DNA from: Streptomyces sp. NBC_01233
GTDB taxonomy: Bacteria; Actinomycetota; Actinomycetes; Streptomycetales; Streptomycetaceae
Length of the DNA: 64,000 nucleotides
Assembly (NCBI RefSeq): GCF_035989305.1
Contig: NZ_CP108514.1
Location: 2,480,501-2,544,500 of the forward strand
Direction: 5' to 3'
In this document: one piece after another, positions 1 through 64,000 of the stretch
Layout of the letters: every line of letters starts with the position of its first letter
How positions within the stretch are numbered: position 1 is the stretch's first letter
Program-made: the position numbers and the translations under genes
The notes under the pieces: generated by a model
Told to the model about the DNA's origin: nothing
Seen by the model: only the letters and a program-made list of their open reading frames with translations
Database searches by the model: none

Positions 1-2652
1 GTCGATGCCCCGCTCCGCGGCCCGGGAGACGAGGTCGTCGAGCCCGCGGCCCGTCAGCACCGAGAGTGCGCTGCGGTACGTGTGCCATTCCCCCGGGCCC
101 GACGGATCCGCCGCCAGGACGGCGAGAGCGCGGTCGGCCTCCTCCAGCGTGCCGCCCAGGGCCGGCAACAGCTTCAGCCGGCGCCCGTCCTCGAACATCG
201 CGGCGAGCCGCGACGAGGTCTCGGTCCATCGCGCTGCACGCAGGTCCACGGCATCGCACCAGTCGGCGAGGGAACCGCGGACGGCCTGGACCTGCAGCCC
301 TGCGTAGCCGTGGTCCGTGTCCGCTCCGTACGCGAGGCGGTCGGCCACGACGCCCGGCTCGTTGCTCTCCGCCGTGAGCTCCGCGATCCGGGCGGCGTTG
401 GCCAGAGCCTCGTCGAGCGCCGCGAATCCGTCGGCGCCGCCGGGCAGGTAAGGACCCAGCAGCGCCCGGTGCTCCTCGGTCAGCCGCAGCACCCGGTCAT
501 GGGCCTGCTGCCAGGCGAGCGCCTGTGCGAGCCGTCCCGGCAGGTGCTTGTCCCAGGCTCCGGTCACCGTGAGGGCGGTCACTGCCTCCCGGTCGGCACG
601 GTACTGCCCCTTGAAGCGGGCGGTGAGCCCGTGGTGGTCCTCGGCGAACCGGCGCACCAGATCGGCGAGGGCCTCGTAGTTCAGGACCTGCGGTCCGAAC
701 ACGTCCTGCGCCGCGCCGCGCGCCGCGTCCTCCTCGCCGGCAGCCTCCTTGAGCTGCTCCGCCGCGGCCCGCGCCTGACGCATGTTCGCCACGTCGAACC
801 AGTGCAGCGGGGGCCGGTGCTCGGCATCCTCCAGGTCGACGAGCTCGAACAGCGCGAGCACGGACCCGATGTCCCGCGGTTTGTCCAGGCCGAAGCCCTC
901 GGCGAGCTGTGCGATGACGGGCGAGTGGTCCTCGAAGGGCGCGTTCGTCGAGCCCGAGGTGCGGACGGGCAGCCCCGCGCGGAGCTCGTCCGCGATCCGC
1001 CGGACGTCCCGGGCCGTTTTCGGAAGGGGCGCGTCGGCCGACAAGGGTCTGCGTTCCGCGGCCGCCCGGAGCGACTGCAGGGCGTCGGCGGCATCGGCGA
1101 GCGCCGTGGTCGCCGAGCCTCCGCCCATCGCCTCGGGGTCGCGTAGCCCCCACCAGGCGAAGGAGTCGCCTTCCGCCACGGGCCGCCAGGACCGGGCGAC
1201 CGATCGGGCGGCCGTGAGCACCTCGTGCAGTGCGGCGGCGCTGAGCGTGTCGGTGACGGTGGCGGCCCCGGAGGTGAGCGTCAGCTGCGGAACCTCCTGC
1301 CGGCCGAGCAGCGCGAGCCGGCCCAGTACGTCGTGCAGGGTGCGGCCGAGCGGCTGCCGTTCCTCGTTCATCGCAGCGGCGTAGGCAGACAGCTCCTCGC
1401 GCAGCCGCCTGGCTTCGTCGAGCTCGTGCTCGGCCGCCCCGGAAGCCCGCACTTCGGTCGTCAGCGCACGGTCCAGTTCCTGGGCGACGGCCTTCTTGCT
1501 GGTGTCGCTGCTGTGCAGGGCCAGGACGAAGTCCCCGAGGCCGACGTCGGTCAGTCGATTGCGTACGACGTCGAGCGCCGCGGCCTTCTCACTGACGAAC
1601 AGGACGGTGCGGCCGGAATGCATCAGGGCCGCGATCATGTTGGTGATCGTCTGGCTCTTGCCGGTGCCGGGCGGGCCGCTCATCACGAACGACCGGTTCG
1701 CCATGGCAGCCGCGATGCACTGGCGCTGCGAGGCATCGGCGTCCAGGACCAGCGGAGTCCGCTCGGGCAGCTGGACCTCGTCGATCCGCTCGATCGCGGG
1801 CGGCTCGAAACCTATGACGTCGTCCGCGAGGCCCGCGTCCGGTCCCAGCCCGATCGCCCGGATGAGGGGGCTGGCGAGAATCGCCGCCTCGTTCTCCTTG
1901 AGGTCTTGGTACATGGCCTCCTTGTGGGCGGCGAACATGGCCAGGACCACGCTGTCACGGACCACCCAGCCGGTCTGGCCCGCGGCCGCCGCCCGGGCCC
2001 GCGCCAGCACGGCGGCCGCGTCGAGGCAGTCGGTGTCCGCGACGGGCGTCCAGTCGACGCCGAGCTGGGCGAGCTTCACTGCGAGCGCCGGATTGTGCAC
2101 GGCGTCCTGCTCTTCGGCCTCGTGCAGCCGGATCCTGCCCGTCCGGTCGCGCACGAGCTGCACCGGGACCAGTACGAGGGGTGCCGAGCTGCTCTCGTGG
2201 GCTCCCTCTTCGCACCAGTCGAGCATTCCGACGCCGATCCAGAGCACCCACAATCCGAAGTCGTTGAAGGTCTGGTTCGACTTCTGCCGCAACTGCCGCA
2301 GGGCGCTGTCGAGGGCCTGCTGGGTCTGTTTCTGCGTGAGGATCCCGTCGCCCGCCCTGGCTGGGGCCGCTCCACGCGGCGCCTTGTCCAGGCTGATGCC
2401 GGACTGCTCCTCCTCGGCCTCCTCGACGGGAGCGAAGTCCCACCCACGGTCCAGCTTCTCCAGCAGGGGGCCGGCACCGGGCGAGGTGATCTCCAACGTG
2501 GAGGACCTGGTGTGGCGGAAGTTCAGCAGTCTGTTGCGGCCGCCCATGTCGATGAGCGACTCGCGCCAGCCGCCCAGTACGGCCCTCAAACGCGCCGGCC
2601 CCGGGTCGGCACTTGCGTCGAAAGGCTCGGCATGCGCCGTCCGGCCGTGCAT
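1..2652 (-). CDS. DUF4011-type superfamily 1 helicase, N-terminal part (3' end outside window)
   Basis: A continuous minus-strand reading frame of 884 codons starts at ATG 2652 and is still open at position 1, so the C-terminus is missing. The N-terminus has the NRLLNF motif (about residues 40-45) typical of the DUF4011 domain that precedes SF1 helicase cores. The Walker A motif SGPPGTGKSQT follows, with its lysine near residue 332, then the helicase 1A strand VLFVSEKAAALDVV. Long insertions follow, as expected for this 1500-2000 residue family. Proteins of this build often end in a Vsr/DUF559-like nuclease; from memory, DUF4011-helicase-Vsr proteins ('Hhe') have been reported as anti-phage. 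The nuclease part would lie outside this window, so that assignment is inference. It is divergent from the kinase remnant at 2930. Confidence 0.85.
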   Translation of the reverse strand, partial: MHGRTAHAEPFDASADPGPARLRAVLGGWRESLIDMGGRNRLLNFRHTRSSTLEITSPGAGPLLEKLDRGWDFAPVEEAEEEQSGISLDKAPRGAAPARAGDGILTQKQTQQALDSALRQLRQKSNQTFNDFGLWVLWIGVGMLDWCEEGAHESSSAPLVLVPVQLVRDRTGRIRLHEAEEQDAVHNPALAVKLAQLGVDWTPVADTDCLDAAAVLARARAAAAGQTGWVVRDSVVLAMFAAHKEAMYQDLKENEAAILASPLIRAIGLGPDAGLADDVIGFEPPAIERIDEVQLPERTPLVLDADASQRQCIAAAMANRSFVMSGPPGTGKSQTITNMIAALMHSGRTVLFVSEKAAALDVVRNRLTDVGLGDFVLALHSSDTSKKAVAQELDRALTTEVRASGAAEHELDEARRLREELSAYAAAMNEERQPLGRTLHDVLGRLALLGRQEVPQLTLTSGAATVTDTLSAAALHEVLTAARSVARSWRPVAEGDSFAWWGLRDPEAMGGGSATTALADAADALQSLRAAAERRPLSADAPLPKTARDVRRIADELRAGLPVRTSGSTNAPFEDHSPVIAQLAEGFGLDKPRDIGSVLALFELVDLEDAEHRPPLHWFDVANMRQARAAAEQLKEAAGEEDAARGAAQDVFGPQVLNYEALADLVRRFAEDHHGLTARFKGQYRADREAVTALTVTGAWDKHLPGRLAQALAWQQAHDRVLRLTEEHRALLGPYLPGGADGFAALDEALANAARIAELTAESNEPGVVADRLAYGADTDHGYAGLQVQAVRGSLADWCDAVDLRAARWTETSSRLAAMFEDGRRLKLLPALGGTLEEADRALAVLAADPSGPGEWHTYRSALSVLTGRGLDDLVSRAAERGID

Positions 2653-2929
2653 CTGGGGGTACCTCCGGGGCAGAAAACGACAGGACCGGACAGAAGGGTT
2701 CAGCCCTTGTCAGGTGCTGGATCACCCAATCACACCACGCCATGCAGAACGCCCGGATCTCACGGATCAGGACGATCGGCCCGCACGCCCGGACCTTCGC
2801 GCCGGCCCGCCTGCAGGCGAAGGTTTCGGCCTCGGTCCTCAGGACCATCCGTGCTGTCCGCACCCCCCGATACCCTGGTCAGCGCATCGGCTTGCCCGCA
2901 TGCCCACCGACCACTGGACGAGGAGCAGA

Positions 2930-3125
2930 GTGAACACGACACCGCTGAGCCCGGAAGATCCGACCGAGCTGGGCGGCTTCCTCCTGGCCGGGCGGATCGG
3001 GCACGGCGGGATGGGTCAGGTGTACCTGGGCGAGTCCGCGGCGGGCGAGGCCGTCGCGGTGAAGGTGATCAAGCCTTCCGTGGTGGACTCGGAGACCCGG
3101 CAGAGGTTCGCCCAGGAGATCGAGG
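2930..3125 (+). pseudogene. Ser/Thr protein kinase remnant, N-terminal lobe only
   Basis: GTG 2930 has an AGGAG-type ribosome binding site a few bases upstream. It opens a frame reading GRIGHGGMGQVYLGE, the glycine-rich loop of Hanks-type kinases, then AVAVKVIK with the ATP-binding lysine. Homology ends abruptly near 3125 after about 65 residues. The catalytic loop, the DFG motif and the usual Streptomyces C-terminal sensor are all absent. Downstream the sequence continues in another frame with an unrelated protein end. This looks like a deletion scar in which a kinase start was joined to another gene's tail. A functional kinase is excluded by the missing lobe. Confidence 0.75.
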
Positions 3126-3450
3126 TCCAGATCAGCTCGTCGCCATCTACAAATCGCGGTACACGATCCTGGCCGACAGGGAGGCCGGAATATGGTTCGA
3201 TTCCCACGGGCGTCGAATTGCGTGCGACCCTTATGCATACGGGCACGGCCAGACCAAGGAGACCTACCCGGCTCTCCTCGACCACCTGGACAACCCGGCC
3301 AGCGTTCCGCCGCCCGAGGGGTACACCGCCCCCTTCTACAAGGCCGATCGGGAGACCGAGATGCGAGGCGCGCACGCGCACTTCACCGCGCGGCTCGACG
3401 CGGAGATCGCCGCCGGCCGGTGGACCCCGCCCGCGAAGGCAGAGGCGTAG
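3126..3450 (+). pseudogene. C-terminal remnant of a large protein, possibly a type IIG-like methyltransferase
   Basis: A frame distinct from the kinase remnant reads QLVAIYKSRYTILADRE, then WFDSHGRRIACDPYAYGHGQ, and ends at TAG 3448-3450. There is no start codon with a ribosome binding site, so it is only the last ~106 residues of a longer ancestor. The pattern 'alYksRf..L...E...wfDa.GRkIa...yayGhgQtk' resembles C-terminal tails I associate with Eco57I/type IIG-like methyltransferases. That identification is from memory and is uncertain. The fragment sits directly before a strong terminator. Confidence 0.5.
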
Positions 3451-3470
3451 CCTGGCGCACATGACAATGT

Positions 3471-3502
3471 GGGTGGTCCCCAACCTCGGTTGGGGACCAC
3501 CC
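3471..3502. terminator. Strong bidirectional hairpin terminator
   Basis: A perfect 15-bp inverted repeat (3471-3485 and 3488-3502, arm GGGTGGTCCCCAACC) encloses only TC. It lies between the rightward remnant ending at 3450 and the leftward DUF397 gene ending at 3518, so it can terminate both directions. There is no long T-tract, as is usual in Streptomyces. Confidence 0.85.
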
Positions 3503-3517
3503 GCGTTGTAGCGCCGG

Positions 3518-3721
3518 TCAGCTCGTCGCGAGCGCGACGAACCTCGTCCAGCTCTCCGCGCCCACGCTCAGCGCCGCTCCGACCTTGTTCTTCGAGTCGC
3601 GGACGTGCACCACCTCTGAGCCGCGAGCCACCTCCACGCATTCGCCGCCCGCACCACTGCTGTAACTGCTCTTGAACCAAGCCGAATCGGGCACGGCCTG
3701 CCCAGGCTGTTCGACGTTCAT
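3518..3721 (-). CDS. DUF397 family small protein
   Basis: The 67-residue protein begins near the N-terminus with AWFKSSYSSGAGGECVEVA, and VHVRDSKN follows. This is the hallmark of DUF397 proteins, which are abundant in Streptomyces. Its ATG overlaps the stop of the upstream XRE regulator by 4 bp (ATGA), so the two are translationally coupled. Relatives work with XRE-DUF5753 proteins as small paired modules, some affecting development (WhiJ/BldB-like sets); the biochemical role is unknown. Length and motifs are typical. Confidence 0.93.
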   Translation of the reverse strand: MNVEQPGQAVPDSAWFKSSYSSGAGGECVEVARGSEVVHVRDSKNKVGAALSVGAESWTRFVALATS

Positions 3722-4551
3722 GCCTCTCCCAGCAACTTCTCGATGACGGCAAGCGATTCGCGCGGAGTCAGCGCCTGCGCACGGAGAAGACCGTACTGCT
3801 CCTCGATCTCCCGGACCGACTTCCGCTCCGTGTAGAGGCGGCCGTGCTTGTGCACCTCTACATACGCGATCCTCCGCCCTTCCTTCGTCTCGATCAACGT
3901 GAAGGGTCCGGCCAGTCCGGCATGTTCTTCACGGTTCGTGGGCATCACCTGAATCTCCACGTTCCGCCGTTGCCCGGCCAGCAGGACATGCTCCAGCTGC
4001 CCCCTCATCACACTGGTCCCACCCAGCGGGCGCCGCAGCACCGACTCCTCGATGACAAAGCTGATGGTGGACAAGGGCGCCCGAGAGAGGATCTCTTGTC
4101 GTGCCAAGCGGGCCACGACCCGTTGCGCGACCGTGTCTTCGTCCAGCAGAGGCCGCCACATGCTGAATACGGCCCGCGCGTACTCCTCGGTCTGCAACAG
4201 GCCCGGAACCGCCTGGTTGGCGTACACGTGGAGCTCAACCGCACCCGCCTCCAACCGAGCCGCATCACGGAAGAACGCCGGATACTGCGCCCGCGCGACC
4301 TCCTCCTTCAGCTCGACCAGCATCCCCCGCGCCCCCAGCACCTGATCCGCCTCGTCGATGAACTTCGGCAGCGGGATTCGCCGGCCCTGCTCGAACGAGG
4401 CGATGGTCGACGCCGAGTACCCGGTCTTCGAGCCGAGCTCGGCCCGCTCCAGGCCTGCCCATTCCCGGGACCGCTTCAGCTGTCGCCCGAAGACGAACAG
4501 GATCCCCGAGCCGGGCTCGGTCTCGCACTCCGCCTGCTGCTGATCGTCCAC
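3718..4551 (-). CDS. XRE-family helix-turn-helix regulator with DUF5753 domain
   Basis: This 277-residue protein has an N-terminal XRE helix-turn-helix (LKRSREWAGLERAELGSKTG, then STIASFEQGRRIP). A DUF5753 domain follows, recognisable from VPGLLQTEEYARAVF and the later VQVMP-like and FTLIE strands. I chose GTG 4551 because GGAGG (4559-4563 on this strand) lies 8 bases upstream. An ATG at 4638 would add a poorly conserved extension with no such site. It is coupled to the DUF397 gene and divergent from the ATP-binding gene at 4669. This is the classic Streptomyces trio, and it probably regulates itself or nearby genes. Confidence 0.92.
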   Translation of the reverse strand: MDDQQQAECETEPGSGILFVFGRQLKRSREWAGLERAELGSKTGYSASTIASFEQGRRIPLPKFIDEADQVLGARGMLVELKEEVARAQYPAFFRDAARLEAGAVELHVYANQAVPGLLQTEEYARAVFSMWRPLLDEDTVAQRVVARLARQEILSRAPLSTISFVIEESVLRRPLGGTSVMRGQLEHVLLAGQRRNVEIQVMPTNREEHAGLAGPFTLIETKEGRRIAYVEVHKHGRLYTERKSVREIEEQYGLLRAQALTPRESLAVIEKLLGEA

Positions 4552-4668
4552 GCCCAGTACCTCCGTCGCGCCACACCGCGTACGACCGCGCCCCACCCGC
4601 GTACAACCCGTACCCGTAGGCGCGTCACTCCTGGTCAACGTTACTCACGCAACGCCACCGTAGGCGGC

Positions 4669-5127
4669 ATGAAGTCGACAACTCCCCCGCATTCAGCAAC
4701 GGCCCAGTCAACCGCCCTCACCCACGAGTTCGAGATGCGCTTCACTTCCACCCCACGCGGCGCACGGCTCGCCCGCCGTCTCGTTTCGCACCGCCTCCAC
4801 GACTGGGGGTACCCGTACAACACCACCGTCAACGACACAGTCACCCTCATCGCCGCCGAGCTCACCGCGAACGCCGTGCGCCACGGCCACGTCCCCGGCC
4901 GGGACTTCCACCTCCGACTCACCAGCGATGCCGCCGCCCTCCGCATCGAGGTCACCGACACCCGCACCGAGCTCACGCCCATCCCCACCACCCCCGCCCC
5001 CGACGCAGAGGCCGGCCGCGGTCTGCTCCTCGTAGCCGCCCTCGCCACCCACTGGGGCACCACCCCACGCACCGGCGCACCCGGCAAGACCGTCTGGGCC
5101 CGACTCGACACGATCGTCCGCCCTTGA
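4669..5127 (+). CDS. ATP-binding protein of the HATPase_c anti-sigma-like (SpoIIAB/RsbW) type
   Basis: The 152-residue protein carries the GHKL/HATPase N-box AAELTANAVRHGHVPG and a G-box region EAGRGLLLVAALATHWG. These mark the small actinobacterial anti-sigma-like kinases. The gene is divergent from the XRE/DUF397 pair, completing the common three-gene arrangement. ATG 4669 gives a family-like N-terminus before the FTSTPRGARLARR segment; a start at the later Met is possible. The substrate is unknown. Confidence 0.88.
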   Translation: MKSTTPPHSATAQSTALTHEFEMRFTSTPRGARLARRLVSHRLHDWGYPYNTTVNDTVTLIAAELTANAVRHGHVPGRDFHLRLTSDAAALRIEVTDTRTELTPIPTTPAPDAEAGRGLLLVAALATHWGTTPRTGAPGKTVWARLDTIVRP

Positions 5128-5145
5128 TCCGGATAGGCTTCCGGC

Positions 5146-6615
5146 GTGGTCTACGCGATTGCCTTCCCGGCCGACGAATACGAAGCGATCGACTGGCAGT
5201 TGGAGTGCGACCAGTCGATGACGAAGACCCTCGGCATGCCCCAGAGAACCCGCGATCCATCACCTCGGATCACGCTGGTCTTCGCGCGCGGCGGGGAGTC
5301 TCCCGCCGCCGCGGACTACGAACTCCGCTGGCTCGGTGTCGCCCAGAACCCCAGGGGCGAGAAGGTCGCCCTGCGCGATGTCCGGATCAAGGTGGATCCG
5401 CTGCGCCGGAGCCCGGCTCGGATCAGGTTGGCCCAGCTGCGGTCGGTGCTCTCCAAAGACCACGCCGGGGCTCTCGCCACCGCGCTCACGGCCGAGGTGA
5501 CCGCACTCCCCGACGAGCTCGGCGACAGTGTGATCACCGCATTACGCTCACTCCACCCCAGGCTCGCGTCGCTCCTCGACTTTCTGGAGACCATCGCCCA
5601 GCCTGATCTCCTCGACAGTGCACGCACAGAGGACCGTTCCTGGCAGGAGCAGTCCGACGCCACCCGCACGGGGCTCCAGATCGGCGGCTTCCCACCGTCC
5701 TTGCTCGCGGCCTGGCGTCGGCCGGCCGACCGCCACGCACCGTTCCTCGCCGGCATCGTCCGAGAGCCGACGGAACAGAGCCTGATCGAGCATGACGTGG
5801 CCCACTCACTGCCGGGCCCGCGGATCTTCGAGGTCTGGGAAGACCCTGACACCGGGGAGCTCGAATCCGACTTCCGCTGCGATATTCACGTGTTCGAGCA
5901 CCGTGGACGCCGCATCGAAGTGGTCAACGTGAACGCGTCCGAGGTCGAGAACCGCACCGGCACCGACCTGATCTACTACCACGTCGCGACCCAGAGCCTC
6001 ACCCTCGTTCAGTACAAACGTCTGCCGGCCCTCGAGCGCTGGGTGTACGCCAACAAGCAGCTCCTCGGCCAGCTCGACCGGCTCGAAGCCGTCGCGAACC
6101 TCAGCCGACAGCCGATCGCTGCCCATGAATGGCGCCTCAGCAACGACGCGTGCTTCCTCAAACTCGCGTACTGGCCGGAGGACCGCCGAGCAGACCCCAA
6201 CGGCCCGGCGCCGGGCATGATCCTGCCCCTCTCCTACGTGCGGCTGCTCCTCCAGGACGACTGCACCCTCGGGCCGGGAGACGGCAGGCGCCTCGGCTAC
6301 GGGTACGCCGACCGTCACCTGGTGCACACCCAGTTCATCGAGCTGGTCAAGCACGGGCTCACTGGGACGGTGGGCACCACCCGCGACGAGGTGATCGCCC
6401 TTGCCAAGCAACGGGCTCGCGAGGGCAACTCCGTCGCGATCGCCGCCGAGCTCGCATACGGGGAGCCCGGACAGGTCGTCCGCGAGCGCCAGCAGCGTGC
6501 CCGCTCCCGAGGGCCGGAGAAGAAGCCGAAGCCCAAGCGCCCGACCGTTCCATCGGGCCAGATGTCCTTCGACGACGGTGATGAGGACACGTCCTCCTAC
6601 GAGTGGCCGTCGTAA
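5146..6615 (+). CDS. Protein of unknown function with a possible PD-(D/E)xK-like nuclease core
   Basis: A 489-residue protein starts at GTG 5146, 18 bp after the ATP-binding gene. I do not recognise a family. Around residues 250-300 a core reads EVENRTGTDLIYYHV and then LTLVQYKRL, giving GxD-x14-QxK. That spacing resembles the catalytic half of Mrr-like PD-(D/E)xK nucleases, with the QxK variant. The neighbouring ELESDFRCDIHVFEHRGRRI is predicted strand-rich. The C-terminus is a basic, Pro/Lys-rich tail followed by an acidic end. The position inside a defence island makes a nuclease or DNA-binding role plausible, but this is inference. It overlaps the converging membrane-protein gene by 19 bp. 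Confidence 0.75.
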   Translation: MVYAIAFPADEYEAIDWQLECDQSMTKTLGMPQRTRDPSPRITLVFARGGESPAAADYELRWLGVAQNPRGEKVALRDVRIKVDPLRRSPARIRLAQLRSVLSKDHAGALATALTAEVTALPDELGDSVITALRSLHPRLASLLDFLETIAQPDLLDSARTEDRSWQEQSDATRTGLQIGGFPPSLLAAWRRPADRHAPFLAGIVREPTEQSLIEHDVAHSLPGPRIFEVWEDPDTGELESDFRCDIHVFEHRGRRIEVVNVNASEVENRTGTDLIYYHVATQSLTLVQYKRLPALERWVYANKQLLGQLDRLEAVANLSRQPIAAHEWRLSNDACFLKLAYWPEDRRADPNGPAPGMILPLSYVRLLLQDDCTLGPGDGRRLGYGYADRHLVHTQFIELVKHGLTGTVGTTRDEVIALAKQRAREGNSVAIAAELAYGEPGQVVRERQQRARSRGPEKKPKPKRPTVPSGQMSFDDGDEDTSSYEWPS

Positions 6616-8183
6616 GTGAACGAGCACGCGGTCCTTCCGCTGTTCACGGGCAGGAGCCGCACCTGTCCCGCCGGCACCTTCAACGGCTTGTCGGCCGCCG
6701 CATTCCACAACGCGACCGTCCCGTCCGCCTCTCCGAAGGAGAGGTAGGGGTGCTCGGGGCGGAGCGTTCCGCCCTGCGTGTTCAGCTCGGCGGCCGGAAC
6801 CGTCGGTTCGACGCAGGTCCACTCCGGCTCGACCCCGAAGTACGACGGCGCCGGGCCTTTGCTCTCCGCTGCCGACTTCACCGCCGTGGCCGCGTTCCCC
6901 GCAGAATCCAACGCCAAGCCGGCGCAGATGGCGGCCACCGCGACCTGGGCCAGGACGTAGAGGGGTATGCCGAGCCGCTCGACCGGACTCACGATCGGCA
7001 CGTGCAGGTGCTTCGCGATCCCCCACGCCGCCGGTACGCACAGAGCGACACTCAGCAGGCTCAGCAGCTTGGCCGCGGAGGTGGCCTGCCAGATGCCCGG
7101 CACGTCCAGGTCGTCCACCGTCAGGTCGAGCTCGTCGGCGTACATGGCATGCAGCACCGACCCTGACGTGACCGCGAACGAGACGACAGCCCCGAATGCC
7201 AACGGGGCGCCCCACGTGAGCCACTCACCCCAGCTCCACTGCCGGACCAGTAGCCACAGCCCGAGGACAGAGGCCGTTACGGCCAGCACCTGGAGGACCT
7301 GGACCGGGGTCAACGGCTTGCCGTCGGGCGCGGTCAGGCCCAGCCCTGAGGAGAGGAAAACGGCGGCGGCCACCACGGCTACGAAGAGGCTGTGCCACCG
7401 CCCTCCCTGCGCGAACACCCCGAACGCAACGCGCATGGCCCCGCCGAAGCAAGCCACGGCGGCCAGGGACCAGAACCAGGTGCGTGCCCCACTGTGATGG
7501 CGGGCGAACACCGCGCAGAGGACCATCACGACCAGCCAGCCGAAGAACCGGTACATCCGTCGGCGCATGTCCTCCTCCCTGCGCGGCACGATGTGGCTGC
7601 GCTCCCGCCCGTACAGCGCCCGTACGTCGGTGGCCGGCCCGGCCGCGGTCCCACCGGGCATCGGCATCCGTGACAGCCTCCGCGCCTCGGAGGCGGTGCC
7701 GGTCACGACGTGCCCGGTGTCGTGACGCCCGCGCCGCTCGGTGGACCGGGCCCGGGCGAGCGTCCAGCGTCGACGCAGCCGTTGCGCCACGGTCAAGGCC
7801 CCCGGATCCGGAGCGCGGGGTGGCCGGTGCCCGACCGTGTGGAGCCTCCACTCAGTCAGCTGCTCGCGGTCCTGGTCGACCAGGTCGCAGCGCCTGGCGT
7901 ACATCTCAAGGCGGGCCCTGCGGGCGAGCCACTGCACCCGCCAGGCGGCGGCCCGCTCGGTACGCCGGTTGCGGGTCCCGAAGAGGCGCACCTCGACGGC
8001 GTACAACCGCGAAGCAGGATCCGCCCGTAGAACACCGGCCGACACGTCCTCCCCACGAGCGAACCAGCTGACGACCGGCCATCCCTGCTCCTCGAACTCC
8101 CGCTCCGCCTGGTCCCAGTCCCGCTGCTCACCCCTCACCTCGACCAGGACCAGCACCCTCTGGTCGTACCGCACCCGTCTCAT
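6597..8183 (-). CDS. Polytopic membrane protein of unknown function
   Basis: This is a 528-residue protein with no recognised family. The first ~215 residues are soluble and Arg-rich (strand LVLVEVRGEQ, then many RRR clusters). About seven hydrophobic segments follow, including FFGWLVVMVLCAVFA and LFVAVVAAAVFLSSGLGL. The last ~90 residues are hydrophilic with two Cys and probably lie outside. I chose ATG 8183 over ATG 8201; neither has a strong ribosome binding site. The gene is divergent from the hydrolase-membrane gene at 8317, and both are multi-spanning, so they may act together at the membrane. Confidence 0.75.
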   Translation of the reverse strand: MRRVRYDQRVLVLVEVRGEQRDWDQAEREFEEQGWPVVSWFARGEDVSAGVLRADPASRLYAVEVRLFGTRNRRTERAAAWRVQWLARRARLEMYARRCDLVDQDREQLTEWRLHTVGHRPPRAPDPGALTVAQRLRRRWTLARARSTERRGRHDTGHVVTGTASEARRLSRMPMPGGTAAGPATDVRALYGRERSHIVPRREEDMRRRMYRFFGWLVVMVLCAVFARHHSGARTWFWSLAAVACFGGAMRVAFGVFAQGGRWHSLFVAVVAAAVFLSSGLGLTAPDGKPLTPVQVLQVLAVTASVLGLWLLVRQWSWGEWLTWGAPLAFGAVVSFAVTSGSVLHAMYADELDLTVDDLDVPGIWQATSAAKLLSLLSVALCVPAAWGIAKHLHVPIVSPVERLGIPLYVLAQVAVAAICAGLALDSAGNAATAVKSAAESKGPAPSYFGVEPEWTCVEPTVPAAELNTQGGTLRPEHPYLSFGEADGTVALWNAAADKPLKVPAGQVRLLPVNSGRTACSFTYDGHS

Positions 8184-8316
8184 CTGCCCACCCCGCCTCA
8201 TCACACCGCACCGCACAGAAGTACGTGTCTCCCCAGGCCCGATATTCGCTACTCCACCGGAACCGTTTGCTGCAAACTTGAATGCTCCAGGTATCCGCCC
8301 CCGAGGAGCAGCCCCG

Positions 8317-10551
8317 TTGGCCAAGACCAGGAAGCGTCCCGGTCATGTACCGCGGCCCCGCCACCCGGTGGCCCCGCGCACCCCCGCAACCCGCTGGCGC
8401 GTGGGATATCTCTTCGTCCACGGGGTGGGCCATCAGAAGCCGGGCGACGCCCTCCAGTGGGGCAGGAACGTTATCGGAACACTCCAGGACGTTCACGGGG
8501 CACAGGCCGTCGCCTGGCGGGATCAACCGCTCTCGGAGACCCGTGCGGACCGGGAGACACGCCACGCCGAGGTCGTGCTCGACATCGGCGGAGCACGACG
8601 AACTGTGCTCTTCGCCGAGGCCTTGTGGTCCAGACGCTTCGCCGAACTGGGAAGGCCCTCCGCCTGGCGGACCCTCGTCTTCGTCCTGTCCGGTCTTCCG
8701 CTTCTCCTCTGGATCATCGGGCCGGACCATCGGGACCTTCGAGCGCTTGCACCTGCCCGCGGCCCTGCCCGCTGGTTCGCCCTCCATCCGGAGACGTACG
8801 CATTGGGCCGGCTCCTCTGGCGCCTTGCGACGCTGGCAGTACTGACCTTGGCCCTTGGATACGGTGTCGCACTCGCGCTCGCCGGATCGACTACCGCCCT
8901 CGTGGGGTCGGCGGTCGTGCTGGCCGGCCTGGCCTGGCTGGCCCGCTCTCGGATGAACCTCCTCTGGCACGTACGCGTCGCCGCTCTCGACGAGGAGCGT
9001 ACGCAGGCCCTGCTGTCGCACCTCCACCGGAAGCTGCACTGGATGGAGGCGCAGTGCGACGAGGTGGTGGTGGTCGCGCACTCTCAGGGCGGGTACCTCA
9101 TGCACCGCGTCCTGTCGCCCACCGCGAACCGGTCCCGTCCGAAGGTCCGGCGCTTCATCGGAGTCGGGTCCGGCCTCAAACCGATCGGCCTGCTCCGCTC
9201 GTTCGACCGCAGCGGCCTCACGACGCTCCTGTGGTCCGGCATCCTCGTGATGCCTGGATGGATCTGGGGTGTCTGGCCCTTGGTCGGGGAGCCGGTGGGC
9301 GGGTGTCTCCGGGCCCTGGTACGCGTGTGCTCTGCTGCGCTTCACACGTCTCTGGTGCCTGCCGCCGTCCTGTCCGATCCCGAAGGGTCCCGCCAGTGGT
9401 GGACGGCTGTCGCGCACGAATCTCTGCGGGCAGTAGCAGGCATCCCTGCTCCGCACCTGGACCTGGCCCACGGCGCCGCCGTCGCCGGATCGCTCAGTCT
9501 TGCCGTTCTCACCGGACGACTGATCCACGCGGCGCTCCTCGCCCGTCCGCCTTACTCCCTATCCCTCGACCACGACCGACGCCGCATCGAGTGGCGCGAG
9601 TACACCAGTCCCCACGACATGGTCGGGCGGATCCTGAGCCCCGGGGTGCCCGAGGATGTCGACCAGCCCTGGATCTCCGGCGCGGGGCATCCGCTCGGAG
9701 ACCACGTCCTCTACTTTCACCCGACCGGCGTTCTGCCTCGGCGGCTGGCGGCGGATCTACTCGCGGATCTCGCTGTCGCCCAGGGAGACGAGTTCGCTCG
9801 GGCGGCGGACGAATGGAAGCGGGCTGCCGGAGGCTTCGACGCAGCCAAACGCCGGCAGGCCTCCCGCCGCCGCGCACTGCACGGCCTGATCCTGGGCACG
9901 GGTGCAGCCGCGGTCATCGCTCCCCTCGTGTTGGTGCAGGCATCAATCGTGCAGGCCCTCCTCCGCGCCTGGTTCCCGTTCGCCGTCTGGCTGCTGCTCC
10001 TGACCGTGCTCTTCACCGGGATCAGCCACCTCAACGCACGCCGCGCCGCACGCACCTTCACATCCCGCCTGACCGGAAAGCTGCAGCGCGCCGCCAAGGC
10101 TTGGCAGGTACGTATCGTCCCCACGGGAGCCCGAGCCGTTCCCGCGCTCGCCGCGGCGACCGGCGGCGTCATCGCCCTCTTCGGCTGTGCACGCTTCTCC
10201 CTGGCGTCCATCCGGCAGGGAGACGCAACCCTCTGGCCTGCCTGGCCCCTGCTGGTGTTCATCGCCGCCGGCCTGCTGCTCATCGCATGTGCCACAGCGG
10301 CCGGTTACCCCGTGCGCAAGCGGTGGTCGGTGCTGCTGGGGTTGATCCTGCTCCTCGCGGCATCCGGTCCCCCGGCCCCCCAGGCGTACGGACTCCCCTG
10401 GGAGCTACGCCCGGAGATGACGCTGGTCGGCTGTCTTGCCGTCTGCCTGCTGAGCACGCTCGCAGGCACCGCTTGGGCTCAGCTCAAAGCCGTCGATCTT
10501 GTGGAGCTCACCGACCGGCCGGATGCCGTCGGGCAGAATCGGACGGGCTGA
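8317..10551 (+). CDS. Alpha/beta-hydrolase (lipase-like) fused to a multi-spanning membrane domain
   Basis: Translation most likely starts at TTG 8317, with GAGGAG (8303-8308) 8 bases upstream, giving 744 residues. Near the N-terminus is YLFVHGVGHQKPGD, an HG-type oxyanion-hole loop. Around residue 256 is VVVVAHSQGGYLM, a GxSxG nucleophile elbow. Hydrophobic segments are spread across the protein (about ten), with two between the HG loop and the elbow and a dense cluster after residue 520. A membrane-embedded esterase or phospholipase is the simplest reading. A candidate acid/His pair cannot be assigned by eye. Membrane-attacking lipases are known effectors of anti-phage systems, and the gene lies 42 bp upstream of the DUF262 gene. 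Confidence 0.8.
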   Translation: MAKTRKRPGHVPRPRHPVAPRTPATRWRVGYLFVHGVGHQKPGDALQWGRNVIGTLQDVHGAQAVAWRDQPLSETRADRETRHAEVVLDIGGARRTVLFAEALWSRRFAELGRPSAWRTLVFVLSGLPLLLWIIGPDHRDLRALAPARGPARWFALHPETYALGRLLWRLATLAVLTLALGYGVALALAGSTTALVGSAVVLAGLAWLARSRMNLLWHVRVAALDEERTQALLSHLHRKLHWMEAQCDEVVVVAHSQGGYLMHRVLSPTANRSRPKVRRFIGVGSGLKPIGLLRSFDRSGLTTLLWSGILVMPGWIWGVWPLVGEPVGGCLRALVRVCSAALHTSLVPAAVLSDPEGSRQWWTAVAHESLRAVAGIPAPHLDLAHGAAVAGSLSLAVLTGRLIHAALLARPPYSLSLDHDRRRIEWREYTSPHDMVGRILSPGVPEDVDQPWISGAGHPLGDHVLYFHPTGVLPRRLAADLLADLAVAQGDEFARAADEWKRAAGGFDAAKRRQASRRRALHGLILGTGAAAVIAPLVLVQASIVQALLRAWFPFAVWLLLLTVLFTGISHLNARRAARTFTSRLTGKLQRAAKAWQVRIVPTGARAVPALAAATGGVIALFGCARFSLASIRQGDATLWPAWPLLVFIAAGLLLIACATAAGYPVRKRWSVLLGLILLLAASGPPAPQAYGLPWELRPEMTLVGCLAVCLLSTLAGTAWAQLKAVDLVELTDRPDAVGQNRTG

Positions 10552-10592
10552 GAGCCAGAACGGTCGGGCGAGGGAACGGGACGCGAGGACAC

Positions 10593-11909
10593 ATGTCGTT
10601 TGAGGACAGCGGTGCCAATCGAGCAGCAGGCGCGAAGGACCAGCTGTCGTTGTACGGACGCTACCTGGATGATCCGTCAGGTGAGGACAGCGGCGGCTTC
10701 CTCGTCGAGGTCGGCGCCGACGGGCGGAGCACGGACGTCGAGCTCGAGCTCCCCGATACGGAGCCCGAGAGCGAATCGGACCACATCAACGCTCCCTACG
10801 ATCCGTCCAAGATCGAGATCCAGACCAGCAATCCCACGATCAACCTTCTGATGTCCCGGCTGATCAACGGCATGATCGACCTCGCCCCGGACTTTCAGAG
10901 GAAGGCCGGCATCTGGTCGGACGAGCAGCAGAGCCGACTGATCGAGTCCCTCCTGCTCCGCATTCCGATCCCGTCCTTCTACGCGGCGGAGCTCGACGAC
11001 AGTTCCTGGGCTCAGGACAGCTCCTGGGCCATCGTCGACGGCATCCAGCGCCTGACGGCCATCGCCCGGTTCATCGCACCCGACGCCCTGGCACAGGTGG
11101 CGGGCATCGATGCGGGACCCCTGCCGCTACGCGGGCTGGAGTACCTGCGTGACGATTTCGAGGGCAAGGGTTACACCGATCTCTCCGGCCGCCTGCAGAT
11201 CCGGCTCAACGAGACGCAGGTCGTCGTTCACGTCATCCGCCCGGGGACTCCGGAAGAGGTCAAGTTCAACATCTTCGCCAGGATCAACACCGGCGGACTG
11301 CCTCTCACCCGACAGGAGATCCGTCACGCTCTCGTTCCCGGGCCGGCCCGTGAACTGCTGTCCTCGCTGGCGGATTCGGCAGAGTTCCGGTCGGCGACCA
11401 GCAACGGCGTGTACAGCGAGCGCATGGCCGACCGGGAGATGGTCCTGCGCTTCCTCGCCTTCCTCATCTCACCGCCCGACACCTTCAGGGCGCAGGACTT
11501 CGACCAGTTCCTGGCGCTCACCATGCGCCAGATCAACCGTCTGCCGGCCGAAGAACGCCAAGCGCATGCCCATGACTTCAAGCGCGCCATGGTGACGGCT
11601 GAGCGGATCTTCGACGGCCACGCCTTCCGCAAGCTGTATCCGGGGCAGGTCCGTCGATCTCCGGTCAACAAGGCCATTTTTGAGTCAGTGTCGGTCAACC
11701 TCGCCCGCCTCCCGGACCAAGATCATTCGACGCTGGTAGCGTCACGCCAACAGGTGGTCGAGGGCTTCCAGCAGCTCATGGCCAACCGGGACTTCGAGCG
11801 TGCTGTGTCCGTCGGAACGGGTGACCGGGCCAAGGTGGTCACCCGGTTCGCCCAGGTCCGTGACCTCTTCCGTACCGTGCTGGAGAGCAACGGGGGCACT
11901 GCGCAGTGA
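10593..11909 (+). CDS. DUF262 domain protein (GmrSD/ParB-like nucleotidase fold)
   Basis: A 438-residue protein starts at ATG 10593. The DUF262 core reads LMSRLINGMIDLAPDFQRK (the conserved DFQR region), then WAIVDGIQRLTAI near residue 149 (the invariant DGxQR motif), then FNIFARINTGG and LTRQEIRHAL. DUF262 is the N-terminal domain of the modified-DNA endonuclease GmrSD, and it also occurs alone in defence loci. No HNH (DUF1524) motif is visible in the C-terminal half, so nuclease activity is not evident. Its last codons overlap the ATPase start by 4 bp (GTGA), implying coupled expression and partnership. Confidence 0.93.
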   Translation: MSFEDSGANRAAGAKDQLSLYGRYLDDPSGEDSGGFLVEVGADGRSTDVELELPDTEPESESDHINAPYDPSKIEIQTSNPTINLLMSRLINGMIDLAPDFQRKAGIWSDEQQSRLIESLLLRIPIPSFYAAELDDSSWAQDSSWAIVDGIQRLTAIARFIAPDALAQVAGIDAGPLPLRGLEYLRDDFEGKGYTDLSGRLQIRLNETQVVVHVIRPGTPEEVKFNIFARINTGGLPLTRQEIRHALVPGPARELLSSLADSAEFRSATSNGVYSERMADREMVLRFLAFLISPPDTFRAQDFDQFLALTMRQINRLPAEERQAHAHDFKRAMVTAERIFDGHAFRKLYPGQVRRSPVNKAIFESVSVNLARLPDQDHSTLVASRQQVVEGFQQLMANRDFERAVSVGTGDRAKVVTRFAQVRDLFRTVLESNGGTAQ

Positions 11910-13063
11910 TCGAGCAACTGTCGCTGACCAACTTCAAGGCGTTCCGGTCCGCGGACATCAGGCTGGCCCCGGTCACTCTGCTCACCGGCCTCAATTCCTC
12001 GGGCAAGAGCACGGTCCTCCAGTCCTTGGCGTTGCTGCGCCAGTCCTACGACTCCGGCACGCTCATGCACACCGACGGAGACTCCAAGAGCCTCGGGGGT
12101 TTCCTCCTCGACGGCGAGCTGGTGGAACTGGGCACCGGGCAGGACCTCCTGCACGAGGACTTCATCCAGGTCGAGTCGGAACCCGACCCGCTGATCGCGG
12201 TCGGGTTCCGCGCCGAGGGACAGATCTTCGCGTGGTCCGCCCGGTACTCGCCGGAACAGGACGTACTTCCCCTCCGGCAGACGGTGCCGTCCGGAGAAGG
12301 GGATCGGGAACGATGGGGTGATCTGCCCCTGTTCTCCCGTCGATTCCAGTACCTGAAGGCCGATCGGATCGTCCCGGCCACCACCTACCCGAGATCCCAT
12401 CACCAGGCGATCGGTCGCGGCTTCCTCGGCGCGCGCGGCGAGCACACCGCCAACTTCCTCAGGCACCATGCCGAGGATGTCGTCCCCGAGGGTCCGCTGC
12501 GCCATCCGAAGGCTGCCGGACACAGGATGCTGGATCAGGTGGTCGCCTGGATGCAGGAGCTCTGCCCCGGTGTGAACCTGGAGGCCGACGAGATCCCAGG
12601 AGTGGACTCGGTTCGCCTCAGCTACGGGTTCGGCGGAACGACCGGGCTGAACTCCACCCGCCGCCGGCGTCCCACGAATGTCGGCTTCGGTCTGACCTAC
12701 GCGCTTCCCATCGTCGTGGCGTGCATGGCCGCGACCACCGGCAGCCTCATCCTCCTGGAGAATCCGGAGGCCCATCTGCACCCGCGTGGCCAGTCCCGTA
12801 TGGCCATGCTCATCGCGACCGCGGCGGCCGCGGGGGCTCAGGTGATCGTCGAGACGCACAGCGACCATGTGCTGGACGGGACCCGGCTCGCGGTCAAGCA
12901 GGGACGGCTGGCGGCCTCGGACACCGCGATCCACTACTTCCGCGGCAACGGTGCCGGCGTACAGATCGTCACCCCCACCATCGCCGAGGACGGCTCGCTC
13001 TCGGAATGGCCCGAAGGATTCTTCGACGAGTCGGACCACACGCTGGACCAGCTGCTGGGCTGA
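11906..13063 (+). CDS. AAA/ABC-type ATPase with DUF3696
   Basis: The 385-residue protein begins IEQLSLTNFKAFRSADIRL and has Walker A GLNSSGKST (residues 28-36), Walker B LILLENPEAHLHPRGQ (Glu near 285), and VIVETHSDHV supplying the switch His. The C-terminal region fits DUF3696. This is the SMC/OLD/RecF-like predicted ATPase class found in many anti-phage loci, where it senses or powers a partner effector. No TOPRIM domain follows, so it is not a complete OLD nuclease. It is coupled to the DUF262 gene and lies 45 bp before the next gene. Confidence 0.93.
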   Translation: MIEQLSLTNFKAFRSADIRLAPVTLLTGLNSSGKSTVLQSLALLRQSYDSGTLMHTDGDSKSLGGFLLDGELVELGTGQDLLHEDFIQVESEPDPLIAVGFRAEGQIFAWSARYSPEQDVLPLRQTVPSGEGDRERWGDLPLFSRRFQYLKADRIVPATTYPRSHHQAIGRGFLGARGEHTANFLRHHAEDVVPEGPLRHPKAAGHRMLDQVVAWMQELCPGVNLEADEIPGVDSVRLSYGFGGTTGLNSTRRRRPTNVGFGLTYALPIVVACMAATTGSLILLENPEAHLHPRGQSRMAMLIATAAAAGAQVIVETHSDHVLDGTRLAVKQGRLAASDTAIHYFRGNGAGVQIVTPTIAEDGSLSEWPEGFFDESDHTLDQLLG

Positions 13064-13107
13064 CCGCGCCGTCGTCGATCCGAGAGCCACGAGGGGGGAG
13101 TACTTCA

Positions 13108-14042
13108 GTGGTGCTCATGTTCTTGAACGAGAAGTCCTGTGTGTCCGACTGCACCCAGGCCGAGGCCGGCAAGGCCATGCGTGACTTCATCGATGTCTGC
13201 AGGGAGGTCTGGCGCGTCCACAACGGGGCGACGCTGGTGAGCGAGGTCAAGTTGGAAGACCTGGAGATCGCTCCTGGCTATTACCTCCAGCAATGGCGCA
13301 ACGAGGCCGGCAACCGCGATGCCTGGCAGTTCATGCGCAGGGTCCTCCAGCGCAAGGCTCCACTGTCCGGGGTACTGCCCAAACCGCCGGAGGACCAGGA
13401 GAGCGAATACCGCCACGAAGGCGACCCGGTCCTCGGGCTGGCCGCAGCCCATCTGATGAACACACTGGCTGTCAGCCTCCCCACCTCTCCCGTCTGGGAG
13501 GCTCCGTGGCTCAAGGTCGACTACGAGCTGCTCGACGAGGATGAGCTGACCGCGTCGAGCGCAGACGTCCGCCATGCCTCCGAGAGCGGGCATGTGCAGG
13601 AGCACGAGCAGTGGATCCGCGACACGGCCGCCTCCGCCGCCGCCACCGGAGCACACTGTGGGAGGAGCGTGAAACCCTCTTTCCATGCCTCCAGTTCGTG
13701 CCGGGCGTGGAAGAGAACCTGCGCGAACTGCCTGGTGTGGCCGTGCCCAACGTGCGAGCCGAGCTGTTTCGCCTCAACGCCGCGGCGGAGGCCTGGACTC
13801 CCGGGGAGTCGGAGCCCGCGTGGGCAGTCAGGGTCGTTCCCGAAAGCGACACGCGCATCAACCAAGGGCTGTGCAACTTCACCGACCTCGACGGCAGCAA
13901 GCAGCTCTTCAGCCTCCACGTCCGGTACCAGCCGCACCAGGGCCGTATCCACCTCCGGCTGATCACGGACGAGGGCAAGATCCGAGTGGGATACATCGGC
14001 CGCAAACGGCTCACGGCCGGCGTGCCGCGCAACGCCCGATAG
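13108..14042 (+). pseudogene. Unrecognised third gene of the DUF262-DUF3696 set, frameshifted
   Basis: GTG 13108 has a GAGGGGGGAG site 7 bases upstream and opens VVLMFLNEKSCVSDC. The frame reads sensibly to about 13640. Thereafter the sensible protein continues in another frame from TLWEERETLFPCLQF to SLHVRYQPHQGRIHLRL and IGRKRLTAGV, ending at 14042. The switch lies in or next to a GCC-rich tract at 13628-13648 and fits one missing base. Joined, the product would be about 310 residues. I do not recognise the family. The broken frame is either a recent mutation, a sequencing error in a GC repeat, or a recoding event; no canonical slippery heptamer is visible. Confidence 0.7.
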
Positions 14043-14368
14043 CCGAGCTGCTCACCGGAGCCGACGGGCCCGGACGGGGCCGCGATCCACCTCACTCTCC
14101 GGCCCGCCACCCTGCCTCGACACGGCATGGCTGACACCCCGGGCGTTCCCTGCCCGTGCGCTCCATCAGGTCCCCGGGGGCCGATGTCGGCGTTCACCGG
14201 GCCGTCCGGTCCTCCCGCAGTCTCCAGACCTCCGCGAGCACCTTCCAGGACAGCCCGATCGGGCAGTGGCCGGAATCAGCCGTCACCGACCGGTACGAGG
14301 AGGGATGTCGGGGGCTGCATATACCGTTGTCGCAGATCATCCACCTGGACGAATCGAAGGAGAACGTC
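14043..14368. other. 326-bp gap before the large helicase gene
   Basis: No convincing coding sequence is present. The helicase frame is open upstream to 14156, but that extension has no ribosome binding site and poor composition. A short AT-rich TATACC occurs near 14320-14330 without a clear -35 partner, so a promoter here is possible but not demonstrated. AAGGAG at 14357-14362 serves the GTG start at 14369. Confidence 0.6.
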
Positions 14369-17300
14369 GTGAGGCCCACGCTGGCCGCCGCGCAGCTGCG
14401 GGGCAGTCTCACCCAGTACCTCACGACGACGTACGCGCTGACGGACGAAGACACCCGACGTGCACTCGAACGGTTCCTGGAGCACCCGGAGACCGGCATG
14501 TTCCGGGGGCCGTACCTCCGGATCAGGACACCGTTCCACAAGGCCGAGGACGGCTGGCGCAAGCATCTGGAGTGGACTCCGGGATTCGTTCCGTACCGGC
14601 ACCAGGCGAAGGCGTTCGAGCGGCTGAGCACCCTGCACGGTCCGGCGCTGCCCACGCTCATCACCACGGGCACGGGATCGGGCAAGACCGAGTCGTTCCT
14701 GATTCCGGCGCTCGACCACTGCCGCCGGGAGAAGGCCCGGGGACGGCGTGGGGTGAAGGCCGTTCTTCTCTATCCGATGAACGCGCTGGCCACCGACCAG
14801 GCGAGCCGCATCGGCGAGTATCTCGCCCAGCCGGAGCTCGCCCAGGTAACGGCCGGCCTGTACATCGGCGACCGCCCCGACACCGACTTCCGCCGGGTGA
14901 TGACCCGGCGCGAGGAGATGCGTCAGTCGCCGCCCGACCTGCTCATCACCAACTACAAGATGCTGGACCTCCTGCTGCAGCGGAGCGAGGACCGGGCCTT
15001 GTGGGAGGACGCCCTCGTCCAGTACGTGGTGCTCGACGAGTTCCACACGTACGACGGGGCCCAGGGCACCGATGTGGCGATGCTGCTGCGCAGGCTGGCG
15101 ATGACGACGGGCCAGAGCGAGCCGGGACGTCCGCTGGGTGGGATCTGCCCGGTGGCGACTTCGGCGACGCTCGGCGAACCCGGTCCTGCGGCCTCGTCCG
15201 GGGGGATCCTGGAGGTGGCCTCGCAGGTCTTCGGGATGCCGTTCCCCGCGGACGCACTGGTCGGTGAGGAACGGCTGCCGGCCGAGCAGTTCACCGGCCC
15301 GGTGAACTACGCCCTGCCGGAACCGCCCTCGCCCGAAGAGATCATCGCGTGCTCCGGCGGTTCCGACGTGGTGGCTCGGCCGGACAATCTGGATCTCAAC
15401 GCTCTGGCAGCCAGGCTGCTGGGGCAGCACGGGCTGACGGCGTTCGAGATCGGCCGTCTGCTCAAGCAGCATGACTTCACCCAGGGTGTGCTCTCGCTTC
15501 TGGACGGCGAACCCCTGAGTGAATGGGAGCTCCGGGACCGCCTCGGCCGCTTCGGCTATGCCTGGGGGCGAGCCGCGCGTGAGAACCCACGGCTCGCCCT
15601 GTCGGCGCTCGCACGCTTCGTGGCCCTCCTGTCCGCCGCGCGTGATCCCGACTCGGACGAGCAGCGGCCCCGGCCCCTGCTCCATGTGGAGTCACATCTG
15701 TGGGTGCGTCCGGTGGGCCGGATCGTCCGCGGAGTGGGCCCCGGCAGGCCGGAATTCCACTGGTACGAGGATGACCGCGCGCGTCGAGCCGCCCTGGCGA
15801 CCGCACCCCCGGACGGCACTGCCGAGGAAGCCGAACACGCATCGGGCAGCCGCCCTGCGTCCGGCTCCCTGCGCGCGCAGCCCGCGGTCGGTGCGGACAC
15901 GACGATGCGCGAGGCCGCGATACGGCTGCCCGCCGCCTACTGCCGCAACTGCGGACGCTCCGGCTGGGCCGCGATCTCCCCCGAGGCCGACCCCCAGCAG
16001 CTGGTGATGGCCCACGACAAGATCTGGCGCGCCAGCGTCGGCCGTGACAAGCGTCGCATCAGATACTTCATCGCGGCCACCGAATCGGAGAGGGCGGAGG
16101 CCCTGGCCGCTCTGGACTCGGCTGCTCCGACCACCTCGGGTGGCAGCCCGATCCCCGCGCTGGTGCTCGACGGAGCCCAAGGTGTGTACCGGCTGCCCGT
16201 ACCGGAGGATGCCGGCAGCCTGCAGGACGCCTGGTTCGTCTTCGCCGTCACCGACAAGAAGTCGGCGGACAAGGCAGCCCTCGACCAGCGCTGCCCCGTC
16301 TGCGGCGCCGACAACGCGATGCGCTTCCTCGGCACCCGACTTGCCGCCCTGGCCTCGGCGACCGTCACGCAGCTGTTCACGGGGGGAGAAGTCGCCCTCG
16401 TACCGGAGGAGCGCAAAACGCTCCTGTTCAACGACTCGACGCAGGATGCCGCGCACCGGGCGGGGTACGTGGCGAATCGCTCGTTCACCTTCTCCCTGCG
16501 TTCGCTCCTCACCCACAACCTCGAGGAGTCGGGGCAGCCGCTCGCCCTCAACGACCTCATCGCCAACGTGCTGGAGTCCGTGGACGATCCGGAGGCTCTC
16601 GCGGCGGTCGTGCCACCCGATCTGCACGACGAGCCCGGCGTGGACCGGCTGTTGTCCGGGCGCGGCAAGGGTGACGTGCGAACCTGGAAACTGATCGGGG
16701 AGCGGCTCGCCTTCTCCACCGTCATGGAGTTCGGGCTGCGCTCCCGCCAGGGGCGGACCCTGGAACTGACCCGCACGGCCGCTGCCGAAGTCGCGATCGA
16801 GAACCAGCACCGCATCACGATGCTCGCGCGCGACGTGCACCTGACCCTGCCCGGCCAACTGATCGTCGGGGAGGGACTGCCGACCGCGGAGCGTTACCTT
16901 GCCTTTGTCCGCGGACTGCTGGAGCGGGTCCGGCTGCGCGGTGGAGTCCGACACCGCTGGCTGGAGCCTTGGATGAAGGACTCGGGGGTGGCCCGGTTCA
17001 AGATCTGGGGCGGCCGGCCCGATGGGATGCCGGCCTTCCCCGATGGTGTGGCCGCCCCGCGCTTCCTGCTGGACAACCCGAAGGACAGGTCGGACTTCGA
17101 CGCTGCCGCCGCCCGCTCCGGCTGGTACCAGGACTGGACCCAGCGCTGTCTCGGGCTCGATGCGGCCGGCGCCGCCGAGTACCTCCGCCGTCTGCTGCCC
17201 ACTCTCGCCGAGGAAGGCCTGCTCGCGGTGCGCACGGCACAGGACCGGGCGACACGGGTGTACGGGCTGCAGCCGGGCCACATCCACGTGTGGCTCCTGG

Positions 17301-20300
17301 AGGACGACATCGTCAACAAGGCATTCGTGAGCTGTGAGCGCTGTGGCTGGCAGCAGGTCGTGCACCCCTCCCGCCGCACTCGCTGGTACGGCCACCCCTG
17401 CCCGCGCTACCGCTGCCAGGGCCGCATCACCGCACCCCAGCCGGGGATGTCGATGTCGGGATCCACCACTTTCGGCGGCACCCGGCCCCGTGACTACAAA
17501 GAGGACTACTACCGGCAGCTATACCGGACCGGCGGAGCCTTCCGGGTCGTCACCGCGGAGCACACGGGCATGCTCACCCGACCGCAGCGCGAGCGCGTGG
17601 AACGGTCGTTCCGTGACGGCACGCACTACACGGACCCCAATGTGCTGTCGTGCACCCCGACCCTGGAACTCGGCATCGACATCGGCGACTTGTCCGCCGT
17701 CCTGTTGGGCTCCCTGCCCAAGGGACCCGCCAACTACGTACAACGTGCAGGCCGGGCCGGCCGCAAGACCGGTAATGCCCTCGTCGTCGCCTTCGGCGGC
17801 CGGCGTCCACGCGACCTGTACTACCTCGACGATCCCCGCGAGATGATCGCCGGGGACATCGTCCCGCCCGGTTGCTACCTCTCCGCAGTCGAGATCCTGC
17901 GCCGTCAGTACACCGCGCACCTGCTCGACCTCGCGGCGCGCGGCCAACTGTCCACGGGTGACGGAGAGCGGCTGCAGCCCGCCCCGCGCCTGGTGTCCGC
18001 GCTGTTCGGCAGTTCGGGCTGGTGCCAGGACCTCACGGACGCCGCGCTCACGCACGGCGCCTCGCTCGTCGAAGCCTTCCTCGGCCTGTTTCCTTCTCTC
18101 CCGGGCATCGAAGGAACAGGCATCACCCCGCACGCCGCCGACACACTGCGGACGTATGCCACCAGCGGGATCGCCCGCGCGCTACAGGAGGCCGAAGAGG
18201 ACTGGACGGGCCGGGGCGAGGAGCTGCGGCGCCGCATCCACTCCATCGACGAGGCGATGGGCCTGCTGGTCCGCAGCGACCCGGAACAGGACAGGGAATG
18301 GCGGGAGCTGCGCGCCGAGCGGTACGCGACCGGCAATCTGCTGCGCGACCTGAACCAGACGAGCGCCCATGGCGCACTCGTCGAACTCGGTCTGCTGCCC
18401 AACTACAGCCTCGCCGACACCACCACACAGCTGGAAGCCACCCTCTACTGGACCGAGGAGCCCGAGAGCGAGGGCGCGAAGAAGATCTACCGGAGCGAGG
18501 TGCGGGACTACGAGCGCTCACGCAAGCTCGCTCTGTCCGAGCTGGCACCCGGCAACAGCTTCTACGTCAACGGCTACAAGCACGTGGTGCGGGCACTGGA
18601 CATCGGCAGTCCCGAACGGCGCGCCTGGTCGGTGTGGCGGATGTGCCCGGCATGCGGTTACGTGCGCACCGAGAATGCGCAGACCGACGCTTCTCCATGC
18701 CCGCGGTGCGGCGGACGGGAGATCGCCGATGCGGGCTGTGTGCAGCGGGTCCTGGCACCCAAGCGGGTTCTTGCCCGCGACAAGCGTGACGACGCCCGGG
18801 TCCGGGACGACAAGGACGAGCGGGAGAGCAAGCGCTACGCGATGCTCACCACCGTCGATATCGACCCCGTGCACCTCGCTCCCGACTCATGGCGCCACGA
18901 CAGCGCGGTGTTCGGTGTGGACTTCTCCCGGCAGGCGGTGGTCCGGACCCTGAACCTGGGGCTTGACCGCCAAGACGGAAGCAGCACCGCCCCGCTCGCC
19001 GGCGCCGACGTGCGGATCAACCCGTTCTACGTGTGCGAAAGCTGTGGCGGTGCCACCAGCGAAGGCCGTCCCGTCATCGACCGGCCCCAGGACGCGCTGA
19101 CCGAATCTCTCGCGGCAGCGACCAAGGCAAGCTCTCACCACCTGCTGTGGTGCCCGCGCCGCAAGGTTCGCTCCACGGCGGCCGAAGGGCAGGGCAAGGG
19201 CAGCGACGTCCCCCTGCTCCTCGCGCACGAGCTGGTGACCGAGGCCGTCCGGATCCTGCTGCCGGCTTCCGTCGCCCGTGCCAAGGAACGGCTTGCTTCC
19301 TTCACCGCGGCCATGTTCGCCGGCATCGCCGCACGGTACGGAGGCGACCCGGACCACATCGACATCGCTGCAGCCTCCATGCCGGACGGCAGCGACTCCG
19401 ACTGGCCCCGGCAGTTCCTCGTCGTCTATGACCGCCTGCCCGGCGGAACCGGCTACCTTCACCGCCTCGCCACCGCCGAGGGCTTCCGTGAGGTGCTGCT
19501 GAAGGCCCGGGAGGTGATCGAGACCTGTACCTGCATCGAGAAGGGCCTCGACGGATGCCACCGCTGTCTGCTGCGCCGAGTGCCGGCCGGTGACTACGAC
19601 AAGGTCAGCCGCAACGAGGTCCGCCAGATGCTGGACGAGCTGCTCGGAGACGACGGCGAGGCCTGGTCGACCTCACCCGTGGCCGCGACGCACCACATCT
19701 CGTTGGAGCGTCAGGCGGAGAGCGACCTCGAGGTCATGTTCATCGACACGCTGGGCGCATGGGCCCAGCAGCCCTCGTCCCAGGCCAGTGCTGACGCGTA
19801 CACGACGACGGCTGGGACGTACTCGCTGGACCTGAGGCTGACCGGAGCCGACGGAGCCACCATCAGCTGGCGGGTCTCCCAGCAACGGGTCCTGGAAGGG
19901 ACCCGCCCCGATGTGCTCTTCGAACGGACCGACGCTCCCGGTCAGCGGATCGCTCTCTACCTCGACGGGTACGAGTACCACGCAAGCCCGAAGCACATCG
20001 ACCGAGCGGCTGCCGACGCCGCGAAGCGCACCCGGTTGCGCTCGGACGGGCTCCGCGTTTTCCAGCTCACGTACTTCGATGTGAAGGAGTGGCGCACCCG
20101 GGTGCACGACACTGGCTATGCCGGTACCGGCCCGCAGGACCCCGTCTGGATCCCCTACGGAGAGAGCGGCCAGAAGAGGGCACGCGAGTACTACGCCGGT
20201 GTGCGCCGCAGACTGCCCGGTGAGCTCGCCGCAACGGTCTGGATCAATCCGGCGGACCTGCTGCTCGCCTACCTCCGTGCACCTGACGCGGATCTCTGGC

Positions 20301-21205
20301 AGTGGCGTGCAGAGGCCGCCGTCGCCGGGCTGACCGGTGCCGGCGCCCGGCTGGCACCGATCGACCCGCAGGTCGTAGGGGAGCAGATCACGGCAGTCCT
20401 CCGCGGCGCCGCACCACAGGGACCGAAGGGAGCCGTCCAGCTGCTCACCGCCCTGGACGGCTCGGGCTGCTCGGTGACGGCGGCCGCCGACGGGCGCCAT
20501 AGGCCCCCCGTCTGGACTGCGCTGACCGTACTGGACGACAGCGCGCAGGCGCTGTCGGACGAATCCGCGCACAAGCGTCGTTGGCAGGCATGGCTGTACT
20601 GGAGCAACGTGCTGCAATTCCTTGAGCACGGAGGTGGTGACAGCACCCAACTGACGACGAGCATGCTGGATGGCTTCAGCCCCGACAGCCTCGCCGTCAC
20701 GGGTGGCGCCGGCTGGCTGGCGTCGAGCCGCGTCGACCGGGTGGTCCCGGATGCGGTGGCCGCGACGACCGCACCCGTCGAACCGTCTGAAGCGCCTGTA
20801 CCGCCTGTGCCGCCTGTGCCGTCAGGCACTGAAAAGGCCCTGGTGACGGCAGACTCGGAATGGGACCAGGTCATGGAGTTCCTCGATCCTGACGAACCGG
20901 GCCTGGCACGGCTGGCCACGGACCTGGCGGCGCTGTCGGTCCCTGCCCCGCACGCCGGCCACGAGCTCGACGAGCACGGCTGGATGGCCGAACTGGCCTG
21001 GCCTGCTGCCCGGATCGCAGTGGTCACCGCTCCCCGCCCGGTGGGCGAAGAGCGGGACTACGAAGCCGAGGACCGGGACAGGGCCTTCGCCGGGGCGGGC
21101 TGGTGGGTCACCACTGCCGCTGACTGCACCGCCGCGGACATCGCAGACCGTCTGGCCGCCGCCCACGACAACGGCACATACCGCACCCACGGAGAGCGAC
21201 AGTGA
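14369..21205 (+). CDS. Giant DEAD/DEAH-type helicase with DUF1998 and nuclease-like C-terminal regions
   Basis: GTG 14369, with AAGGAG 6 bases upstream, gives 2278 residues. Walker A TTGTGSGKTES has its Lys at 106; motif II is LDEFHTYDGAQGTDV (DEFH at 223-226); the C-terminal RecA lobe has SCTPTLELGIDIGDL and motif VI QRAGRAGRK at 1125. Several Cys-pair zinc motifs lie between the lobes and after them (for example YCRNCGRSG, CERCGW, CPACGYV). A DUF1998/MZB region around 1620-1740 includes CTCIEKGLDGCHRC. Near 1846-1900, RPDVLFE, then LYLDGYEYH and KRTRLRSDGLRVFQL resemble a Vsr/PD-(D/E)xK-type fold. The overall build recalls DrmA/DruE of DISARM and Druantia. It overlaps the next start by 4 bp. 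Confidence 0.9.
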   Translation: MRPTLAAAQLRGSLTQYLTTTYALTDEDTRRALERFLEHPETGMFRGPYLRIRTPFHKAEDGWRKHLEWTPGFVPYRHQAKAFERLSTLHGPALPTLITTGTGSGKTESFLIPALDHCRREKARGRRGVKAVLLYPMNALATDQASRIGEYLAQPELAQVTAGLYIGDRPDTDFRRVMTRREEMRQSPPDLLITNYKMLDLLLQRSEDRALWEDALVQYVVLDEFHTYDGAQGTDVAMLLRRLAMTTGQSEPGRPLGGICPVATSATLGEPGPAASSGGILEVASQVFGMPFPADALVGEERLPAEQFTGPVNYALPEPPSPEEIIACSGGSDVVARPDNLDLNALAARLLGQHGLTAFEIGRLLKQHDFTQGVLSLLDGEPLSEWELRDRLGRFGYAWGRAARENPRLALSALARFVALLSAARDPDSDEQRPRPLLHVESHLWVRPVGRIVRGVGPGRPEFHWYEDDRARRAALATAPPDGTAEEAEHASGSRPASGSLRAQPAVGADTTMREAAIRLPAAYCRNCGRSGWAAISPEADPQQLVMAHDKIWRASVGRDKRRIRYFIAATESERAEALAALDSAAPTTSGGSPIPALVLDGAQGVYRLPVPEDAGSLQDAWFVFAVTDKKSADKAALDQRCPVCGADNAMRFLGTRLAALASATVTQLFTGGEVALVPEERKTLLFNDSTQDAAHRAGYVANRSFTFSLRSLLTHNLEESGQPLALNDLIANVLESVDDPEALAAVVPPDLHDEPGVDRLLSGRGKGDVRTWKLIGERLAFSTVMEFGLRSRQGRTLELTRTAAAEVAIENQHRITMLARDVHLTLPGQLIVGEGLPTAERYLAFVRGLLERVRLRGGVRHRWLEPWMKDSGVARFKIWGGRPDGMPAFPDGVAAPRFLLDNPKDRSDFDAAAARSGWYQDWTQRCLGLDAAGAAEYLRRLLPTLAEEGLLAVRTAQDRATRVYGLQPGHIHVWLLEDDIVNKAFVSCERCGWQQVVHPSRRTRWYGHPCPRYRCQGRITAPQPGMSMSGSTTFGGTRPRDYKEDYYRQLYRTGGAFRVVTAEHTGMLTRPQRERVERSFRDGTHYTDPNVLSCTPTLELGIDIGDLSAVLLGSLPKGPANYVQRAGRAGRKTGNALVVAFGGRRPRDLYYLDDPREMIAGDIVPPGCYLSAVEILRRQYTAHLLDLAARGQLSTGDGERLQPAPRLVSALFGSSGWCQDLTDAALTHGASLVEAFLGLFPSLPGIEGTGITPHAADTLRTYATSGIARALQEAEEDWTGRGEELRRRIHSIDEAMGLLVRSDPEQDREWRELRAERYATGNLLRDLNQTSAHGALVELGLLPNYSLADTTTQLEATLYWTEEPESEGAKKIYRSEVRDYERSRKLALSELAPGNSFYVNGYKHVVRALDIGSPERRAWSVWRMCPACGYVRTENAQTDASPCPRCGGREIADAGCVQRVLAPKRVLARDKRDDARVRDDKDERESKRYAMLTTVDIDPVHLAPDSWRHDSAVFGVDFSRQAVVRTLNLGLDRQDGSSTAPLAGADVRINPFYVCESCGGATSEGRPVIDRPQDALTESLAAATKASSHHLLWCPRRKVRSTAAEGQGKGSDVPLLLAHELVTEAVRILLPASVARAKERLASFTAAMFAGIAARYGGDPDHIDIAAASMPDGSDSDWPRQFLVVYDRLPGGTGYLHRLATAEGFREVLLKAREVIETCTCIEKGLDGCHRCLLRRVPAGDYDKVSRNEVRQMLDELLGDDGEAWSTSPVAATHHISLERQAESDLEVMFIDTLGAWAQQPSSQASADAYTTTAGTYSLDLRLTGADGATISWRVSQQRVLEGTRPDVLFERTDAPGQRIALYLDGYEYHASPKHIDRAAADAAKRTRLRSDGLRVFQLTYFDVKEWRTRVHDTGYAGTGPQDPVWIPYGESGQKRAREYYAGVRRRLPGELAATVWINPADLLLAYLRAPDADLWQWRAEAAVAGLTGAGARLAPIDPQVVGEQITAVLRGAAPQGPKGAVQLLTALDGSGCSVTAAADGRHRPPVWTALTVLDDSAQALSDESAHKRRWQAWLYWSNVLQFLEHGGGDSTQLTTSMLDGFSPDSLAVTGGAGWLASSRVDRVVPDAVAATTAPVEPSEAPVPPVPPVPSGTEKALVTADSEWDQVMEFLDPDEPGLARLATDLAALSVPAPHAGHELDEHGWMAELAWPAARIAVVTAPRPVGEERDYEAEDRDRAFAGAGWWVTTAADCTAADIADRLAAAHDNGTYRTHGERQ

Positions 21206-23475
21206 TGACGACCAGAGGCGTGACCCTGCGCCTGCTCGACAAGGCGGACAAAGAGATCCTCAAGCTGCCCCGTGCGGTGAAGGGTGCGATCTACGACTTC
21301 CAGCACAAGTTCAAGGAGAATCCGCAGGCGCGAGGCCTCCGGCTGAAGCAGCTCGAAGGGCACGACAGGCTCTGGTCGGCCCGGATCACCGACGAATACC
21401 GGGCCCTGCTGCTCCACTTGGCCGACAGCGACTGGCTCATCGTCTCGGTCAAGCACCGCAAAGAGGTGTACGAGAAGCTCGACCGCCTCTCGTACGGCAT
21501 CAACCAGGTCACCGGCGGCATCGAGTACGTCGACCTCCAGGTGGTCGAGGAGAGCGTGCTGCGCCGCGCGGTACCTCGTCCGACCCGGGCATCTGAACCC
21601 GTACCTGAACCAGCACCTGAACAGCTCGCTGCCGGACTCGCCCCTTCGGTAGCGCTGTTCGATGCGTTCTCCGACGGACAGCTCACCGACCTCGGCGTTG
21701 CCGCGCCTCTGGTGCCCGTCGTCCGCACCCTCACCACCGAGGACCAGTTGCTCGGCCTCGCCGAGTACACTCCACAGCTGACCTCCGAGGTGCTGCTCGC
21801 ACTGCACGACGGCAAGTCCTACGAAGAGGTTCTGGACCAGGTCACCGCCCCCGTCACCGCGCCGGAGCCGGTCGACCCCGAGGACTTCCGAGCGGCGGCC
21901 GAGCGACCCGCGACCATGGTCACGACCACCGACGAGGCGCTTCGTGAGGCCCTGGAGGGTGGCGACTTCAGCCGTTGGAAGGTGTTCCTCCACCCGACGC
22001 AGGCACGGTTGGTGGAACGCGAATACTCCGGTCCTGCCAGGGTCGGCGGCGGGCCGGGCACCGGCAAGACGATCGTCGCGCTCCACCGGGTGAAGCACCT
22101 CGTCGCGCAGCTTCCGCCGGGCCGGACCAAGCCGGTGCTCCTTACCACGTACAACAAGAACCTCGCTGCCGATCTGAGGTCCCGCCTCCTCGAACTCGGC
22201 GGTGAAGCGCTGCTGTCACGTGTGGAGATCAGCCACGTGGACCAGCTGGCGCTGCGCGTCGTACGCGAGGCGGAGCCGGGAAGCAGCAAGCAGACCCTGG
22301 ACGAGAGCCAGACCTTGCGCGAGTGGCGCGCGATGCTCGACGAGTTGAACGAGACGGGCTGGGATGCACAGTTCCTGCACGACGAATGGTCGCAGGTCAT
22401 CCTGGGGCAGGCCGTCGTCTCAAGGACAGAGTACTTCCGTGCACGCAGAGCCGGACGTGGGAAGAACATCGGCCGCCCGGAGCGCGCTGCGATCTGGCAG
22501 CTCGCCGAGCGCTTCACCCAACGGCTCGACCGCCTCGGACGGCAGACATGGGAGCAGGTCGCGGAACGTGCGGCGCGTCTGGAGATGGAACGGGCACAGC
22601 GGATCCAGGCCATCGAACAGCAGCGCGAGGAGGCTGGCGGCCTGGACAACGTCCATCTTCAGGCCGGCTCGGCCGGCTGGCTCCGACACCGGTACAGGCA
22701 CATCGTCGTCGACGAGGCCCAGGACCTGCGCGCCGCGCACTGGAAGCTGCTCCGCGCCATGGTCCCGCGCACGAGCAACGACATCTTCCTCGTCGGCGAC
22801 ACGCACCAGCGCATCTACAACAACCCGGTGACGCTCGGCAGCCTCGGCATCAACATCCGTGGACGCTCCTCGAAGCTGACCCTCAGCTACCGCACAACTC
22901 GGCAGATCCTTGGCTCCGCACTCGGGGTGCTGAGCGGAGAGACCTTCGACGACCTGGACGGAAGCAGCGAAGACCTCGACGGCTACCGCTCGGTCCTCAC
23001 TGGCGGTCTGCCCCGGCTGCACGGCTGTGAGGACTGGGAAAGCGAGCGCGCCGCGATCGCCGATCTCATTTCCGACTGGTCCGATGTCCCCCTCGTACAG
23101 ATCGCGATCTGTGTCCCGACCAACGACATGGCGCGCGAGGTCGGGCTCGCTCTGGGCGAGCGAGGCATCAGGGCGGTGGAGATCGGGCCCGAGGGGCCGC
23201 GCGGCGACGACGGCGTACACATCGGCACGATGTACCGGTTCAAGGGTCTCGAGTACCAGCGGATGATCATCGCTGGTGTTCGGGACGGACTGGTCCCCCG
23301 GGAGGCCGTGACGCACCTTCGCACCACCGATGCCGTCCGCTACCGCCGTGAACTGCAGCGGGCGCGCTCGTTGCTCTTCGTGGCGGCGACCCGGTCGAGG
23401 GACAGCCTCGCCATCTTCTGGCACGGTCGGCCGAGTCCGTTCCTGGAGCCGCTCATGAGTCTGCGCGCCGGGTGA
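21202..23475 (+). CDS. RelE/ParE-like domain fused to a UvrD-type superfamily 1 helicase
   Basis: Start GTG 21202 overlaps the stop of the giant helicase; ATG 21205 is an equal alternative. Residues 1-105 look like a RelE/ParE toxin fold: FKENPQARGLRLKQLEGHD, LWSARITDEYRALLL, then IVSVKHRKEVYEKL. Residues ~255-750 form a UvrD/Rep helicase: GGPGTGKT (Lys 289), VVDEAQDL (D504), LVGDTHQRIY, LSYRTTRQIL, IGTMYRFKGLEYQ and LFVAATRSRD. The helicase is short because 2B-type insertions are reduced. Whether the toxin-like domain cuts RNA or acts as a DNA/ribosome anchor is unknown. It is 757 residues and ends 23 bp inside the converging SWIM gene. Confidence 0.9.
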   Translation: MMTTRGVTLRLLDKADKEILKLPRAVKGAIYDFQHKFKENPQARGLRLKQLEGHDRLWSARITDEYRALLLHLADSDWLIVSVKHRKEVYEKLDRLSYGINQVTGGIEYVDLQVVEESVLRRAVPRPTRASEPVPEPAPEQLAAGLAPSVALFDAFSDGQLTDLGVAAPLVPVVRTLTTEDQLLGLAEYTPQLTSEVLLALHDGKSYEEVLDQVTAPVTAPEPVDPEDFRAAAERPATMVTTTDEALREALEGGDFSRWKVFLHPTQARLVEREYSGPARVGGGPGTGKTIVALHRVKHLVAQLPPGRTKPVLLTTYNKNLAADLRSRLLELGGEALLSRVEISHVDQLALRVVREAEPGSSKQTLDESQTLREWRAMLDELNETGWDAQFLHDEWSQVILGQAVVSRTEYFRARRAGRGKNIGRPERAAIWQLAERFTQRLDRLGRQTWEQVAERAARLEMERAQRIQAIEQQREEAGGLDNVHLQAGSAGWLRHRYRHIVVDEAQDLRAAHWKLLRAMVPRTSNDIFLVGDTHQRIYNNPVTLGSLGINIRGRSSKLTLSYRTTRQILGSALGVLSGETFDDLDGSSEDLDGYRSVLTGGLPRLHGCEDWESERAAIADLISDWSDVPLVQIAICVPTNDMAREVGLALGERGIRAVEIGPEGPRGDDGVHIGTMYRFKGLEYQRMIIAGVRDGLVPREAVTHLRTTDAVRYRRELQRARSLLFVAATRSRDSLAIFWHGRPSPFLEPLMSLRAG

Positions 23476-24670
23476 GAGCGCTGACCGGGTCCGGGGAGGG
23501 GTGGCCCACGGGCCACCAGTCCTGGTCGCCGTGGCGGTCCTCGTAGCAGTACCAGAGGCCGTCGCGGCCGAGGCGGAGCTGGCGGGTGTGGATCGTCAGG
23601 CGGTTGCGGTCGGGGCGGAAGGTGCCCTGGCCTGCGGCGAGGAGCGCCGGGCGGGCCCGGTCGAAGGGACCGGCCGGCGGGTCCCAGGGCTCTTCGAGGG
23701 CGTCGAGGGCCGGGCGGCCGCCCTGGCGCCAGGCCGCTGCGGCCCGGGCGAGGTCGGTGGTGCTGCGGCCGGTGGCCCGGGCCAGGTCCCGGTAGAGGGT
23801 GCGGGCCGCGCCCGTCAGTCCGGCCGTGGGGTGCGCGGAGGCCAGCCGGACGGCGTCCTGCCACAGGGTGAGCCCGGCGATCGGGTCCTCTCCGGTGGTG
23901 AGCAGGGCGAGGGCGCGGGCGGCCGCGTCGGAGGCGAGCTGGTCCAGTGCCAGCGGGTCCGGCGCCGCCGGGTCGGCCGGGCAGGCGGGCGGCAGGCCCA
24001 CCGCGGCCGGCACGGGAAGCGGCGCGGGCAGCAGCGGCAGACCGGTCCGGGCGAGCGCCGCCCGGGCCGGAACGCCGGGGAAGCCGGGCGCCGCATCGGG
24101 CTGTTCGCGCGCGGCATGGGCGGCATTGCGGCGGGTGAGCTCGTCGAGGAGCTCCCGCTCCCCCCGGCCGCGCAGGAGCAGCAGGACGAAGGGGTCCTCG
24201 TCCAGGAGCCGGGCCGCCCGGTAGCAGAGGGCCGCCGCGTGCTTGCACGGCGGACGCCCGAAGTCCGGGCAGGAGCAGTGCGGGACGAGCTCGCCCGCGC
24301 CGGGCAGGATGCTCTCCGCGAGCGACTGAGGGACCTCCCGCTCCAGCAGGGCGGCGAGCGCCGCGGGGTCGGCCGCGACGGCCTCCAGCAGTTCGCTCCA
24401 CTCCCGGTCCGCGAAGGCGGGCAGGGTCAGCTCGGTGCGGTACGGGCGGGGCCGGCTGCCCCGGACGTACGCCACGATCCGGCCGGGGGTGACGGTCACC
24501 GCGTCGACGTGCCCCTCCGCGGCGTACGCACGGCCGCGGGCCAGGCGAGCCGTGTCGTGGGAGACCTCCTCCAGTGCCGTCACCCAGGCCCGGCCCCACC
24601 AGCTCACCGCCGCGGCCCCGGCGGGCACGGTCTCGAAGGTGCGGCGGCGGTCGTCCCGCGCGGTGATCAC
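23453..24670 (-). CDS. SWIM zinc-finger protein
   Basis: A 405-residue protein starts at GTG 24670, overlapping the SNF2 ATPase stop by 4 bp (GTGA). The SWIM motif is HCSCPDFGRPPCKHAAAL, i.e. CxC-x7-CxH, near residue 130. The N-terminal part (SWWGRAWVTALEEV, then RLARGRAYAAEGHV) is the standard lead-in of actinobacterial SWIM proteins. The C-terminal half is Ala/Pro-rich and ends with WYCYEDRHGDQDWWPVG. The SWIM finger probably helps DNA or protein binding for the partner ATPase. This pair is conserved in Streptomyces and marks the start of core chromosome. Confidence 0.93.
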   Translation of the reverse strand: MITARDDRRRTFETVPAGAAAVSWWGRAWVTALEEVSHDTARLARGRAYAAEGHVDAVTVTPGRIVAYVRGSRPRPYRTELTLPAFADREWSELLEAVAADPAALAALLEREVPQSLAESILPGAGELVPHCSCPDFGRPPCKHAAALCYRAARLLDEDPFVLLLLRGRGERELLDELTRRNAAHAAREQPDAAPGFPGVPARAALARTGLPLLPAPLPVPAAVGLPPACPADPAAPDPLALDQLASDAAARALALLTTGEDPIAGLTLWQDAVRLASAHPTAGLTGAARTLYRDLARATGRSTTDLARAAAAWRQGGRPALDALEEPWDPPAGPFDRARPALLAAGQGTFRPDRNRLTIHTRQLRLGRDGLWYCYEDRHGDQDWWPVGHPSPDPVSALTRRADS

Positions 24671-27537
24671 GAGGGCCTCCGCAGGGAGACGAGGTCGGCC
24701 AGCTCGCGGTCGGTCAGCTCGGTCAGCGCCGACTCGCCCGAGCCGAGGACCGCGTCGGCCAGGGCCCGCTTCGCCTCCAGCATCTCGGCGATCCGGTCCT
24801 CCACGGTGCCTTCGGCGATGATCCGGTGGACCTGTACGGGCTGGGTCTGGCCGATCCTGTAGGCACGGTCGGTGGCCTGTTCCTCGACGGCCGGGTTCCA
24901 CCAGCGGTCGAAGTGGATGACATGACCGGCCCGGGTGAGGTTCAGACCCGTGCCCGCCGCCTTCAGGGACAGCAGGAAGACGGGGACCTCGCCCGCCTGG
25001 AAACGGTCGACGAGCTCCTCCCGGCGCGGCACCGGAGTCCCCCCGTGCAGCAGTTGGTGGGAGATCCCCCGGGCCGACAAGTGCCGTTCGATCAGGCGGG
25101 CCATCGTCACGTACTGGGTGAAGACCAGCACCGCGCCGCCCTCGGCCAGGATCGTGTCCAGCAGCTCGTCCAGCAGGGCGAGCTTCCCCGAGCGGTGCCC
25201 GATCCTGGGCTGCTCCTCCTTGAGGTACTGCGCCGGGTGGTTGCAGATCTGCTTGAGCGAGGCCAGCAGCTTCATGATCATGCCGCGTCGTTCCATGCCC
25301 TCGCTCGACTCGATCACGGCCATCGCCTCGTCCACCGCCGCCTGGTAGAGCGAGGCCTGCTCCCGGGTGAGGGAGACCGGATGGTCCGTCTCCGTCTTCG
25401 GCGGCAGCTCGGGCGCGATGCCGGGGTCGGACTTCTTGCGGCGCAGCAGGAACGGCCGGACGAGCGCCGACAGCCGGGCGACCGCCGCCTCGTTGCCGCC
25501 GTCCTCCTCCGTCTGGTGCTCCACCGGGCGGGCGTGACGGGCCCTGAAGGCGGTGAGCGGTCCCAGCAGCCCCGGCGTGGTCCAGTCGAGCAGCGCCCAC
25601 AGCTCGGAGAGGTTGTTCTCCACGGGGGTACCGGTCAGCGCCACCCGGGCCGGGGCCGGCACCGTGCGCAGCGCCTTCGCGGTCGCCGAATGCGGGTTCT
25701 TGACGTGCTGCGCCTCATCGGCGACGACCATGCCCCAGCTCTGTTCGGCGAGCAGGGCGGCGCTGGCGCGCATCGTCCCGTACGTGGTGAGGACGAACCC
25801 GCCCGCGCAGGACGTCAGGTCCTCGGTACTGCGGCTGCCGCCGTGGAAGCGGCGCACGGGCGTGCCGGGGGCGAACTTCTCGATCTCCCGCTGCCAGTTG
25901 CCCAGGAGGGACGCGGGGCACACCACGAGCGTCGGCTCGGGCCGGTCCCGGTGCAGGTGCAGTGCGATCAGGGTGACGGTCTTGCCCAGGCCCATGTCGT
26001 CGGCGAGGCAGCCGCCGAGACCGAGCGAGGTCATCAGGTCCAGCCAGGCCAGGCCGCGGGCCTGGTAGTCGCGGAGGGTGGCCTTGAGGGCGGCGGGCTG
26101 CGGCAGCGGGGCCTGCTCGCGCGTCAGGCGGTCCCGCAGGGCGGCCAGTGCCCCCACCGGCACGGCCTCGACCGTCGCGCCGTCGATCTCGGCCGTCCCC
26201 GACAGTACGGTGGCCAGCGCGTCGACCGGGTCCAGTACGCCCAGCTCCCGCTTGCGCGCCTTGCGCACCAGCTCCGGATCGACCCGCACCCACCGGTCGC
26301 GCAGCCGGACCACCGGCCGGTGCGCCTGGGCCAGCGCGTCCATCTCCCCCGGGGTGAGCCGGTCGCCGCCCAGCGCCAGCTCCCAGGAGAAGGCGAAGAG
26401 GTGCTCGGCGTCGAAGAAGGCGGTCCCGTCGGTTGCCGAACCGGGCGCGGTGGACCGTACGACGGCGGTCGCCGACAGCGTACGGGCCAGCTCGCGCGGC
26501 CAGTGGACCAGGACGCCGGCAGCCGCCAGCCGGCTCGCGGCCACCCCCAGCAGGTCCTCGAGCTCCGGGTCGGACAGGGCGAGGGAATCGGGCACGGGCT
26601 GGTCCAGCAGCCGCAGCAGGGGCGGCCAGACCCGCGCGGCCCGGCGCAGCGCGAGCACGGCGTCGATCCGGGCGCGGGGACCGAACCCGGCCGCCGCCGT
26701 GCCCGCCCACAGCTGCCCGGCATCGGTGACCAGGGTCGGATCGGCGAGGCTGTGCACCTGGACGACGGCGGCCCCGGCGCGCCGGACGTCCTCGCCCTCG
26801 GCCTCGTCGAAGAGGCGGAAGGAGGACAGGTCGAGCCTGAGCGAGATGCCGACGCCTGTGTCGGAGCCGGCCGCGACCTGCGCGGCCCAGTCCTGTATCC
26901 CCGGCACCTGCTGCGCCTCCCGCGCGGCGAACGGCCGCCCGGCGGCCACGGCCGCGGCCGGGGTGCGGGGCAGGCTGTCGGCGACGGCGTCGAGGAACGC
27001 GCGGACCAGTGCTTCCGGTTCGGGCAGCTGGAGCGGACGGCGACCGGGCAGGGGGGTCGCGTACCCCTCGTACGGCAGGGCTGCGGCGACCGCGCGGAGG
27101 TGATCGATGTCGGCGGCGTCGAGCGGCCCGGCGCGCCAGGCGTCCACCCCCTCGGGGGTGAGTCCGGGGAGCAGCCGGCCGCGGGCGGCCAGGGTGAGCG
27201 CCTGCGTGGCGGCGGTCCCCCAGGCGCGGGTGGCGGGATGCGCGGCGGGGCTGTGGGGCGCCCGCGCGAGCAGGGGCAGGGCGGAGGCGACCGAGAAGGT
27301 CACGGCGGGCACGGTCCGGCTGCGGACGCCGTCGCCGTGCGGGCGCACGACGGTGAGCGGCGTCGGCATACCCGCCTCGGGCAGGGCGTCCCCCTCGGGC
27401 GCCCAGAAGGCGACCCGTCCCTGGCGGGGGACGGCTGCGGGCAGGAAGACGGCGGCGTGGCGCAGCAGCGCGGATGCCTGCGCGGATGCCTGCGCGGATG
27501 CCTGCGGCTGCGGCTGCGGCTGCGGCTGCGGTGTCAC
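24667..27537 (-). CDS. SNF2-family DEAD/DEAH-box ATPase
   Basis: A 956-residue protein starts at GTG 27537. The N-terminal ~470 residues are the long accessory region typical of bacterial SNF2 proteins that partner SWIM proteins. The helicase core has CLADDMGLGKTVTLIAL (Lys ~519), VVADEAQHVKN (Asp ~607), ALTGTPVENNLSELW, QMTRL-like VLVFTQYVTMARLIE, and the C-terminal VIHFDRWWNPAVEEQATDR and AYRIGQ motifs. It likely remodels nucleic acid-protein complexes. The first residues are Gln-Pro and Ala-Ser-Ala-Gln repeats encoded by the tandem repeat at 27470-27529. Confidence 0.95.
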   Translation of the reverse strand: MTPQPQPQPQPQASAQASAQASALLRHAAVFLPAAVPRQGRVAFWAPEGDALPEAGMPTPLTVVRPHGDGVRSRTVPAVTFSVASALPLLARAPHSPAAHPATRAWGTAATQALTLAARGRLLPGLTPEGVDAWRAGPLDAADIDHLRAVAAALPYEGYATPLPGRRPLQLPEPEALVRAFLDAVADSLPRTPAAAVAAGRPFAAREAQQVPGIQDWAAQVAAGSDTGVGISLRLDLSSFRLFDEAEGEDVRRAGAAVVQVHSLADPTLVTDAGQLWAGTAAAGFGPRARIDAVLALRRAARVWPPLLRLLDQPVPDSLALSDPELEDLLGVAASRLAAAGVLVHWPRELARTLSATAVVRSTAPGSATDGTAFFDAEHLFAFSWELALGGDRLTPGEMDALAQAHRPVVRLRDRWVRVDPELVRKARKRELGVLDPVDALATVLSGTAEIDGATVEAVPVGALAALRDRLTREQAPLPQPAALKATLRDYQARGLAWLDLMTSLGLGGCLADDMGLGKTVTLIALHLHRDRPEPTLVVCPASLLGNWQREIEKFAPGTPVRRFHGGSRSTEDLTSCAGGFVLTTYGTMRASAALLAEQSWGMVVADEAQHVKNPHSATAKALRTVPAPARVALTGTPVENNLSELWALLDWTTPGLLGPLTAFRARHARPVEHQTEEDGGNEAAVARLSALVRPFLLRRKKSDPGIAPELPPKTETDHPVSLTREQASLYQAAVDEAMAVIESSEGMERRGMIMKLLASLKQICNHPAQYLKEEQPRIGHRSGKLALLDELLDTILAEGGAVLVFTQYVTMARLIERHLSARGISHQLLHGGTPVPRREELVDRFQAGEVPVFLLSLKAAGTGLNLTRAGHVIHFDRWWNPAVEEQATDRAYRIGQTQPVQVHRIIAEGTVEDRIAEMLEAKRALADAVLGSGESALTELTDRELADLVSLRRPS
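27470..27529. repeat. In-frame tandem repeats at the SNF2 N-terminus
   Basis: Three exact copies of a 12-bp unit (GCGGATGCCTGC on the plus strand) are followed by four copies of GGCTGC. Both unit lengths are multiples of three, so copy-number change would lengthen or shorten the QP and ASAQ tract of the SNF2 protein without breaking the frame. Confidence 0.9.
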
Positions 27538-27642
27538 GGTGCCCCCTCCCCCCGTCTCTTCCGTCGATGCGCTTGCGGATCTGCTGGTCCGCTCTGCCGA
27601 CGAGTCTAGGCGCGACCACCGACAACGCCCCTGACCTGCGGA

Positions 27643-28944
27643 TCACCGCCCCCAGCGACCCTGGTCCGTCGTGTACCCGTACACCGGCCGGCCGGGGGCC
27701 GCGCTCGTGCGCAGCGGCCGCCCGTCGTCGTCGATGCGGAGGGTGCCCGAGCCGGACGGTGCCGACCACCGGAGGTCGAGGGACCAGTCGCAGTCGCAGC
27801 CCGTGGTGACCGCCTCCACCCGCAGGACGACCGGTTCGGCCGCCGAGACGCGCATCGGGAAGGCGGGGGCCGGCAGCGTGTCCCCGGCGTCGTTCCCGGC
27901 GACCGGGCGGGCCAGCGGGCGCGGCGCGTCCAGATTGACGGCGAAGACGGCCGGGGTGAGTGCCCCGCCGCAGCCCTGCGACATCTCGTAGACGTTCCAG
28001 GCCGGCGGGGTACGGCGGCCCGACACCCGGACCTGCAGGTCCTCCAGGACCACGGCGCCCGGGCCCGTGCCGTGCAGGGTGACCTCCACGATCTGCTTCC
28101 CGGCGTGCACGGCGCGCTGCGCCGACGCCCAGGCGGGTGCGTCCGCCTCCACGGGCGGCGCCGGCACCGCCCCCGGACCCCGCTCGGACAAGTAGGCGTG
28201 ATCGCAGCCCGCGGTCCACACGTGCGACCGGACTGCCGCCCTCAGGGGCGCTGCCGGAGCCCGGGGCGGGGCCGGGACCGGCGGTGACGCGGAGGGCGGG
28301 ACGGACGCCGGACCCGGGCCACCGGCCGGCGGCGAGGGCTCCGGTGTGGTCGTGGTCCCTGGTGCCGACGCCGGGGCGGACGCGGTCCCGGAGGCGCCTG
28401 CGGATGCCCCGGGCGCCGTCGTACCCGCCCCGGGTCCGCTCCCCGTCCCCGTCCAGGCTCCGGCCCGCGGCGCACGGGGCTCGGGGCCGGCCGCCGCGAG
28501 CAGGGCCACGGCCACCGCGCCCGCCGCCACCCCGGCGCCGGCGACCACGGCCGCCCTCCTCCGGTACCAGGGCCTGCCGCCCGCAGGCTCCGCGACGACG
28601 GCCGGCTCCCCCACGACGACGACGGCGGGCTCCGAGTCCGACTCCGGCCCCGACTCCGCTTCCGACTCCAGCCCCGGACCCGGCCCCGGTGGCGCCCCCG
28701 CACGCCGCCGCGCATCGGCCAGCAGCCACGCCCGGTGCAGGTCCACCGCCTCCCCCGGCGATGCCCCGCAGGCCCGTGCGAACCGGTCCACCACCGCGAA
28801 CTCCGCCGGCAGCGCATCCCCGTTGCAGTAGCGGTGCAAGGTCGACGTACTCGTGTGCAGGCGGCGCGCCAGGGCCCCGTAGCTCAGTCCCCCACGCTCC
28901 TTCAGCTCCCGCATCAGCCGCGCGAAATTCTCGGCCTCGCTCAC
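27643..28944 (-). CDS. Membrane-anchored XRE-type helix-turn-helix protein
   Basis: GTG 28944 follows GGGGG with 6-base spacing and gives 433 residues. The first ~60 residues are a helix-turn-helix (LMRELKERGGLSYGALARRL, STSTLHRYCNGDALP). A long Pro/Ser/Glu linker leads to one membrane span (AAVVAGAGVAAGAVAVALLA) around residue 140. The Pro/Thr-rich stretch and the ~180-residue C-terminal domain with several Cys would be outside the cell. This layout suits a one-component membrane regulator, but ligand and targets are unknown. It is divergent from the secreted protein at 29117. Confidence 0.88.
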   Translation of the reverse strand: MSEAENFARLMRELKERGGLSYGALARRLHTSTSTLHRYCNGDALPAEFAVVDRFARACGASPGEAVDLHRAWLLADARRRAGAPPGPGPGLESEAESGPESDSEPAVVVVGEPAVVAEPAGGRPWYRRRAAVVAGAGVAAGAVAVALLAAAGPEPRAPRAGAWTGTGSGPGAGTTAPGASAGASGTASAPASAPGTTTTPEPSPPAGGPGPASVPPSASPPVPAPPRAPAAPLRAAVRSHVWTAGCDHAYLSERGPGAVPAPPVEADAPAWASAQRAVHAGKQIVEVTLHGTGPGAVVLEDLQVRVSGRRTPPAWNVYEMSQGCGGALTPAVFAVNLDAPRPLARPVAGNDAGDTLPAPAFPMRVSAAEPVVLRVEAVTTGCDCDWSLDLRWSAPSGSGTLRIDDDGRPLRTSAAPGRPVYGYTTDQGRWGR

Positions 28945-29116
28945 CGCGTTCCCCCGTCCGGCGTCCCGTGACTGCGTTCCATGCCTGAGGTGTTCCCCCA
29001 GGTGACAGTGCGTACGGCCATTCCAGCGTCCCGAATTCGCCCCAAACCGTGGCCGGCCGGGCGGCCCGGGGAACAGGCTCGTCAGGCACACCGAACCACT
29101 CACGGGGAGACCGTTC

Positions 29117-29746
29117 ATGTTCCGACGCACCGACACCGTCGCCACCCTCGCCACCGCGCTCGTCGCGGCGGCGACCGCCTTCGTCCTCACCACCTCGACC
29201 GCCGCCGCGGCCGCCGCCGCGGCCGCCACCGCGCCCGGCTTCCTGGCCGGCACCGACCTGCCTCCGCACCCCGGCTCTGCCTGGTACCCGGGCAAGGTCA
29301 CCAAGGGGCTGCCCGAGTTCGCGCCGTTCTGCCTGGAGGGCGTGCTTCCGGCGGCGGGCAGCTGGCACCGCACCTTCGGCACCGAGTTCGACACCGGCGC
29401 CGTGCAGGTCTCCGTACGGTCCTCCTCGGCCTCCGCCGCCGCCAAGCTCGTCGGCACGCTGGAGCGCAAGGTCGCGGCCTGCGCAGCCGACTGGCTGCGG
29501 ACGACCCCGGGCGGCACCGCCTCCTGGGAGGACTACGGAACGCTCCCCGTCGAGGAGGGCGCGCACGTCTACGGGGTCCACACCTCGATCCCCGACTCGG
29601 AGCCGGGCGTGCACCTCTACGGGATCGGGCGCGACGGTTCCACGGTGACCGTCGTGAAGTGGGGCGAGATGGGCGACCTGTCCCAGGCCCCGGTCGCCGC
29701 GTTCGAGAAGACGACCACGACGGCCGTGAACAAGCTCAACCCGTAG
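29117..29746 (+). CDS. Secreted protein of unknown function
   Basis: A 209-residue protein starts at ATG 29117, with GGGGAGA just upstream. A signal peptide with a hydrophobic core (ATLATALVAAATAFVLTT) ends in a long alanine run before APGF. The mature part has two Cys, near FAPFCLEG and VAACAADWLR, that could form a disulfide. No family is recognised. Divergence from the membrane HTH gene suggests a possible functional link. Confidence 0.8.
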   Translation: MFRRTDTVATLATALVAAATAFVLTTSTAAAAAAAAATAPGFLAGTDLPPHPGSAWYPGKVTKGLPEFAPFCLEGVLPAAGSWHRTFGTEFDTGAVQVSVRSSSASAAAKLVGTLERKVAACAADWLRTTPGGTASWEDYGTLPVEEGAHVYGVHTSIPDSEPGVHLYGIGRDGSTVTVVKWGEMGDLSQAPVAAFEKTTTTAVNKLNP

Positions 29747-29812
29747 CCCGGCCACGCCCCGGCCGCCGGCCGGCCGGCCGGAGTGGCACCATGGACCTGA
29801 GAGGCGATGTCC

Positions 29813-30073
29813 ATGCGTTCCGGGAACGAGCCGGTGACCGCGCGCAGCCCGCTGCGGCTGCGGTTCTGGCTGGGTGTCTGGGGGTTGGTCTGGGCCGCCG
29901 GCGGGACGGCCGCCTTCTCGCTGGCGGGCCGTCCCGGATGGGCGGCCGCCTGCGGGGCGCTGGCGGTCATCGTGGCCGTGGACCTGGCCATGATCGTGCG
30001 CCACATCCGGCAGGGGCCGCACTACCAGCCCGGCCGGGACGTCCCGCCGTACGACCCGCCCCGCGGCCGGTGA
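29813..30073 (+). CDS. DUF6343-type small membrane protein
   Basis: An 86-residue protein with two membrane spans (FWLGVWGLVWAAGGTAAF and WAAACGALAVIVAVDLAMIV) and a Pro-rich tail ending YDPPRGR. I chose ATG 29813, which sits 8 bases after GAGAGG (29799-29804); ATG 29807 is too close to that site. The lead segment TARSPLRLR and general layout match the Streptomyces DUF6343 family as I remember it. No function is known. Confidence 0.8.
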   Translation: MRSGNEPVTARSPLRLRFWLGVWGLVWAAGGTAAFSLAGRPGWAAACGALAVIVAVDLAMIVRHIRQGPHYQPGRDVPPYDPPRGR

Positions 30074-30150
30074 ACCGGCAGCTGGTGAACCGGCGGCCGG
30101 TGGACGGTCGGGCGGCGGACGGTCGGGCGGTCGGGCAGAGGACGGTCTGC

Positions 30151-30537
30151 TCAGGCCTGGTCCTCGAAACGGGCCGCCGCCAGGTACTCCGGCTGCGGGT
30201 CGAGGGCGGCGGCCAGGCGGAAGTGCTTGCGCGCCTGCTCGGGCCGGCCCGCGCGCTCGTGGGTGCGGGCCAGTGCGAAGTGGGCGAAGGCGTTGTCCGG
30301 TTCCCGCTCCAGCACCAGCTCGAACTCCAGCTCCGCCGGGCGCAGTTGGGCCGAAGCGAAGAAGGCCCGGGCCCGCAGCAGCCGGGCCGCCGTGCTCTCC
30401 GGGTGGGCGGCTATGACCGAGTCGAGCAGCTTGACCGCGCCGCGCGGGTCGCGTGCGGCCAGCAGCTGCTCGGCGGCCCGGTAGTCGATGACGTGGGTTT
30501 CCGGGCTGGGCGGCGTGGGGCGCGTGGTCTCGGACAC
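30151..30537 (-). CDS. Tetratricopeptide-repeat protein
   Basis: GTG 30537 is preceded by AAGGA with 8-base spacing and gives 128 residues. At least two TPR units are visible: YRAAEQLLAARDPRGAVKLL and DNAFAHFALARTHERAGRPE with ARKHFRLAAALDPQ. There is no signal peptide, so it is probably a cytoplasmic adaptor. An upstream ATG at 30600 lacks a ribosome binding site. It lies just downstream of coaE on the same strand, and cotranscription is possible. Confidence 0.88.
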   Translation of the reverse strand: MSETTRPTPPSPETHVIDYRAAEQLLAARDPRGAVKLLDSVIAAHPESTAARLLRARAFFASAQLRPAELEFELVLEREPDNAFAHFALARTHERAGRPEQARKHFRLAAALDPQPEYLAAARFEDQA

Positions 30538-30603
30538 GGTCGGAATCCTTCCCTCTACGGGCGCGTTCAACGCCCCCACCACGGCCGGTATTCCATGCAC
30601 ACG

Positions 30604-31212
30604 TCAGGGGGTGCCGTCGGCGGCCCTCGCCGTGAGCTCCTCCCACACTTTGCGCACCTGCGGCTCCAGCGCCTCCAGGGGCCCGTCGTTGTCGATCACG
30701 AGGGTCGCCACCGCGAGCCGCTGCTCCCGCGTGGCCTGCGCGGCCATCCGGGCCCGCGCCTCCTCCTCGGCCATCCCGCGCAGCGCCGTCAGCCGCGCCA
30801 GCTGCGTCGTCGGCGCCGCGTCCACCACGACCACCAGGTCGTAGAGCGGCGCCAGGCCGTTCTCCGCGAGCAGCGGTACGTCGTGCACCACGATCGCGTC
30901 GGCCCCCGCGGCGGCCTCCAGCTCGGCGGACCGGGCCCCGACCAGCGGGTGCACGATCGCGTTGAGCGTCTGGAGCTTCGCCGGGTCCGAGAACACGATG
31001 GACCCGAGCTTCGGCCGGTCCAGCACCCCCTCGGCGGTCAGCACCGACTCCCCGAAGACCGCCACGACGGCCGCGAGCCCCGGCGTACCGGGCTCCACGA
31101 CCTCGCGCGCGATCCGATCGGCGTCGACGACGATCGCCCCGTACCCCGCAAGCAGTCGCGAGACCTCGCTCTTGCCGGCACCGATTCCGCCCGTCAGGCC
31201 CACTTTCAGCAT
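30604..31212 (-). CDS. coaE: Dephospho-CoA kinase
   Basis: The enzyme phosphorylates dephospho-CoA on the ribose 3'-OH, the last step of CoA synthesis. The 202-residue protein opens [20 protein letters not shown] (P-loop), then [19 protein letters not shown] with the catalytic Asp, and contains LNAIVHPLV and [12 protein letters not shown], all family signatures. The length is standard for the kinase alone, without the C-terminal UPF0157 fusion seen in some actinobacteria. Confidence 0.97.
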
Positions 31213-31261
31213 GCCCGCAGCCTAAACCCCGGCCCCCCGCGCCCCTACAGCCCCGTGGGCG

Positions 31262-32200
31262 TCAGTTCTCGCCCTCGCGCTCCGCCAGGAACCGCTCGAA
31301 CTCGCGCCCGATCTCGTCCGCCGACGGAATCTCCGCGGGCTCGGCGATCATGTTGCCCCGGGTCTCGGCTCCGGCGGCCGCGTCGTACTGGTGCTCCAGC
31401 CCCTGCACCAGGCTGACCAGCTCCTCGTCGCCCTCCCGGATCTGCCGGTCGATCTCCGTCTGGGTGCGGTGCGCCTCGGTCCGCAGCGCGTGCGCCACGG
31501 CCGGCAGGACCAGTCCGGTCGCCGCCGTGATCGCCTCCAGCACCGTCAGCGCGGCGTCCGGGTACGGGGAGCGCGCGACGTAGTGCGGTACGTGCGCGGC
31601 GACACCCAGCACGTCGTGCCCGGCCTGGGCCAGACGGAACTCCACCAGGGACTCCGCGCTGCCCGGCACCTGCGCCTCGTCGAAGGGGCTGCGGTGGCCG
31701 GGCATGAGGTCGGTCCGGTTGCCGTGCGGGGTGATGCCCACGGGCCGGGTGTGCGGAACGCCCATCGGGATGCCGTGGAAGTTGACCGAGAGCCGGACCC
31801 CGAGGCGCTCGACGATCTGCCGGACGGCGACGGTGAAGCGCTCCCACTCCACGTCCGGCTCCGGGCCGGAGAGCAGCAGGAAGGGTGCACCGGTGGCGTC
31901 CTGGACCAGCCGGACCTCCAGCCGGGGCTCCTCGAACTCCGTCCAGTGGTCGCGCTGGAAGGTCAGCAGCGGGCGGCGTGCCCGGTAGTCCACCAGCCGG
32001 TCCGCGTCGAAGCGGGCGACGACCTGGTGGGGCAGGGTGTCCAGAAGCCGCCCGACGATCTGCTCGCCGGCCTCACCCGCGTCGATGTACCCCTCGAAGT
32101 GGTACAGCATGACCAGCCCGGCCGAGTCCTGGGCGACCGCCAGGTCGGCCACCGCCAGGCCCTTGGCATCCCATTCGTACAAACCCTGTGGATCAAGCAC
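31262..32200 (-). CDS. PAC2 family protein
   Basis: GTG 32200 was chosen because AGGAGGAG lies 8 bases upstream; GTG 32206 and farther starts are too close or lack a site. The 312-residue protein has the PAC2 lead [34 protein letters not shown], and [15 protein letters not shown]. The family includes archaeal/eukaryotic proteasome-assembly chaperones. Streptomyces has a proteasome, but a role in its assembly is not established. Conserved between coaE and rpsA. Confidence 0.93.
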
Positions 32201-32346
32201 CGCCACCACTCCTCCTCGCCGCGTTCTCTGCCAAGAACGTCCAAGACGGCGCCGCCATTCCCCAGTTGGCCGCATTCACGCGAACGCAACGGATCAACGG
32301 CCGGTCAACGGCGGATCGACGGCGGTCCAGCTCCAGCGGGAAACGC

Positions 32347-32382
32347 GGTGAGGCCCGCCCCCCGAAGGGGACGGGCCTCACC
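32347..32382 (-). terminator. rpsA terminator hairpin
   Basis: An 11-bp inverted repeat (GGTGAGGCCCG at 32347-32357, CGGGCCTCACC at 32372-32382) lies 51 bp downstream of the rpsA stop. No T-tract is needed in this genome type. Confidence 0.8.
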
Positions 32383-32432
32383 GTTCAACTCAGCTCAGCT
32401 CTGCTCACACCGGAGTGTGATGCGCGCTGCGA

Positions 32433-33941
32433 TCAGCTCTGGCCGCCGGCCAGCTTCTCGCGGAGCGCGGCCAGGGCCTCGTCCGACGCCAGGGCGCCGG
32501 AGGTCTCGTCCGACTCCGAGGAGTACGAACCACCCGAGATGCCCGCACCGGCGTTGCCACCGGCGGCCGGGGCGGCAGCACCCTCGGCGGCAGCGGCCTC
32601 GTCGGCCTCGCGGCTCTTGATGACCTGGGCCTGGTGCTGCTCGAAGCGCTGCTGCGCCTCGGCGTACTGGGTCTCCCAGGCCTCGCGCTGCTTCTCGTAG
32701 CCCTCGAGCCAGTCGTTGGTCTCGGGGTCGAAGCCCTCGGGGTAGATGTAGTTGCCCTGGTCGTCGTACGACGCGGCCATGCCGTACAGGGTCGGGTCGA
32801 ACTCGACCGACGCCGGGTCGGCACCGAAGGACTCGTTGGCCTGCTTCAGGGACAGCGAGATCCGGCGACGCTCGAGGTCGATGTCGATGACCTTGACGAA
32901 GATCTCGTCGTTGACCTGGACGACCTGCTCCGGGATCTCCACGTGGCGCTCGGCCAGCTCGGAGATGTGGACCAGACCCTCGATGCCCTCGTCCACGCGG
33001 ACGAACGCACCGAACGGAACCAGCTTGGTGACCTTACCCGGGACGACCTGACCGATCTGGTGGGTCCGGGCGAACTGCTGCCACGGGTCCTCCTGCGTCG
33101 CCTTCAGCGACAGGGAGACGCGCTCGCGGTCCATGTCAACGTCGAGAACCTCGACGGTGACCTCCTGGCCGACCTCGACAACCTCGGACGGGTGGTCGAT
33201 GTGCTTCCAGGACAGCTCGGAGACGTGGACGAGACCGTCGACGCCACCCAGGTCCACGAAGGCACCGAAGTTGACGATCGAGGAAACGACGCCGGAGCGG
33301 ACCTGACCCTTCTGCAGGGTGGTGAGGAACGTCTGGCGAACCTCGGACTGGGTCTGCTCCAGCCAGGCACGGCGGGACAGGACCACGTTGTTGCGGTTCT
33401 TGTCCAGCTCGATGATCTTCGCCTCGAGCTCCTTGCCCACGTAGGGCTGGAGGTCGCGGACACGACGCATCTCGACGAGAGAGGCCGGCAGGAAGCCGCG
33501 GAGGCCGATGTCGAGGATGAGACCACCCTTGACGACCTCGATGACGGTACCGGTGACGATGCCGTCTTCTTCCTTGATCTTCTCGATCGTGCCCCAGGCA
33601 CGCTCGTACTGAGCGCGCTTCTTGGACAGGATCAGACGGCCTTCCTTGTCCTCCTTCTGGAGAACCAGGGCCTCGATCTCGTCGCCGACCTTGACGACCT
33701 CGTTCGGGTCGACGTCGTGCTTGATCGAGAGCTCACGGCTCGGGATCACGCCTTCGGTCTTGTAACCGATGTCGAGCAGGACCTCGTCCCGGTCGACCTT
33801 CACGATGACGCCGTCGACGATGTCGCCGTCGTTGAAGTACTTGATCGTCTCGTCGATCGCGGCGAGGAAGGCTTCCTCGTTACCGATGTCGTTGACCGCT
33901 ACCTGCGGAGTGGTAGAGGTGGTCTCGGTGCTGCTCGTCAT
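32433..33941 (-). CDS. rpsA: 30S ribosomal protein S1
   Basis: S1 recruits mRNA to the small ribosomal subunit. ATG 33941 gives 502 residues with four S1/OB-fold repeats: DGVIVKVDRDEVLLDIGYKT, then the VVKGGLILDIGLRGFLPAS repeat, SSIVNFGAFVDLGGVDGLVH, and TKLVPFGAFVRVDEGIEGLV. Actinobacterial S1 normally has four repeats and an acidic, disordered tail; here the tail is Glu/Ala/Gly-rich. It is followed by a terminator and preceded by a strong promoter and a ~190-nt leader. Confidence 0.98.
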   Translation of the reverse strand: MTSSTETTSTTPQVAVNDIGNEEAFLAAIDETIKYFNDGDIVDGVIVKVDRDEVLLDIGYKTEGVIPSRELSIKHDVDPNEVVKVGDEIEALVLQKEDKEGRLILSKKRAQYERAWGTIEKIKEEDGIVTGTVIEVVKGGLILDIGLRGFLPASLVEMRRVRDLQPYVGKELEAKIIELDKNRNNVVLSRRAWLEQTQSEVRQTFLTTLQKGQVRSGVVSSIVNFGAFVDLGGVDGLVHVSELSWKHIDHPSEVVEVGQEVTVEVLDVDMDRERVSLSLKATQEDPWQQFARTHQIGQVVPGKVTKLVPFGAFVRVDEGIEGLVHISELAERHVEIPEQVVQVNDEIFVKVIDIDLERRRISLSLKQANESFGADPASVEFDPTLYGMAASYDDQGNYIYPEGFDPETNDWLEGYEKQREAWETQYAEAQQRFEQHQAQVIKSREADEAAAAEGAAAPAAGGNAGAGISGGSYSSESDETSGALASDEALAALREKLAGGQS

Positions 33942-34293
33942 GTGGGAAAGGGCTCCGGTTACGGACAGAAAGTCGTAGGTACTGCTACGCCGGGAGCCCT
34001 TATCGGCATCTGCCGACAGCCGGACAGCCAAGGAGACCCCCATTCCGCGAAACGCGGCGGGGCCTCGAAAACCGAGGGGACATCAACAGATACAAGCGCA
34101 GCCTGCTAGGTCTGAGGAGCACAGGCTCGCAGCGCAACTTGTAGCATACGGGGACGGCCGGACAGGGTCAATGCGCGAAGGCGCACACCCCGGGCGGATC
34201 ACCGCATAACCGGCACAATTCGTGGGTGGGAGCACCTTCCTGACGCTTCCTGCCACTTTCTGAAGACATTCGCAGACTACGACGACGGGCCCC
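33942..34293. other. Intergenic region with the rpsA leader
   Basis: This 352-bp divergent region holds the rpsA promoter at 34143-34171 and a long rpsA leader. The leader contains an imperfect hairpin around 34041-34065 (CCCCATTCCGCG / CGCGGCGGGG). I see no gene. Promoter elements for the rightward methyltransferase gene were not found with confidence. Confidence 0.6.
34143..34171 (-). promoter_or_regulatory. Housekeeping sigma-factor promoter of rpsA
   Basis: On the minus strand TTGACC (34166-34171) and TATGCT (34143-34148) are separated by exactly 17 bp, a near-consensus HrdB/sigma-70 promoter. It predicts an rpsA leader of roughly 190 nt. Confidence 0.85.
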
Positions 34294-35154
34294 ATGAACC
34301 AAGAGGACTACGCCTCCGAAGACGCGTACGAAGCCGATCCGGGCTCCGCGGAAGACGCCGAGGCCACACGGCGTGACGCGGGGGAAACGGAGAGCAGCCG
34401 GGCGAGCCGGGGCTGGTGGGACCGCAACGCCGACGAGTACCAGAGCGAGCACGGCGCCTTCCTCGGCGACGACCGCTTCGTATGGGGACCCGAAGGACTG
34501 GACGAGGCGGAGGCGGCCCTCCTCGGCCCCGCCGGCTCCCTCAAGGACAAGGACGTCCTGGAGATCGGCGCCGGCGCCGCGCAGTGCTCGCGCTGGCTGG
34601 CCGCGCAGGGCGCCCGCCCGGTGGCCCTCGACCTCTCCCACCGCCAGCTCCAGCACGCCCTGCGCATCGGCGGCGGCGACGTGCCGGGGCCCCGGCTGGT
34701 CGAGGCCGACGCCGGCAGGCTCCCCTTCCGCGACGGCTCCTTCGACCTCGCCTGCTCCGCCTACGGCGCCGTCCCCTTCGTCGCCGACCCGGTCAACGTC
34801 ATGCGCGAGGTGCACCGCGTCCTGCGCCCCGGCGGCCGCTGGGTCTTCTCCGTCACCCACCCGATCCGCTGGGCCTTCCCCGACGAGCCCGGCCCCGAGG
34901 GGCTGTCCGTCGCCGCCTCCTACTTCGACCGGACCCCGTACGTGGAGCAGGACGAGCAGGGGCGCGCGGTGTACGTCGAGCACCACCGCACCCTCGGCGA
35001 CCGGGTCCGCGACGTGGTGGCGGGCGGCTTCCGCCTGGTCGACCTGGTCGAGCCGGAGTGGCCCGAGTGGAACAGCCAGGAGTGGGGCGGCTGGTCCCCG
35101 CTGCGCGGCAACCTGATCCCGGGCACCGCGATCTTCGTGTGCGAGAGGGCCTGA
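34294..35154 (+). CDS. Class I SAM-dependent methyltransferase
   Basis: A 286-residue protein with an acidic N-terminal ~40 residues, then motif I VLEIGAGAAQCSRWLA, motif II VALDLSHRQL, PFRDGSFDLACSAYGAVPF and a typical 'HRVLRPGGRWVFS' strand. These place it in the Methyltransf_11/UbiE-like group. The substrate is unknown. Only 4 bp separate its stop from the hrpB start, so the two are likely cotranscribed. Confidence 0.92.
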   Translation: MNQEDYASEDAYEADPGSAEDAEATRRDAGETESSRASRGWWDRNADEYQSEHGAFLGDDRFVWGPEGLDEAEAALLGPAGSLKDKDVLEIGAGAAQCSRWLAAQGARPVALDLSHRQLQHALRIGGGDVPGPRLVEADAGRLPFRDGSFDLACSAYGAVPFVADPVNVMREVHRVLRPGGRWVFSVTHPIRWAFPDEPGPEGLSVAASYFDRTPYVEQDEQGRAVYVEHHRTLGDRVRDVVAGGFRLVDLVEPEWPEWNSQEWGGWSPLRGNLIPGTAIFVCERA

Positions 35155-35158
35155 TCCC

Positions 35159-37786
35159 TTGATCCGCCAGGCCGCCCTCGACGCCCTCCCCGTAAGAGAG
35201 GCCGTGCCCGCGCTGGTCTCCGCGCTGGACGGCCACGGCGCCGCGGTGCTCTGCGCCCCGCCCGGCACCGGCAAGACCACGCTGGTGCCGCTGGTGCTGG
35301 CGGGACTGGTGGGCGGTGGGCCCCGGCGCCGTGTCGTGGTCGCCGAGCCGCGGCGGATCGCCGCCCGGGCCGCGGCCCGGCGCATGGCCTGGCTGCTGGG
35401 CGAGGCCGTCGGCTGCTCGGTCGGCTTCACGGTGCGCGGGGAGCGGGTGGCGGGTCCCGGCACGGTGGTGGAGGTGGTCACCACCGGGGTGCTGCTCCAG
35501 CGGCTCCAGCGCGACCAGGAGCTGGCCGGCGTGGACGTGGTGGTCCTGGACGAGTGCCACGAGCGGCACCTGGACGCCGACACGGTCGCCGCCTTCCTCC
35601 TCGACGTACGGGAGACGCTGCGCCCGGAGCTCCGGCTCGTGGCGGCTTCGGCGACGACCGACGCGGCCGTGTGGGCGCGCGTACTCGGTCGCGGCGGTCC
35701 CGGCGACGCGCCGGTGGTGGAGGCCGCGGGGGTCTCGTACCCGGTGGAGACCGTGTGGGCCCCGCCGGCCCGGCCGGTGCGGCCCCCGCACGGGATGCGG
35801 GTGGATCCGGCGCAGCTGACGCACGTGGCCTCGGTGGTGCGGCGGGCCCTGGCGGAGCGCGAGGGAGACGTCCTGTGCTTCCTGCCCGGCGTCGGCGAGA
35901 TCGCCCGCGTCGCCGGGCAGCTGGGCGGTGTGGACGCGGAGGTGCTGCAGGTCCACGGCCGGGCCCCGGCGGCCGTGCAGGACGCGGCGCTGACGGCCTC
36001 GGACCACCGCCGGGTGATCCTTTCCACCGCGGTGGCGGAGTCGAGCCTGACCGTTCCCGGGGTACGGGTGGTCGTGGACTCGGGGCTGGCCCGCGAGCCC
36101 CGGGTGGACCACGCCCGGGGGCTGGGCGCGCTGGCGACCGTACGGGCCTCCCGCGCGGCCGGGCGGCAGCGGGCGGGCCGGGCCGGACGTGAGGGGCCGG
36201 GCGCGGTGTACCGCTGCTGGGCCGAGGCGGAGGACGGCCGGCTGCCCGCGTTCCCCTCGCCGGAGATACGCATCGCCGACCTGGCGCAGTTCGCGTTGCA
36301 GGCGGCGTGCTGGGGCGACCCGGACGCGTCCGGGCTGGCGCTGCCGGATCCGCCGCCGGCCGGCGCCATGGCCGCGGCGCGGGAGGTGCTGGTGGCCGTC
36401 GGCGCGGTGGACGCCGCCGGCCGGCCGACCCCGCGCGGCCTGCGGATGGCCCGGCTGGGGCTGCACCCGCGGCTGGCCCGCGCCCTGCTGGACGGCTCGG
36501 CCGCGCTCGGTGCCCGGCGGGCGGCGGAGCTGGTGGCCCTGCTCAGCGAGGAGCCGCCGCGCGAGTACGGGGACGACCTGGCCGCGGCCTGGCGGCGGGC
36601 CCGCGCGGGCGGCGACGGCTACGCGCCCCGCTGGCGCGCGGAGGCCCGCCGGCTGGAGCGCGCGGCCGGCGCGGACCCTGCGGGGCTCTCCCCCACCCCG
36701 CCCCTTCCCGAAGCCGGGGCTGGCGACCCCGGCCGCCGCTCCCGGGGCCCCGCCCCGGACCCGTCGGGGGCTCCGGGGCGGAGCCCCAGCGGCGGCGCCA
36801 CACCCGATGACCTCGCCGCCGGGCTCGTCTCCGCACTCGCGTTCCCCGAGCGGGTGGCCAAGGCCAAAGGGGAGCACGCCTTCCTCATGGCCAACGGCAC
36901 CGGAGCCGAGCTCACCGATGGCTCACCGCTGCGCCGCGCGCCCTGGCTGGCCGTCGCCGTCGCCGACAGGCCCCCGCACTCCGCCTCCGCACGGATCCGG
37001 CTGGCCGCGGTCATCGACGAGGACACCGCCCTGGCCGCCGCCGCCCACCTGCGGACCGAGGACGAAGAGGTGCACTGGGAGGACGGGGACCTGATCGCCC
37101 GCGCGGCGCAGCGGCTGGGGGCGATCGAGCTGGCCGTGCGCCCGCTGCGCACCCCCGACCCGGCGCTGGTACGGGCCGCCCTGCTCGACGGGCTCCGCTC
37201 CGAGGGCCTCGGCCTGCTGCGCTGGTCCCCGGACGCGCAGGCCCTTCGGGCCCGGCTGGGCTTCCTGCACCGCACGCTCGGCGGCGCGTGGCCCGACGTA
37301 GAAGAGGACGGCGCCCTGCTGGACCGGGCCGACGACTGGCTGGAGCCCGAGCTGTCGCGGGCCCGGCACCGGGCGGACCTGGGGCGGATCGACGCCGGGC
37401 AGGCGCTGAACCGGCTGCTGCCGTGGTCCACCGGTGAGGCCGCCCGGCTGGACGAGCTGGCTCCGGAACGGCTGGAGGTGCCCAGCGGGTCCCGGATCCG
37501 GCTGGACTACTCCGCCGAGCACGGGCAGCCGGTGCTCGCGGTGAAGCTCCAGGAGCTGTTCGGGCTGGCCGAGACCCCGAAGGTGGCCGGTGTGCCGGTG
37601 CTGGTGCACCTGCTGTCGCCCGCCGGACGGCCCGCCGCCGTCACCGCCGACCTCGCCTCCTTCTGGCAGGGCGGCTACCGCGCCGTCCGTGCCGAGCTGC
37701 GTGGCCGCTACCCCAAGCACCCCTGGCCGGAGGACCCGGCCACCGCCGAGCCCACCCGTCACACGAACGCCCGGCTCAGGCGCTGA
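35159..37786 (+). CDS. hrpB: ATP-dependent helicase HrpB
   Basis: TTG 35159 gives 875 residues. DEAH/RHA-type motifs: APPGTGKTTLV (Lys 39), AEPRRIAARAAARRM, VVLDECHERHLDAD (DECH at 131-134), AASATTD, LSTAVAESSLTVPGV and QRAGRAGREGPG. The C-terminal HrpB domain follows (LNRLLPWSTGEAARLDEL, IRLDYSAEHGQPVLAVKLQE). Its physiological role in Streptomyces is unclear. A Pro/Gly-rich insertion around residues 508-548 is encoded by a GC palindrome (36744-36787). It overlaps the converging DUF3068 gene by 11 bp. Confidence 0.96.
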   Translation: MIRQAALDALPVREAVPALVSALDGHGAAVLCAPPGTGKTTLVPLVLAGLVGGGPRRRVVVAEPRRIAARAAARRMAWLLGEAVGCSVGFTVRGERVAGPGTVVEVVTTGVLLQRLQRDQELAGVDVVVLDECHERHLDADTVAAFLLDVRETLRPELRLVAASATTDAAVWARVLGRGGPGDAPVVEAAGVSYPVETVWAPPARPVRPPHGMRVDPAQLTHVASVVRRALAEREGDVLCFLPGVGEIARVAGQLGGVDAEVLQVHGRAPAAVQDAALTASDHRRVILSTAVAESSLTVPGVRVVVDSGLAREPRVDHARGLGALATVRASRAAGRQRAGRAGREGPGAVYRCWAEAEDGRLPAFPSPEIRIADLAQFALQAACWGDPDASGLALPDPPPAGAMAAAREVLVAVGAVDAAGRPTPRGLRMARLGLHPRLARALLDGSAALGARRAAELVALLSEEPPREYGDDLAAAWRRARAGGDGYAPRWRAEARRLERAAGADPAGLSPTPPLPEAGAGDPGRRSRGPAPDPSGAPGRSPSGGATPDDLAAGLVSALAFPERVAKAKGEHAFLMANGTGAELTDGSPLRRAPWLAVAVADRPPHSASARIRLAAVIDEDTALAAAAHLRTEDEEVHWEDGDLIARAAQRLGAIELAVRPLRTPDPALVRAALLDGLRSEGLGLLRWSPDAQALRARLGFLHRTLGGAWPDVEEDGALLDRADDWLEPELSRARHRADLGRIDAGQALNRLLPWSTGEAARLDELAPERLEVPSGSRIRLDYSAEHGQPVLAVKLQELFGLAETPKVAGVPVLVHLLSPAGRPAAVTADLASFWQGGYRAVRAELRGRYPKHPWPEDPATAEPTRHTNARLRR
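36744..36787. repeat. GC-rich palindrome inserted in the hrpB coding sequence
   Basis: GGGGCCCCGCCCCGG (36744-36758) and CCGGGGCGGAGCCCC (36773-36787) form a 15-bp stem with one mismatch. The sequence resembles the 'GGGGCTCCGCCCC' palindromes commonly seen between Streptomyces genes, but here it lies in frame inside a helicase gene and encodes a low-complexity Pro/Gly linker. Confidence 0.75.
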
Positions 37787-38756
37787 TCCCTTCCCCTTCT
37801 TCCCGCACCCGGCGTCCGCGGGCCTCCAGCCACAGCGCCAGCCCCAGCAGCGCGAGCCCGCCGCCGGCGAGGCCGATGGGCGCGTAGGTGTGCAGTGCGA
37901 GGACCTTCATGCGGTTCGACTTGACCAGGTCGACGGTGTAGTCGGAGTAGTCCTCGCGCATCGTCACGTGCCCGGCGAAGGCGGTGAGCTTGCCGTCGGG
38001 GCCGCCGGCCGCGATGCCGCCCCGCATCTCCTGCTGGATGTCCTGCTCGGCGTTGACCGGCGCCCCGGTCACCGGGTCGACCCAGAACCTCACCTTGGCG
38101 GTGTACCAGAGGGTGGTGCCGGTGACGGCCTCGATCGTCGACGGGTCGATGCCCTCGATCGGCATCTTCTTCGGCATGGCGACCTTGGTCCAGGGGATCG
38201 TCTGCTCGAAGTAGTAGACCTCCATGCCCTTGAACGTGCGCGGTCCGACGTAGTGGATCGGCGAGGAGGTGCGGGTCTGCGCGTCGAAGTACAGGTAGTC
38301 GCGCGGCTCGGTGAAGAACGGCCACTTGAACTCGATGCCCTCGCGCTTGACGGCGTCCCCGTCGACCATCTCCCCGGTGGCGTGCACCGGGTCCTGGGTG
38401 TGGGCGTCGAAGATGTAGCGCTCGGGGATCTGGGAGACCATCTTGCCGTCGGGGCCGATGATGTAGGACAGCGTGTCCCAGACGACGACGTCCTTGCCCG
38501 CGCTCGACTCGATCTCCTTCGACGCCTCCACGTTCCCCTTGAGGGTCTGGACGATCGTGACCTTGTCGACCTTCTTCGGCTGCATGCCGCCGGTGTAGTC
38601 GAGGAGGGTCGCGTCCTTCGCCTCCAGGACCATCTCCTGGTACTGGCTCGGCGGGATCTTGGCGAGGCGGGGGTACGCGTACCAGCGCAGCAGCGGCGCG
38701 AGGGCTGCGCAGAACACGGCTAGGGCCAGCAGGACAAGGCTCGCTCTGCGTCGCAA
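37776..38756 (-). CDS. DUF3068 membrane-anchored extracytoplasmic protein (porin PorA family-like)
   Basis: The 326-residue protein has an N-terminal span (ASLVLLALAVFCAALAPLL), an extracytoplasmic domain with YPRLAKIPPSQYQ, GMQPKKVDKVTIVQTLKG and VEAVTGTTLWYTAKVRFWVD-like strands, and a C-terminal span (APIGLAGGGLALLGLALWL). That is the DUF3068 layout. The function in Streptomyces is unknown. The small gene just upstream on the same strand (38771-38911) may be cotranscribed. Confidence 0.93.
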   Translation of the reverse strand: MRRRASLVLLALAVFCAALAPLLRWYAYPRLAKIPPSQYQEMVLEAKDATLLDYTGGMQPKKVDKVTIVQTLKGNVEASKEIESSAGKDVVVWDTLSYIIGPDGKMVSQIPERYIFDAHTQDPVHATGEMVDGDAVKREGIEFKWPFFTEPRDYLYFDAQTRTSSPIHYVGPRTFKGMEVYYFEQTIPWTKVAMPKKMPIEGIDPSTIEAVTGTTLWYTAKVRFWVDPVTGAPVNAEQDIQQEMRGGIAAGGPDGKLTAFAGHVTMREDYSDYTVDLVKSNRMKVLALHTYAPIGLAGGGLALLGLALWLEARGRRVREEGEGISA

Positions 38757-38770
38757 GGCCGGGCCCTCCT

Positions 38771-38911
38771 CTACTTTCCGGGCGCGGGGGGCGCGGTGGT
38801 GAGCAGGGGCCTGGGTGAGGTCTCGCCTTCGGGCACCCCGAACGCCGTGATGGCGAACACGAGGGCCAGCGCGGCCGCGAGGCCGATGGCGGCGGCGACG
38901 AATGCGCGCAT
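38771..38911 (-). CDS. SPW_0924 family small membrane protein
   Basis: A 46-residue ORF from ATG 38911 reads MRAFVAAAIGLAAALALVFA at the start and ends LLTTAPPAPGK before TAG at 38771-38773. One hydrophobic segment is followed by a short Pro/Thr tail. The sequence and its place upstream of a DUF3068 gene match the tiny Streptomyces SPW_0924 family as I recall it. It ends 15 bp before the DUF3068 start. Confidence 0.8.
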   Translation of the reverse strand: MRAFVAAAIGLAAALALVFAITAFGVPEGETSPRPLLTTAPPAPGK

Positions 38912-39100
38912 GCCGGGGCTCCGAAATCTGATGAGGCGTCAGAGATGGGGCACCGTAGCAACGCGGGGGTGAGATGAGAACCGTTCGGGCCGCAGATCAC
39001 CACTGGGCCGCCCGGGGGATCTCGGCGCCCGCCGGCACACCCACCCCCGCGTTGCGCACGGCGGGACACCCGCCCCATGGAACCCTGATCACCAACAGAA

Positions 39101-39118
39101 TGTAATCAAATGATTACA
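39101..39118. promoter_or_regulatory. Perfect palindromic operator upstream of the beta-helix gene
   Basis: TGTAATCAAATGATTACA is an 8-bp perfect inverted repeat with a 2-bp centre, strikingly AT-rich in 70%+ GC DNA. It ends 19 bp before the ATG at 39138, so a bound dimeric repressor (GntR-, MarR- or TetR-like) would block initiation. No regulator gene lies next to it in the window. Confidence 0.75.
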
Positions 39119-39137
39119 TATGGCGATAGGAGAAGTG

Positions 39138-40124
39138 ATGCACAGACGTCAGCTCAAGGCCGCGGCCCTGGTTGTGCCGGTCGTGGCCGCGCTCAGTCTC
39201 GGCAACACCGCGGACGCGACCTCCCTGGCGGCCATTCCGTGCGACGTCACCGCACTCAACAACGCCATCGTCGCCGCGAACGACAACACCGGACCGCACA
39301 CCATCCGGCTCGCACCCAGATGCGTCTACAACGTCCTCACTCCCGCGTCGACCGGCGGTCTCGGCCCCAACGCCCTGCCCCTGATCACGGGCACCGTCAC
39401 GCTGCTGGGGAACAAGACCACCATCCGACGGGATCCCGACGCGGCCGAGGGCTTCCGCATCGCGCAGATCGACGGCCCCGGCGGGCGCCTGACCGTCGAG
39501 GGTGTCACCGCGACCGGCGGCGGCTATCTCGACTACGCCGGCACCTACCTGCCCACGGACGGAGGGACGCTCATCCTCAAGCACAGCACCGTGACCAACA
39601 GCACGGCGAACCAGGGGGGCGCCATCTTCGTGAACCAGAGCAGCACCCTTGAGATGTACGACAGCGTCGTGCGGGACAGTGCTGGCCAGCGGGGTGGTGC
39701 CATCTACAACGGGCCGGGAAGCACCACCCTGCTGCAGAAGACCAAAGTGGTGCGGAACCAGGCCACGGAGCTGGGGGGCGGCGTCTTCACCGCCGGGGTC
39801 TCCATGACCATCAAGAACTCGCACATCGACGACAACCGCGCCTTCCAGCAGGGCGGCGGAATCTACAACGACCGCTCTCCGCTGGACATCTCCTCGACGA
39901 CCATCGCGGACAACCGCGCGGGCCAAACGGGTGGCGGCATCGCCAATGACGGCACCACCACGCTGACGGACACAAAGGTGCGGCGCAACATCGCGCTCAA
40001 CGGCGGCGGCGTCTGGCAAGGAACCTCCGCCGGCACCGCCCTGACCCTCGTCAGGAGCCGGATCGTCGAGAACACGCCCAACAACTGCCGGCCCGTCGGG
40101 TCGGTTCCCGGCTGCACGAACTGA
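39138..40124 (+). CDS. Secreted right-handed parallel beta-helix (PMP-like) protein
   Basis: ATG 39138 follows AGGAG with 5-base spacing and gives 328 residues; ATG 39120 lacks a site. A signal peptide (LKAAALVVPVVAALSLGNTADA) is followed by repeated strands of the type 'GGAIFNxxxSTLxIxxSxVxxN', e.g. QGGAIFVNQSSTLEMYDSVV, RGGAIYNGPGSTTLL and TGGGIANDGTTTLTDTKV. Such repeats build a parallel beta-helix like that of polymorphic outer-membrane proteins and polysaccharide lyases. No catalytic residues are evident. Likely controlled by the palindrome at 39101. Confidence 0.88.
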   Translation: MHRRQLKAAALVVPVVAALSLGNTADATSLAAIPCDVTALNNAIVAANDNTGPHTIRLAPRCVYNVLTPASTGGLGPNALPLITGTVTLLGNKTTIRRDPDAAEGFRIAQIDGPGGRLTVEGVTATGGGYLDYAGTYLPTDGGTLILKHSTVTNSTANQGGAIFVNQSSTLEMYDSVVRDSAGQRGGAIYNGPGSTTLLQKTKVVRNQATELGGGVFTAGVSMTIKNSHIDDNRAFQQGGGIYNDRSPLDISSTTIADNRAGQTGGGIANDGTTTLTDTKVRRNIALNGGGVWQGTSAGTALTLVRSRIVENTPNNCRPVGSVPGCTN

Positions 40125-40168
40125 CCCGGGCTCGATCCGCGCGCCCGGCACGGTCCACAAGACACAGC

Positions 40169-41386
40169 CTAGGTGTGTCGCCCCGGGGTCGGCCGGGGCG
40201 CCGCCGACGTGGAGGACGCAGACGCGGTGGGCTTCGGCGTGCCTGAGGAGCTCGGCGTCGGGCCGGCCGTCGGGGTCGGCGTGGGTGTGGGCGTCGGGGT
40301 CGGGGTCGGGGTCGGCAAGGGTTTCGGGTCCGGCGTCGGCGTAGGTGTCGGGGTCGGCGTAGGGGTGGGAGTCGGCGTGGGCTTCGGGTCCGGCGTAGGA
40401 GTCGGGGTCGGCGTCGGCGTGGGCGTGGGCTTCGGCGTGGGCGTGGGCGTCGGCGTGGGCGTGGGCTTCGGAGTGGGTGTGGGGGTGGGTGTGGGCGTCG
40501 GCGTCGGTGCCGTGGGCGTGCCCGCCCCCGTACCGGGCCGGTCCGGGATCTCGTGCGTCCCCTTCAGGTAGTACGTGAACCAGGACCGGACCGTCCGCAG
40601 GTACTCCGTGGAGTGGTTGTAGGAGAGCACCGCCCGGTCCAGGTCCGCGTCCGTCCGCAGGTCCCGGGTGCCCGCGCACAGGTACCGCCCGGCCGCGAGG
40701 GCCGCGTCGTGCACGTTGTTCGGGTTGCGCCGGCCGTCGCCGTCCGCGTCCTGACCCCATGCCGCCCACGTGGAGGGGATGAACTGCATCGGCCCGACCG
40801 CCCGGTCGTAGCGGGCGTCCCCGTCGTAGGCCCCGGCGTCCGTGTCCGAGATGTTCGCGAAGCCGTTGCCGTCGAGCACCGGCCCCAGGATCGGCCGCAG
40901 GGTGGTCCCGGCCGCGTCGACCTGGCCGCCGCGCGCCTGACCGGACTCCACCTTGCCGATCGCCGCGAGGAGTTGCCAGCGCAGTCCGCATCCGGGGTCG
41001 CTCCGCCCCACCGTCTTCTCCGCCCGCAGGTAGGCCGCGAGCACGCTCGCCGGTATGCCCTGGGCCCCTTCGGCCGGTCCGGTTCCGGCGGACACCGCCG
41101 CCGCCGCCGTCTCCGGAGCCTGCGGCTGCGTGGTCTGCGCCTCGTCCGGCAGCACCACGGCCGGCGGCTCCGGGCTCGCCAGCGGCGGGAGTTCGGTGAA
41201 GTAGGCGGAGTCACCACCGCTCGCCTCCGCCGGGAGGGCCGGCCCGCCCTCACCGATCGCGGCCGTCCGGTCCTCCCCGGCGCCCGCCGGCCCCTGCGAA
41301 GCGGTCAGCGCCGCGGCCACCAGCGCGGAGACCAGGGCGGCTGCCGCCCCCGTGCGCAGCCTGCGTCCGATTATTCGAGCCGACAT
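40169..41386 (-). CDS. Secreted lytic transglycosylase with Pro-Thr-rich tail
   Basis: ATG 41386 has GGGGAGGGG upstream and gives 405 residues. A signal peptide ([19 protein letters not shown]) is followed by an SLT-type domain: [20 protein letters not shown] with the catalytic Glu, [19 protein letters not shown], and [21 protein letters not shown]. The enzyme cleaves peptidoglycan glycan strands. The last ~110 residues are almost pure (Pro-Thr)n with a few Lys/Asp, an extended cell-wall-spanning tail. This region is encoded by a degenerate GTCGGC/GTGGGC array. Confidence 0.93.
40265..40515. repeat. Degenerate 6-bp tandem array coding for (Pro-Thr)n
   Basis: About 250 bp consist of variants of GTCGGC, GTGGGC and GTAGGA, with interspersed GGCTTCGGGTCCGGC-type units. 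In the minus-strand gene they encode PT repeats broken by KP/DPKP. Copy number is likely to vary among strains. Confidence 0.85.
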
Positions 41387-41582
41387 GAGCCGGACCCCTC
41401 CCCCTCGACGTCCGCGTGACCATACGTCAACTCGCTTCAAGGGGCACGGACAGTGGGCCGGAATTCACCACATCGCCACGTCCGTGTGCAGGTCACGCAT
41501 ACTGTCGGGACCCTTCGGGCGCAATGGCCCGAAGTAGGGAACGTCCACGAGAACATCCACGAGTTCGTCCAGGAGGGGTGCC

Positions 41583-42434
41583 ATGCCGTTCACGCTCAGC
41601 CATGCGGCCGCCGTACTTCCGGCCATCCGCCGGACCGGGCGTGCGCGCGGCCCCCTCGTCGCCTCGGCCCTGGTCCTCGGGTCGTTCGCGCCGGACACCT
41701 TCTACTTCACGGACGCGATCGTCGAGGGGGTCATGGCCTACGGGAGCTTCACGCATTCTCTGCCGGGGGTGTTCACCCTGGACGCCGTGCTCACCGCCGC
41801 CCTCGTGGGGTGCTGGCTGCTGCTGCGCGAGCCGCTGATCGCGCTGCTGCCGCGCGGCTGGCGGGGCCGTGTCCATGCGTTCGTACGCGGCGAGCACTGG
41901 AGCGGACGCCGACTGCCGGCGCTCGCCGCCTGGTTCTACGTGTCGGCCGTCGCCGGCTCCCTCACGCACGTGGTGTGGGACAGTTTCACGCACATCGACC
42001 GCTGGGGAACGGACGCGGTGCCGGAGCTCGAAGAGCCCCTGGCCTTCGGCCTGCCCCTCTACTCGTACCTGCAGTACGGCACTTCGGCGGTCGCGGCCTG
42101 CGCGCTGCTCTGGTTCACGGCGACCGCCCTGCGGCGGCTGCCCGCCTCCCCCGCCCCCGCGTCCGTGCCGGTGCTCGGCCGGGCGGAGATCTGGGGCGCG
42201 CTCGCCCTCGTCGTGGGGTGCGTCGCGGTCGGGGTCACGATGCGCGTGATCCGCTTCTTCACCTTCTTCGACCGGATCCGTACGCCGCTCGACATCATCC
42301 CGACCGTCTGCTTCGGTGCGGGCGGCGCCCTGGCCGTGGCCCTGCTGCTGTACGGGGTGCTCGTACGGCTGCGGCACCGCGGCGACCGCGCCCGTACGGA
42401 CGAGGAAACGCGGACGCCCGTCCCCACCGCCTGA
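41583..42434 (+). CDS. DUF4184 family integral membrane protein
   Basis: A 283-residue protein starts at ATG 41583 with AGGAGG just upstream. The start MPFTLSHAAAVLPAIR is the DUF4184 signature. GSFAPDTFYF, GSLTHVVWDSFTH and several membrane spans (VFTLDAVLTAALVGCWLLL, AVAACALLWFTATAL, ALALVVGCVAVGVTM) follow. Conserved His/Asp in the lead and SLTH..WD segments recall membrane-bound metal-dependent hydrolases, but activity is unproven. Its end lies within the terminator shared with polA. Confidence 0.93.
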   Translation: MPFTLSHAAAVLPAIRRTGRARGPLVASALVLGSFAPDTFYFTDAIVEGVMAYGSFTHSLPGVFTLDAVLTAALVGCWLLLREPLIALLPRGWRGRVHAFVRGEHWSGRRLPALAAWFYVSAVAGSLTHVVWDSFTHIDRWGTDAVPELEEPLAFGLPLYSYLQYGTSAVAACALLWFTATALRRLPASPAPASVPVLGRAEIWGALALVVGCVAVGVTMRVIRFFTFFDRIRTPLDIIPTVCFGAGGALAVALLLYGVLVRLRHRGDRARTDEETRTPVPTA

Positions 42435-42447
42435 GCGGGGACGGGCG
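42415..42447. terminator. Bidirectional terminator between the DUF4184 gene and polA
   Basis: CGCCCGTCCCC (42415-42425) and GGGGACGGGCG (42437-42447) form a perfect 11-bp stem with an 11-base loop that contains most of the stop region of the DUF4184 gene. It also lies 20 bp beyond the polA stop. Confidence 0.8.
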
Positions 42448-42467
42448 CTGCCCTGGCCGTACGGGCC

Positions 42468-45188
42468 TCAGTGTGCGGCGGACTCCCAGTCCGGGCCGAC
42501 GCCCACGGACACGTCCAGCGCGGCCCGGAGCTCGACGGCGGCGCCCATCTCGCGCCGCACCAGCTCCTCGACCTGCTTCCGCTCCCCCGGGGCGATCTCC
42601 AGCACGATTTCGTCGTGGACCTGGAGCAGCATCCGCGACTGCAGGCCGGCTCCGGCGATCGCCTTGTCCACGCGCAGCATCGCGACCTTGACGATGTCGG
42701 CGGCCGTGCCCTGGATCGGGGCGTTGAGCGCCATCCGCTCGGCGGCCTCGCGGCGCTGGCGGTTGTCGCTGTTGAGGTCGGGCAGGTACCGGCGGCGGCC
42801 GAAGACCGTCGCCGTGTATCCGGTGGCGCGGGCCTCGTCCACGACGCGCTGCAGGTAGTCGCGGACCCCGCCGAAGCGCTCGAAGAAGGTCTCCATCAGG
42901 CCGCGCGCCTCGGCGGGCTCGATGTTCAGCTGCTGGGCGAGGCCGAAGGCGGAGAGCCCGTACGCGAGGCCGTACGACATGGCCTTGATCTTGCGGCGCA
43001 TCTCGGCGTCGACCTGGGACCGCTCCACGCCGAACACCTGGGAGGCGACGGTGGTGTGCAGGTCCTCGCCGGTCGCGAAGGCCTCGATCAGGCCCTCGTC
43101 CTCGGAGAGGTGGGCCATGACGCGCAGCTCGATCTGGCTGTAGTCGGCCGTCATGAGGGACTCGAAGCCCTCGCCGACGACGAAGCCGCGGCGGATGGCC
43201 CGGCCCTCGTCGGTGCGCACCGGCACGTTCTGCAGGTTGGGGTCCGTGGAGGACAGCCGGCCGGTCGCGGCGACGGTCTGGCTGAAGCTGGTGTGCACCC
43301 GGCCGTCGGCGGCGATGGTCTTGACCAGGCCCTCGACGGTGACGCGCAGCTTGGCCTGCTCCCGGTGGCGGAGCATGATCACGGGCAGTTCGTGGTCGGT
43401 CTGCGTGGCCAGCCAGGCCAGCGCGTCCGCGTCCGTGGTGTACCCGGTCTTGGTCTTCTTCGTCTTCGGCAGGTCCAGCTCGCCGAAGAAGACCTCCTGG
43501 AGCTGCTTGGGCGAGCCGAGGTTGAACTCGTGGCCGACCGCCGCGTGCGCCTCCTTCACCGCCTGCTGCACGGCGCCGGCGAACTGCTGCTCCATCGCCT
43601 CCAGGTGGTCCCGGTCGGCGGCGATGCCGAACCGCTCCATCCGGGCGAGGAGCTCGGAGGTCGGCAGCTCCATGTCGTGCAGCAGCTCGGCCGCACCCAC
43701 CTCGGAGAGCTTGTCGGTGAAGGCGTCGCCCAGGTCGAGGACCGCGCGGGCCTGTGCCATCAGCGCCTCGGCCTCGGCCGTGTCGTCGGCGCCGAAGGCC
43801 AGCTGGCCGTCGGCGGCAGCGGGCGCCAGCTCGCGGTGCAGGTACTCCATGGACAGGACGTCCAGGCCGAAGGACCGGCGGCCCGGCTTGACCAGGTACG
43901 CGGCGAGCGCGGTGTCCATGGCCACGCCGGCCAGCGACCAGCCGTGCTCGGGGAAGACCCGCCACAGCGCCTTGGCGTTGTGCACGACCTTGGGGCGGGC
44001 CTCGTCCGAGGCCCAGGCGCGGAAGGCCAGCTCGTCGGCCTCGTCCAGGGACAGCGGCTCGAACCAGGCGGCCGCCCCGCCCGCCGCGGCCAGCGCGACC
44101 TCGGTGATCCGGCCGGCGCCCAGCGCCCAGCTGTCGACGGTCGCGATGCCCAGCGGTCCGCCCGCGTGGGCCTCCAGCCACGGCGCCAGCTCGCCCGTGC
44201 CCAGTACGGAGGCGTCCAGCTCCACACCGGCCGCCGGAGCCGGGGGCTCCTCCTCGGCCGCGCCCGGGTCCACGGCGAGCAGCCGCTCGCGCAGCGAGGC
44301 GTTGCGGATCTCCAGCACGTCCAGCACGCCGAGCATGGCGGTCCGGTCGTACGCGACGCGCACCAGGTCGGCGGGGGTCTTGGGCAGCTCCACGTCCTTG
44401 ACCATCTCGGTCAGGACCCGGTTGAGCTTGACGGCCTCCAGGTGGTCCCGGAAGTTCTGCCCTGCCTTGCCCTTGACCTCCTCGGCGCGCTCCACGAGCT
44501 CCGCGAACGACCCGAACTGGGTGATCCACTTGGCTGCGGTCTTCTCGCCGACGCCCGGGATGCCCGGCAGGTTGTCGGACGGGTCGCCGCGCAGGGCCGC
44601 GAAGTCCGGATACTGCTGCGGGGTGAGCCCGTACTTCTCCTCGACCTTCTCCGGTGTGAACCGGGTGAGCTCGGAGACTCCCTTGGTCGGGTAGAGCACG
44701 GTGGTGTGCTCGGACACCAGCTGGAAGGAGTCCCGGTCGCCGGTGACGATCAGCACGTCGAAGCCGAGGGCCTCCGCCTGCGTCGCCAGGGTCGCGATCA
44801 CGTCGTCGGCCTCGAAGCCGTCGACCGCGAACCGCGGCACGTGCATCGTGTCGAGCAGCTCGCCGATCAGCTCGACCTGCCCCTTGAACTCGTCGGGGGT
44901 CTTGGAGCGGTTCGCCTTGTACTCGGGGAACTCCGTCGAGCGCCACGTCTTGCGCGAGACGTCGAACGCCACCGCGAAGTGCGTGGGCGCCTCGTCGCGC
45001 AGCGTGTTCGCCAGCATGGACGCGAAGCCGTAGATGGCGTTGGTCGGCTGGCCGGTCGCGGTCGTGAAGTTCTCGGCGGGCAGCGCGAAGAACGCCCTGT
45101 ACGCCAGGGAGTGCCCGTCCATGAGCATCAGGCGGGGGCGGTCCGCTGCGGTCGTCTGGTCGGTCTTCTTCGATGCTGTCTCTGCCAC
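42468..45188 (-). CDS. polA: DNA polymerase I
   Basis: GTG 45188 gives 906 residues, the usual length. The N-terminal 5'-3' exonuclease has RLMLMDGHSLAYRAFFALP, GFEADDVIATLA, VTGDRDSFQLV and GDPSDNLPGIPGVGEKTA. The central 3'-5' exonuclease region lacks the clear DEDD residues, so proofreading is probably absent, as in many actinobacteria. The polymerase domain shows the motif A strand TADYSQIELRVMAHLS, the O-helix AMSYGLAYGLSAFGLAQ, and motif C LLQVHDEIVLE. It works in Okazaki-fragment processing and repair. Confidence 0.98.
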   Translation of the reverse strand: MAETASKKTDQTTAADRPRLMLMDGHSLAYRAFFALPAENFTTATGQPTNAIYGFASMLANTLRDEAPTHFAVAFDVSRKTWRSTEFPEYKANRSKTPDEFKGQVELIGELLDTMHVPRFAVDGFEADDVIATLATQAEALGFDVLIVTGDRDSFQLVSEHTTVLYPTKGVSELTRFTPEKVEEKYGLTPQQYPDFAALRGDPSDNLPGIPGVGEKTAAKWITQFGSFAELVERAEEVKGKAGQNFRDHLEAVKLNRVLTEMVKDVELPKTPADLVRVAYDRTAMLGVLDVLEIRNASLRERLLAVDPGAAEEEPPAPAAGVELDASVLGTGELAPWLEAHAGGPLGIATVDSWALGAGRITEVALAAAGGAAAWFEPLSLDEADELAFRAWASDEARPKVVHNAKALWRVFPEHGWSLAGVAMDTALAAYLVKPGRRSFGLDVLSMEYLHRELAPAAADGQLAFGADDTAEAEALMAQARAVLDLGDAFTDKLSEVGAAELLHDMELPTSELLARMERFGIAADRDHLEAMEQQFAGAVQQAVKEAHAAVGHEFNLGSPKQLQEVFFGELDLPKTKKTKTGYTTDADALAWLATQTDHELPVIMLRHREQAKLRVTVEGLVKTIAADGRVHTSFSQTVAATGRLSSTDPNLQNVPVRTDEGRAIRRGFVVGEGFESLMTADYSQIELRVMAHLSEDEGLIEAFATGEDLHTTVASQVFGVERSQVDAEMRRKIKAMSYGLAYGLSAFGLAQQLNIEPAEARGLMETFFERFGGVRDYLQRVVDEARATGYTATVFGRRRYLPDLNSDNRQRREAAERMALNAPIQGTAADIVKVAMLRVDKAIAGAGLQSRMLLQVHDEIVLEIAPGERKQVEELVRREMGAAVELRAALDVSVGVGPDWESAAH

Positions 45189-45387
45189 GCCCCCGATCCT
45201 AGGCGCCCCCACCGACAATTCCGGCCCGCCGCCTGCCCCGGCGCATCCACCCCACCGGGCGCCCCCGGCGCACCCACCCCATGGGCGTGAGCACCGGACC
45301 GCCCTCCCCGGATTCCGTGGTCCGTGCAAGGATCGAAGGACGCGGCCACACGTGCTGCATCCGTATGTTCGCTCGAAGGGGAGCGCG

Positions 45388-47658
<2,271 letters not shown>

Positions 47659-47712
47659 TAGAACGACCTCAGGACAAGAAGGTTAACGAGCGTTGACGAA
47701 CGGAGCCTGACC

Positions 47713-48207
47713 ATGGGCGAGCAGCACGCAGTGAAGTTCCCGCAGGAGGTCCTCGACGAGTACACGGCCCTGGGCATCGACCTCCCCGCACTGTTCTCGG
47801 CGGGAGACCTCGGCGAGCGGATGGACATCCGCATCCTGGAGGCCGCGGCCGACCGCGTCGTCGGCACCATGCCCGTCAAGGGCAACACCCAGCCGTACGG
47901 ACTGCTGCACGGCGGGGCCTCCGCGGTACTGGCCGAAACCCTCGGCTCGATCGGCGCGATGATGCACGGCGGCATCACCAAGATCGCCGTCGGCGTGGAC
48001 CTGAACTGCACCCACCACCGGGGCGCCCGCACCGGCATCGTCACCGGCGTCGCCACCCCCGTGCACCGCGGCCGCTCGACCACCACCTTCGAGATCGTCA
48101 TCACCGACGAGCAGGACAAGCGGATCTGCACCGCCCGCCTGACCTGCCTGCTGCGCGACGCCGGCGAGGCCGCCGGAGCCTCCTCCGGCACCCCCGCGCA
48201 GGCCTGA
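47713..48207 (+). CDS. Hotdog-fold thioesterase (PaaI family)
   Basis: A 164-residue protein starts at ATG 47713 with GGAG 7 bases upstream. LLHGGASAVLAETLGSIGAM is the catalytic helix lead of PaaI-type acyl-CoA thioesterases, followed by AVGVDLNCTHHRGARTGIV and FEIVITDEQDKRICTARLTC. It likely hydrolyses aryl- or acyl-CoA; the substrate is not defined by sequence. It is probably cotranscribed with the oxidoreductase. Confidence 0.95.
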   Translation: MGEQHAVKFPQEVLDEYTALGIDLPALFSAGDLGERMDIRILEAAADRVVGTMPVKGNTQPYGLLHGGASAVLAETLGSIGAMMHGGITKIAVGVDLNCTHHRGARTGIVTGVATPVHRGRSTTTFEIVITDEQDKRICTARLTCLLRDAGEAAGASSGTPAQA

Positions 48208-48228
48208 CCGGCCGCGCGCACCCGCCGA

Positions 48229-48280
48229 CAGGCCCGGATCCCGCCCCGCACCCGGCGGCGGATCCGGGCCTGCGCCTTTT
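48229..48280 (+). terminator. Rho-independent-like terminator after the thioesterase gene
   Basis: CAGGCCCGGATCC (48229-48241) and GGATCCGGGCCTG (48260-48272) form a perfect 13-bp stem, followed by CGCCTTTT. It lies 22 bp past the thioesterase stop. Confidence 0.85.
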
Positions 48281-48383
48281 ATCGGACCGGGCCGCGCCCG
48301 CCAACCGCCCGGAATCCGCCACTCCGCACACTTCACGGTGACATCTGTTGTGTCACCGATGGTGACGCGCCTACCTTCCCCTC

Positions 48384-48782
48384 ATGGGGACCATGCCACG
48401 CACGGCCCGGTACGCCGCCCTCACCCTCCTCGCGGCGCTCGCCCTGTCCGGATGCTCCTCCTCCGCGCCACCGCCGGCGGCGGCCCCGGAGACCCCTTCC
48501 GCCGGCCCGCCCTCGCCCGTGCAGGTCTGCACGGGCCTCGTGTCGTACTGGGCGAAGGAGACCCTCCTGGGCACCAAATGGTCCGGCCTCGACTGGGAGC
48601 AGAAGGGCCTGTCGAACGACCAGTACGCGATCCACGAGGACGCGGTCGCCGCCGGCCGCACGGAGGAGCGAACTGCCGGACAGGCCACGGCACTTGAGCT
48701 GATCGACCGCTTCGTGGCCCAACGCTGCGCCGAGCAGGACGGCGCGACCGGCAGTTCGGAGAACCGGCGACCCCCGACGTGA
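48384..48782 (+). CDS. Small lipoprotein of unknown function
   Basis: The 132-residue protein has a lipoprotein signal: a basic N-terminus, hydrophobic core AALTLLAALALS and lipobox LALSGCSSS. A Pro-rich linker leads to a short domain with LVSYWAKETLLGTKWSGLDW and two Cys (VQVCTGLV and AQRCAEQ) that may pair. No family is recognised. ATG 48384 and ATG 48393 are both possible starts. Confidence 0.8.
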   Translation: MGTMPRTARYAALTLLAALALSGCSSSAPPPAAAPETPSAGPPSPVQVCTGLVSYWAKETLLGTKWSGLDWEQKGLSNDQYAIHEDAVAAGRTEERTAGQATALELIDRFVAQRCAEQDGATGSSENRRPPT

Positions 48783-49324
48783 CCCGGGTCACCGCATTCC
48801 CGAGCGCACTGTCCGTCTTCCGGGCAGATCCGCGCGAAGGACCGAACCGCAGGTCGGAGGCCATGCCGCCACCCTGGACAAGATCCATTCGGCCGGGGCG
48901 CATCACGCATTTCATTACTCTGAGTAATGCACATGCCGTACGCAATCCGTCTTTTCCTCCGAGAATCGCCACTCGGAGGATTCTTTCAGACACACACCGC
49001 CACATTCGGCCGAATTTGATCCAAGACAGGTGCATGAAGGCCTCAAGCCCCTTAGGCAAACAGGTATTTCTCAAGATGCGGACACTATGCACCGTCACGA
49101 AATGTCCGTTCTGTCCACACTCTCGCCACGCATTCTTGGCCTTGGCATAACAAGAGCGTCACATCCTCCTTTCCCGCCTCCCGGTGCTCGTCACCTCGGG
49201 CCTAGAGTCACGGCCAGTCACCGCGCCGCAGGGCGCGAATCAGCACGGCCGTGGACCTCCCAGTGCGGCCCGGCGACCTAACGGCACCTCTCACGAGAGA
49301 GCCGCGCCAGGGAAAGGAAGAATC
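48783..49324. other. Long non-coding region upstream of livK
   Basis: I see no gene in this 542-bp, relatively AT-rich region. It contains an inverted repeat CATTACT-CTG-AGTAATG (48913-48929) and a second hairpin TCCTCCGAG...CTCGGAGGA (48955-48980) followed by TTCTTTC, which could end the lipoprotein transcript. The rest probably holds the livK promoter and a leader, but no near-consensus promoter is evident. No known riboswitch was recognised. Confidence 0.6.
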
Positions 49325-50557
49325 GTGCGACACCGTTCTTTGCTCGTCCTCACCACCGTGATCACCACGGGAGCACTGACCCTCACCGCTTGCGGATCGC
49401 GCGACGGAGACTCCAAGGACAACGGCGGCGGCAAGAAGACCGTCGTGGTCATCGGCGTGGACGCCCCGCTCACCGGCTCGCTCTCCGCGCTCGGCCAGGG
49501 CATCAAGAACTCCGTCGACCTCGCGGCCAAGACTGCCAACAAGAACAACGAGGTCCCGGGCATCGAGTTCAAGGTCGAGGCCCTCGACGACCAGGCCGTC
49601 CCCGCCTCCGGTCAGGCCAACGCCACCAAGCTCGTCGGCAACAAGGACGTCCTCGGCGTCGTCGGCCCGCTGAACTCCGGCGTCGCCCAGCAGATGCAGG
49701 GCGTCTTCGCCTCCGCCAACCTGGCGCAGGTCTCGCCCGCCAACACCAACCCCGCGCTCAGCCAGGGCGACAACTGGGGCAAGGGCGAGTTCAAGCGCGG
49801 CTTCAAGACCTACTTCCGCACCGCCGCCACCGACGTGGTCCAGGGCAAGTTCGCCGCCCAGTACCTCTTCAAGGACGCCGGCAAGAAGAAGGTCTTCATC
49901 GTCGACGACAAGCAGACCTACGGCGCCGGCCTCGCCGCGATCTTCGCCGACGAGTTCAAGAAGCTCGGCGGCGAGGTCGTCGGCACCGACCACGTCACGG
50001 TGAAGGAGACCGACTTCTCCTCCTCCGCCGACAAGGTCAAGTCCTCCGGCGCCGACTCCGTCTACTTCGGCGGCCAGTACCCCGAGGGCGGCCTGCTCGC
50101 CGACCAGATCAAGAAGACCGGCGCCAACATCCCCCTCATGGGCGGCGACGGCATCCAGGACCCGGCCTTCATCAGCGCCTCCGGTGAGGCCAACGAGGGC
50201 GACCTCGCCACCTCCATCGGCTACCCGGTCGAGAAGCTGGAAACCGCCAAGAAGTTCATCGAGGACTACAAGGCCGAGGGTTACAAGGACCCGTACGCCG
50301 CCTACGGTGGCTACTCCTACGACGCCGGCTGGGCCGTGATCCAGGCCGTCAAGGCCGCCGTCGCCGCCAACAGCGGCAAGCTGCCCACCGACGCCCGCGC
50401 CAAGGTCGTCGAGGCGCTCGGCAAGGTCTCCTTCGAGGGCGTGACCGGCAAGGTCGCCTTCGACGAGTACGGCGACACCACCAACAAGCAGCTCACCGTC
50501 TACAAGGTCGAGGGCGGCAAGTGGGTCGACGTCAAGAGCGACACCTTCAACCAGTAA
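49325..50557 (+). CDS. livK: Branched-chain amino acid ABC transporter substrate-binding lipoprotein
   Basis: GTG 49325 follows GGAAAGGAAG and gives 410 residues. A lipoprotein signal (LLVLTTVITTGALTLTAC) is followed by the periplasmic-binding fold type I: VVVIGVDAPLTGSLSALGQG, VLGVVGPLNSGVAQQMQGVF, KKVFIVDDKQTYGAGLAAIF and GADSVYFGGQYPEGGLLADQ. It captures leucine, isoleucine, valine or related substrates at the cell surface. It is the first gene of a five-gene transporter operon and is followed by a hairpin at 50598. Confidence 0.95.
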   Translation: MRHRSLLVLTTVITTGALTLTACGSRDGDSKDNGGGKKTVVVIGVDAPLTGSLSALGQGIKNSVDLAAKTANKNNEVPGIEFKVEALDDQAVPASGQANATKLVGNKDVLGVVGPLNSGVAQQMQGVFASANLAQVSPANTNPALSQGDNWGKGEFKRGFKTYFRTAATDVVQGKFAAQYLFKDAGKKKVFIVDDKQTYGAGLAAIFADEFKKLGGEVVGTDHVTVKETDFSSSADKVKSSGADSVYFGGQYPEGGLLADQIKKTGANIPLMGGDGIQDPAFISASGEANEGDLATSIGYPVEKLETAKKFIEDYKAEGYKDPYAAYGGYSYDAGWAVIQAVKAAVAANSGKLPTDARAKVVEALGKVSFEGVTGKVAFDEYGDTTNKQLTVYKVEGGKWVDVKSDTFNQ

Positions 50558-50597
50558 GCCGTAGTCCCCAGTAACACCAGCACCACCTGAACCAACG

Positions 50598-50630
50598 CCG
50601 CGCGAGGGCGCAAACAGCGCCCTCGCGCGG
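50598..50630 (+). terminator. Hairpin between livK and livH (partial terminator)
   Basis: CCGCGCGAGGGCGC (50598-50611) and GCGCCCTCGCGCGG (50617-50630) form a perfect 14-bp stem with an AAACA loop. Placed inside an operon right after the binding-protein gene, it probably protects the livK message and reduces readthrough into the permease genes. Confidence 0.85.
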
Positions 50631-50664
50631 AGTCTTATCCGACACGCTCATCGGAGGCCCTGCG

Positions 50665-51597
50665 GTGCACGAACTGCCGCAACAGCTGGCCAACGGCCTG
50701 GCCCTCGGTGCTCTCTATGGTCTCATCGCCATCGGGTACACCATGGTCTACGGCATCGTCCAGCTCATCAACTTCGCCCACGGCGAGATCTTCATGATCG
50801 GCGGCTTCGGCGCGCTCAGCGCCTACGCCATCCTCCCGACCGGCACCTCCCTGCTGATCGCGATACCCGTCATGATCGTCGGAGGTGCCGCCACCTCCGT
50901 AGCCGTGGCCTGCGCAGCCGAACGCTTCGCCTACCGCCCACTGCGCAGCGCCCCCCGGCTCGCACCCCTCATCACCGCAATCGGCCTCTCGATCGCGCTC
51001 CAGCAGCTCGTCTGGCAGTTCTACCCGGACGCCAAGAAGGCCGTCAGCTTCCCTGAGTTCAAGGGCGCCGCCTTCAAGATCACCGACAGCCTGGCGATCC
51101 AGCGCGCGGACCTCTTCGTCCTCATCCTCGCCCCGCTCTGCATGCTCGCCCTCGGCGTCTTCGTCCAGAAGAGCCGCAGCGGCCGCGCCATGCAGGCCAC
51201 CGCGCAGGACCCGGACACCGCGAAGCTGATGGGCATCAACACCGACCGCATCATCGTCATGGCCTTCGCCATCGGTGCAGCGTTCGCCGCCGTCGCCGCC
51301 GTCGCCTACGGCCTCGACAAGGGCCAGATCAACTTCGAGATGGGCTTCATCCTCGGCCTCAAGGCCTTCACCGCGGCCGTCCTCGGCGGCATCGGCAACA
51401 TCTACGGAGCCATGGTCGGCGGCGTCGTCCTCGGACTCGCCGAAGCCCTCTCGATCGCCTACATCGAAGAGATCCCCGGCATGTCGCAGCTCGGCGGTGG
51501 CGCCTGGTCCAACGTCTGGGCCTTCGTACTCCTCATCGTCGTCCTCCTCGTGCGGCCACAAGGCCTGCTCGGTGAGCGCGTCGCGGATCGGGCGTGA
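50665..51597 (+). CDS. livH: Branched-chain amino acid ABC transporter permease LivH
   Basis: A 310-residue protein starts at GTG 50665 after GGAGG. It shows the LivH start QQLANGLALGALYGLIAIGY and then TMVYGIVQLINFAHGEIFM, FRPLRSAPRLAPLI-like segment AYRPLRSAPRLAPLITAIG, AFAIGAAFAAVAAVAYGLD, and the EAA-type loop FTAAVLGGIGNIYGAMVGG. About eight membrane spans. It overlaps livM by 4 bp when livM starts at GTG 51594. Confidence 0.96.
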   Translation: MHELPQQLANGLALGALYGLIAIGYTMVYGIVQLINFAHGEIFMIGGFGALSAYAILPTGTSLLIAIPVMIVGGAATSVAVACAAERFAYRPLRSAPRLAPLITAIGLSIALQQLVWQFYPDAKKAVSFPEFKGAAFKITDSLAIQRADLFVLILAPLCMLALGVFVQKSRSGRAMQATAQDPDTAKLMGINTDRIIVMAFAIGAAFAAVAAVAYGLDKGQINFEMGFILGLKAFTAAVLGGIGNIYGAMVGGVVLGLAEALSIAYIEEIPGMSQLGGGAWSNVWAFVLLIVVLLVRPQGLLGERVADRA

Positions 51598-53320
51598 GAA
51601 CCATGACCACCAACACCACCCCGCAGACCGACACGGTGAAGCAGGGCCCCGCGCCCACCACGCTCCTGTACGCGGTCATCGGCGGCAGCCTCCTCACCAT
51701 CGTCAGCGCCTTCCTCGCGTGGACGTGGACCGCCGATTTCCCCGGCGACCTGACCTACTACGGCAGCCCCGCGGGCCTCCAGTACGTCACCCTCGTCGGA
51801 GCCGCCCTCACCCTCGCCTTCGCGCTCTCCGCGCTCGGCGTCAAGGGCCTCGGCTGGCTCACCCCCGCCGGCTCCCGCAAGGCCATCGAGTTCCTGGCCG
51901 TCGGCAACTTCCTGGCCACCGCTTTCACGGTCGTCTCCATCACCGTCGTCCTCGGTGGAGTGATCAACCTCGAACCCGGTGCCTACGTCGCCCTCGTCGC
52001 CTCGCTCATCCCGGCCCTCGCCGCGTACAAGCTCCCGGACGACACCCGCAAGGCGGCCCCCGCCAAGCAGCTGCCCTCCTGGGCCGAAATCCTCGTCATC
52101 ACCGGCGTCTTCGCGCTCGGCCTCTTCGTCATCACCTTCGGTATCGACACCGATGACAAGGAACCGCAGCTCTTCGTCGCCTACCTGCTCAACGTCGGCT
52201 TCGCGGCCCTCGCGCTGAACAAGGCAGGCCTCTTCGCCCGCCTCTCCGGCATCACCGCCAAGCACCGCCAGGTCACCCTCATCGGGACCGCGGCCGCAGC
52301 GATCGCCTTCCCGTTCATCCAGCAGAGCGGCGACACCTACACGCTCATCGCGGTCAACATCCTGATCTTCGCGACCGTCGCCCTCGGCCTCAACGTCGTC
52401 GTCGGCCTCGCCGGCCTCCTCGACCTCGGCTACGTCGCCTTCCTCGGCGTCGGCGCCTACGCCGCGGCCCTGGTCTCCGGCAGCACCGCCTCCGCCTTCG
52501 GCATCCACCTGCCCTTCTGGGCAGCGGTCATCGTCGGCGCCCTCGCCTCCCTCATCTTCGGCGTGGTCATCGGCGCACCGACCCTGCGCCTGCGCGGCGA
52601 CTACCTCGCCATCGTCACCCTCGGCTTCGGAGAAATCTTCCGCATCGCCATGGGCAACCTCGACGGCACCTCCGGCCCGGACATCACCAACGGCCCGAAC
52701 GGCATCCCCAACATCCCCCACCTCGAACTCTTCGGGTGGAACTTCGGGGAATCCCACGTAGTCGGCGGCATCACCCTCGGTGCCTACGCCAACTACTACT
52801 TCCTGATGCTGCTCGTCATGGCCCTGGTCGTCCTGGTCTTCGCCCGCGCCGGCAGCAGCCGCATCGGACGCGCCTGGGTCGCCATCCGCGAGGACGAGAC
52901 CGCCGCCGAAGCCATGGGCATCAACGGCTTCAAGGTCAAGCTGATCGCCTTCGCCCTCGGCGCCACCCTCGCCGGCCTCGCCGGCACCGTCCAGGCACAC
53001 GTCAACAGCACGGTCGTCCCCGAGAACTACGTCTTCGCCGGGCCCGTCCCGCCGAACTCCGCGTTCCTCCTCGCCGCCGTCATCCTCGGCGGCATGGGCA
53101 CCATCCGCGGCCCCATCCTCGGCGCCGCACTGCTCTTCCTGATCCCGGCGAAGCTGGCCTTCCTCCAGGACTACCAGCTCCTCGCCTTCGGCATCGCCCT
53201 CATCCTGCTCATGCGCTTCCGCCCCGAAGGCCTCATCGCCAACAAGCGCGCGCAGCTCGAGTTCCACGACGACACCGCTGACCAGGCCCCCACGGACCTG
53301 GCCACCGCCAAGGCGGGGGC

Positions 53321-53324
<4 letters not shown>
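51594..53324 (+). CDS. livM: Branched-chain amino acid ABC transporter permease LivM
   Basis: From GTG 51594 (ATG 51603 is an alternative) the protein has 576 residues, much longer than a standard LivM of ~330-430. The C-terminal two-thirds are canonical: NVVVGLAGLLDLGYVAFLGV, GAPTLRLRGDYLAIVTLGFG, WVAIREDETAAEAMGINGFK and AAVILGGMGTIRGPILGAAL. The extra N-terminal ~220 residues contain about five additional membrane spans (e.g. AVIGGSLLTIVSAFLAW). The extension's role is unknown. Confidence 0.94.
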
Positions 53325-54282
<958 letters not shown>

Positions 54283-54286
<4 letters not shown>

Positions 54287-54999
54287 CCGCACTGCTCAAG
54301 GTCGAGGACCTCAAGGTCGCCTACGGCAAGATCGAAGCCGTCAAGGGAATCTCCTTCGAAGTCAACGAAGGCGAAATCGTCTGCCTCGTCGGCACCAACG
54401 GCGCCGGCAAGACGACCACCCTGCGCACCCTCTCCGGGCTCATCAAGCCCAAGAGCGGCAGCATCACCTTCGACGGCCAGCCCCTCGCCGCCGTCCCCGC
54501 CCACAAGATCGTCTCCCTGGGCCTCGCCCACTCCCCCGAGGGACGACACATCTTCCCCCGGCTGACGATCGCCGAAAACCTCCAGCTCGGCGCCTTCCTG
54601 CGCACCGACAAGGAGGGCATCGAGAAGGACGTCCAGCGCGCCTACGAGATGTTCCCCATCCTGGGCGAACGCCGCAAGCAGGCCGCCGGCACCCTCTCGG
54701 GCGGTGAGCAGCAGATGCTCGCCATGGGCCGCGCGCTCATGTCCCAGCCCAAGCTGCTCATGCTGGACGAGCCCTCCATGGGCCTCTCCCCGCTGATGAT
54801 GCAGAAGATCATGGCGACCATCAAGGAGCTCAAGGCCTCCGGCATGACGATCCTGCTCGTCGAGCAGAACGCCCAGGCGGCGCTCTCGCTCTCCGACACG
54901 GCTCACGTCATGGAGATCGGCAAGATCGTGCTCTCCGGCACCGGCCGGGACCTCCTCCACAACGAGGACGTCCGCAAGGCCTACCTCGGCGAGGACTGA
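54283..54999 (+). CDS. livF: Branched-chain amino acid ABC transporter ATP-binding protein LivF
   Basis: GTG 54283 overlaps the livG stop by 4 bp, preceded by AAGGAGAGG. The 238-residue ATPase has VGTNGAGKTTTLRTL, LAHSPEGRHIFPRLTIAENL, TLSGGEQQMLAMGRALM, LLMLDEPSMGLSPLM and ILLVEQNAQAALSLSD, all LivF-type. It pairs with LivG to drive import. It is the last gene of the operon, followed by the terminator at 55012. Confidence 0.97.
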
Positions 55000-55011
55000 G
55001 CCGTCCCGTAC

Positions 55012-55053
55012 GCGTGAGGCCCGCCTCCCCTCGGGGGGAGGCGGGCCTCACGC
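55012..55053. terminator. Strong bidirectional terminator between livF and pdtaR
   Basis: GCGTGAGGCCCGCCTCCCC (55012-55030) and its exact complement (55035-55053) form a 19-bp perfect stem with a TCGG tetraloop. It serves both converging genes. Confidence 0.92.
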
Positions 55054-55068
55054 ATGTGCGGGGTCTTC

Positions 55069-55722
55069 CTACTTGCCGCTGTCCTTCTTCTTCGCCTCGG
55101 CGTCCTCGATGACCACCTCGGCGACCTGCTGCATGGACATCCGGCGGTCCATGGAGGACTTCTGGATCCAGCGGAACGCGGCCGGCTCCGTGAGCCCGTA
55201 CTGCGTCTGCAGGATGCTCTTGGCCCGGTCCACCAGCTTGCGGGTCTCCAACCGCTGGGAGAGGTCCTCGACCTCCTTCTCCAGCGCGCGCAGCTCCGCG
55301 AAGCGGGAGACGGCCATCTCGATGGCGGGCACCACGTCGCTCTTGCTGAACGGCTTCACGAGGTACGCCATGGCCCCGGCGTCCCGGGCCCGCTCGACGA
55401 GGTCGCGCTGCGAGAACGCGGTGAGCATGAGCACGGGGGCGATGGACTCCTCCGCGATCTTCTCGGCGGCGGAGATCCCGTCCAGGACGGGCATCTTCAC
55501 GTCGAGGATGACGAGATCCGGCCGGTGCTCACGCGCGAGCTCCACGGCCGTCTGGCCGTCGCCGGCCTCGCCGACGACGGAGTAGCCCTCCTCCTCCAGC
55601 ATCTCTTTCAGGTCCAGGCGGATGAGCGCCTCGTCCTCGGCGATGACGACGCGGGTCGTCAGCGGCGGAACGTGCGACTGGTCGGCGTCGGGCGTGGGCG
55701 TCGACTCGTGCTCGGCGGTCAC
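55069..55722 (-). CDS. pdtaR: ANTAR-domain response regulator (PdtaR type)
   Basis: GTG 55722 follows GGAG by 6 bases and gives 217 residues. The receiver domain has VVIAEDEALIRLDLKEML, the phosphoacceptor Asp in DLVILDVKMPVLDG, and Lys in AYLVKPFSKSD. A coiled-coil linker (ALEKEVEDLSQRLETRKLVD) leads to the ANTAR domain RAKSILQTQYGLTEPAAFRW with IQKSSMDRRMSMQQVAE. ANTAR proteins bind paired hairpins in RNA to antiterminate or control translation. The targets cannot be seen here. The cognate PdtaS kinase is not in the window. Confidence 0.93.
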   Translation of the reverse strand: MTAEHESTPTPDADQSHVPPLTTRVVIAEDEALIRLDLKEMLEEEGYSVVGEAGDGQTAVELAREHRPDLVILDVKMPVLDGISAAEKIAEESIAPVLMLTAFSQRDLVERARDAGAMAYLVKPFSKSDVVPAIEMAVSRFAELRALEKEVEDLSQRLETRKLVDRAKSILQTQYGLTEPAAFRWIQKSSMDRRMSMQQVAEVVIEDAEAKKKDSGK

Positions 55723-55781
55723 GGGGGGCTCCTTGTTGCAAGGCGATTCAGCTCCCCCGAGCCTACCTAGCTCCTGTATGT

Positions 55782-55809
55782 TTGTGACACGGAGGGTCTT
55801 CGGTATCCT
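55782..55809 (+). promoter_or_regulatory. Promoter of the CAA tRNA gene
   Basis: TTGTGA (55782-55787) and TATCCT (55804-55809) are spaced by 16 bp and end 13 bp before the tRNA 5' end, as expected for a sigma-70-type tRNA promoter. Confidence 0.75.
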
Positions 55810-55822
55810 TCGTTTCGAAGGG

Positions 55823-55895
55823 GCCCCGGTAGCCCAGCGGTAGAGGCAATGGATTCAAAACCCATTCAGCGTCGGTTCGAATCCGACCCGGGGCA
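55823..55895 (+). tRNA. tRNA with CAA anticodon (tRNA-Leu by anticodon), short variable loop
   Basis: The acceptor stem pairs GCCCCGG (55823-55829) with CCGGGGC (55888-55894), followed by discriminator A; CCA is not encoded. The D-arm has a GCC/GGC stem and the loop carries GG. The anticodon loop TTCAAAA gives CAA at 55856-55858; its stem has four Watson-Crick pairs and an A-C mismatch at 31-39. The variable loop is only TCAGC (5 nt), and the T-arm is GTCGG-TTCGAAT-CCGAC. Total 73 nt. Bacterial tRNA-Leu normally has a long variable arm, so identity is ambiguous; A73 suits leucine. Confidence 0.88.
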
Positions 55896-55994
55896 CTTCT
55901 CCTTTAATTTCAAGGTCGCCAAGCAGATTCTGCGATCTTCACTCGTCACGGTGAACGAAACTTCGAATTGCGGCCAACCGGACGAATAGTGGCG

Positions 55995-56771
55995 ATGCTC
56001 CCGGACGTGGAGCACAATCCTGCGATACGCGAAGAAGCAGTCCTTCTGTTACGCCGTGGCGTGACCAACAGAGTCGTGGCCGAGCATTTGGGCATCCCTC
56101 GAGGCACTGTCGGCTGGTGGCGGCACGAGGACCGCAAACGCCGCGGCGAGGTCTACGTGCAGCCGACCGACTGCCCGCAGTGCACGGGCCGGAAGTTTGA
56201 TAGGTCCGCGTACGGCTACCTCCTGGGCCTCTATCTCGGCGACGGCCACATCGTCTCGAAGTACAAGCAGCACCACCTGTCCATCTTCTGCGACGCGTCG
56301 CGGCCGGGGCTCATCGACGCCGCCGCCGAAGCCATGCACCTCGTCATGCCCCAGCCCAAAGTGGGGCGAAGGCAGCGACAGGGCTGCGTCGAGGTCAAGT
56401 CGTACACCTGGCACTGGACATGCCTCTTCCCCCAGCACGGGCCCGGCAAGAAGCACGAGCGGCGGATCGCCCTAGAAGGCTGGCAGCAGGAGATCGTCGA
56501 CGCGCACCCCTGGGAGTTCCTCCGGGGGCTCATCCACTCCGACGGGTGTCGGGTCACCAACTGGACCGTCCGGAACGGCAAGCGCTACGAGTACCCGCGG
56601 TACTTCTTCACCAACAAGTCGGACGACATCCGGAAGCTGTGCACGGACACGCTCACCAAGGTCGGCGTCCGGTGGACGATCCTCGCGCGCGGCAGCGACC
56701 CGCTCAACGTGTCCATCGCCCGACGGGAGTCCGTGGCGTTGATGGACGCCCACATCGGGCCCAAGCACTGA
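55995..56771 (+). CDS. HTH protein with LAGLIDADG-type homing-endonuclease domain
   Basis: From ATG 55995 the protein has 258 residues; GTG 55989 and TTG 55968 also open the frame and none has a strong ribosome binding site. Residues ~8-42 form a helix-turn-helix (VLLLRRGVTNRVVAEHLGI, PRGTVGWWRHEDRKRR), then a CPQC pair. Two LAGLIDADG-like helices follow: YLLGLYLGDGHI near residue 73 and FLRGLIHSDGCRV near residue 175, each with the metal-binding Asp. The fold suggests a single-chain homing endonuclease or a regulator derived from one. It lies 100 bp after the tRNA, on the same strand. Confidence 0.85.
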   Translation: MLPDVEHNPAIREEAVLLLRRGVTNRVVAEHLGIPRGTVGWWRHEDRKRRGEVYVQPTDCPQCTGRKFDRSAYGYLLGLYLGDGHIVSKYKQHHLSIFCDASRPGLIDAAAEAMHLVMPQPKVGRRQRQGCVEVKSYTWHWTCLFPQHGPGKKHERRIALEGWQQEIVDAHPWEFLRGLIHSDGCRVTNWTVRNGKRYEYPRYFFTNKSDDIRKLCTDTLTKVGVRWTILARGSDPLNVSIARRESVALMDAHIGPKH

Positions 56772-56801
56772 GGCGCGGCACTGCTGCCTAGGCTTGCCAC
56801 C

Positions 56802-57332
56802 GTGAACGACACGACACATGGCATACGGATCAGACCGGGCGGCCCGGCAGACGCGGTGGACATTCTCGGGATGCTCGACTGCGCCGTGGCCTGGATGAAC
56901 GCGCGGGGCAATACCGGGCAGTGGGGCACGACGCCGTATTCGCAGCGGCCCGGCGGGGTGGCACGGGTCGAGCGGTACACGACCGAGAACGCGCCCTACG
57001 TCGCGGAGTTGGACGGAGTGCCGGTCGGCGCCCTGGTGTTGGACTCCGGGCCGAGCCCGCAGATGCCGATCGCGCCGGCCGGCGAGCCGGAACGGTACGT
57101 CCGGCTGCTGGTCTCCGACCGGCGGTACGCGGGGCGGGGGATCGGGGCGGCGCTGCTGGCCCACGCCGCCGAGGAGACCCGGCGGGCGGGTGTGGAGTTG
57201 TTGCGGGTGGACTGCTGGGCGGGCGGCGGAGGCGCCCTGGTCGCGTTCTACGAGCGCAACGGTTTCGCCCCCACCGAGCGTTTCCTGTCCGAGGACTGGC
57301 CGGGGCAGGTGCTGGCCCGGCGCGTCTGCTGA
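56802..57332 (+). CDS. GNAT family N-acetyltransferase
   Basis: A 176-residue protein starts at GTG 56802. It opens GIRIRPGGPADAVDILGML, and the acetyl-CoA binding loop reads VSDRRYAGRGIGAALLAHAA (RxxGxG/A). The end VELLRVDCWAGGGGALVAFY and ERNGFAPTERF is the standard C-terminal GNAT strand and helix. Substrate unknown. It may be cotranscribed with the preceding gene (30-bp gap). It converges on the MarR gene. Confidence 0.94.
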   Translation: MNDTTHGIRIRPGGPADAVDILGMLDCAVAWMNARGNTGQWGTTPYSQRPGGVARVERYTTENAPYVAELDGVPVGALVLDSGPSPQMPIAPAGEPERYVRLLVSDRRYAGRGIGAALLAHAAEETRRAGVELLRVDCWAGGGGALVAFYERNGFAPTERFLSEDWPGQVLARRVC

Positions 57333-57345
57333 CGGACCCACCCCT

Positions 57346-57801
57346 CTAGGGGAGGTCGCCGTTGCCGCCGAGGTTGGCGACCAGGAGGCGGAGGGTGTCG
57401 ATGGTGGCCGCGTACGTGGCGTCGTCGATGCCCTCCCGCATGCGGGCGTGGACCTTGGCGTTGCGGTCGTGGGCGCGGAGGCGGCCCGCCTCGCCGGCTT
57501 CGGTGAGGGTGAGGCGGCCGTCGGCCTCCGTGATCCAGCCGCGGGCGGTGAGGTCGGCGTAGAGGGCTTCGAAGTCGGTGTTCTGGTCGTCGAACGGGGC
57601 CAGCTTCGCGGTGAGGGCGGGGCGGGTCCATTCCCCGGGGGTGCCGGCCACGTGGTTGAGGGTCCACCAGTGGGGCTGGGTGAGGTTCTCCTCGGCGAGG
57701 GCGGCGCGGAGGCCGCCGATGACCAGATCGGCCGCAGCGCGGGTCCAGTAGCCGACGGGCTGGGCGGCGAGCTGCTCCTGGGGGTATTCCTTGATCGTCA
57801 T
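57346..57801 (-). CDS. MarR-like winged-helix regulator
   Basis: The 151-residue protein has GYWTRAAADLVIGGLRAALA, then HWWTLNHVAGTPGEWTRPAL, and a wing region LTARGWITEADGRLTLTEAG, the MarR beta-hairpin with the DGR motif. The C-terminal helix (ATIDTLRLLVANLGG) would form the dimer interface. No ligand is deducible. It is divergent from the EF-hand gene. Confidence 0.88.
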   Translation of the reverse strand: MTIKEYPQEQLAAQPVGYWTRAAADLVIGGLRAALAEENLTQPHWWTLNHVAGTPGEWTRPALTAKLAPFDDQNTDFEALYADLTARGWITEADGRLTLTEAGEAGRLRAHDRNAKVHARMREGIDDATYAATIDTLRLLVANLGGNGDLP

Positions 57802-57865
57802 GTGAGGACCGTATGAGCTCAGGCTAGGTTGAGGTCAAGGTCGACAACGAAGAGGGGACTCTGTG

Positions 57866-58117
57866 ATGAGTGAGAAGGCCCGGAAGCTGTTCAACGCGCT
57901 CGATCTGAACGAGGACGGTGAACTGACCCGGGTGGAGGTGATCTCGGCCCTGCGGTCGAAGGGGCCGACGCTGGCCGCGCGCGGGGATCTGCCGTTCTGG
58001 GGCCTCGGGGACGCCGATGCGTCGTCGGCGCTGTTCGATGCGGCTGATGCGAACGGGGACGAGGTGTTGACCCTCGAGGAGTTCACGGCCGTGGTCGACC
58101 GGCGCTTCGGCTGGTAG
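57866..58117 (+). CDS. EF-hand calcium-binding protein
   Basis: An 83-residue protein from ATG 57866, with AGAGGGG upstream (GTG 57863 is also possible). Two complete EF-hand loops are visible: DLNEDGELTRVE and DANGDEVLTLEE, each with the 1,3,5,12 ligands. It is probably a small cytosolic Ca2+ buffer or sensor of the calmodulin-like type found in Streptomyces. Confidence 0.94.
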   Translation: MSEKARKLFNALDLNEDGELTRVEVISALRSKGPTLAARGDLPFWGLGDADASSALFDAADANGDEVLTLEEFTAVVDRRFGW

Positions 58118-58132
58118 TGCCGGGTGCGGGTG

Positions 58133-58167
58133 ACCGCGTCGGGCCGGTGGGAGCTGCCCGACGCGGT
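58133..58167. terminator. Bidirectional terminator between the EF-hand gene and pyk
   Basis: ACCGCGTCGGGC (58133-58144) and GCCCGACGCGGT (58156-58167) form a perfect 12-bp stem with an 11-base loop, between the converging genes. Confidence 0.82.
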
Positions 58168-58216
58168 GCGTCTCGTACGTGAGGTGCGGTTGCCGCGGCT
58201 GCCGCGGCGGGCGGGT

Positions 58217-59644
58217 TCAGCGGACCGCGTCGCCGATGTGGTGGACGCGGACGAGGTTGGTGGATCCGCTGACGCCGGGGGGTGAGCCGGCGGTGATGAC
58301 GACGGTGTCGCCGGGTACGCAGCGGCCGATCCGCAGGAGTTCTTCCTCGACTTGGGCGACCATGGCGTCGGTGGAGTCGACGTGGGGGCCGAGGAAGGTT
58401 TCCACGCCCCAGGTGAGGTTGAGCTGGGAGCGGGTGGCGGGGTCGGGGGTGAAGGCGAGGAGCGGGATGGGCGAGCGGTAGCGGGAGAGCCGGCGGACGG
58501 TGTCCCCGCTCTGGGTGAAGGCGACGAGGAACTTGGCGTCGAGGAAGTCGCCCACTTCGGCGGCCGCGCGGGCGACGGCCCCGCCCTGGGTGCGGGGCTT
58601 GTTGCGGTCGGTCAGGGGCGGCAGGCCCTTGTCGAGGATGTCCTCTTCGGCGGCTTCGACGATGCGGGACATGGTCTGCACGGTTTCGACGGGGTATTTG
58701 CCGACGCTGGTCTCGCCGGACAGCATGACGGCGTCGGTGCCGTCGATGACGGCGTTGGCGACGTCGGAGGCCTCGGCGCGGGTGGGCCGGGAGTTCTCGA
58801 TCATCGAGTCGAGCATCTGGGTCGCGACGATGACGGGCTTGGCGTTGCGCTTGGCGAGCTTGATGGCCCGCTTCTGGACGATCGGGACCTGTTCCAGGGG
58901 CATTTCGACGCCGAGGTCGCCTCGGGCGACCATGATCCCGTCGAAGGCGGCGACGATGTCGTCGATGTTCTCGACGGCCTGGGGCTTTTCGATCTTGGCG
59001 ATGACCGGGAGGCGGCGGTCTTCCTCGTCCATGATGCGGTGGACGTCTTCGATGTCGCGGCCGCTGCGGACGAAGGAGAGGGCGATGACGTCGGCGCCGA
59101 TGCGCAGGGCCCAGCGGAGGTCTTCGATGTCCTTCTCGGAGAGGGCGGGGACGGAGACGGCCACGCCGGGGAGGTTGAGGCCCTTGTGGTCGGAGACCAT
59201 GCCGCCTTCGACGACGCGGGTGTGGACGCGGGGGACGTCGACCGCGGTGACTTCGAGGGTGACGCGGCCGTCGTCCACGAGGATGCGCTCGCCGGTGGTG
59301 ACGTCGGTGGCGAGTCCCTTGTAGGTGGTGCCGCAGGTGTGGCGGTCGCCTTCGTGGTCTTCGACGGTGATGGTGAACTCGTCACCGCGTTCAAGGAGTA
59401 CGGGTCCTTCGCGGAAGCGGCCGAGCCGGATCTTCGGGCCTTGAAGGTCGGCGAGGATGCCGACGCTGCGGCCGGTCTCGTCGGAGGCCTTGCGTACGCG
59501 CTCGTATCGCTCCTCGTGTTCGGCGTAGGTGCCGTGGCTGAGGTTGAAGCGGGCGACGTCCATTCCGGCTTCGACCAGGGCTTTGATCTGGTCGTATGAG
59601 TCGGTGGCGGGGCCCAGGGTACATACGATTTTCGCTCGGCGCAT
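58217..59644 (-). CDS. pyk: Pyruvate kinase
   Basis: ATG 59644 gives 475 residues beginning RRAKIVCTLGPATDSYDQ. Signature regions: MDVARFNLSHGTYAEH, ADLQGPKIRLGRF, the active-site Lys in VIAKIEKPQAVENIDDI, MVARGDLGVEMPLEQVP, and VATQMLDSMIENSRPTRAE. The enzyme converts phosphoenolpyruvate and ADP to pyruvate and ATP. The C-terminal allosteric domain is present. Its promoter region carries AT-rich palindromes (59699-59725). Confidence 0.98.
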   Translation of the reverse strand: MRRAKIVCTLGPATDSYDQIKALVEAGMDVARFNLSHGTYAEHEERYERVRKASDETGRSVGILADLQGPKIRLGRFREGPVLLERGDEFTITVEDHEGDRHTCGTTYKGLATDVTTGERILVDDGRVTLEVTAVDVPRVHTRVVEGGMVSDHKGLNLPGVAVSVPALSEKDIEDLRWALRIGADVIALSFVRSGRDIEDVHRIMDEEDRRLPVIAKIEKPQAVENIDDIVAAFDGIMVARGDLGVEMPLEQVPIVQKRAIKLAKRNAKPVIVATQMLDSMIENSRPTRAEASDVANAVIDGTDAVMLSGETSVGKYPVETVQTMSRIVEAAEEDILDKGLPPLTDRNKPRTQGGAVARAAAEVGDFLDAKFLVAFTQSGDTVRRLSRYRSPIPLLAFTPDPATRSQLNLTWGVETFLGPHVDSTDAMVAQVEEELLRIGRCVPGDTVVITAGSPPGVSGSTNLVRVHHIGDAVR

Positions 59645-59698
59645 GAGGCGAGCGTATTCCCCTACCAGAGAGTAGGTAATCGCTTCCGGGTGTCCACT

Positions 59699-59725
59699 CA
59701 ACAACCTTTGAGCAAAAGGTTGTTG
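59699..59725. promoter_or_regulatory. AT-rich palindrome in the pyk upstream region
   Basis: CAACAACCTTT (59699-59709) and AAAGGTTGTTG (59715-59725) form a perfect 11-bp inverted repeat, and a related GACAACTGTTGAA follows at once. On the minus strand, TTGAGT and TACCTA spaced by 17 bp could be the pyk promoter, and the palindrome overlaps its -35 region. A repressor or activator site is likely. Confidence 0.6.
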
Positions 59726-59744
59726 ACAACTGTTGAATGTGCAT

Positions 59745-59768
59745 GGGGGTGCTCCGATGAGCACCCCC
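59745..59768 (-). terminator. Terminator after the SIMPL gene
   Basis: GGGGGTGCTC (59745-59754) and GAGCACCCCC (59759-59768) form a perfect 10-bp stem with a CGAT loop, 22 bp past the SIMPL stop on the minus strand. Confidence 0.78.
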
Positions 59769-59790
59769 GGGCCCCGTTTTCGTCGGTTCT

Positions 59791-60492
59791 TCAGAGCTGC
59801 GGAGGGGTCATCGTGAACCGGGCGTTCACCTGGGCGTAGACGGTCTGGCGCTGCGGTTCGAGGTCGAGCGGCGGGGGGCCTGCGTCTTCGGCGGCACTGA
59901 AGGCCATGGTGCGCATTCCGGCGCCGGGGGCGGCGGGGAAGGGGTTGGCGTTTTCGGCGCCGAGGTCGGCGAGTTCGACGAGGGCGGCGAGGCGGGCGCC
60001 GAGGGCTTCGGCGTATTCGCGGGCGCGCTGGACGGCTTCGAGCACGGCTTGGCGGCGGGCCTGGCCGTGGGCGGGCGAGGTGGGGCGCAGGGCCCACCAG
60101 GGGCCGTCGACCTGGGTGAGTTCGAGGTCGGCGAGGCGGGTGGTGAGTTCGCCGAGGGTGGTGAAGTCGCTCAGTTCGGCGGTGATGTGCACGCGGCCGT
60201 GGTAGGCGCGGATGCGTTCGGCGCGGCCGTGGCGGGTGAGTTCGGGGGTGATGGAGAACGAGCCGGTTTCGAGTTTTTCGACGGGGTCGCCGTAGCTCTT
60301 GATGAGGTCGAGGACGGTGTTGTTGCGCCGGGTGAGGTCTTCGAGGGCGGTGCGCCGGTCGGTGCCGCGGGCGCTGACGGTGATGCCGATGCGGGCGATC
60401 TCGGGGTCGACTTCGATGCGGGCTTCGCCGCGGACTGCGACGCGGGGTACTTCGGGGGTGCCGTAGGGCTGGTGCGATGCGTCCTGGGTCAT
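59791..60492 (-). CDS. SIMPL (DUF541) domain protein
   Basis: The 233-residue protein opens VPRVAVRGEARIEVDPEIAR, the SIMPL start, then ITVSARGTDRRTALEDLTRR and SFSITPELTRHGRAERIRAY. No signal peptide is evident, unlike many secreted relatives, so it may act in the cytoplasm. The family has no settled biochemical role. Divergent from the 5'-nucleotidase gene. Confidence 0.93.
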   Translation of the reverse strand: MTQDASHQPYGTPEVPRVAVRGEARIEVDPEIARIGITVSARGTDRRTALEDLTRRNNTVLDLIKSYGDPVEKLETGSFSITPELTRHGRAERIRAYHGRVHITAELSDFTTLGELTTRLADLELTQVDGPWWALRPTSPAHGQARRQAVLEAVQRAREYAEALGARLAALVELADLGAENANPFPAAPGAGMRTMAFSAAEDAGPPPLDLEPQRQTVYAQVNARFTMTPPQL

Positions 60493-60620
60493 GGATTCAC
60501 TCTCGCACTGTCGCTCGTACGGGTGTGGTCATCGGATCGAAACCTGACGGGGGTGTTGCTGCTTGTTACCAGTGGGTCAGAATCTACGCGCGTTGTTCAG
60601 GCCTCAAAAGGGGAGATGGC

Positions 60621-62423
60621 ATGGCGTTCGACCGCAGGACTTTTCTGGGGACCACGGCCGCGACAGGTGCGGCCGTTGCGTTGGCGGGGGCCACGAGCAC
60701 CCCGGCCGCCGCACAGCAGCAGGATGTGAGGGGCCCGGCGTCGCGGACGTACGCGTTCACGGTGATGGGCACGACCGACTTGCACGGGAACGTCTTCAAC
60801 TGGGACTACTTCACGGACAAGGAGTTCGACGACAAGGCGCACAACGACGTCGGCCTGGCGAAGATCTCCACGCTGGTGAACCAGGTGCGGGCGGAGAAGG
60901 GGCGGCGCAACACGCTGCTGATCGATGCCGGTGACACGATCCAGGGCACGCAGCTGTCCTACTACTACGCCAAGGTGGACCCGATCACGGCCCGGCGCGG
61001 TCCGGTGCATCCGATGGCGCAGGCGATGAACGCGATCGGGTACGACGCGGCGGCGCTGGGGAACCACGAGTTCAATTACGGGATACCGGTGCTGCGCAAG
61101 TTCGAGGAGCAGTGCGACTTCCCGCTGCTGGGGGCGAACGCCCTGGACGCGAAGACGCTGCGGCCGGCGTTCCCGCCGTACAGCGTGCACCGGCTGCGGA
61201 CGCCCTGCGGGCGGGATGTGAAGGTGGCGGTGCTGGGGCTGACGAACCCGGGGATCGCGATCTGGGACAAGGCCAATGTGCAGGGCAGGATGACGTTCCC
61301 GGGGCTGGAGGAGCAGGCGGCGAAGTACGTGCCCAAGCTCCGTTCGATGGGCGCCGACGTGGTGATCGTGTCGGCGCACTCGGGGTCGAGCGGGACGTCC
61401 TCGTACGGGGACCAGCTGCCCCACATCGAGAACGCGGCGGGGCTGGTGGCGGAGCAGGTGCCGGGGATCGACGCGATCCTGGTGGGGCATGCGCACACGG
61501 AGATTCCCGAGTACCGGGTGAAGAACAAGGCGACCGGCAAGGACGTGGTGTTGTCGGAGCCGCTGAAGTGGGGGCAGCGGCTGACGCTGTTCGACTTCGA
61601 GCTGGTGTGGGAGAAGGGCCGCTGGTCGGTGGCGAAGGTCGCGGCGAAGGTGCTGAACTCGAACGTGGTCGCCGAGGACCCGAAGATCACGGGGCTGCTG
61701 TCGGACGAGCACCGCAAGGTCGTGGCGTACGTGAACCAGGTGATCGGTACGTCCACGCAGGCGATGTCCTCGGCGGAGGGGCCGGTCAAGGACGTGGCGA
61801 TCATCGATCTGATCAACCACGTGCAGGCGGAGACGGTGAAGGCGGCGCTGGCGGGTACGGAGTGGGCGGCGCTTCCGGTGCTGTCGCAGGCTTCGTGCTT
61901 CTCGCGGACGGCGGCGATCCCGGCGGGCCAGGTGACGATCAGGGACGCGGCGGGTCTGTACCCGTTCGAGAACACGATGGAGGCACGGCTGCTGACGGGT
62001 GCGCAGCTGAAGGACTACTTGGAGTACTCGGCGCGGTACTTCGTGCGGACGGCGCCGGGTGATGCGGTGGATCCGGCGAAGCTGACGAACGCCGAGAGCA
62101 TTCCGGACTACAACTACGACGCCGTGTACGGGCTGGCGTACGACATCGACATCGCGCAGCCGGCGGGTTCGCGGATCACGGGGCTGGCCTTCCAGGGGAA
62201 GGCGGTGGATCCGGCGGCGCAGTTCGTGTTCGCGGTGAACAACTACCGGGCCTCGGGTGGGGGGAACTTCCCGCACGTGCCGCAGGCCAAGCAGCTGTGG
62301 TCGAATTCCGACGAGATCCGTAACACGATCATCCAGTGGGTGAAGGCGAAGGGGACGATCGACCCGGCGCAGTTCGCTTCGGTGGACTGGCGGTTGACGC
62401 GGGCCGGCGTGCCGGTGTTCTAG
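60621..62423 (+). CDS. Tat-exported bifunctional metallophosphatase/5'-nucleotidase
   Basis: ATG 60621 with GGGGAGAT upstream gives 600 residues. A Tat signal (FDRRTFLGTTAATGAAVALA, cleavage near TPAAAQQ) exports it folded. The metallophosphatase domain has TVMGTTDLHGNVFNWDYF, LLIDAGDTIQGTQLSYYY, ALGNHEFNYGIPV and AILVGHAHTEIPEYR, giving the metal ligands. The C-terminal 5'-nucleotidase domain contains YPFENTMEARLLTGAQLKDY and FVFAVNNYRASGGGNFP. It hydrolyses nucleotides outside the cell for phosphate or nucleoside uptake. Confidence 0.96.
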   Translation: MAFDRRTFLGTTAATGAAVALAGATSTPAAAQQQDVRGPASRTYAFTVMGTTDLHGNVFNWDYFTDKEFDDKAHNDVGLAKISTLVNQVRAEKGRRNTLLIDAGDTIQGTQLSYYYAKVDPITARRGPVHPMAQAMNAIGYDAAALGNHEFNYGIPVLRKFEEQCDFPLLGANALDAKTLRPAFPPYSVHRLRTPCGRDVKVAVLGLTNPGIAIWDKANVQGRMTFPGLEEQAAKYVPKLRSMGADVVIVSAHSGSSGTSSYGDQLPHIENAAGLVAEQVPGIDAILVGHAHTEIPEYRVKNKATGKDVVLSEPLKWGQRLTLFDFELVWEKGRWSVAKVAAKVLNSNVVAEDPKITGLLSDEHRKVVAYVNQVIGTSTQAMSSAEGPVKDVAIIDLINHVQAETVKAALAGTEWAALPVLSQASCFSRTAAIPAGQVTIRDAAGLYPFENTMEARLLTGAQLKDYLEYSARYFVRTAPGDAVDPAKLTNAESIPDYNYDAVYGLAYDIDIAQPAGSRITGLAFQGKAVDPAAQFVFAVNNYRASGGGNFPHVPQAKQLWSNSDEIRNTIIQWVKAKGTIDPAQFASVDWRLTRAGVPVF

Positions 62424-62439
62424 TCCGTTCGCGGGTCGT

Positions 62440-62474
62440 GCGGCCGGGTCCTGCTGTGGCGGGGTCCCGGCCGC
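62440..62474. terminator. Hairpin between converging nucleotidase and Cys-pair protein genes
   Basis: GCGGCCGGG (62440-62448) and CCCGGCCGC (62466-62474) make a perfect 9-bp stem in the 88-bp gap between two converging genes. Confidence 0.65.
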
Positions 62475-62511
62475 TGTGCGTGGGGCCGGGCCGCGGCTGT
62501 CGGGTGGGGGG

Positions 62512-63093
62512 TCAGCACTGCCAGAGGAGTGTCGCGCGGGCGCAGGGGGTGCAGGTGTGGGCGTAGGCGCGGCCGGAGCCGAAGTTCATGGCGGTGGCGG
62601 GGTCGGGGCCTTCCGTCAGTTCGGCGGCGAAGTCCATCGGCCGTGCGCAGGCGGGGCAGTCGGGCGTCTCGTCGTACTGGAGCCAGTCGGGGGTGCCGCC
62701 GAGCCGGCCCAGGATCGTCGCGGTGGCGGGTGCCGTGCGGGCGGGTACGGCGGCGCGGACGGCTCCGAGTCGGAGGAGGTCCTGGTCCGCCTCGCCGGGG
62801 GCCCGTACGGGTTCCAGGCGGTCGGCGGGGAGCAGCAGGGCGAGGTTGCCGCCTGCGGTGGGGCTCCATTGTTCGCACTGGCCGGGGCGGTTCGCGCACA
62901 TGAAGAGGGCCAGTACGCCCGGGGTGTGGCCGGGGAGGTCGCCGAGGTGGATCTGGGCGAGGAACTGCAGGGGTGCGGCGCATGGGGCGCAGGTCGGCCA
63001 TGCGGTGCCGGCGGGGGCCAGGGGTGTGCCGCCGGTGCGGGTGACCGGGGCGTCCGGGGCGACCGGCCCGCCGTCGAGGAGGAGCGTCGTCAT
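62512..63093 (-). CDS. DUF1963/YwqG-like protein with Cys pairs
   Basis: The 193-residue protein opens PLAPAGTAWPTCAPCAAPLQ and FLAQIHLGDLPG, the typical DUF1963 lead (P..G..WP.C..C..PL.FL.Q). Later CPACARPMDFAAELTE and CTPCARATLLWQC add further Cys pairs, so zinc binding is likely. Biochemical function unknown. Confidence 0.85.
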   Translation of the reverse strand: MTTLLLDGGPVAPDAPVTRTGGTPLAPAGTAWPTCAPCAAPLQFLAQIHLGDLPGHTPGVLALFMCANRPGQCEQWSPTAGGNLALLLPADRLEPVRAPGEADQDLLRLGAVRAAVPARTAPATATILGRLGGTPDWLQYDETPDCPACARPMDFAAELTEGPDPATAMNFGSGRAYAHTCTPCARATLLWQC

Positions 63094-63141
63094 GCCGGGA
63101 ATGTATGCGCGGCGGTGCGGCGGGCTGGGTGGTGGGGTCGG

Positions 63142-64000
63142 TCAGGGGTGGTCGACGAGCGGGAGCAGGTCGCCTGCGGGTCGGGGGCGGGTGTGCTCGC
63201 GTTGTTCGAGGCCGAAGGTGGTGAAGGCGGTTCGCGCGGGCTGGGGGTAGGGGTCCTTGCCGGTGAGGGTGTTCAGGATGGCGGCGCTGCGCCAGGCGGC
63301 GAGGCCGAGGTCGGGGGCTCCGACTCCGTGGGTGTGGCGTTCGCCGTTCTGGACGAAGATGCTGCCGGTGACGGCGGGGTCGAGGATCATCCGGTAGCGG
63401 TCGTCGATGCGGGGGCGTCCGGCGGAGTCCTTGCGCAGGTAGGGGTCGAGGCCTGCGAGGAGGCCGCTGTGGGGGCGTTCCTGGTAGCCGGTGGCGAGGA
63501 TGACGGCGTCGGTGGTGAGGCGGGAGCGGGTGCCCTGCTCGACGTGTTCGAGGTGGAGTTCGACTTTGGCGGTGGCGACGCGGCCGGCGGTGCGGACGCT
63601 GACGCCGGGGGTGAGGACGGCGTCGGGCCAGCCGCCGTGGAGGGTGCGGCGGTAGAGCTCCGCGTGGATGGCGGCGATGGTGTCGGCGTCGATGCCCTTG
63701 TGGAGTTGCCATTGGGCGGGGACGAGCTGGTTGCGTACGGGTTCGGGGAGGGAGTGGAAGTAGCGGGTGTAGTCGGGGGTGAAGTGTTCGAGGCCGAGCT
63801 TCGAGTACTCCATGGGGGCGAAGGAGGGGGTCCGGGCGAGCCAGGTGAGGCGTTCGCGGCCGGCGGGGCGGGCGCGGAGGAGGTCGAGGAAGACTTCGGC
63901 GCCGGACTGGCCCGATCCGATGACGGTGACGTGGTCGGCGCCGAGGATGCGCTGGCGGTTGTCGAGGTAGTCGGCGGAGTGGATGACGGGGACGGTGGGG
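63142..64000 (-). CDS. Lysine/ornithine N-hydroxylase family flavoprotein, C-terminal part (start outside window)
   Basis: The minus-strand frame is open at 64000 and ends at TGA 63142-63144, giving 286 visible codons. The visible part contains HVTVIGSGQSGAEVFLDLLR, the NADPH-binding GxGxSxxE motif, APMEYSKLGLEHFTPDYTR, and AVILATGYQERPHSGLL (the ATGY motif). This is the family that N-hydroxylates lysine, ornithine or cadaverine for hydroxamate siderophores. The FAD-binding N-terminus is beyond the window, so the exact substrate cannot be told. Confidence 0.93.
   Translation of the reverse strand, partial: PTVPVIHSADYLDNRQRILGADHVTVIGSGQSGAEVFLDLLRARPAGRERLTWLARTPSFAPMEYSKLGLEHFTPDYTRYFHSLPEPVRNQLVPAQWQLHKGIDADTIAAIHAELYRRTLHGGWPDAVLTPGVSVRTAGRVATAKVELHLEHVEQGTRSRLTTDAVILATGYQERPHSGLLAGLDPYLRKDSAGRPRIDDRYRMILDPAVTGSIFVQNGERHTHGVGAPDLGLAAWRSAAILNTLTGKDPYPQPARTAFTTFGLEQREHTRPRPAGDLLPLVDHP

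Follow-up and report, generated by a model that had tools for sequence, protein, structure and literature searches.

Probable ARMADA Type II remnant with a Menshen cassette in the armB-armC cargo slot of Streptomyces sp. NBC_01233

The window (the whole stretch of 64,000 nucleotides analysed here) contains, between positions 2930 and 23475, two gene remnants, a set of regulator and cargo genes, the nsnABC cassette, and the armC and armD genes. The following features were assigned:

2930..3128, + strand: remnant holding the first 66 codons of the Ser/Thr kinase gene associated with ARMADA (91% amino acid identity over 66 residues with the G205 kinase start)
3130..3450, + strand: the last ~107 codons of armB, a remnant lying in a different frame from the kinase piece (107 residues matching the G205 armB C-terminus with 75% identity)
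3518..3721, − strand: BldB-paralogue (DUF397) small protein, 67 aa (PF04149 68.6 bits)
3718..4551, − strand: WhiJ-paralogue regulator, HTH_31 and DUF5753, 277 aa (PF19054 182 bits, PF13560 50 bits)
4735..5127, + strand: AbaA-paralogue HATPase_c_2 protein, 130 aa (PF13581 47 bits)
5146..6615, + strand: slot cargo with no assigned family, 489 aa (58-60% homologues at the corresponding place in L233 and L234)
6597..8204, − strand: slot cargo, cluster C13, 535 aa (homologues in the slots of G205, G148, L232-L234, L236, and L272)
8401..10551, + strand: slot cargo, 716 aa, with an alpha/beta-hydrolase hint that is weak at best (DUF900 12.6 bits, under the cut-off)
10593..11909, + strand: nsnA (DUF262/GmrSD_N), 438 aa (PADLOC NsnA 435.8 bits, PF03235 78 bits)
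11906..13063, + strand: nsnB, AAA_21 and DUF3696 ATPase, 385 aa (PADLOC NsnB 381 bits)
13108..13650, + strand: first piece of nsnC, N-terminal part (PADLOC NsnC 190 bits, profile 2-179 of 305)
13653..14042, + strand: second piece of nsnC, in another frame (PADLOC NsnC 131 bits, profile 184-303)
14369..21205, + strand: armC, YprA-type DEAD helicase with MZB (DUF1998) and a nuclease-like tail, 2278 aa, open frame
21202..23475, + strand: armD, RelE-like N-terminus with a UvrD/GajB-like helicase, 757 aa, open frame

The last five genes run rightward in the order and on the strand given by the earlier note, although the third of them is broken and does not form one open frame. As observed there, genes 1 and 2 as well as genes 4 and 5 overlap by 4 bp; genes 2 and 3 are 44 bp apart, and a 326-bp gap (14043-14368) precedes armC. 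The profile scores agreed with its domain reading (DUF262, DUF3696-ATPase, DUF1998 helicase, and RelE-UvrD) and with the defence-type character of the genes. The upstream part had been overlooked, where the kinase remnant (2930-3128) and the armB remnant (3130-3450) are joined out of frame.

The nsnA, nsnB, and nsnC families are adjacent, in order, and on the same strand, which is the Menshen arrangement recognised by PADLOC. The name of this system is said to come from Millman et al. (2022). In NsnA, residues D149, G150, Q152, and R153 of the D149-G-x-Q-R motif were invariant in 10 aligned sequences, and NsnB gave 43 bits for PF12476 and 69 bits for PF13304. The window differs from Menshen in its broken nsnC and in the position of the cassette inside another system. 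The frame of 13108 reaches its stop at 13962, and homology from ~13653 to 14042 continues in another frame, placing the frame change near 13642-13653. With nsnC in two frames the three genes are not all intact, and the locus is a Menshen locus with a disrupted nsnC. Programmed frameshifting was rejected because nsnC of the relatives is one continuous frame; in the close-relative set it has 306-315 aa in 18 of 20 members, the exceptions being the window and G158 (242 aa). An assembly error, under which Menshen would be intact, fits with a single event in a gene kept whole in those 18, and G000 is one assembly of 4 contigs; we nevertheless consider it unlikely. In the model of an intact relative's NsnC, the RelE-like part corresponded to the second piece, and this predicted C-terminal domain suggests what Menshen may target. 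H271 and R280 of NsnC were invariant across 46 aligned sequences. Foldseek searches with both predicted models gave no match at E ≤ 0.001.

ArmC, whose start at 14369 was picked by homology, shows the DEAD, Helicase_C, and MZB/DUF1998 domains of ARMADA Type II, and ArmD, a RelE part fused to a GajB-like UvrD helicase, follows it directly. The UvrD-helicase and GajB profiles both scored 84 bits with ArmD. Its residues 11-90 matched the RelE-type 2khe (E 0.008), and the RelE part was weak in Pfam (ParE_toxin 14 bits, below cut-off). ArmC of ARMADA Type II ends in a Vsr-type nuclease; a PDB sequence search with part of the nuclease-like ArmC tail of the window gave no match. ArmC matched 92 plasmid records, of which 5 cover at least 80% of the protein, Streptomyces plasmids among them. 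Three other known systems were compared and rejected. DruE of Druantia was the best PADLOC model for ArmC (289 bits, partial), but the downstream partner here is RelE-UvrD and no Dru partner was found among the 9 window proteins scanned. The neighbour of armD is armC and not the GajA OLD-family nuclease that Gabija would have there, NsnB matching the GajA models only weakly (best 47 bits). DISARM would have its helicase split into drmA and drmB with a PLD drmC; here one 2278-aa protein gave only partial DrmA matches, and there was no DrmC among the window proteins scanned.

The architectures and order of armC and armD are those of ARMADA Type II (PMC12458937), and the relatives keep the strict order armA-armB-armC-armD. 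They differ from the described system in an added Ser/Thr kinase gene upstream and, in most clades sampled, in a slot with regulators and cargo between armB and armC. In the window, neither ArmA (BrxHII/SNF2 helicase) nor ArmB (PglX-like methyltransferase) is present and the strict order is lost. As just the last ~107 codons of armB are left, we class the locus as a truncated derivative and not as an ARMADA system. The kinase remnant, read in three-frame translation, gave a Pkinase fragment of 25 bits, under the 31.7 cut-off, and the armB remnant had no Pfam match. No close copy of armA was found in the window, in the 19 kb to its left, or in the own genome; the own genome likewise holds no close copy of armB, the remnant being its sole armB-like match besides a 38% match elsewhere. 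An 8.8-kb deletion fuses the first 66 codons of the kinase to the end of armB (from 3130), and judged from this junction a single deletion took armA entirely, together with the greater part of both the kinase gene and armB.

The leftover nsnAB and armCD might still be useful as a reduced system. Their frames are open over 2278 (armC), 757 (armD), 438 (nsnA), and 385 (nsnB) codons with rates not above those of the nearest relative, and G181 likewise retains armCD, with armA and armB both missing from the stretches covered. However, all four Arm genes are required in E. coli (PMC12458937), and a recent deletion accounts for the open frames without selection. We regard a reduced system as improbable.

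The occurrence of the genes was surveyed in 295 genomes of one genus. armC was present in 43, armD in 49, and both in 41 of them. NsnA and armC occurred together in 13 genomes against 4.1 expected (Fisher p 1.8e-5, with relatedness ignored), the kind of co-occurrence that the earlier note asked for. In 12 of these 13, armC follows the start of NsnA by 3.4-8.3 kb, with both on one strand, and 11 sampled genomes other than that of the window have nsnABC between armB and armC in the same order and strand. All 11 of these loci contain armA and, upstream of it, the Ser/Thr kinase gene. One of the embedded copies, that of G158, is damaged (armC in three frames, nsnC of 242 aa), and the NsnA matches of G172 and G108 were each flagged for one stop codon within them. 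The tblastn tallies, including that of the kinase, used cut-offs of 50-55 bits, and 120 bits for the arm genes in a second set of relatives. This second set was the best 80 of 195, drawn with an NsnA alignment (A1) of 10 of the 12 embedded copies; as A1 holds embedded copies only, the set leans to ARMADA-embedded relatives, and at least 12 of the 80 (5 of the 24 embedded ones) duplicate genomes already sampled (e.g., L240 is G172).

That all 12 adjacent cases share one strand and order, together with the excess co-occurrence, could be taken to mean that nsnABC and armCD are an obligate unit, the single new five-gene system proposed earlier. Against this, 15 of the 28 NsnA genomes lack armC and 30 of the 43 armC genomes lack NsnA, and the relatives also hold kinase-armA-armB. 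Menshen presence switches at least 4 times on the ArmC tree (40 rows; G158, G271, G040, and G116 left out), and the in-ARMADA label switches at least 3 times on the NsnA tree. Since each of the two is frequently found where the other is lacking, Menshen and ARMADA are separable systems, and the five-gene unit was rejected as very improbable. The alternative in the earlier note, two adjacent systems parted by the 326-bp gap, is the correct one: genes 1-3 are Menshen and genes 4-5 are the tail of ARMADA Type II, each found alone elsewhere. We read the region, with a probability of about 0.88, as what is left, on the right-hand side, of an ARMADA Type II locus that has a cargo slot at its armB-armC junction with nsnABC inside.

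In the relatives, the slot lies in the order kinase - armA - armB - [whiJ-like/bldB-like/abaA-like genes and cargo] - armC - armD. Among 35 testable loci, the window included, armB and armC abut in 10 and are split by at least 1.9 kb in 25; a WhiJ/BldB-like regulator pair stands in the break in 23 of the 25 split loci and in 0 of the 10 abutting ones. Many split loci are related, so they are not 25 independent events. This comparison covered 42 of the 44 armC places (G040 and G116 left out), 7 of which were excluded for lack of an armB in the analysed stretch (G181, G030, G017, G260, G271, G316, and G281). The split loci often add swappable defence cargo beside the regulators. In the window, the 489-aa cargo had no Pfam, PADLOC, or NCBIfam match, and the C13 cargo had no PADLOC or Pfam family. 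HEC-01A/B homologues were found in the ARMADA slot of five relatives, the pair in G282 scoring 530 and 239 bits. Payne et al. reportedly described guilt-by-embedding loci, with HEC and PDC candidates, in which defence genes lie inside another defence system. Our locus resembles these in its embedded defence genes, whereas its host system is ARMADA II and its slot carries WhiJ/BldB-type regulators.

In Streptomyces, XRE-DUF5753, DUF397, and HATPase genes likewise adjoin one another in the loci of WhiJ, BldB paralogues, and AbaA paralogues (PMC10294661), but here the regulators lie inside a defence operon beside defence cargo. According to the same study, actinobacterial genomes that contain bldB have a median of 19 bldB paralogues. 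One explanation of the slot is plain defence-island clustering, in which Menshen and the regulators came to the armB-armC junction by chance insertion and have no functional link. Defence genes cluster generally and other cargo types fill the same place. Some lone Menshen loci (G221 and G318) also carry regulators, G220 having the HATPase gene only, and in L236 and L272 the cargo comes before the regulators, which means that the slot does not in every case begin with the regulators. Chance insertion fits less well with the recurrence of the same junction and the same kind of regulator pair in split loci, given about one DUF5753 gene per 330 kb in the own genome. Clustering is a serious possibility, to which we give somewhat less than even odds.

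A second explanation is that the regulators are a toxin-antitoxin addiction module that stabilises the slot and not a switch. DUF397-HTH pairs have been proposed as such in PMC7159879 and PMC4239341. In S. venezuelae, however, activation of a neighbouring gene depends on WhiJ9, and an abaA paralogue is transcribed much more strongly once BldB is lost (PMC10294661), which makes the addiction module rather doubtful. Our own tentative proposal is that in this genus a WhiJ/BldB-type switch splits ARMADA II, with its own divergent promoter that would run armC-armD and the plugged-in cassette. The putative switch would, equally tentatively, separate kinase-armA-armB, the modification half, from armC-armD, the helicase-nuclease half, with Menshen, HEC-01, GmrSD, or others as cassettes. 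A palindrome was seen between the whiJ-like and the abaA-like gene; the loci held no further copy of it, which leaves no second operator, and the stretches from the window's own clade lack it. Its pattern had been derived from the sequences that were then used for counting it, and a single reversed pattern was the control. The main text of the ARMADA paper (Bell et al. 2025, PMC12458937) has 0 occurrences of kinase, Streptomyces, Menshen, and DUF397. No description of the slot, the kinase, or the regulator link was found in the abstracts and passages of papers covered by the literature search, and the armB-armC insertion site looks new.

In the relatives, ArmB would modify DNA, and ArmA, ArmC, and ArmD would be the motors and nucleases that attack invading DNA, as in the E. 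coli tests of Bell et al.; the kinase may be an added sensor or gate. Menshen would be a separate cargo system in which the NsnA NTPase senses and the NsnB ATPase relays to NsnC, the likely effector with its predicted RelE-like (mRNase-type) domain. In the window, the frame change severs this part from NsnC. With the deletion and the frame change together, the window copy should do neither job and is probably inactive both as ARMADA and as Menshen.

The new five-gene system is thus replaced by a nested locus of two recently described systems, of which this copy is damaged, and relatives that keep the kinase, armA, and armB are now pointed out. The recurring slot offers a ready-made series of natural ARMADA loci: some lack an insert, some hold regulators only, and some hold regulators and different cargo. 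Loci of whiJ, bldB, and abaA paralogues are known as developmental or antibiotic regulators. Control of phage defence by the BldB/WhiJ-type regulators of Streptomyces, most of which have no known job, becomes testable, and if the switch reading is true, at least some of these paralogue loci would be phage-defence switches.

The five rightward genes lie in the window at the positions proposed in the earlier note, and the 4-bp overlaps between genes 1 and 2 and between genes 4 and 5 are present.

Table. The five genes (window position, strand, product).
10593-11909, +, gene 1: NsnA (PADLOC, 435.8 bits)
11906-13063, +, gene 2: NsnB (PADLOC, 381 bits)
13108-14042, +, gene 3: NsnC (PADLOC, 190 + 131 bits)
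14369-21205, +, gene 4: DEAD, Helicase_C and MZB (DUF1998) domains; armC
21202-23475, +, gene 5: UvrD helicase with RelE-like start; armD

Gene 3 kept its place but not its single frame: its first 178 residues matched positions 2-179 of the NsnC profile in PADLOC, and positions 184-303 were matched by 13653-14042 in another frame. A relative's unbroken NsnC, used as query, found the same two pieces and no further copy in the window's own genome. The start of gene 5 showed a RelE-like match to 2khe (E 0.008), while its Pfam score stayed under the cut-off. NsnA, NsnB and NsnC together form the Menshen system. Passages of PMC10952713 include a DUF262 gene in Menshen and also list a TOPRIM/OLD component, which a domain search did not find at the window locus. 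ARMADA Type II was defined in a 2025 preprint by Bell et al. (PMC12458937) with an SNF2/BrxHII-like ArmA, a PglX-like methyltransferase ArmB, a YprA-like helicase with a Vsr nuclease tail (ArmC) and a RelE-UvrD protein (ArmD). Judged by sequence, genes 4 and 5 are, as a pair and in order, ArmC-ArmD of this type. The proposal of an undescribed five-gene system is therefore abandoned, as genes 1-3 are NsnABC of Menshen and genes 4-5 belong to ARMADA II, both already known systems.

Co-occurrence was analyzed in 295 genomes of one genus, Streptomyces, with presence called at set E-values. NsnA, armC and armD were found in 28, 43 and 49 genomes, respectively, and armC and armD together in 41. NsnA and armC were found together in 13 genomes against 4.1 expected. 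A joint obligate system is nevertheless not supported, as the trees separate the two. On the ArmC tree (40 rows) the Menshen label required five changes, at least four of them forced by well-supported branches. On the NsnA tree (28 rows) the in-ARMADA label required three, with 12 of 20 close and 0 of 8 distant NsnA inside ARMADA and the G170 copy, beside an armB, scored as outside. The labels thus change separately, which supports the alternative of two adjacent systems, and on these sequences Menshen and ARMADA are separable.

In 12 of the 13 genomes, the window included, NsnA and armC share a strand and NsnA starts 3.4-8.3 kb ahead of armC; in G170 the two are on separate contigs. G170 also carries a second armB followed by an XRE regulator and nsnABC, with armC absent within that 18-kb stretch (L156), and two further stretches (L248, L286) hold armB and nsnABC without armC. 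The reverse order occurs in an uncultured gammaproteobacterium, where an armC-like gene (38%) precedes nsnABC by about 5 kb (L296:4755-13157). Named genomes were searched with an alignment of ARMADA-embedded NsnA copies (A1), and the best 80 of the 195 relatives found were analyzed. Among these 80, nsnABC had armB before and armC after it in 24, all Streptomycetaceae (24/45 vs 0/35 others). A further five had armC without armB, two of these at a contig start and one with the order reversed, and two had armB without armC.

The typical order in most of 40 upstream stretches was Ser/Thr kinase, SNF2 helicase (ArmA), large methyltransferase (ArmB). The kinase, ArmA and ArmB proteins scanned all came from one genome, G130, where ArmA gave DrmD as best PADLOC model (266 bits) and ArmB gave REase_MTase_IIG (855 bits). 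The kinase gene lies upstream of armA in 11/11 other Menshen-carrying loci, and was also seen in 17 further loci, six more and G272. A tblastn search of the available sequence upstream of armA gave no kinase gene in four armC loci from other genera (L226-L229), in which armC follows armB directly with no cargo between; armC was present in 8 of 396 genomes of the phylum, and these four loci come from that set. Plasmid NZ_CP109251.1 of Streptomyces cellulosae NBC 01657 is a cargo-free named example; its annotation and gene spacing give the order kinase, helicase, large unnamed protein, armC (48%, tblastn) and UvrD helicase.

The window copy is damaged. Window 2930-3128 is the start of the kinase gene (91% identity to G205 over 66 residues), and from 3130 the end of armB follows out of frame with it (75% over 107 residues); between the corresponding points G205 holds 8,776 extra bases. 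No armA or armB was found in the 19 kb left of the window, and the own genome gave no close copy of either, only distant matches. One is a methylase (38%) and an SNF2 helicase (33%) near each other at 7412349-7416847 (-) of contig C1, perhaps a DISARM- or BREX-like pair; another lies at 6.32 Mb of C1. With G282 as outgroup, amino-acid changes on the window and G205 branches were 105 v 139 (armC), 33 v 36 (armD), 20 v 28 (nsnA) and 22 v 25 (nsnB). Since the armC and armD frames are still open and the window branch carries no surplus of changes in these four genes, the damage is probably recent. All four Arm proteins are essential in E. coli (PMC12458937), and as two are missing here, ARMADA defence would not be expected from the window copy.

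Divergent from the kinase remnant is a DUF4011 helicase gene (window 1-2673, -, cut by the window edge), ProA/Hhe-like under NCBIfam cut-offs. It has a 55-61% homologue at the corresponding place next to the G030 kinase gene (L224), and none was found next to that of G205, G282 or G148. Other decayed ARMADA loci are L117, L147, L161 and L162; in G181 the fetched stretches contain armC-armD but neither armA nor armB, and armC is broken or partial in G116 and G271.

Among 42 loci compared, armB and armC lay on a single stretch in 35. The two genes are split by at least 1.9 kb in 25 of these (the window counted by its armB remnant) and abut within 5 bp in 10. In 23 of the 25 split loci this slot holds XRE-DUF5753 and DUF397 genes on the other strand, and 21 of the 25 have a HATPase gene there in the same orientation as armB, against 0/10 abutting loci for all three, although the 25, being related, are not independent events. 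The 24 named embedded loci gave XRE in 22, DUF397 in 21 and HATPase in 20. With 31 DUF5753 matches across the 10.3 Mb of the window's own genome, a given stretch of 11 kb would be expected to hold one in about 3% of cases. Slot presence changed at least twice on the ArmC tree (outgroups included), and one clade of eight loci had the regulators with at most small extra genes, G316 among them having a contig end inside the slot.

Besides Menshen, slot cargo included HEC-01 (530 and 239 bits), a caspase-like helicase with small partner (G285, G115, G277), a GmrSD protein with a DrmD-like helicase (G030) and a Beta protein; 6 of 10 slot proteins scanned matched no defence family. This caspase-helicase pair, seen in L116 as a caspase domain fused to an AAA helicase (5760-9680, +) with its small partner (5322-5753), is a candidate defence cassette. 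HEC-01 and Menshen share one slot in S. caeruleatus (L236), and in L236 and L272 some cargo precedes the regulators. Three slot genes lie between the regulators and nsnA at window 5146-10551; in Streptomyces sp. Ncost-T10-10d (L233) and S. globisporus (L234), homologues of two of them also neighbour nsnABC.

Nesting of defence genes in defence systems is a known principle, guilt-by-embedding (PMC12988326). The main text of PMC12458937 has zero occurrences of kinase, Streptomyces, Menshen or DUF397, and the added kinase, the fixed armB-armC break and WhiJ/BldB-type regulators are absent from it. No description of the kinase, slot and regulator link was found in the titles, abstracts and passages searched.

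A palindrome close to TACGCTGACTCAGCGTA adjoins the whiJ-like gene, as a single copy in each of 15 of 133 stretches (2.2 Mb), at least one pair of which (L111, L261) is the same genome:
L108, L110-L112, L124, L253, L256, L258, L259, L261, L263, L270, L281, L284, L295
Where placed, it lies between this gene and the rightward gene that follows. One control pattern, the reversed form, had no match in the same stretches, and the palindrome was not found in those of the window's own clade. It is a possible operator.

In Streptomyces, the XRE-DUF5753, DUF397 and HATPase families make up the paralogue sets of WhiJ, BldB and AbaA, respectively (PMC10294661). The main rival to a regulatory switch is a toxin-antitoxin pair, a term also used for DUF397-HTH pairs (PMC7159879, PMC4239341). 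As a switch, the WhiJ/BldB-type regulators of the slot would control armC-armD together with the cargo.
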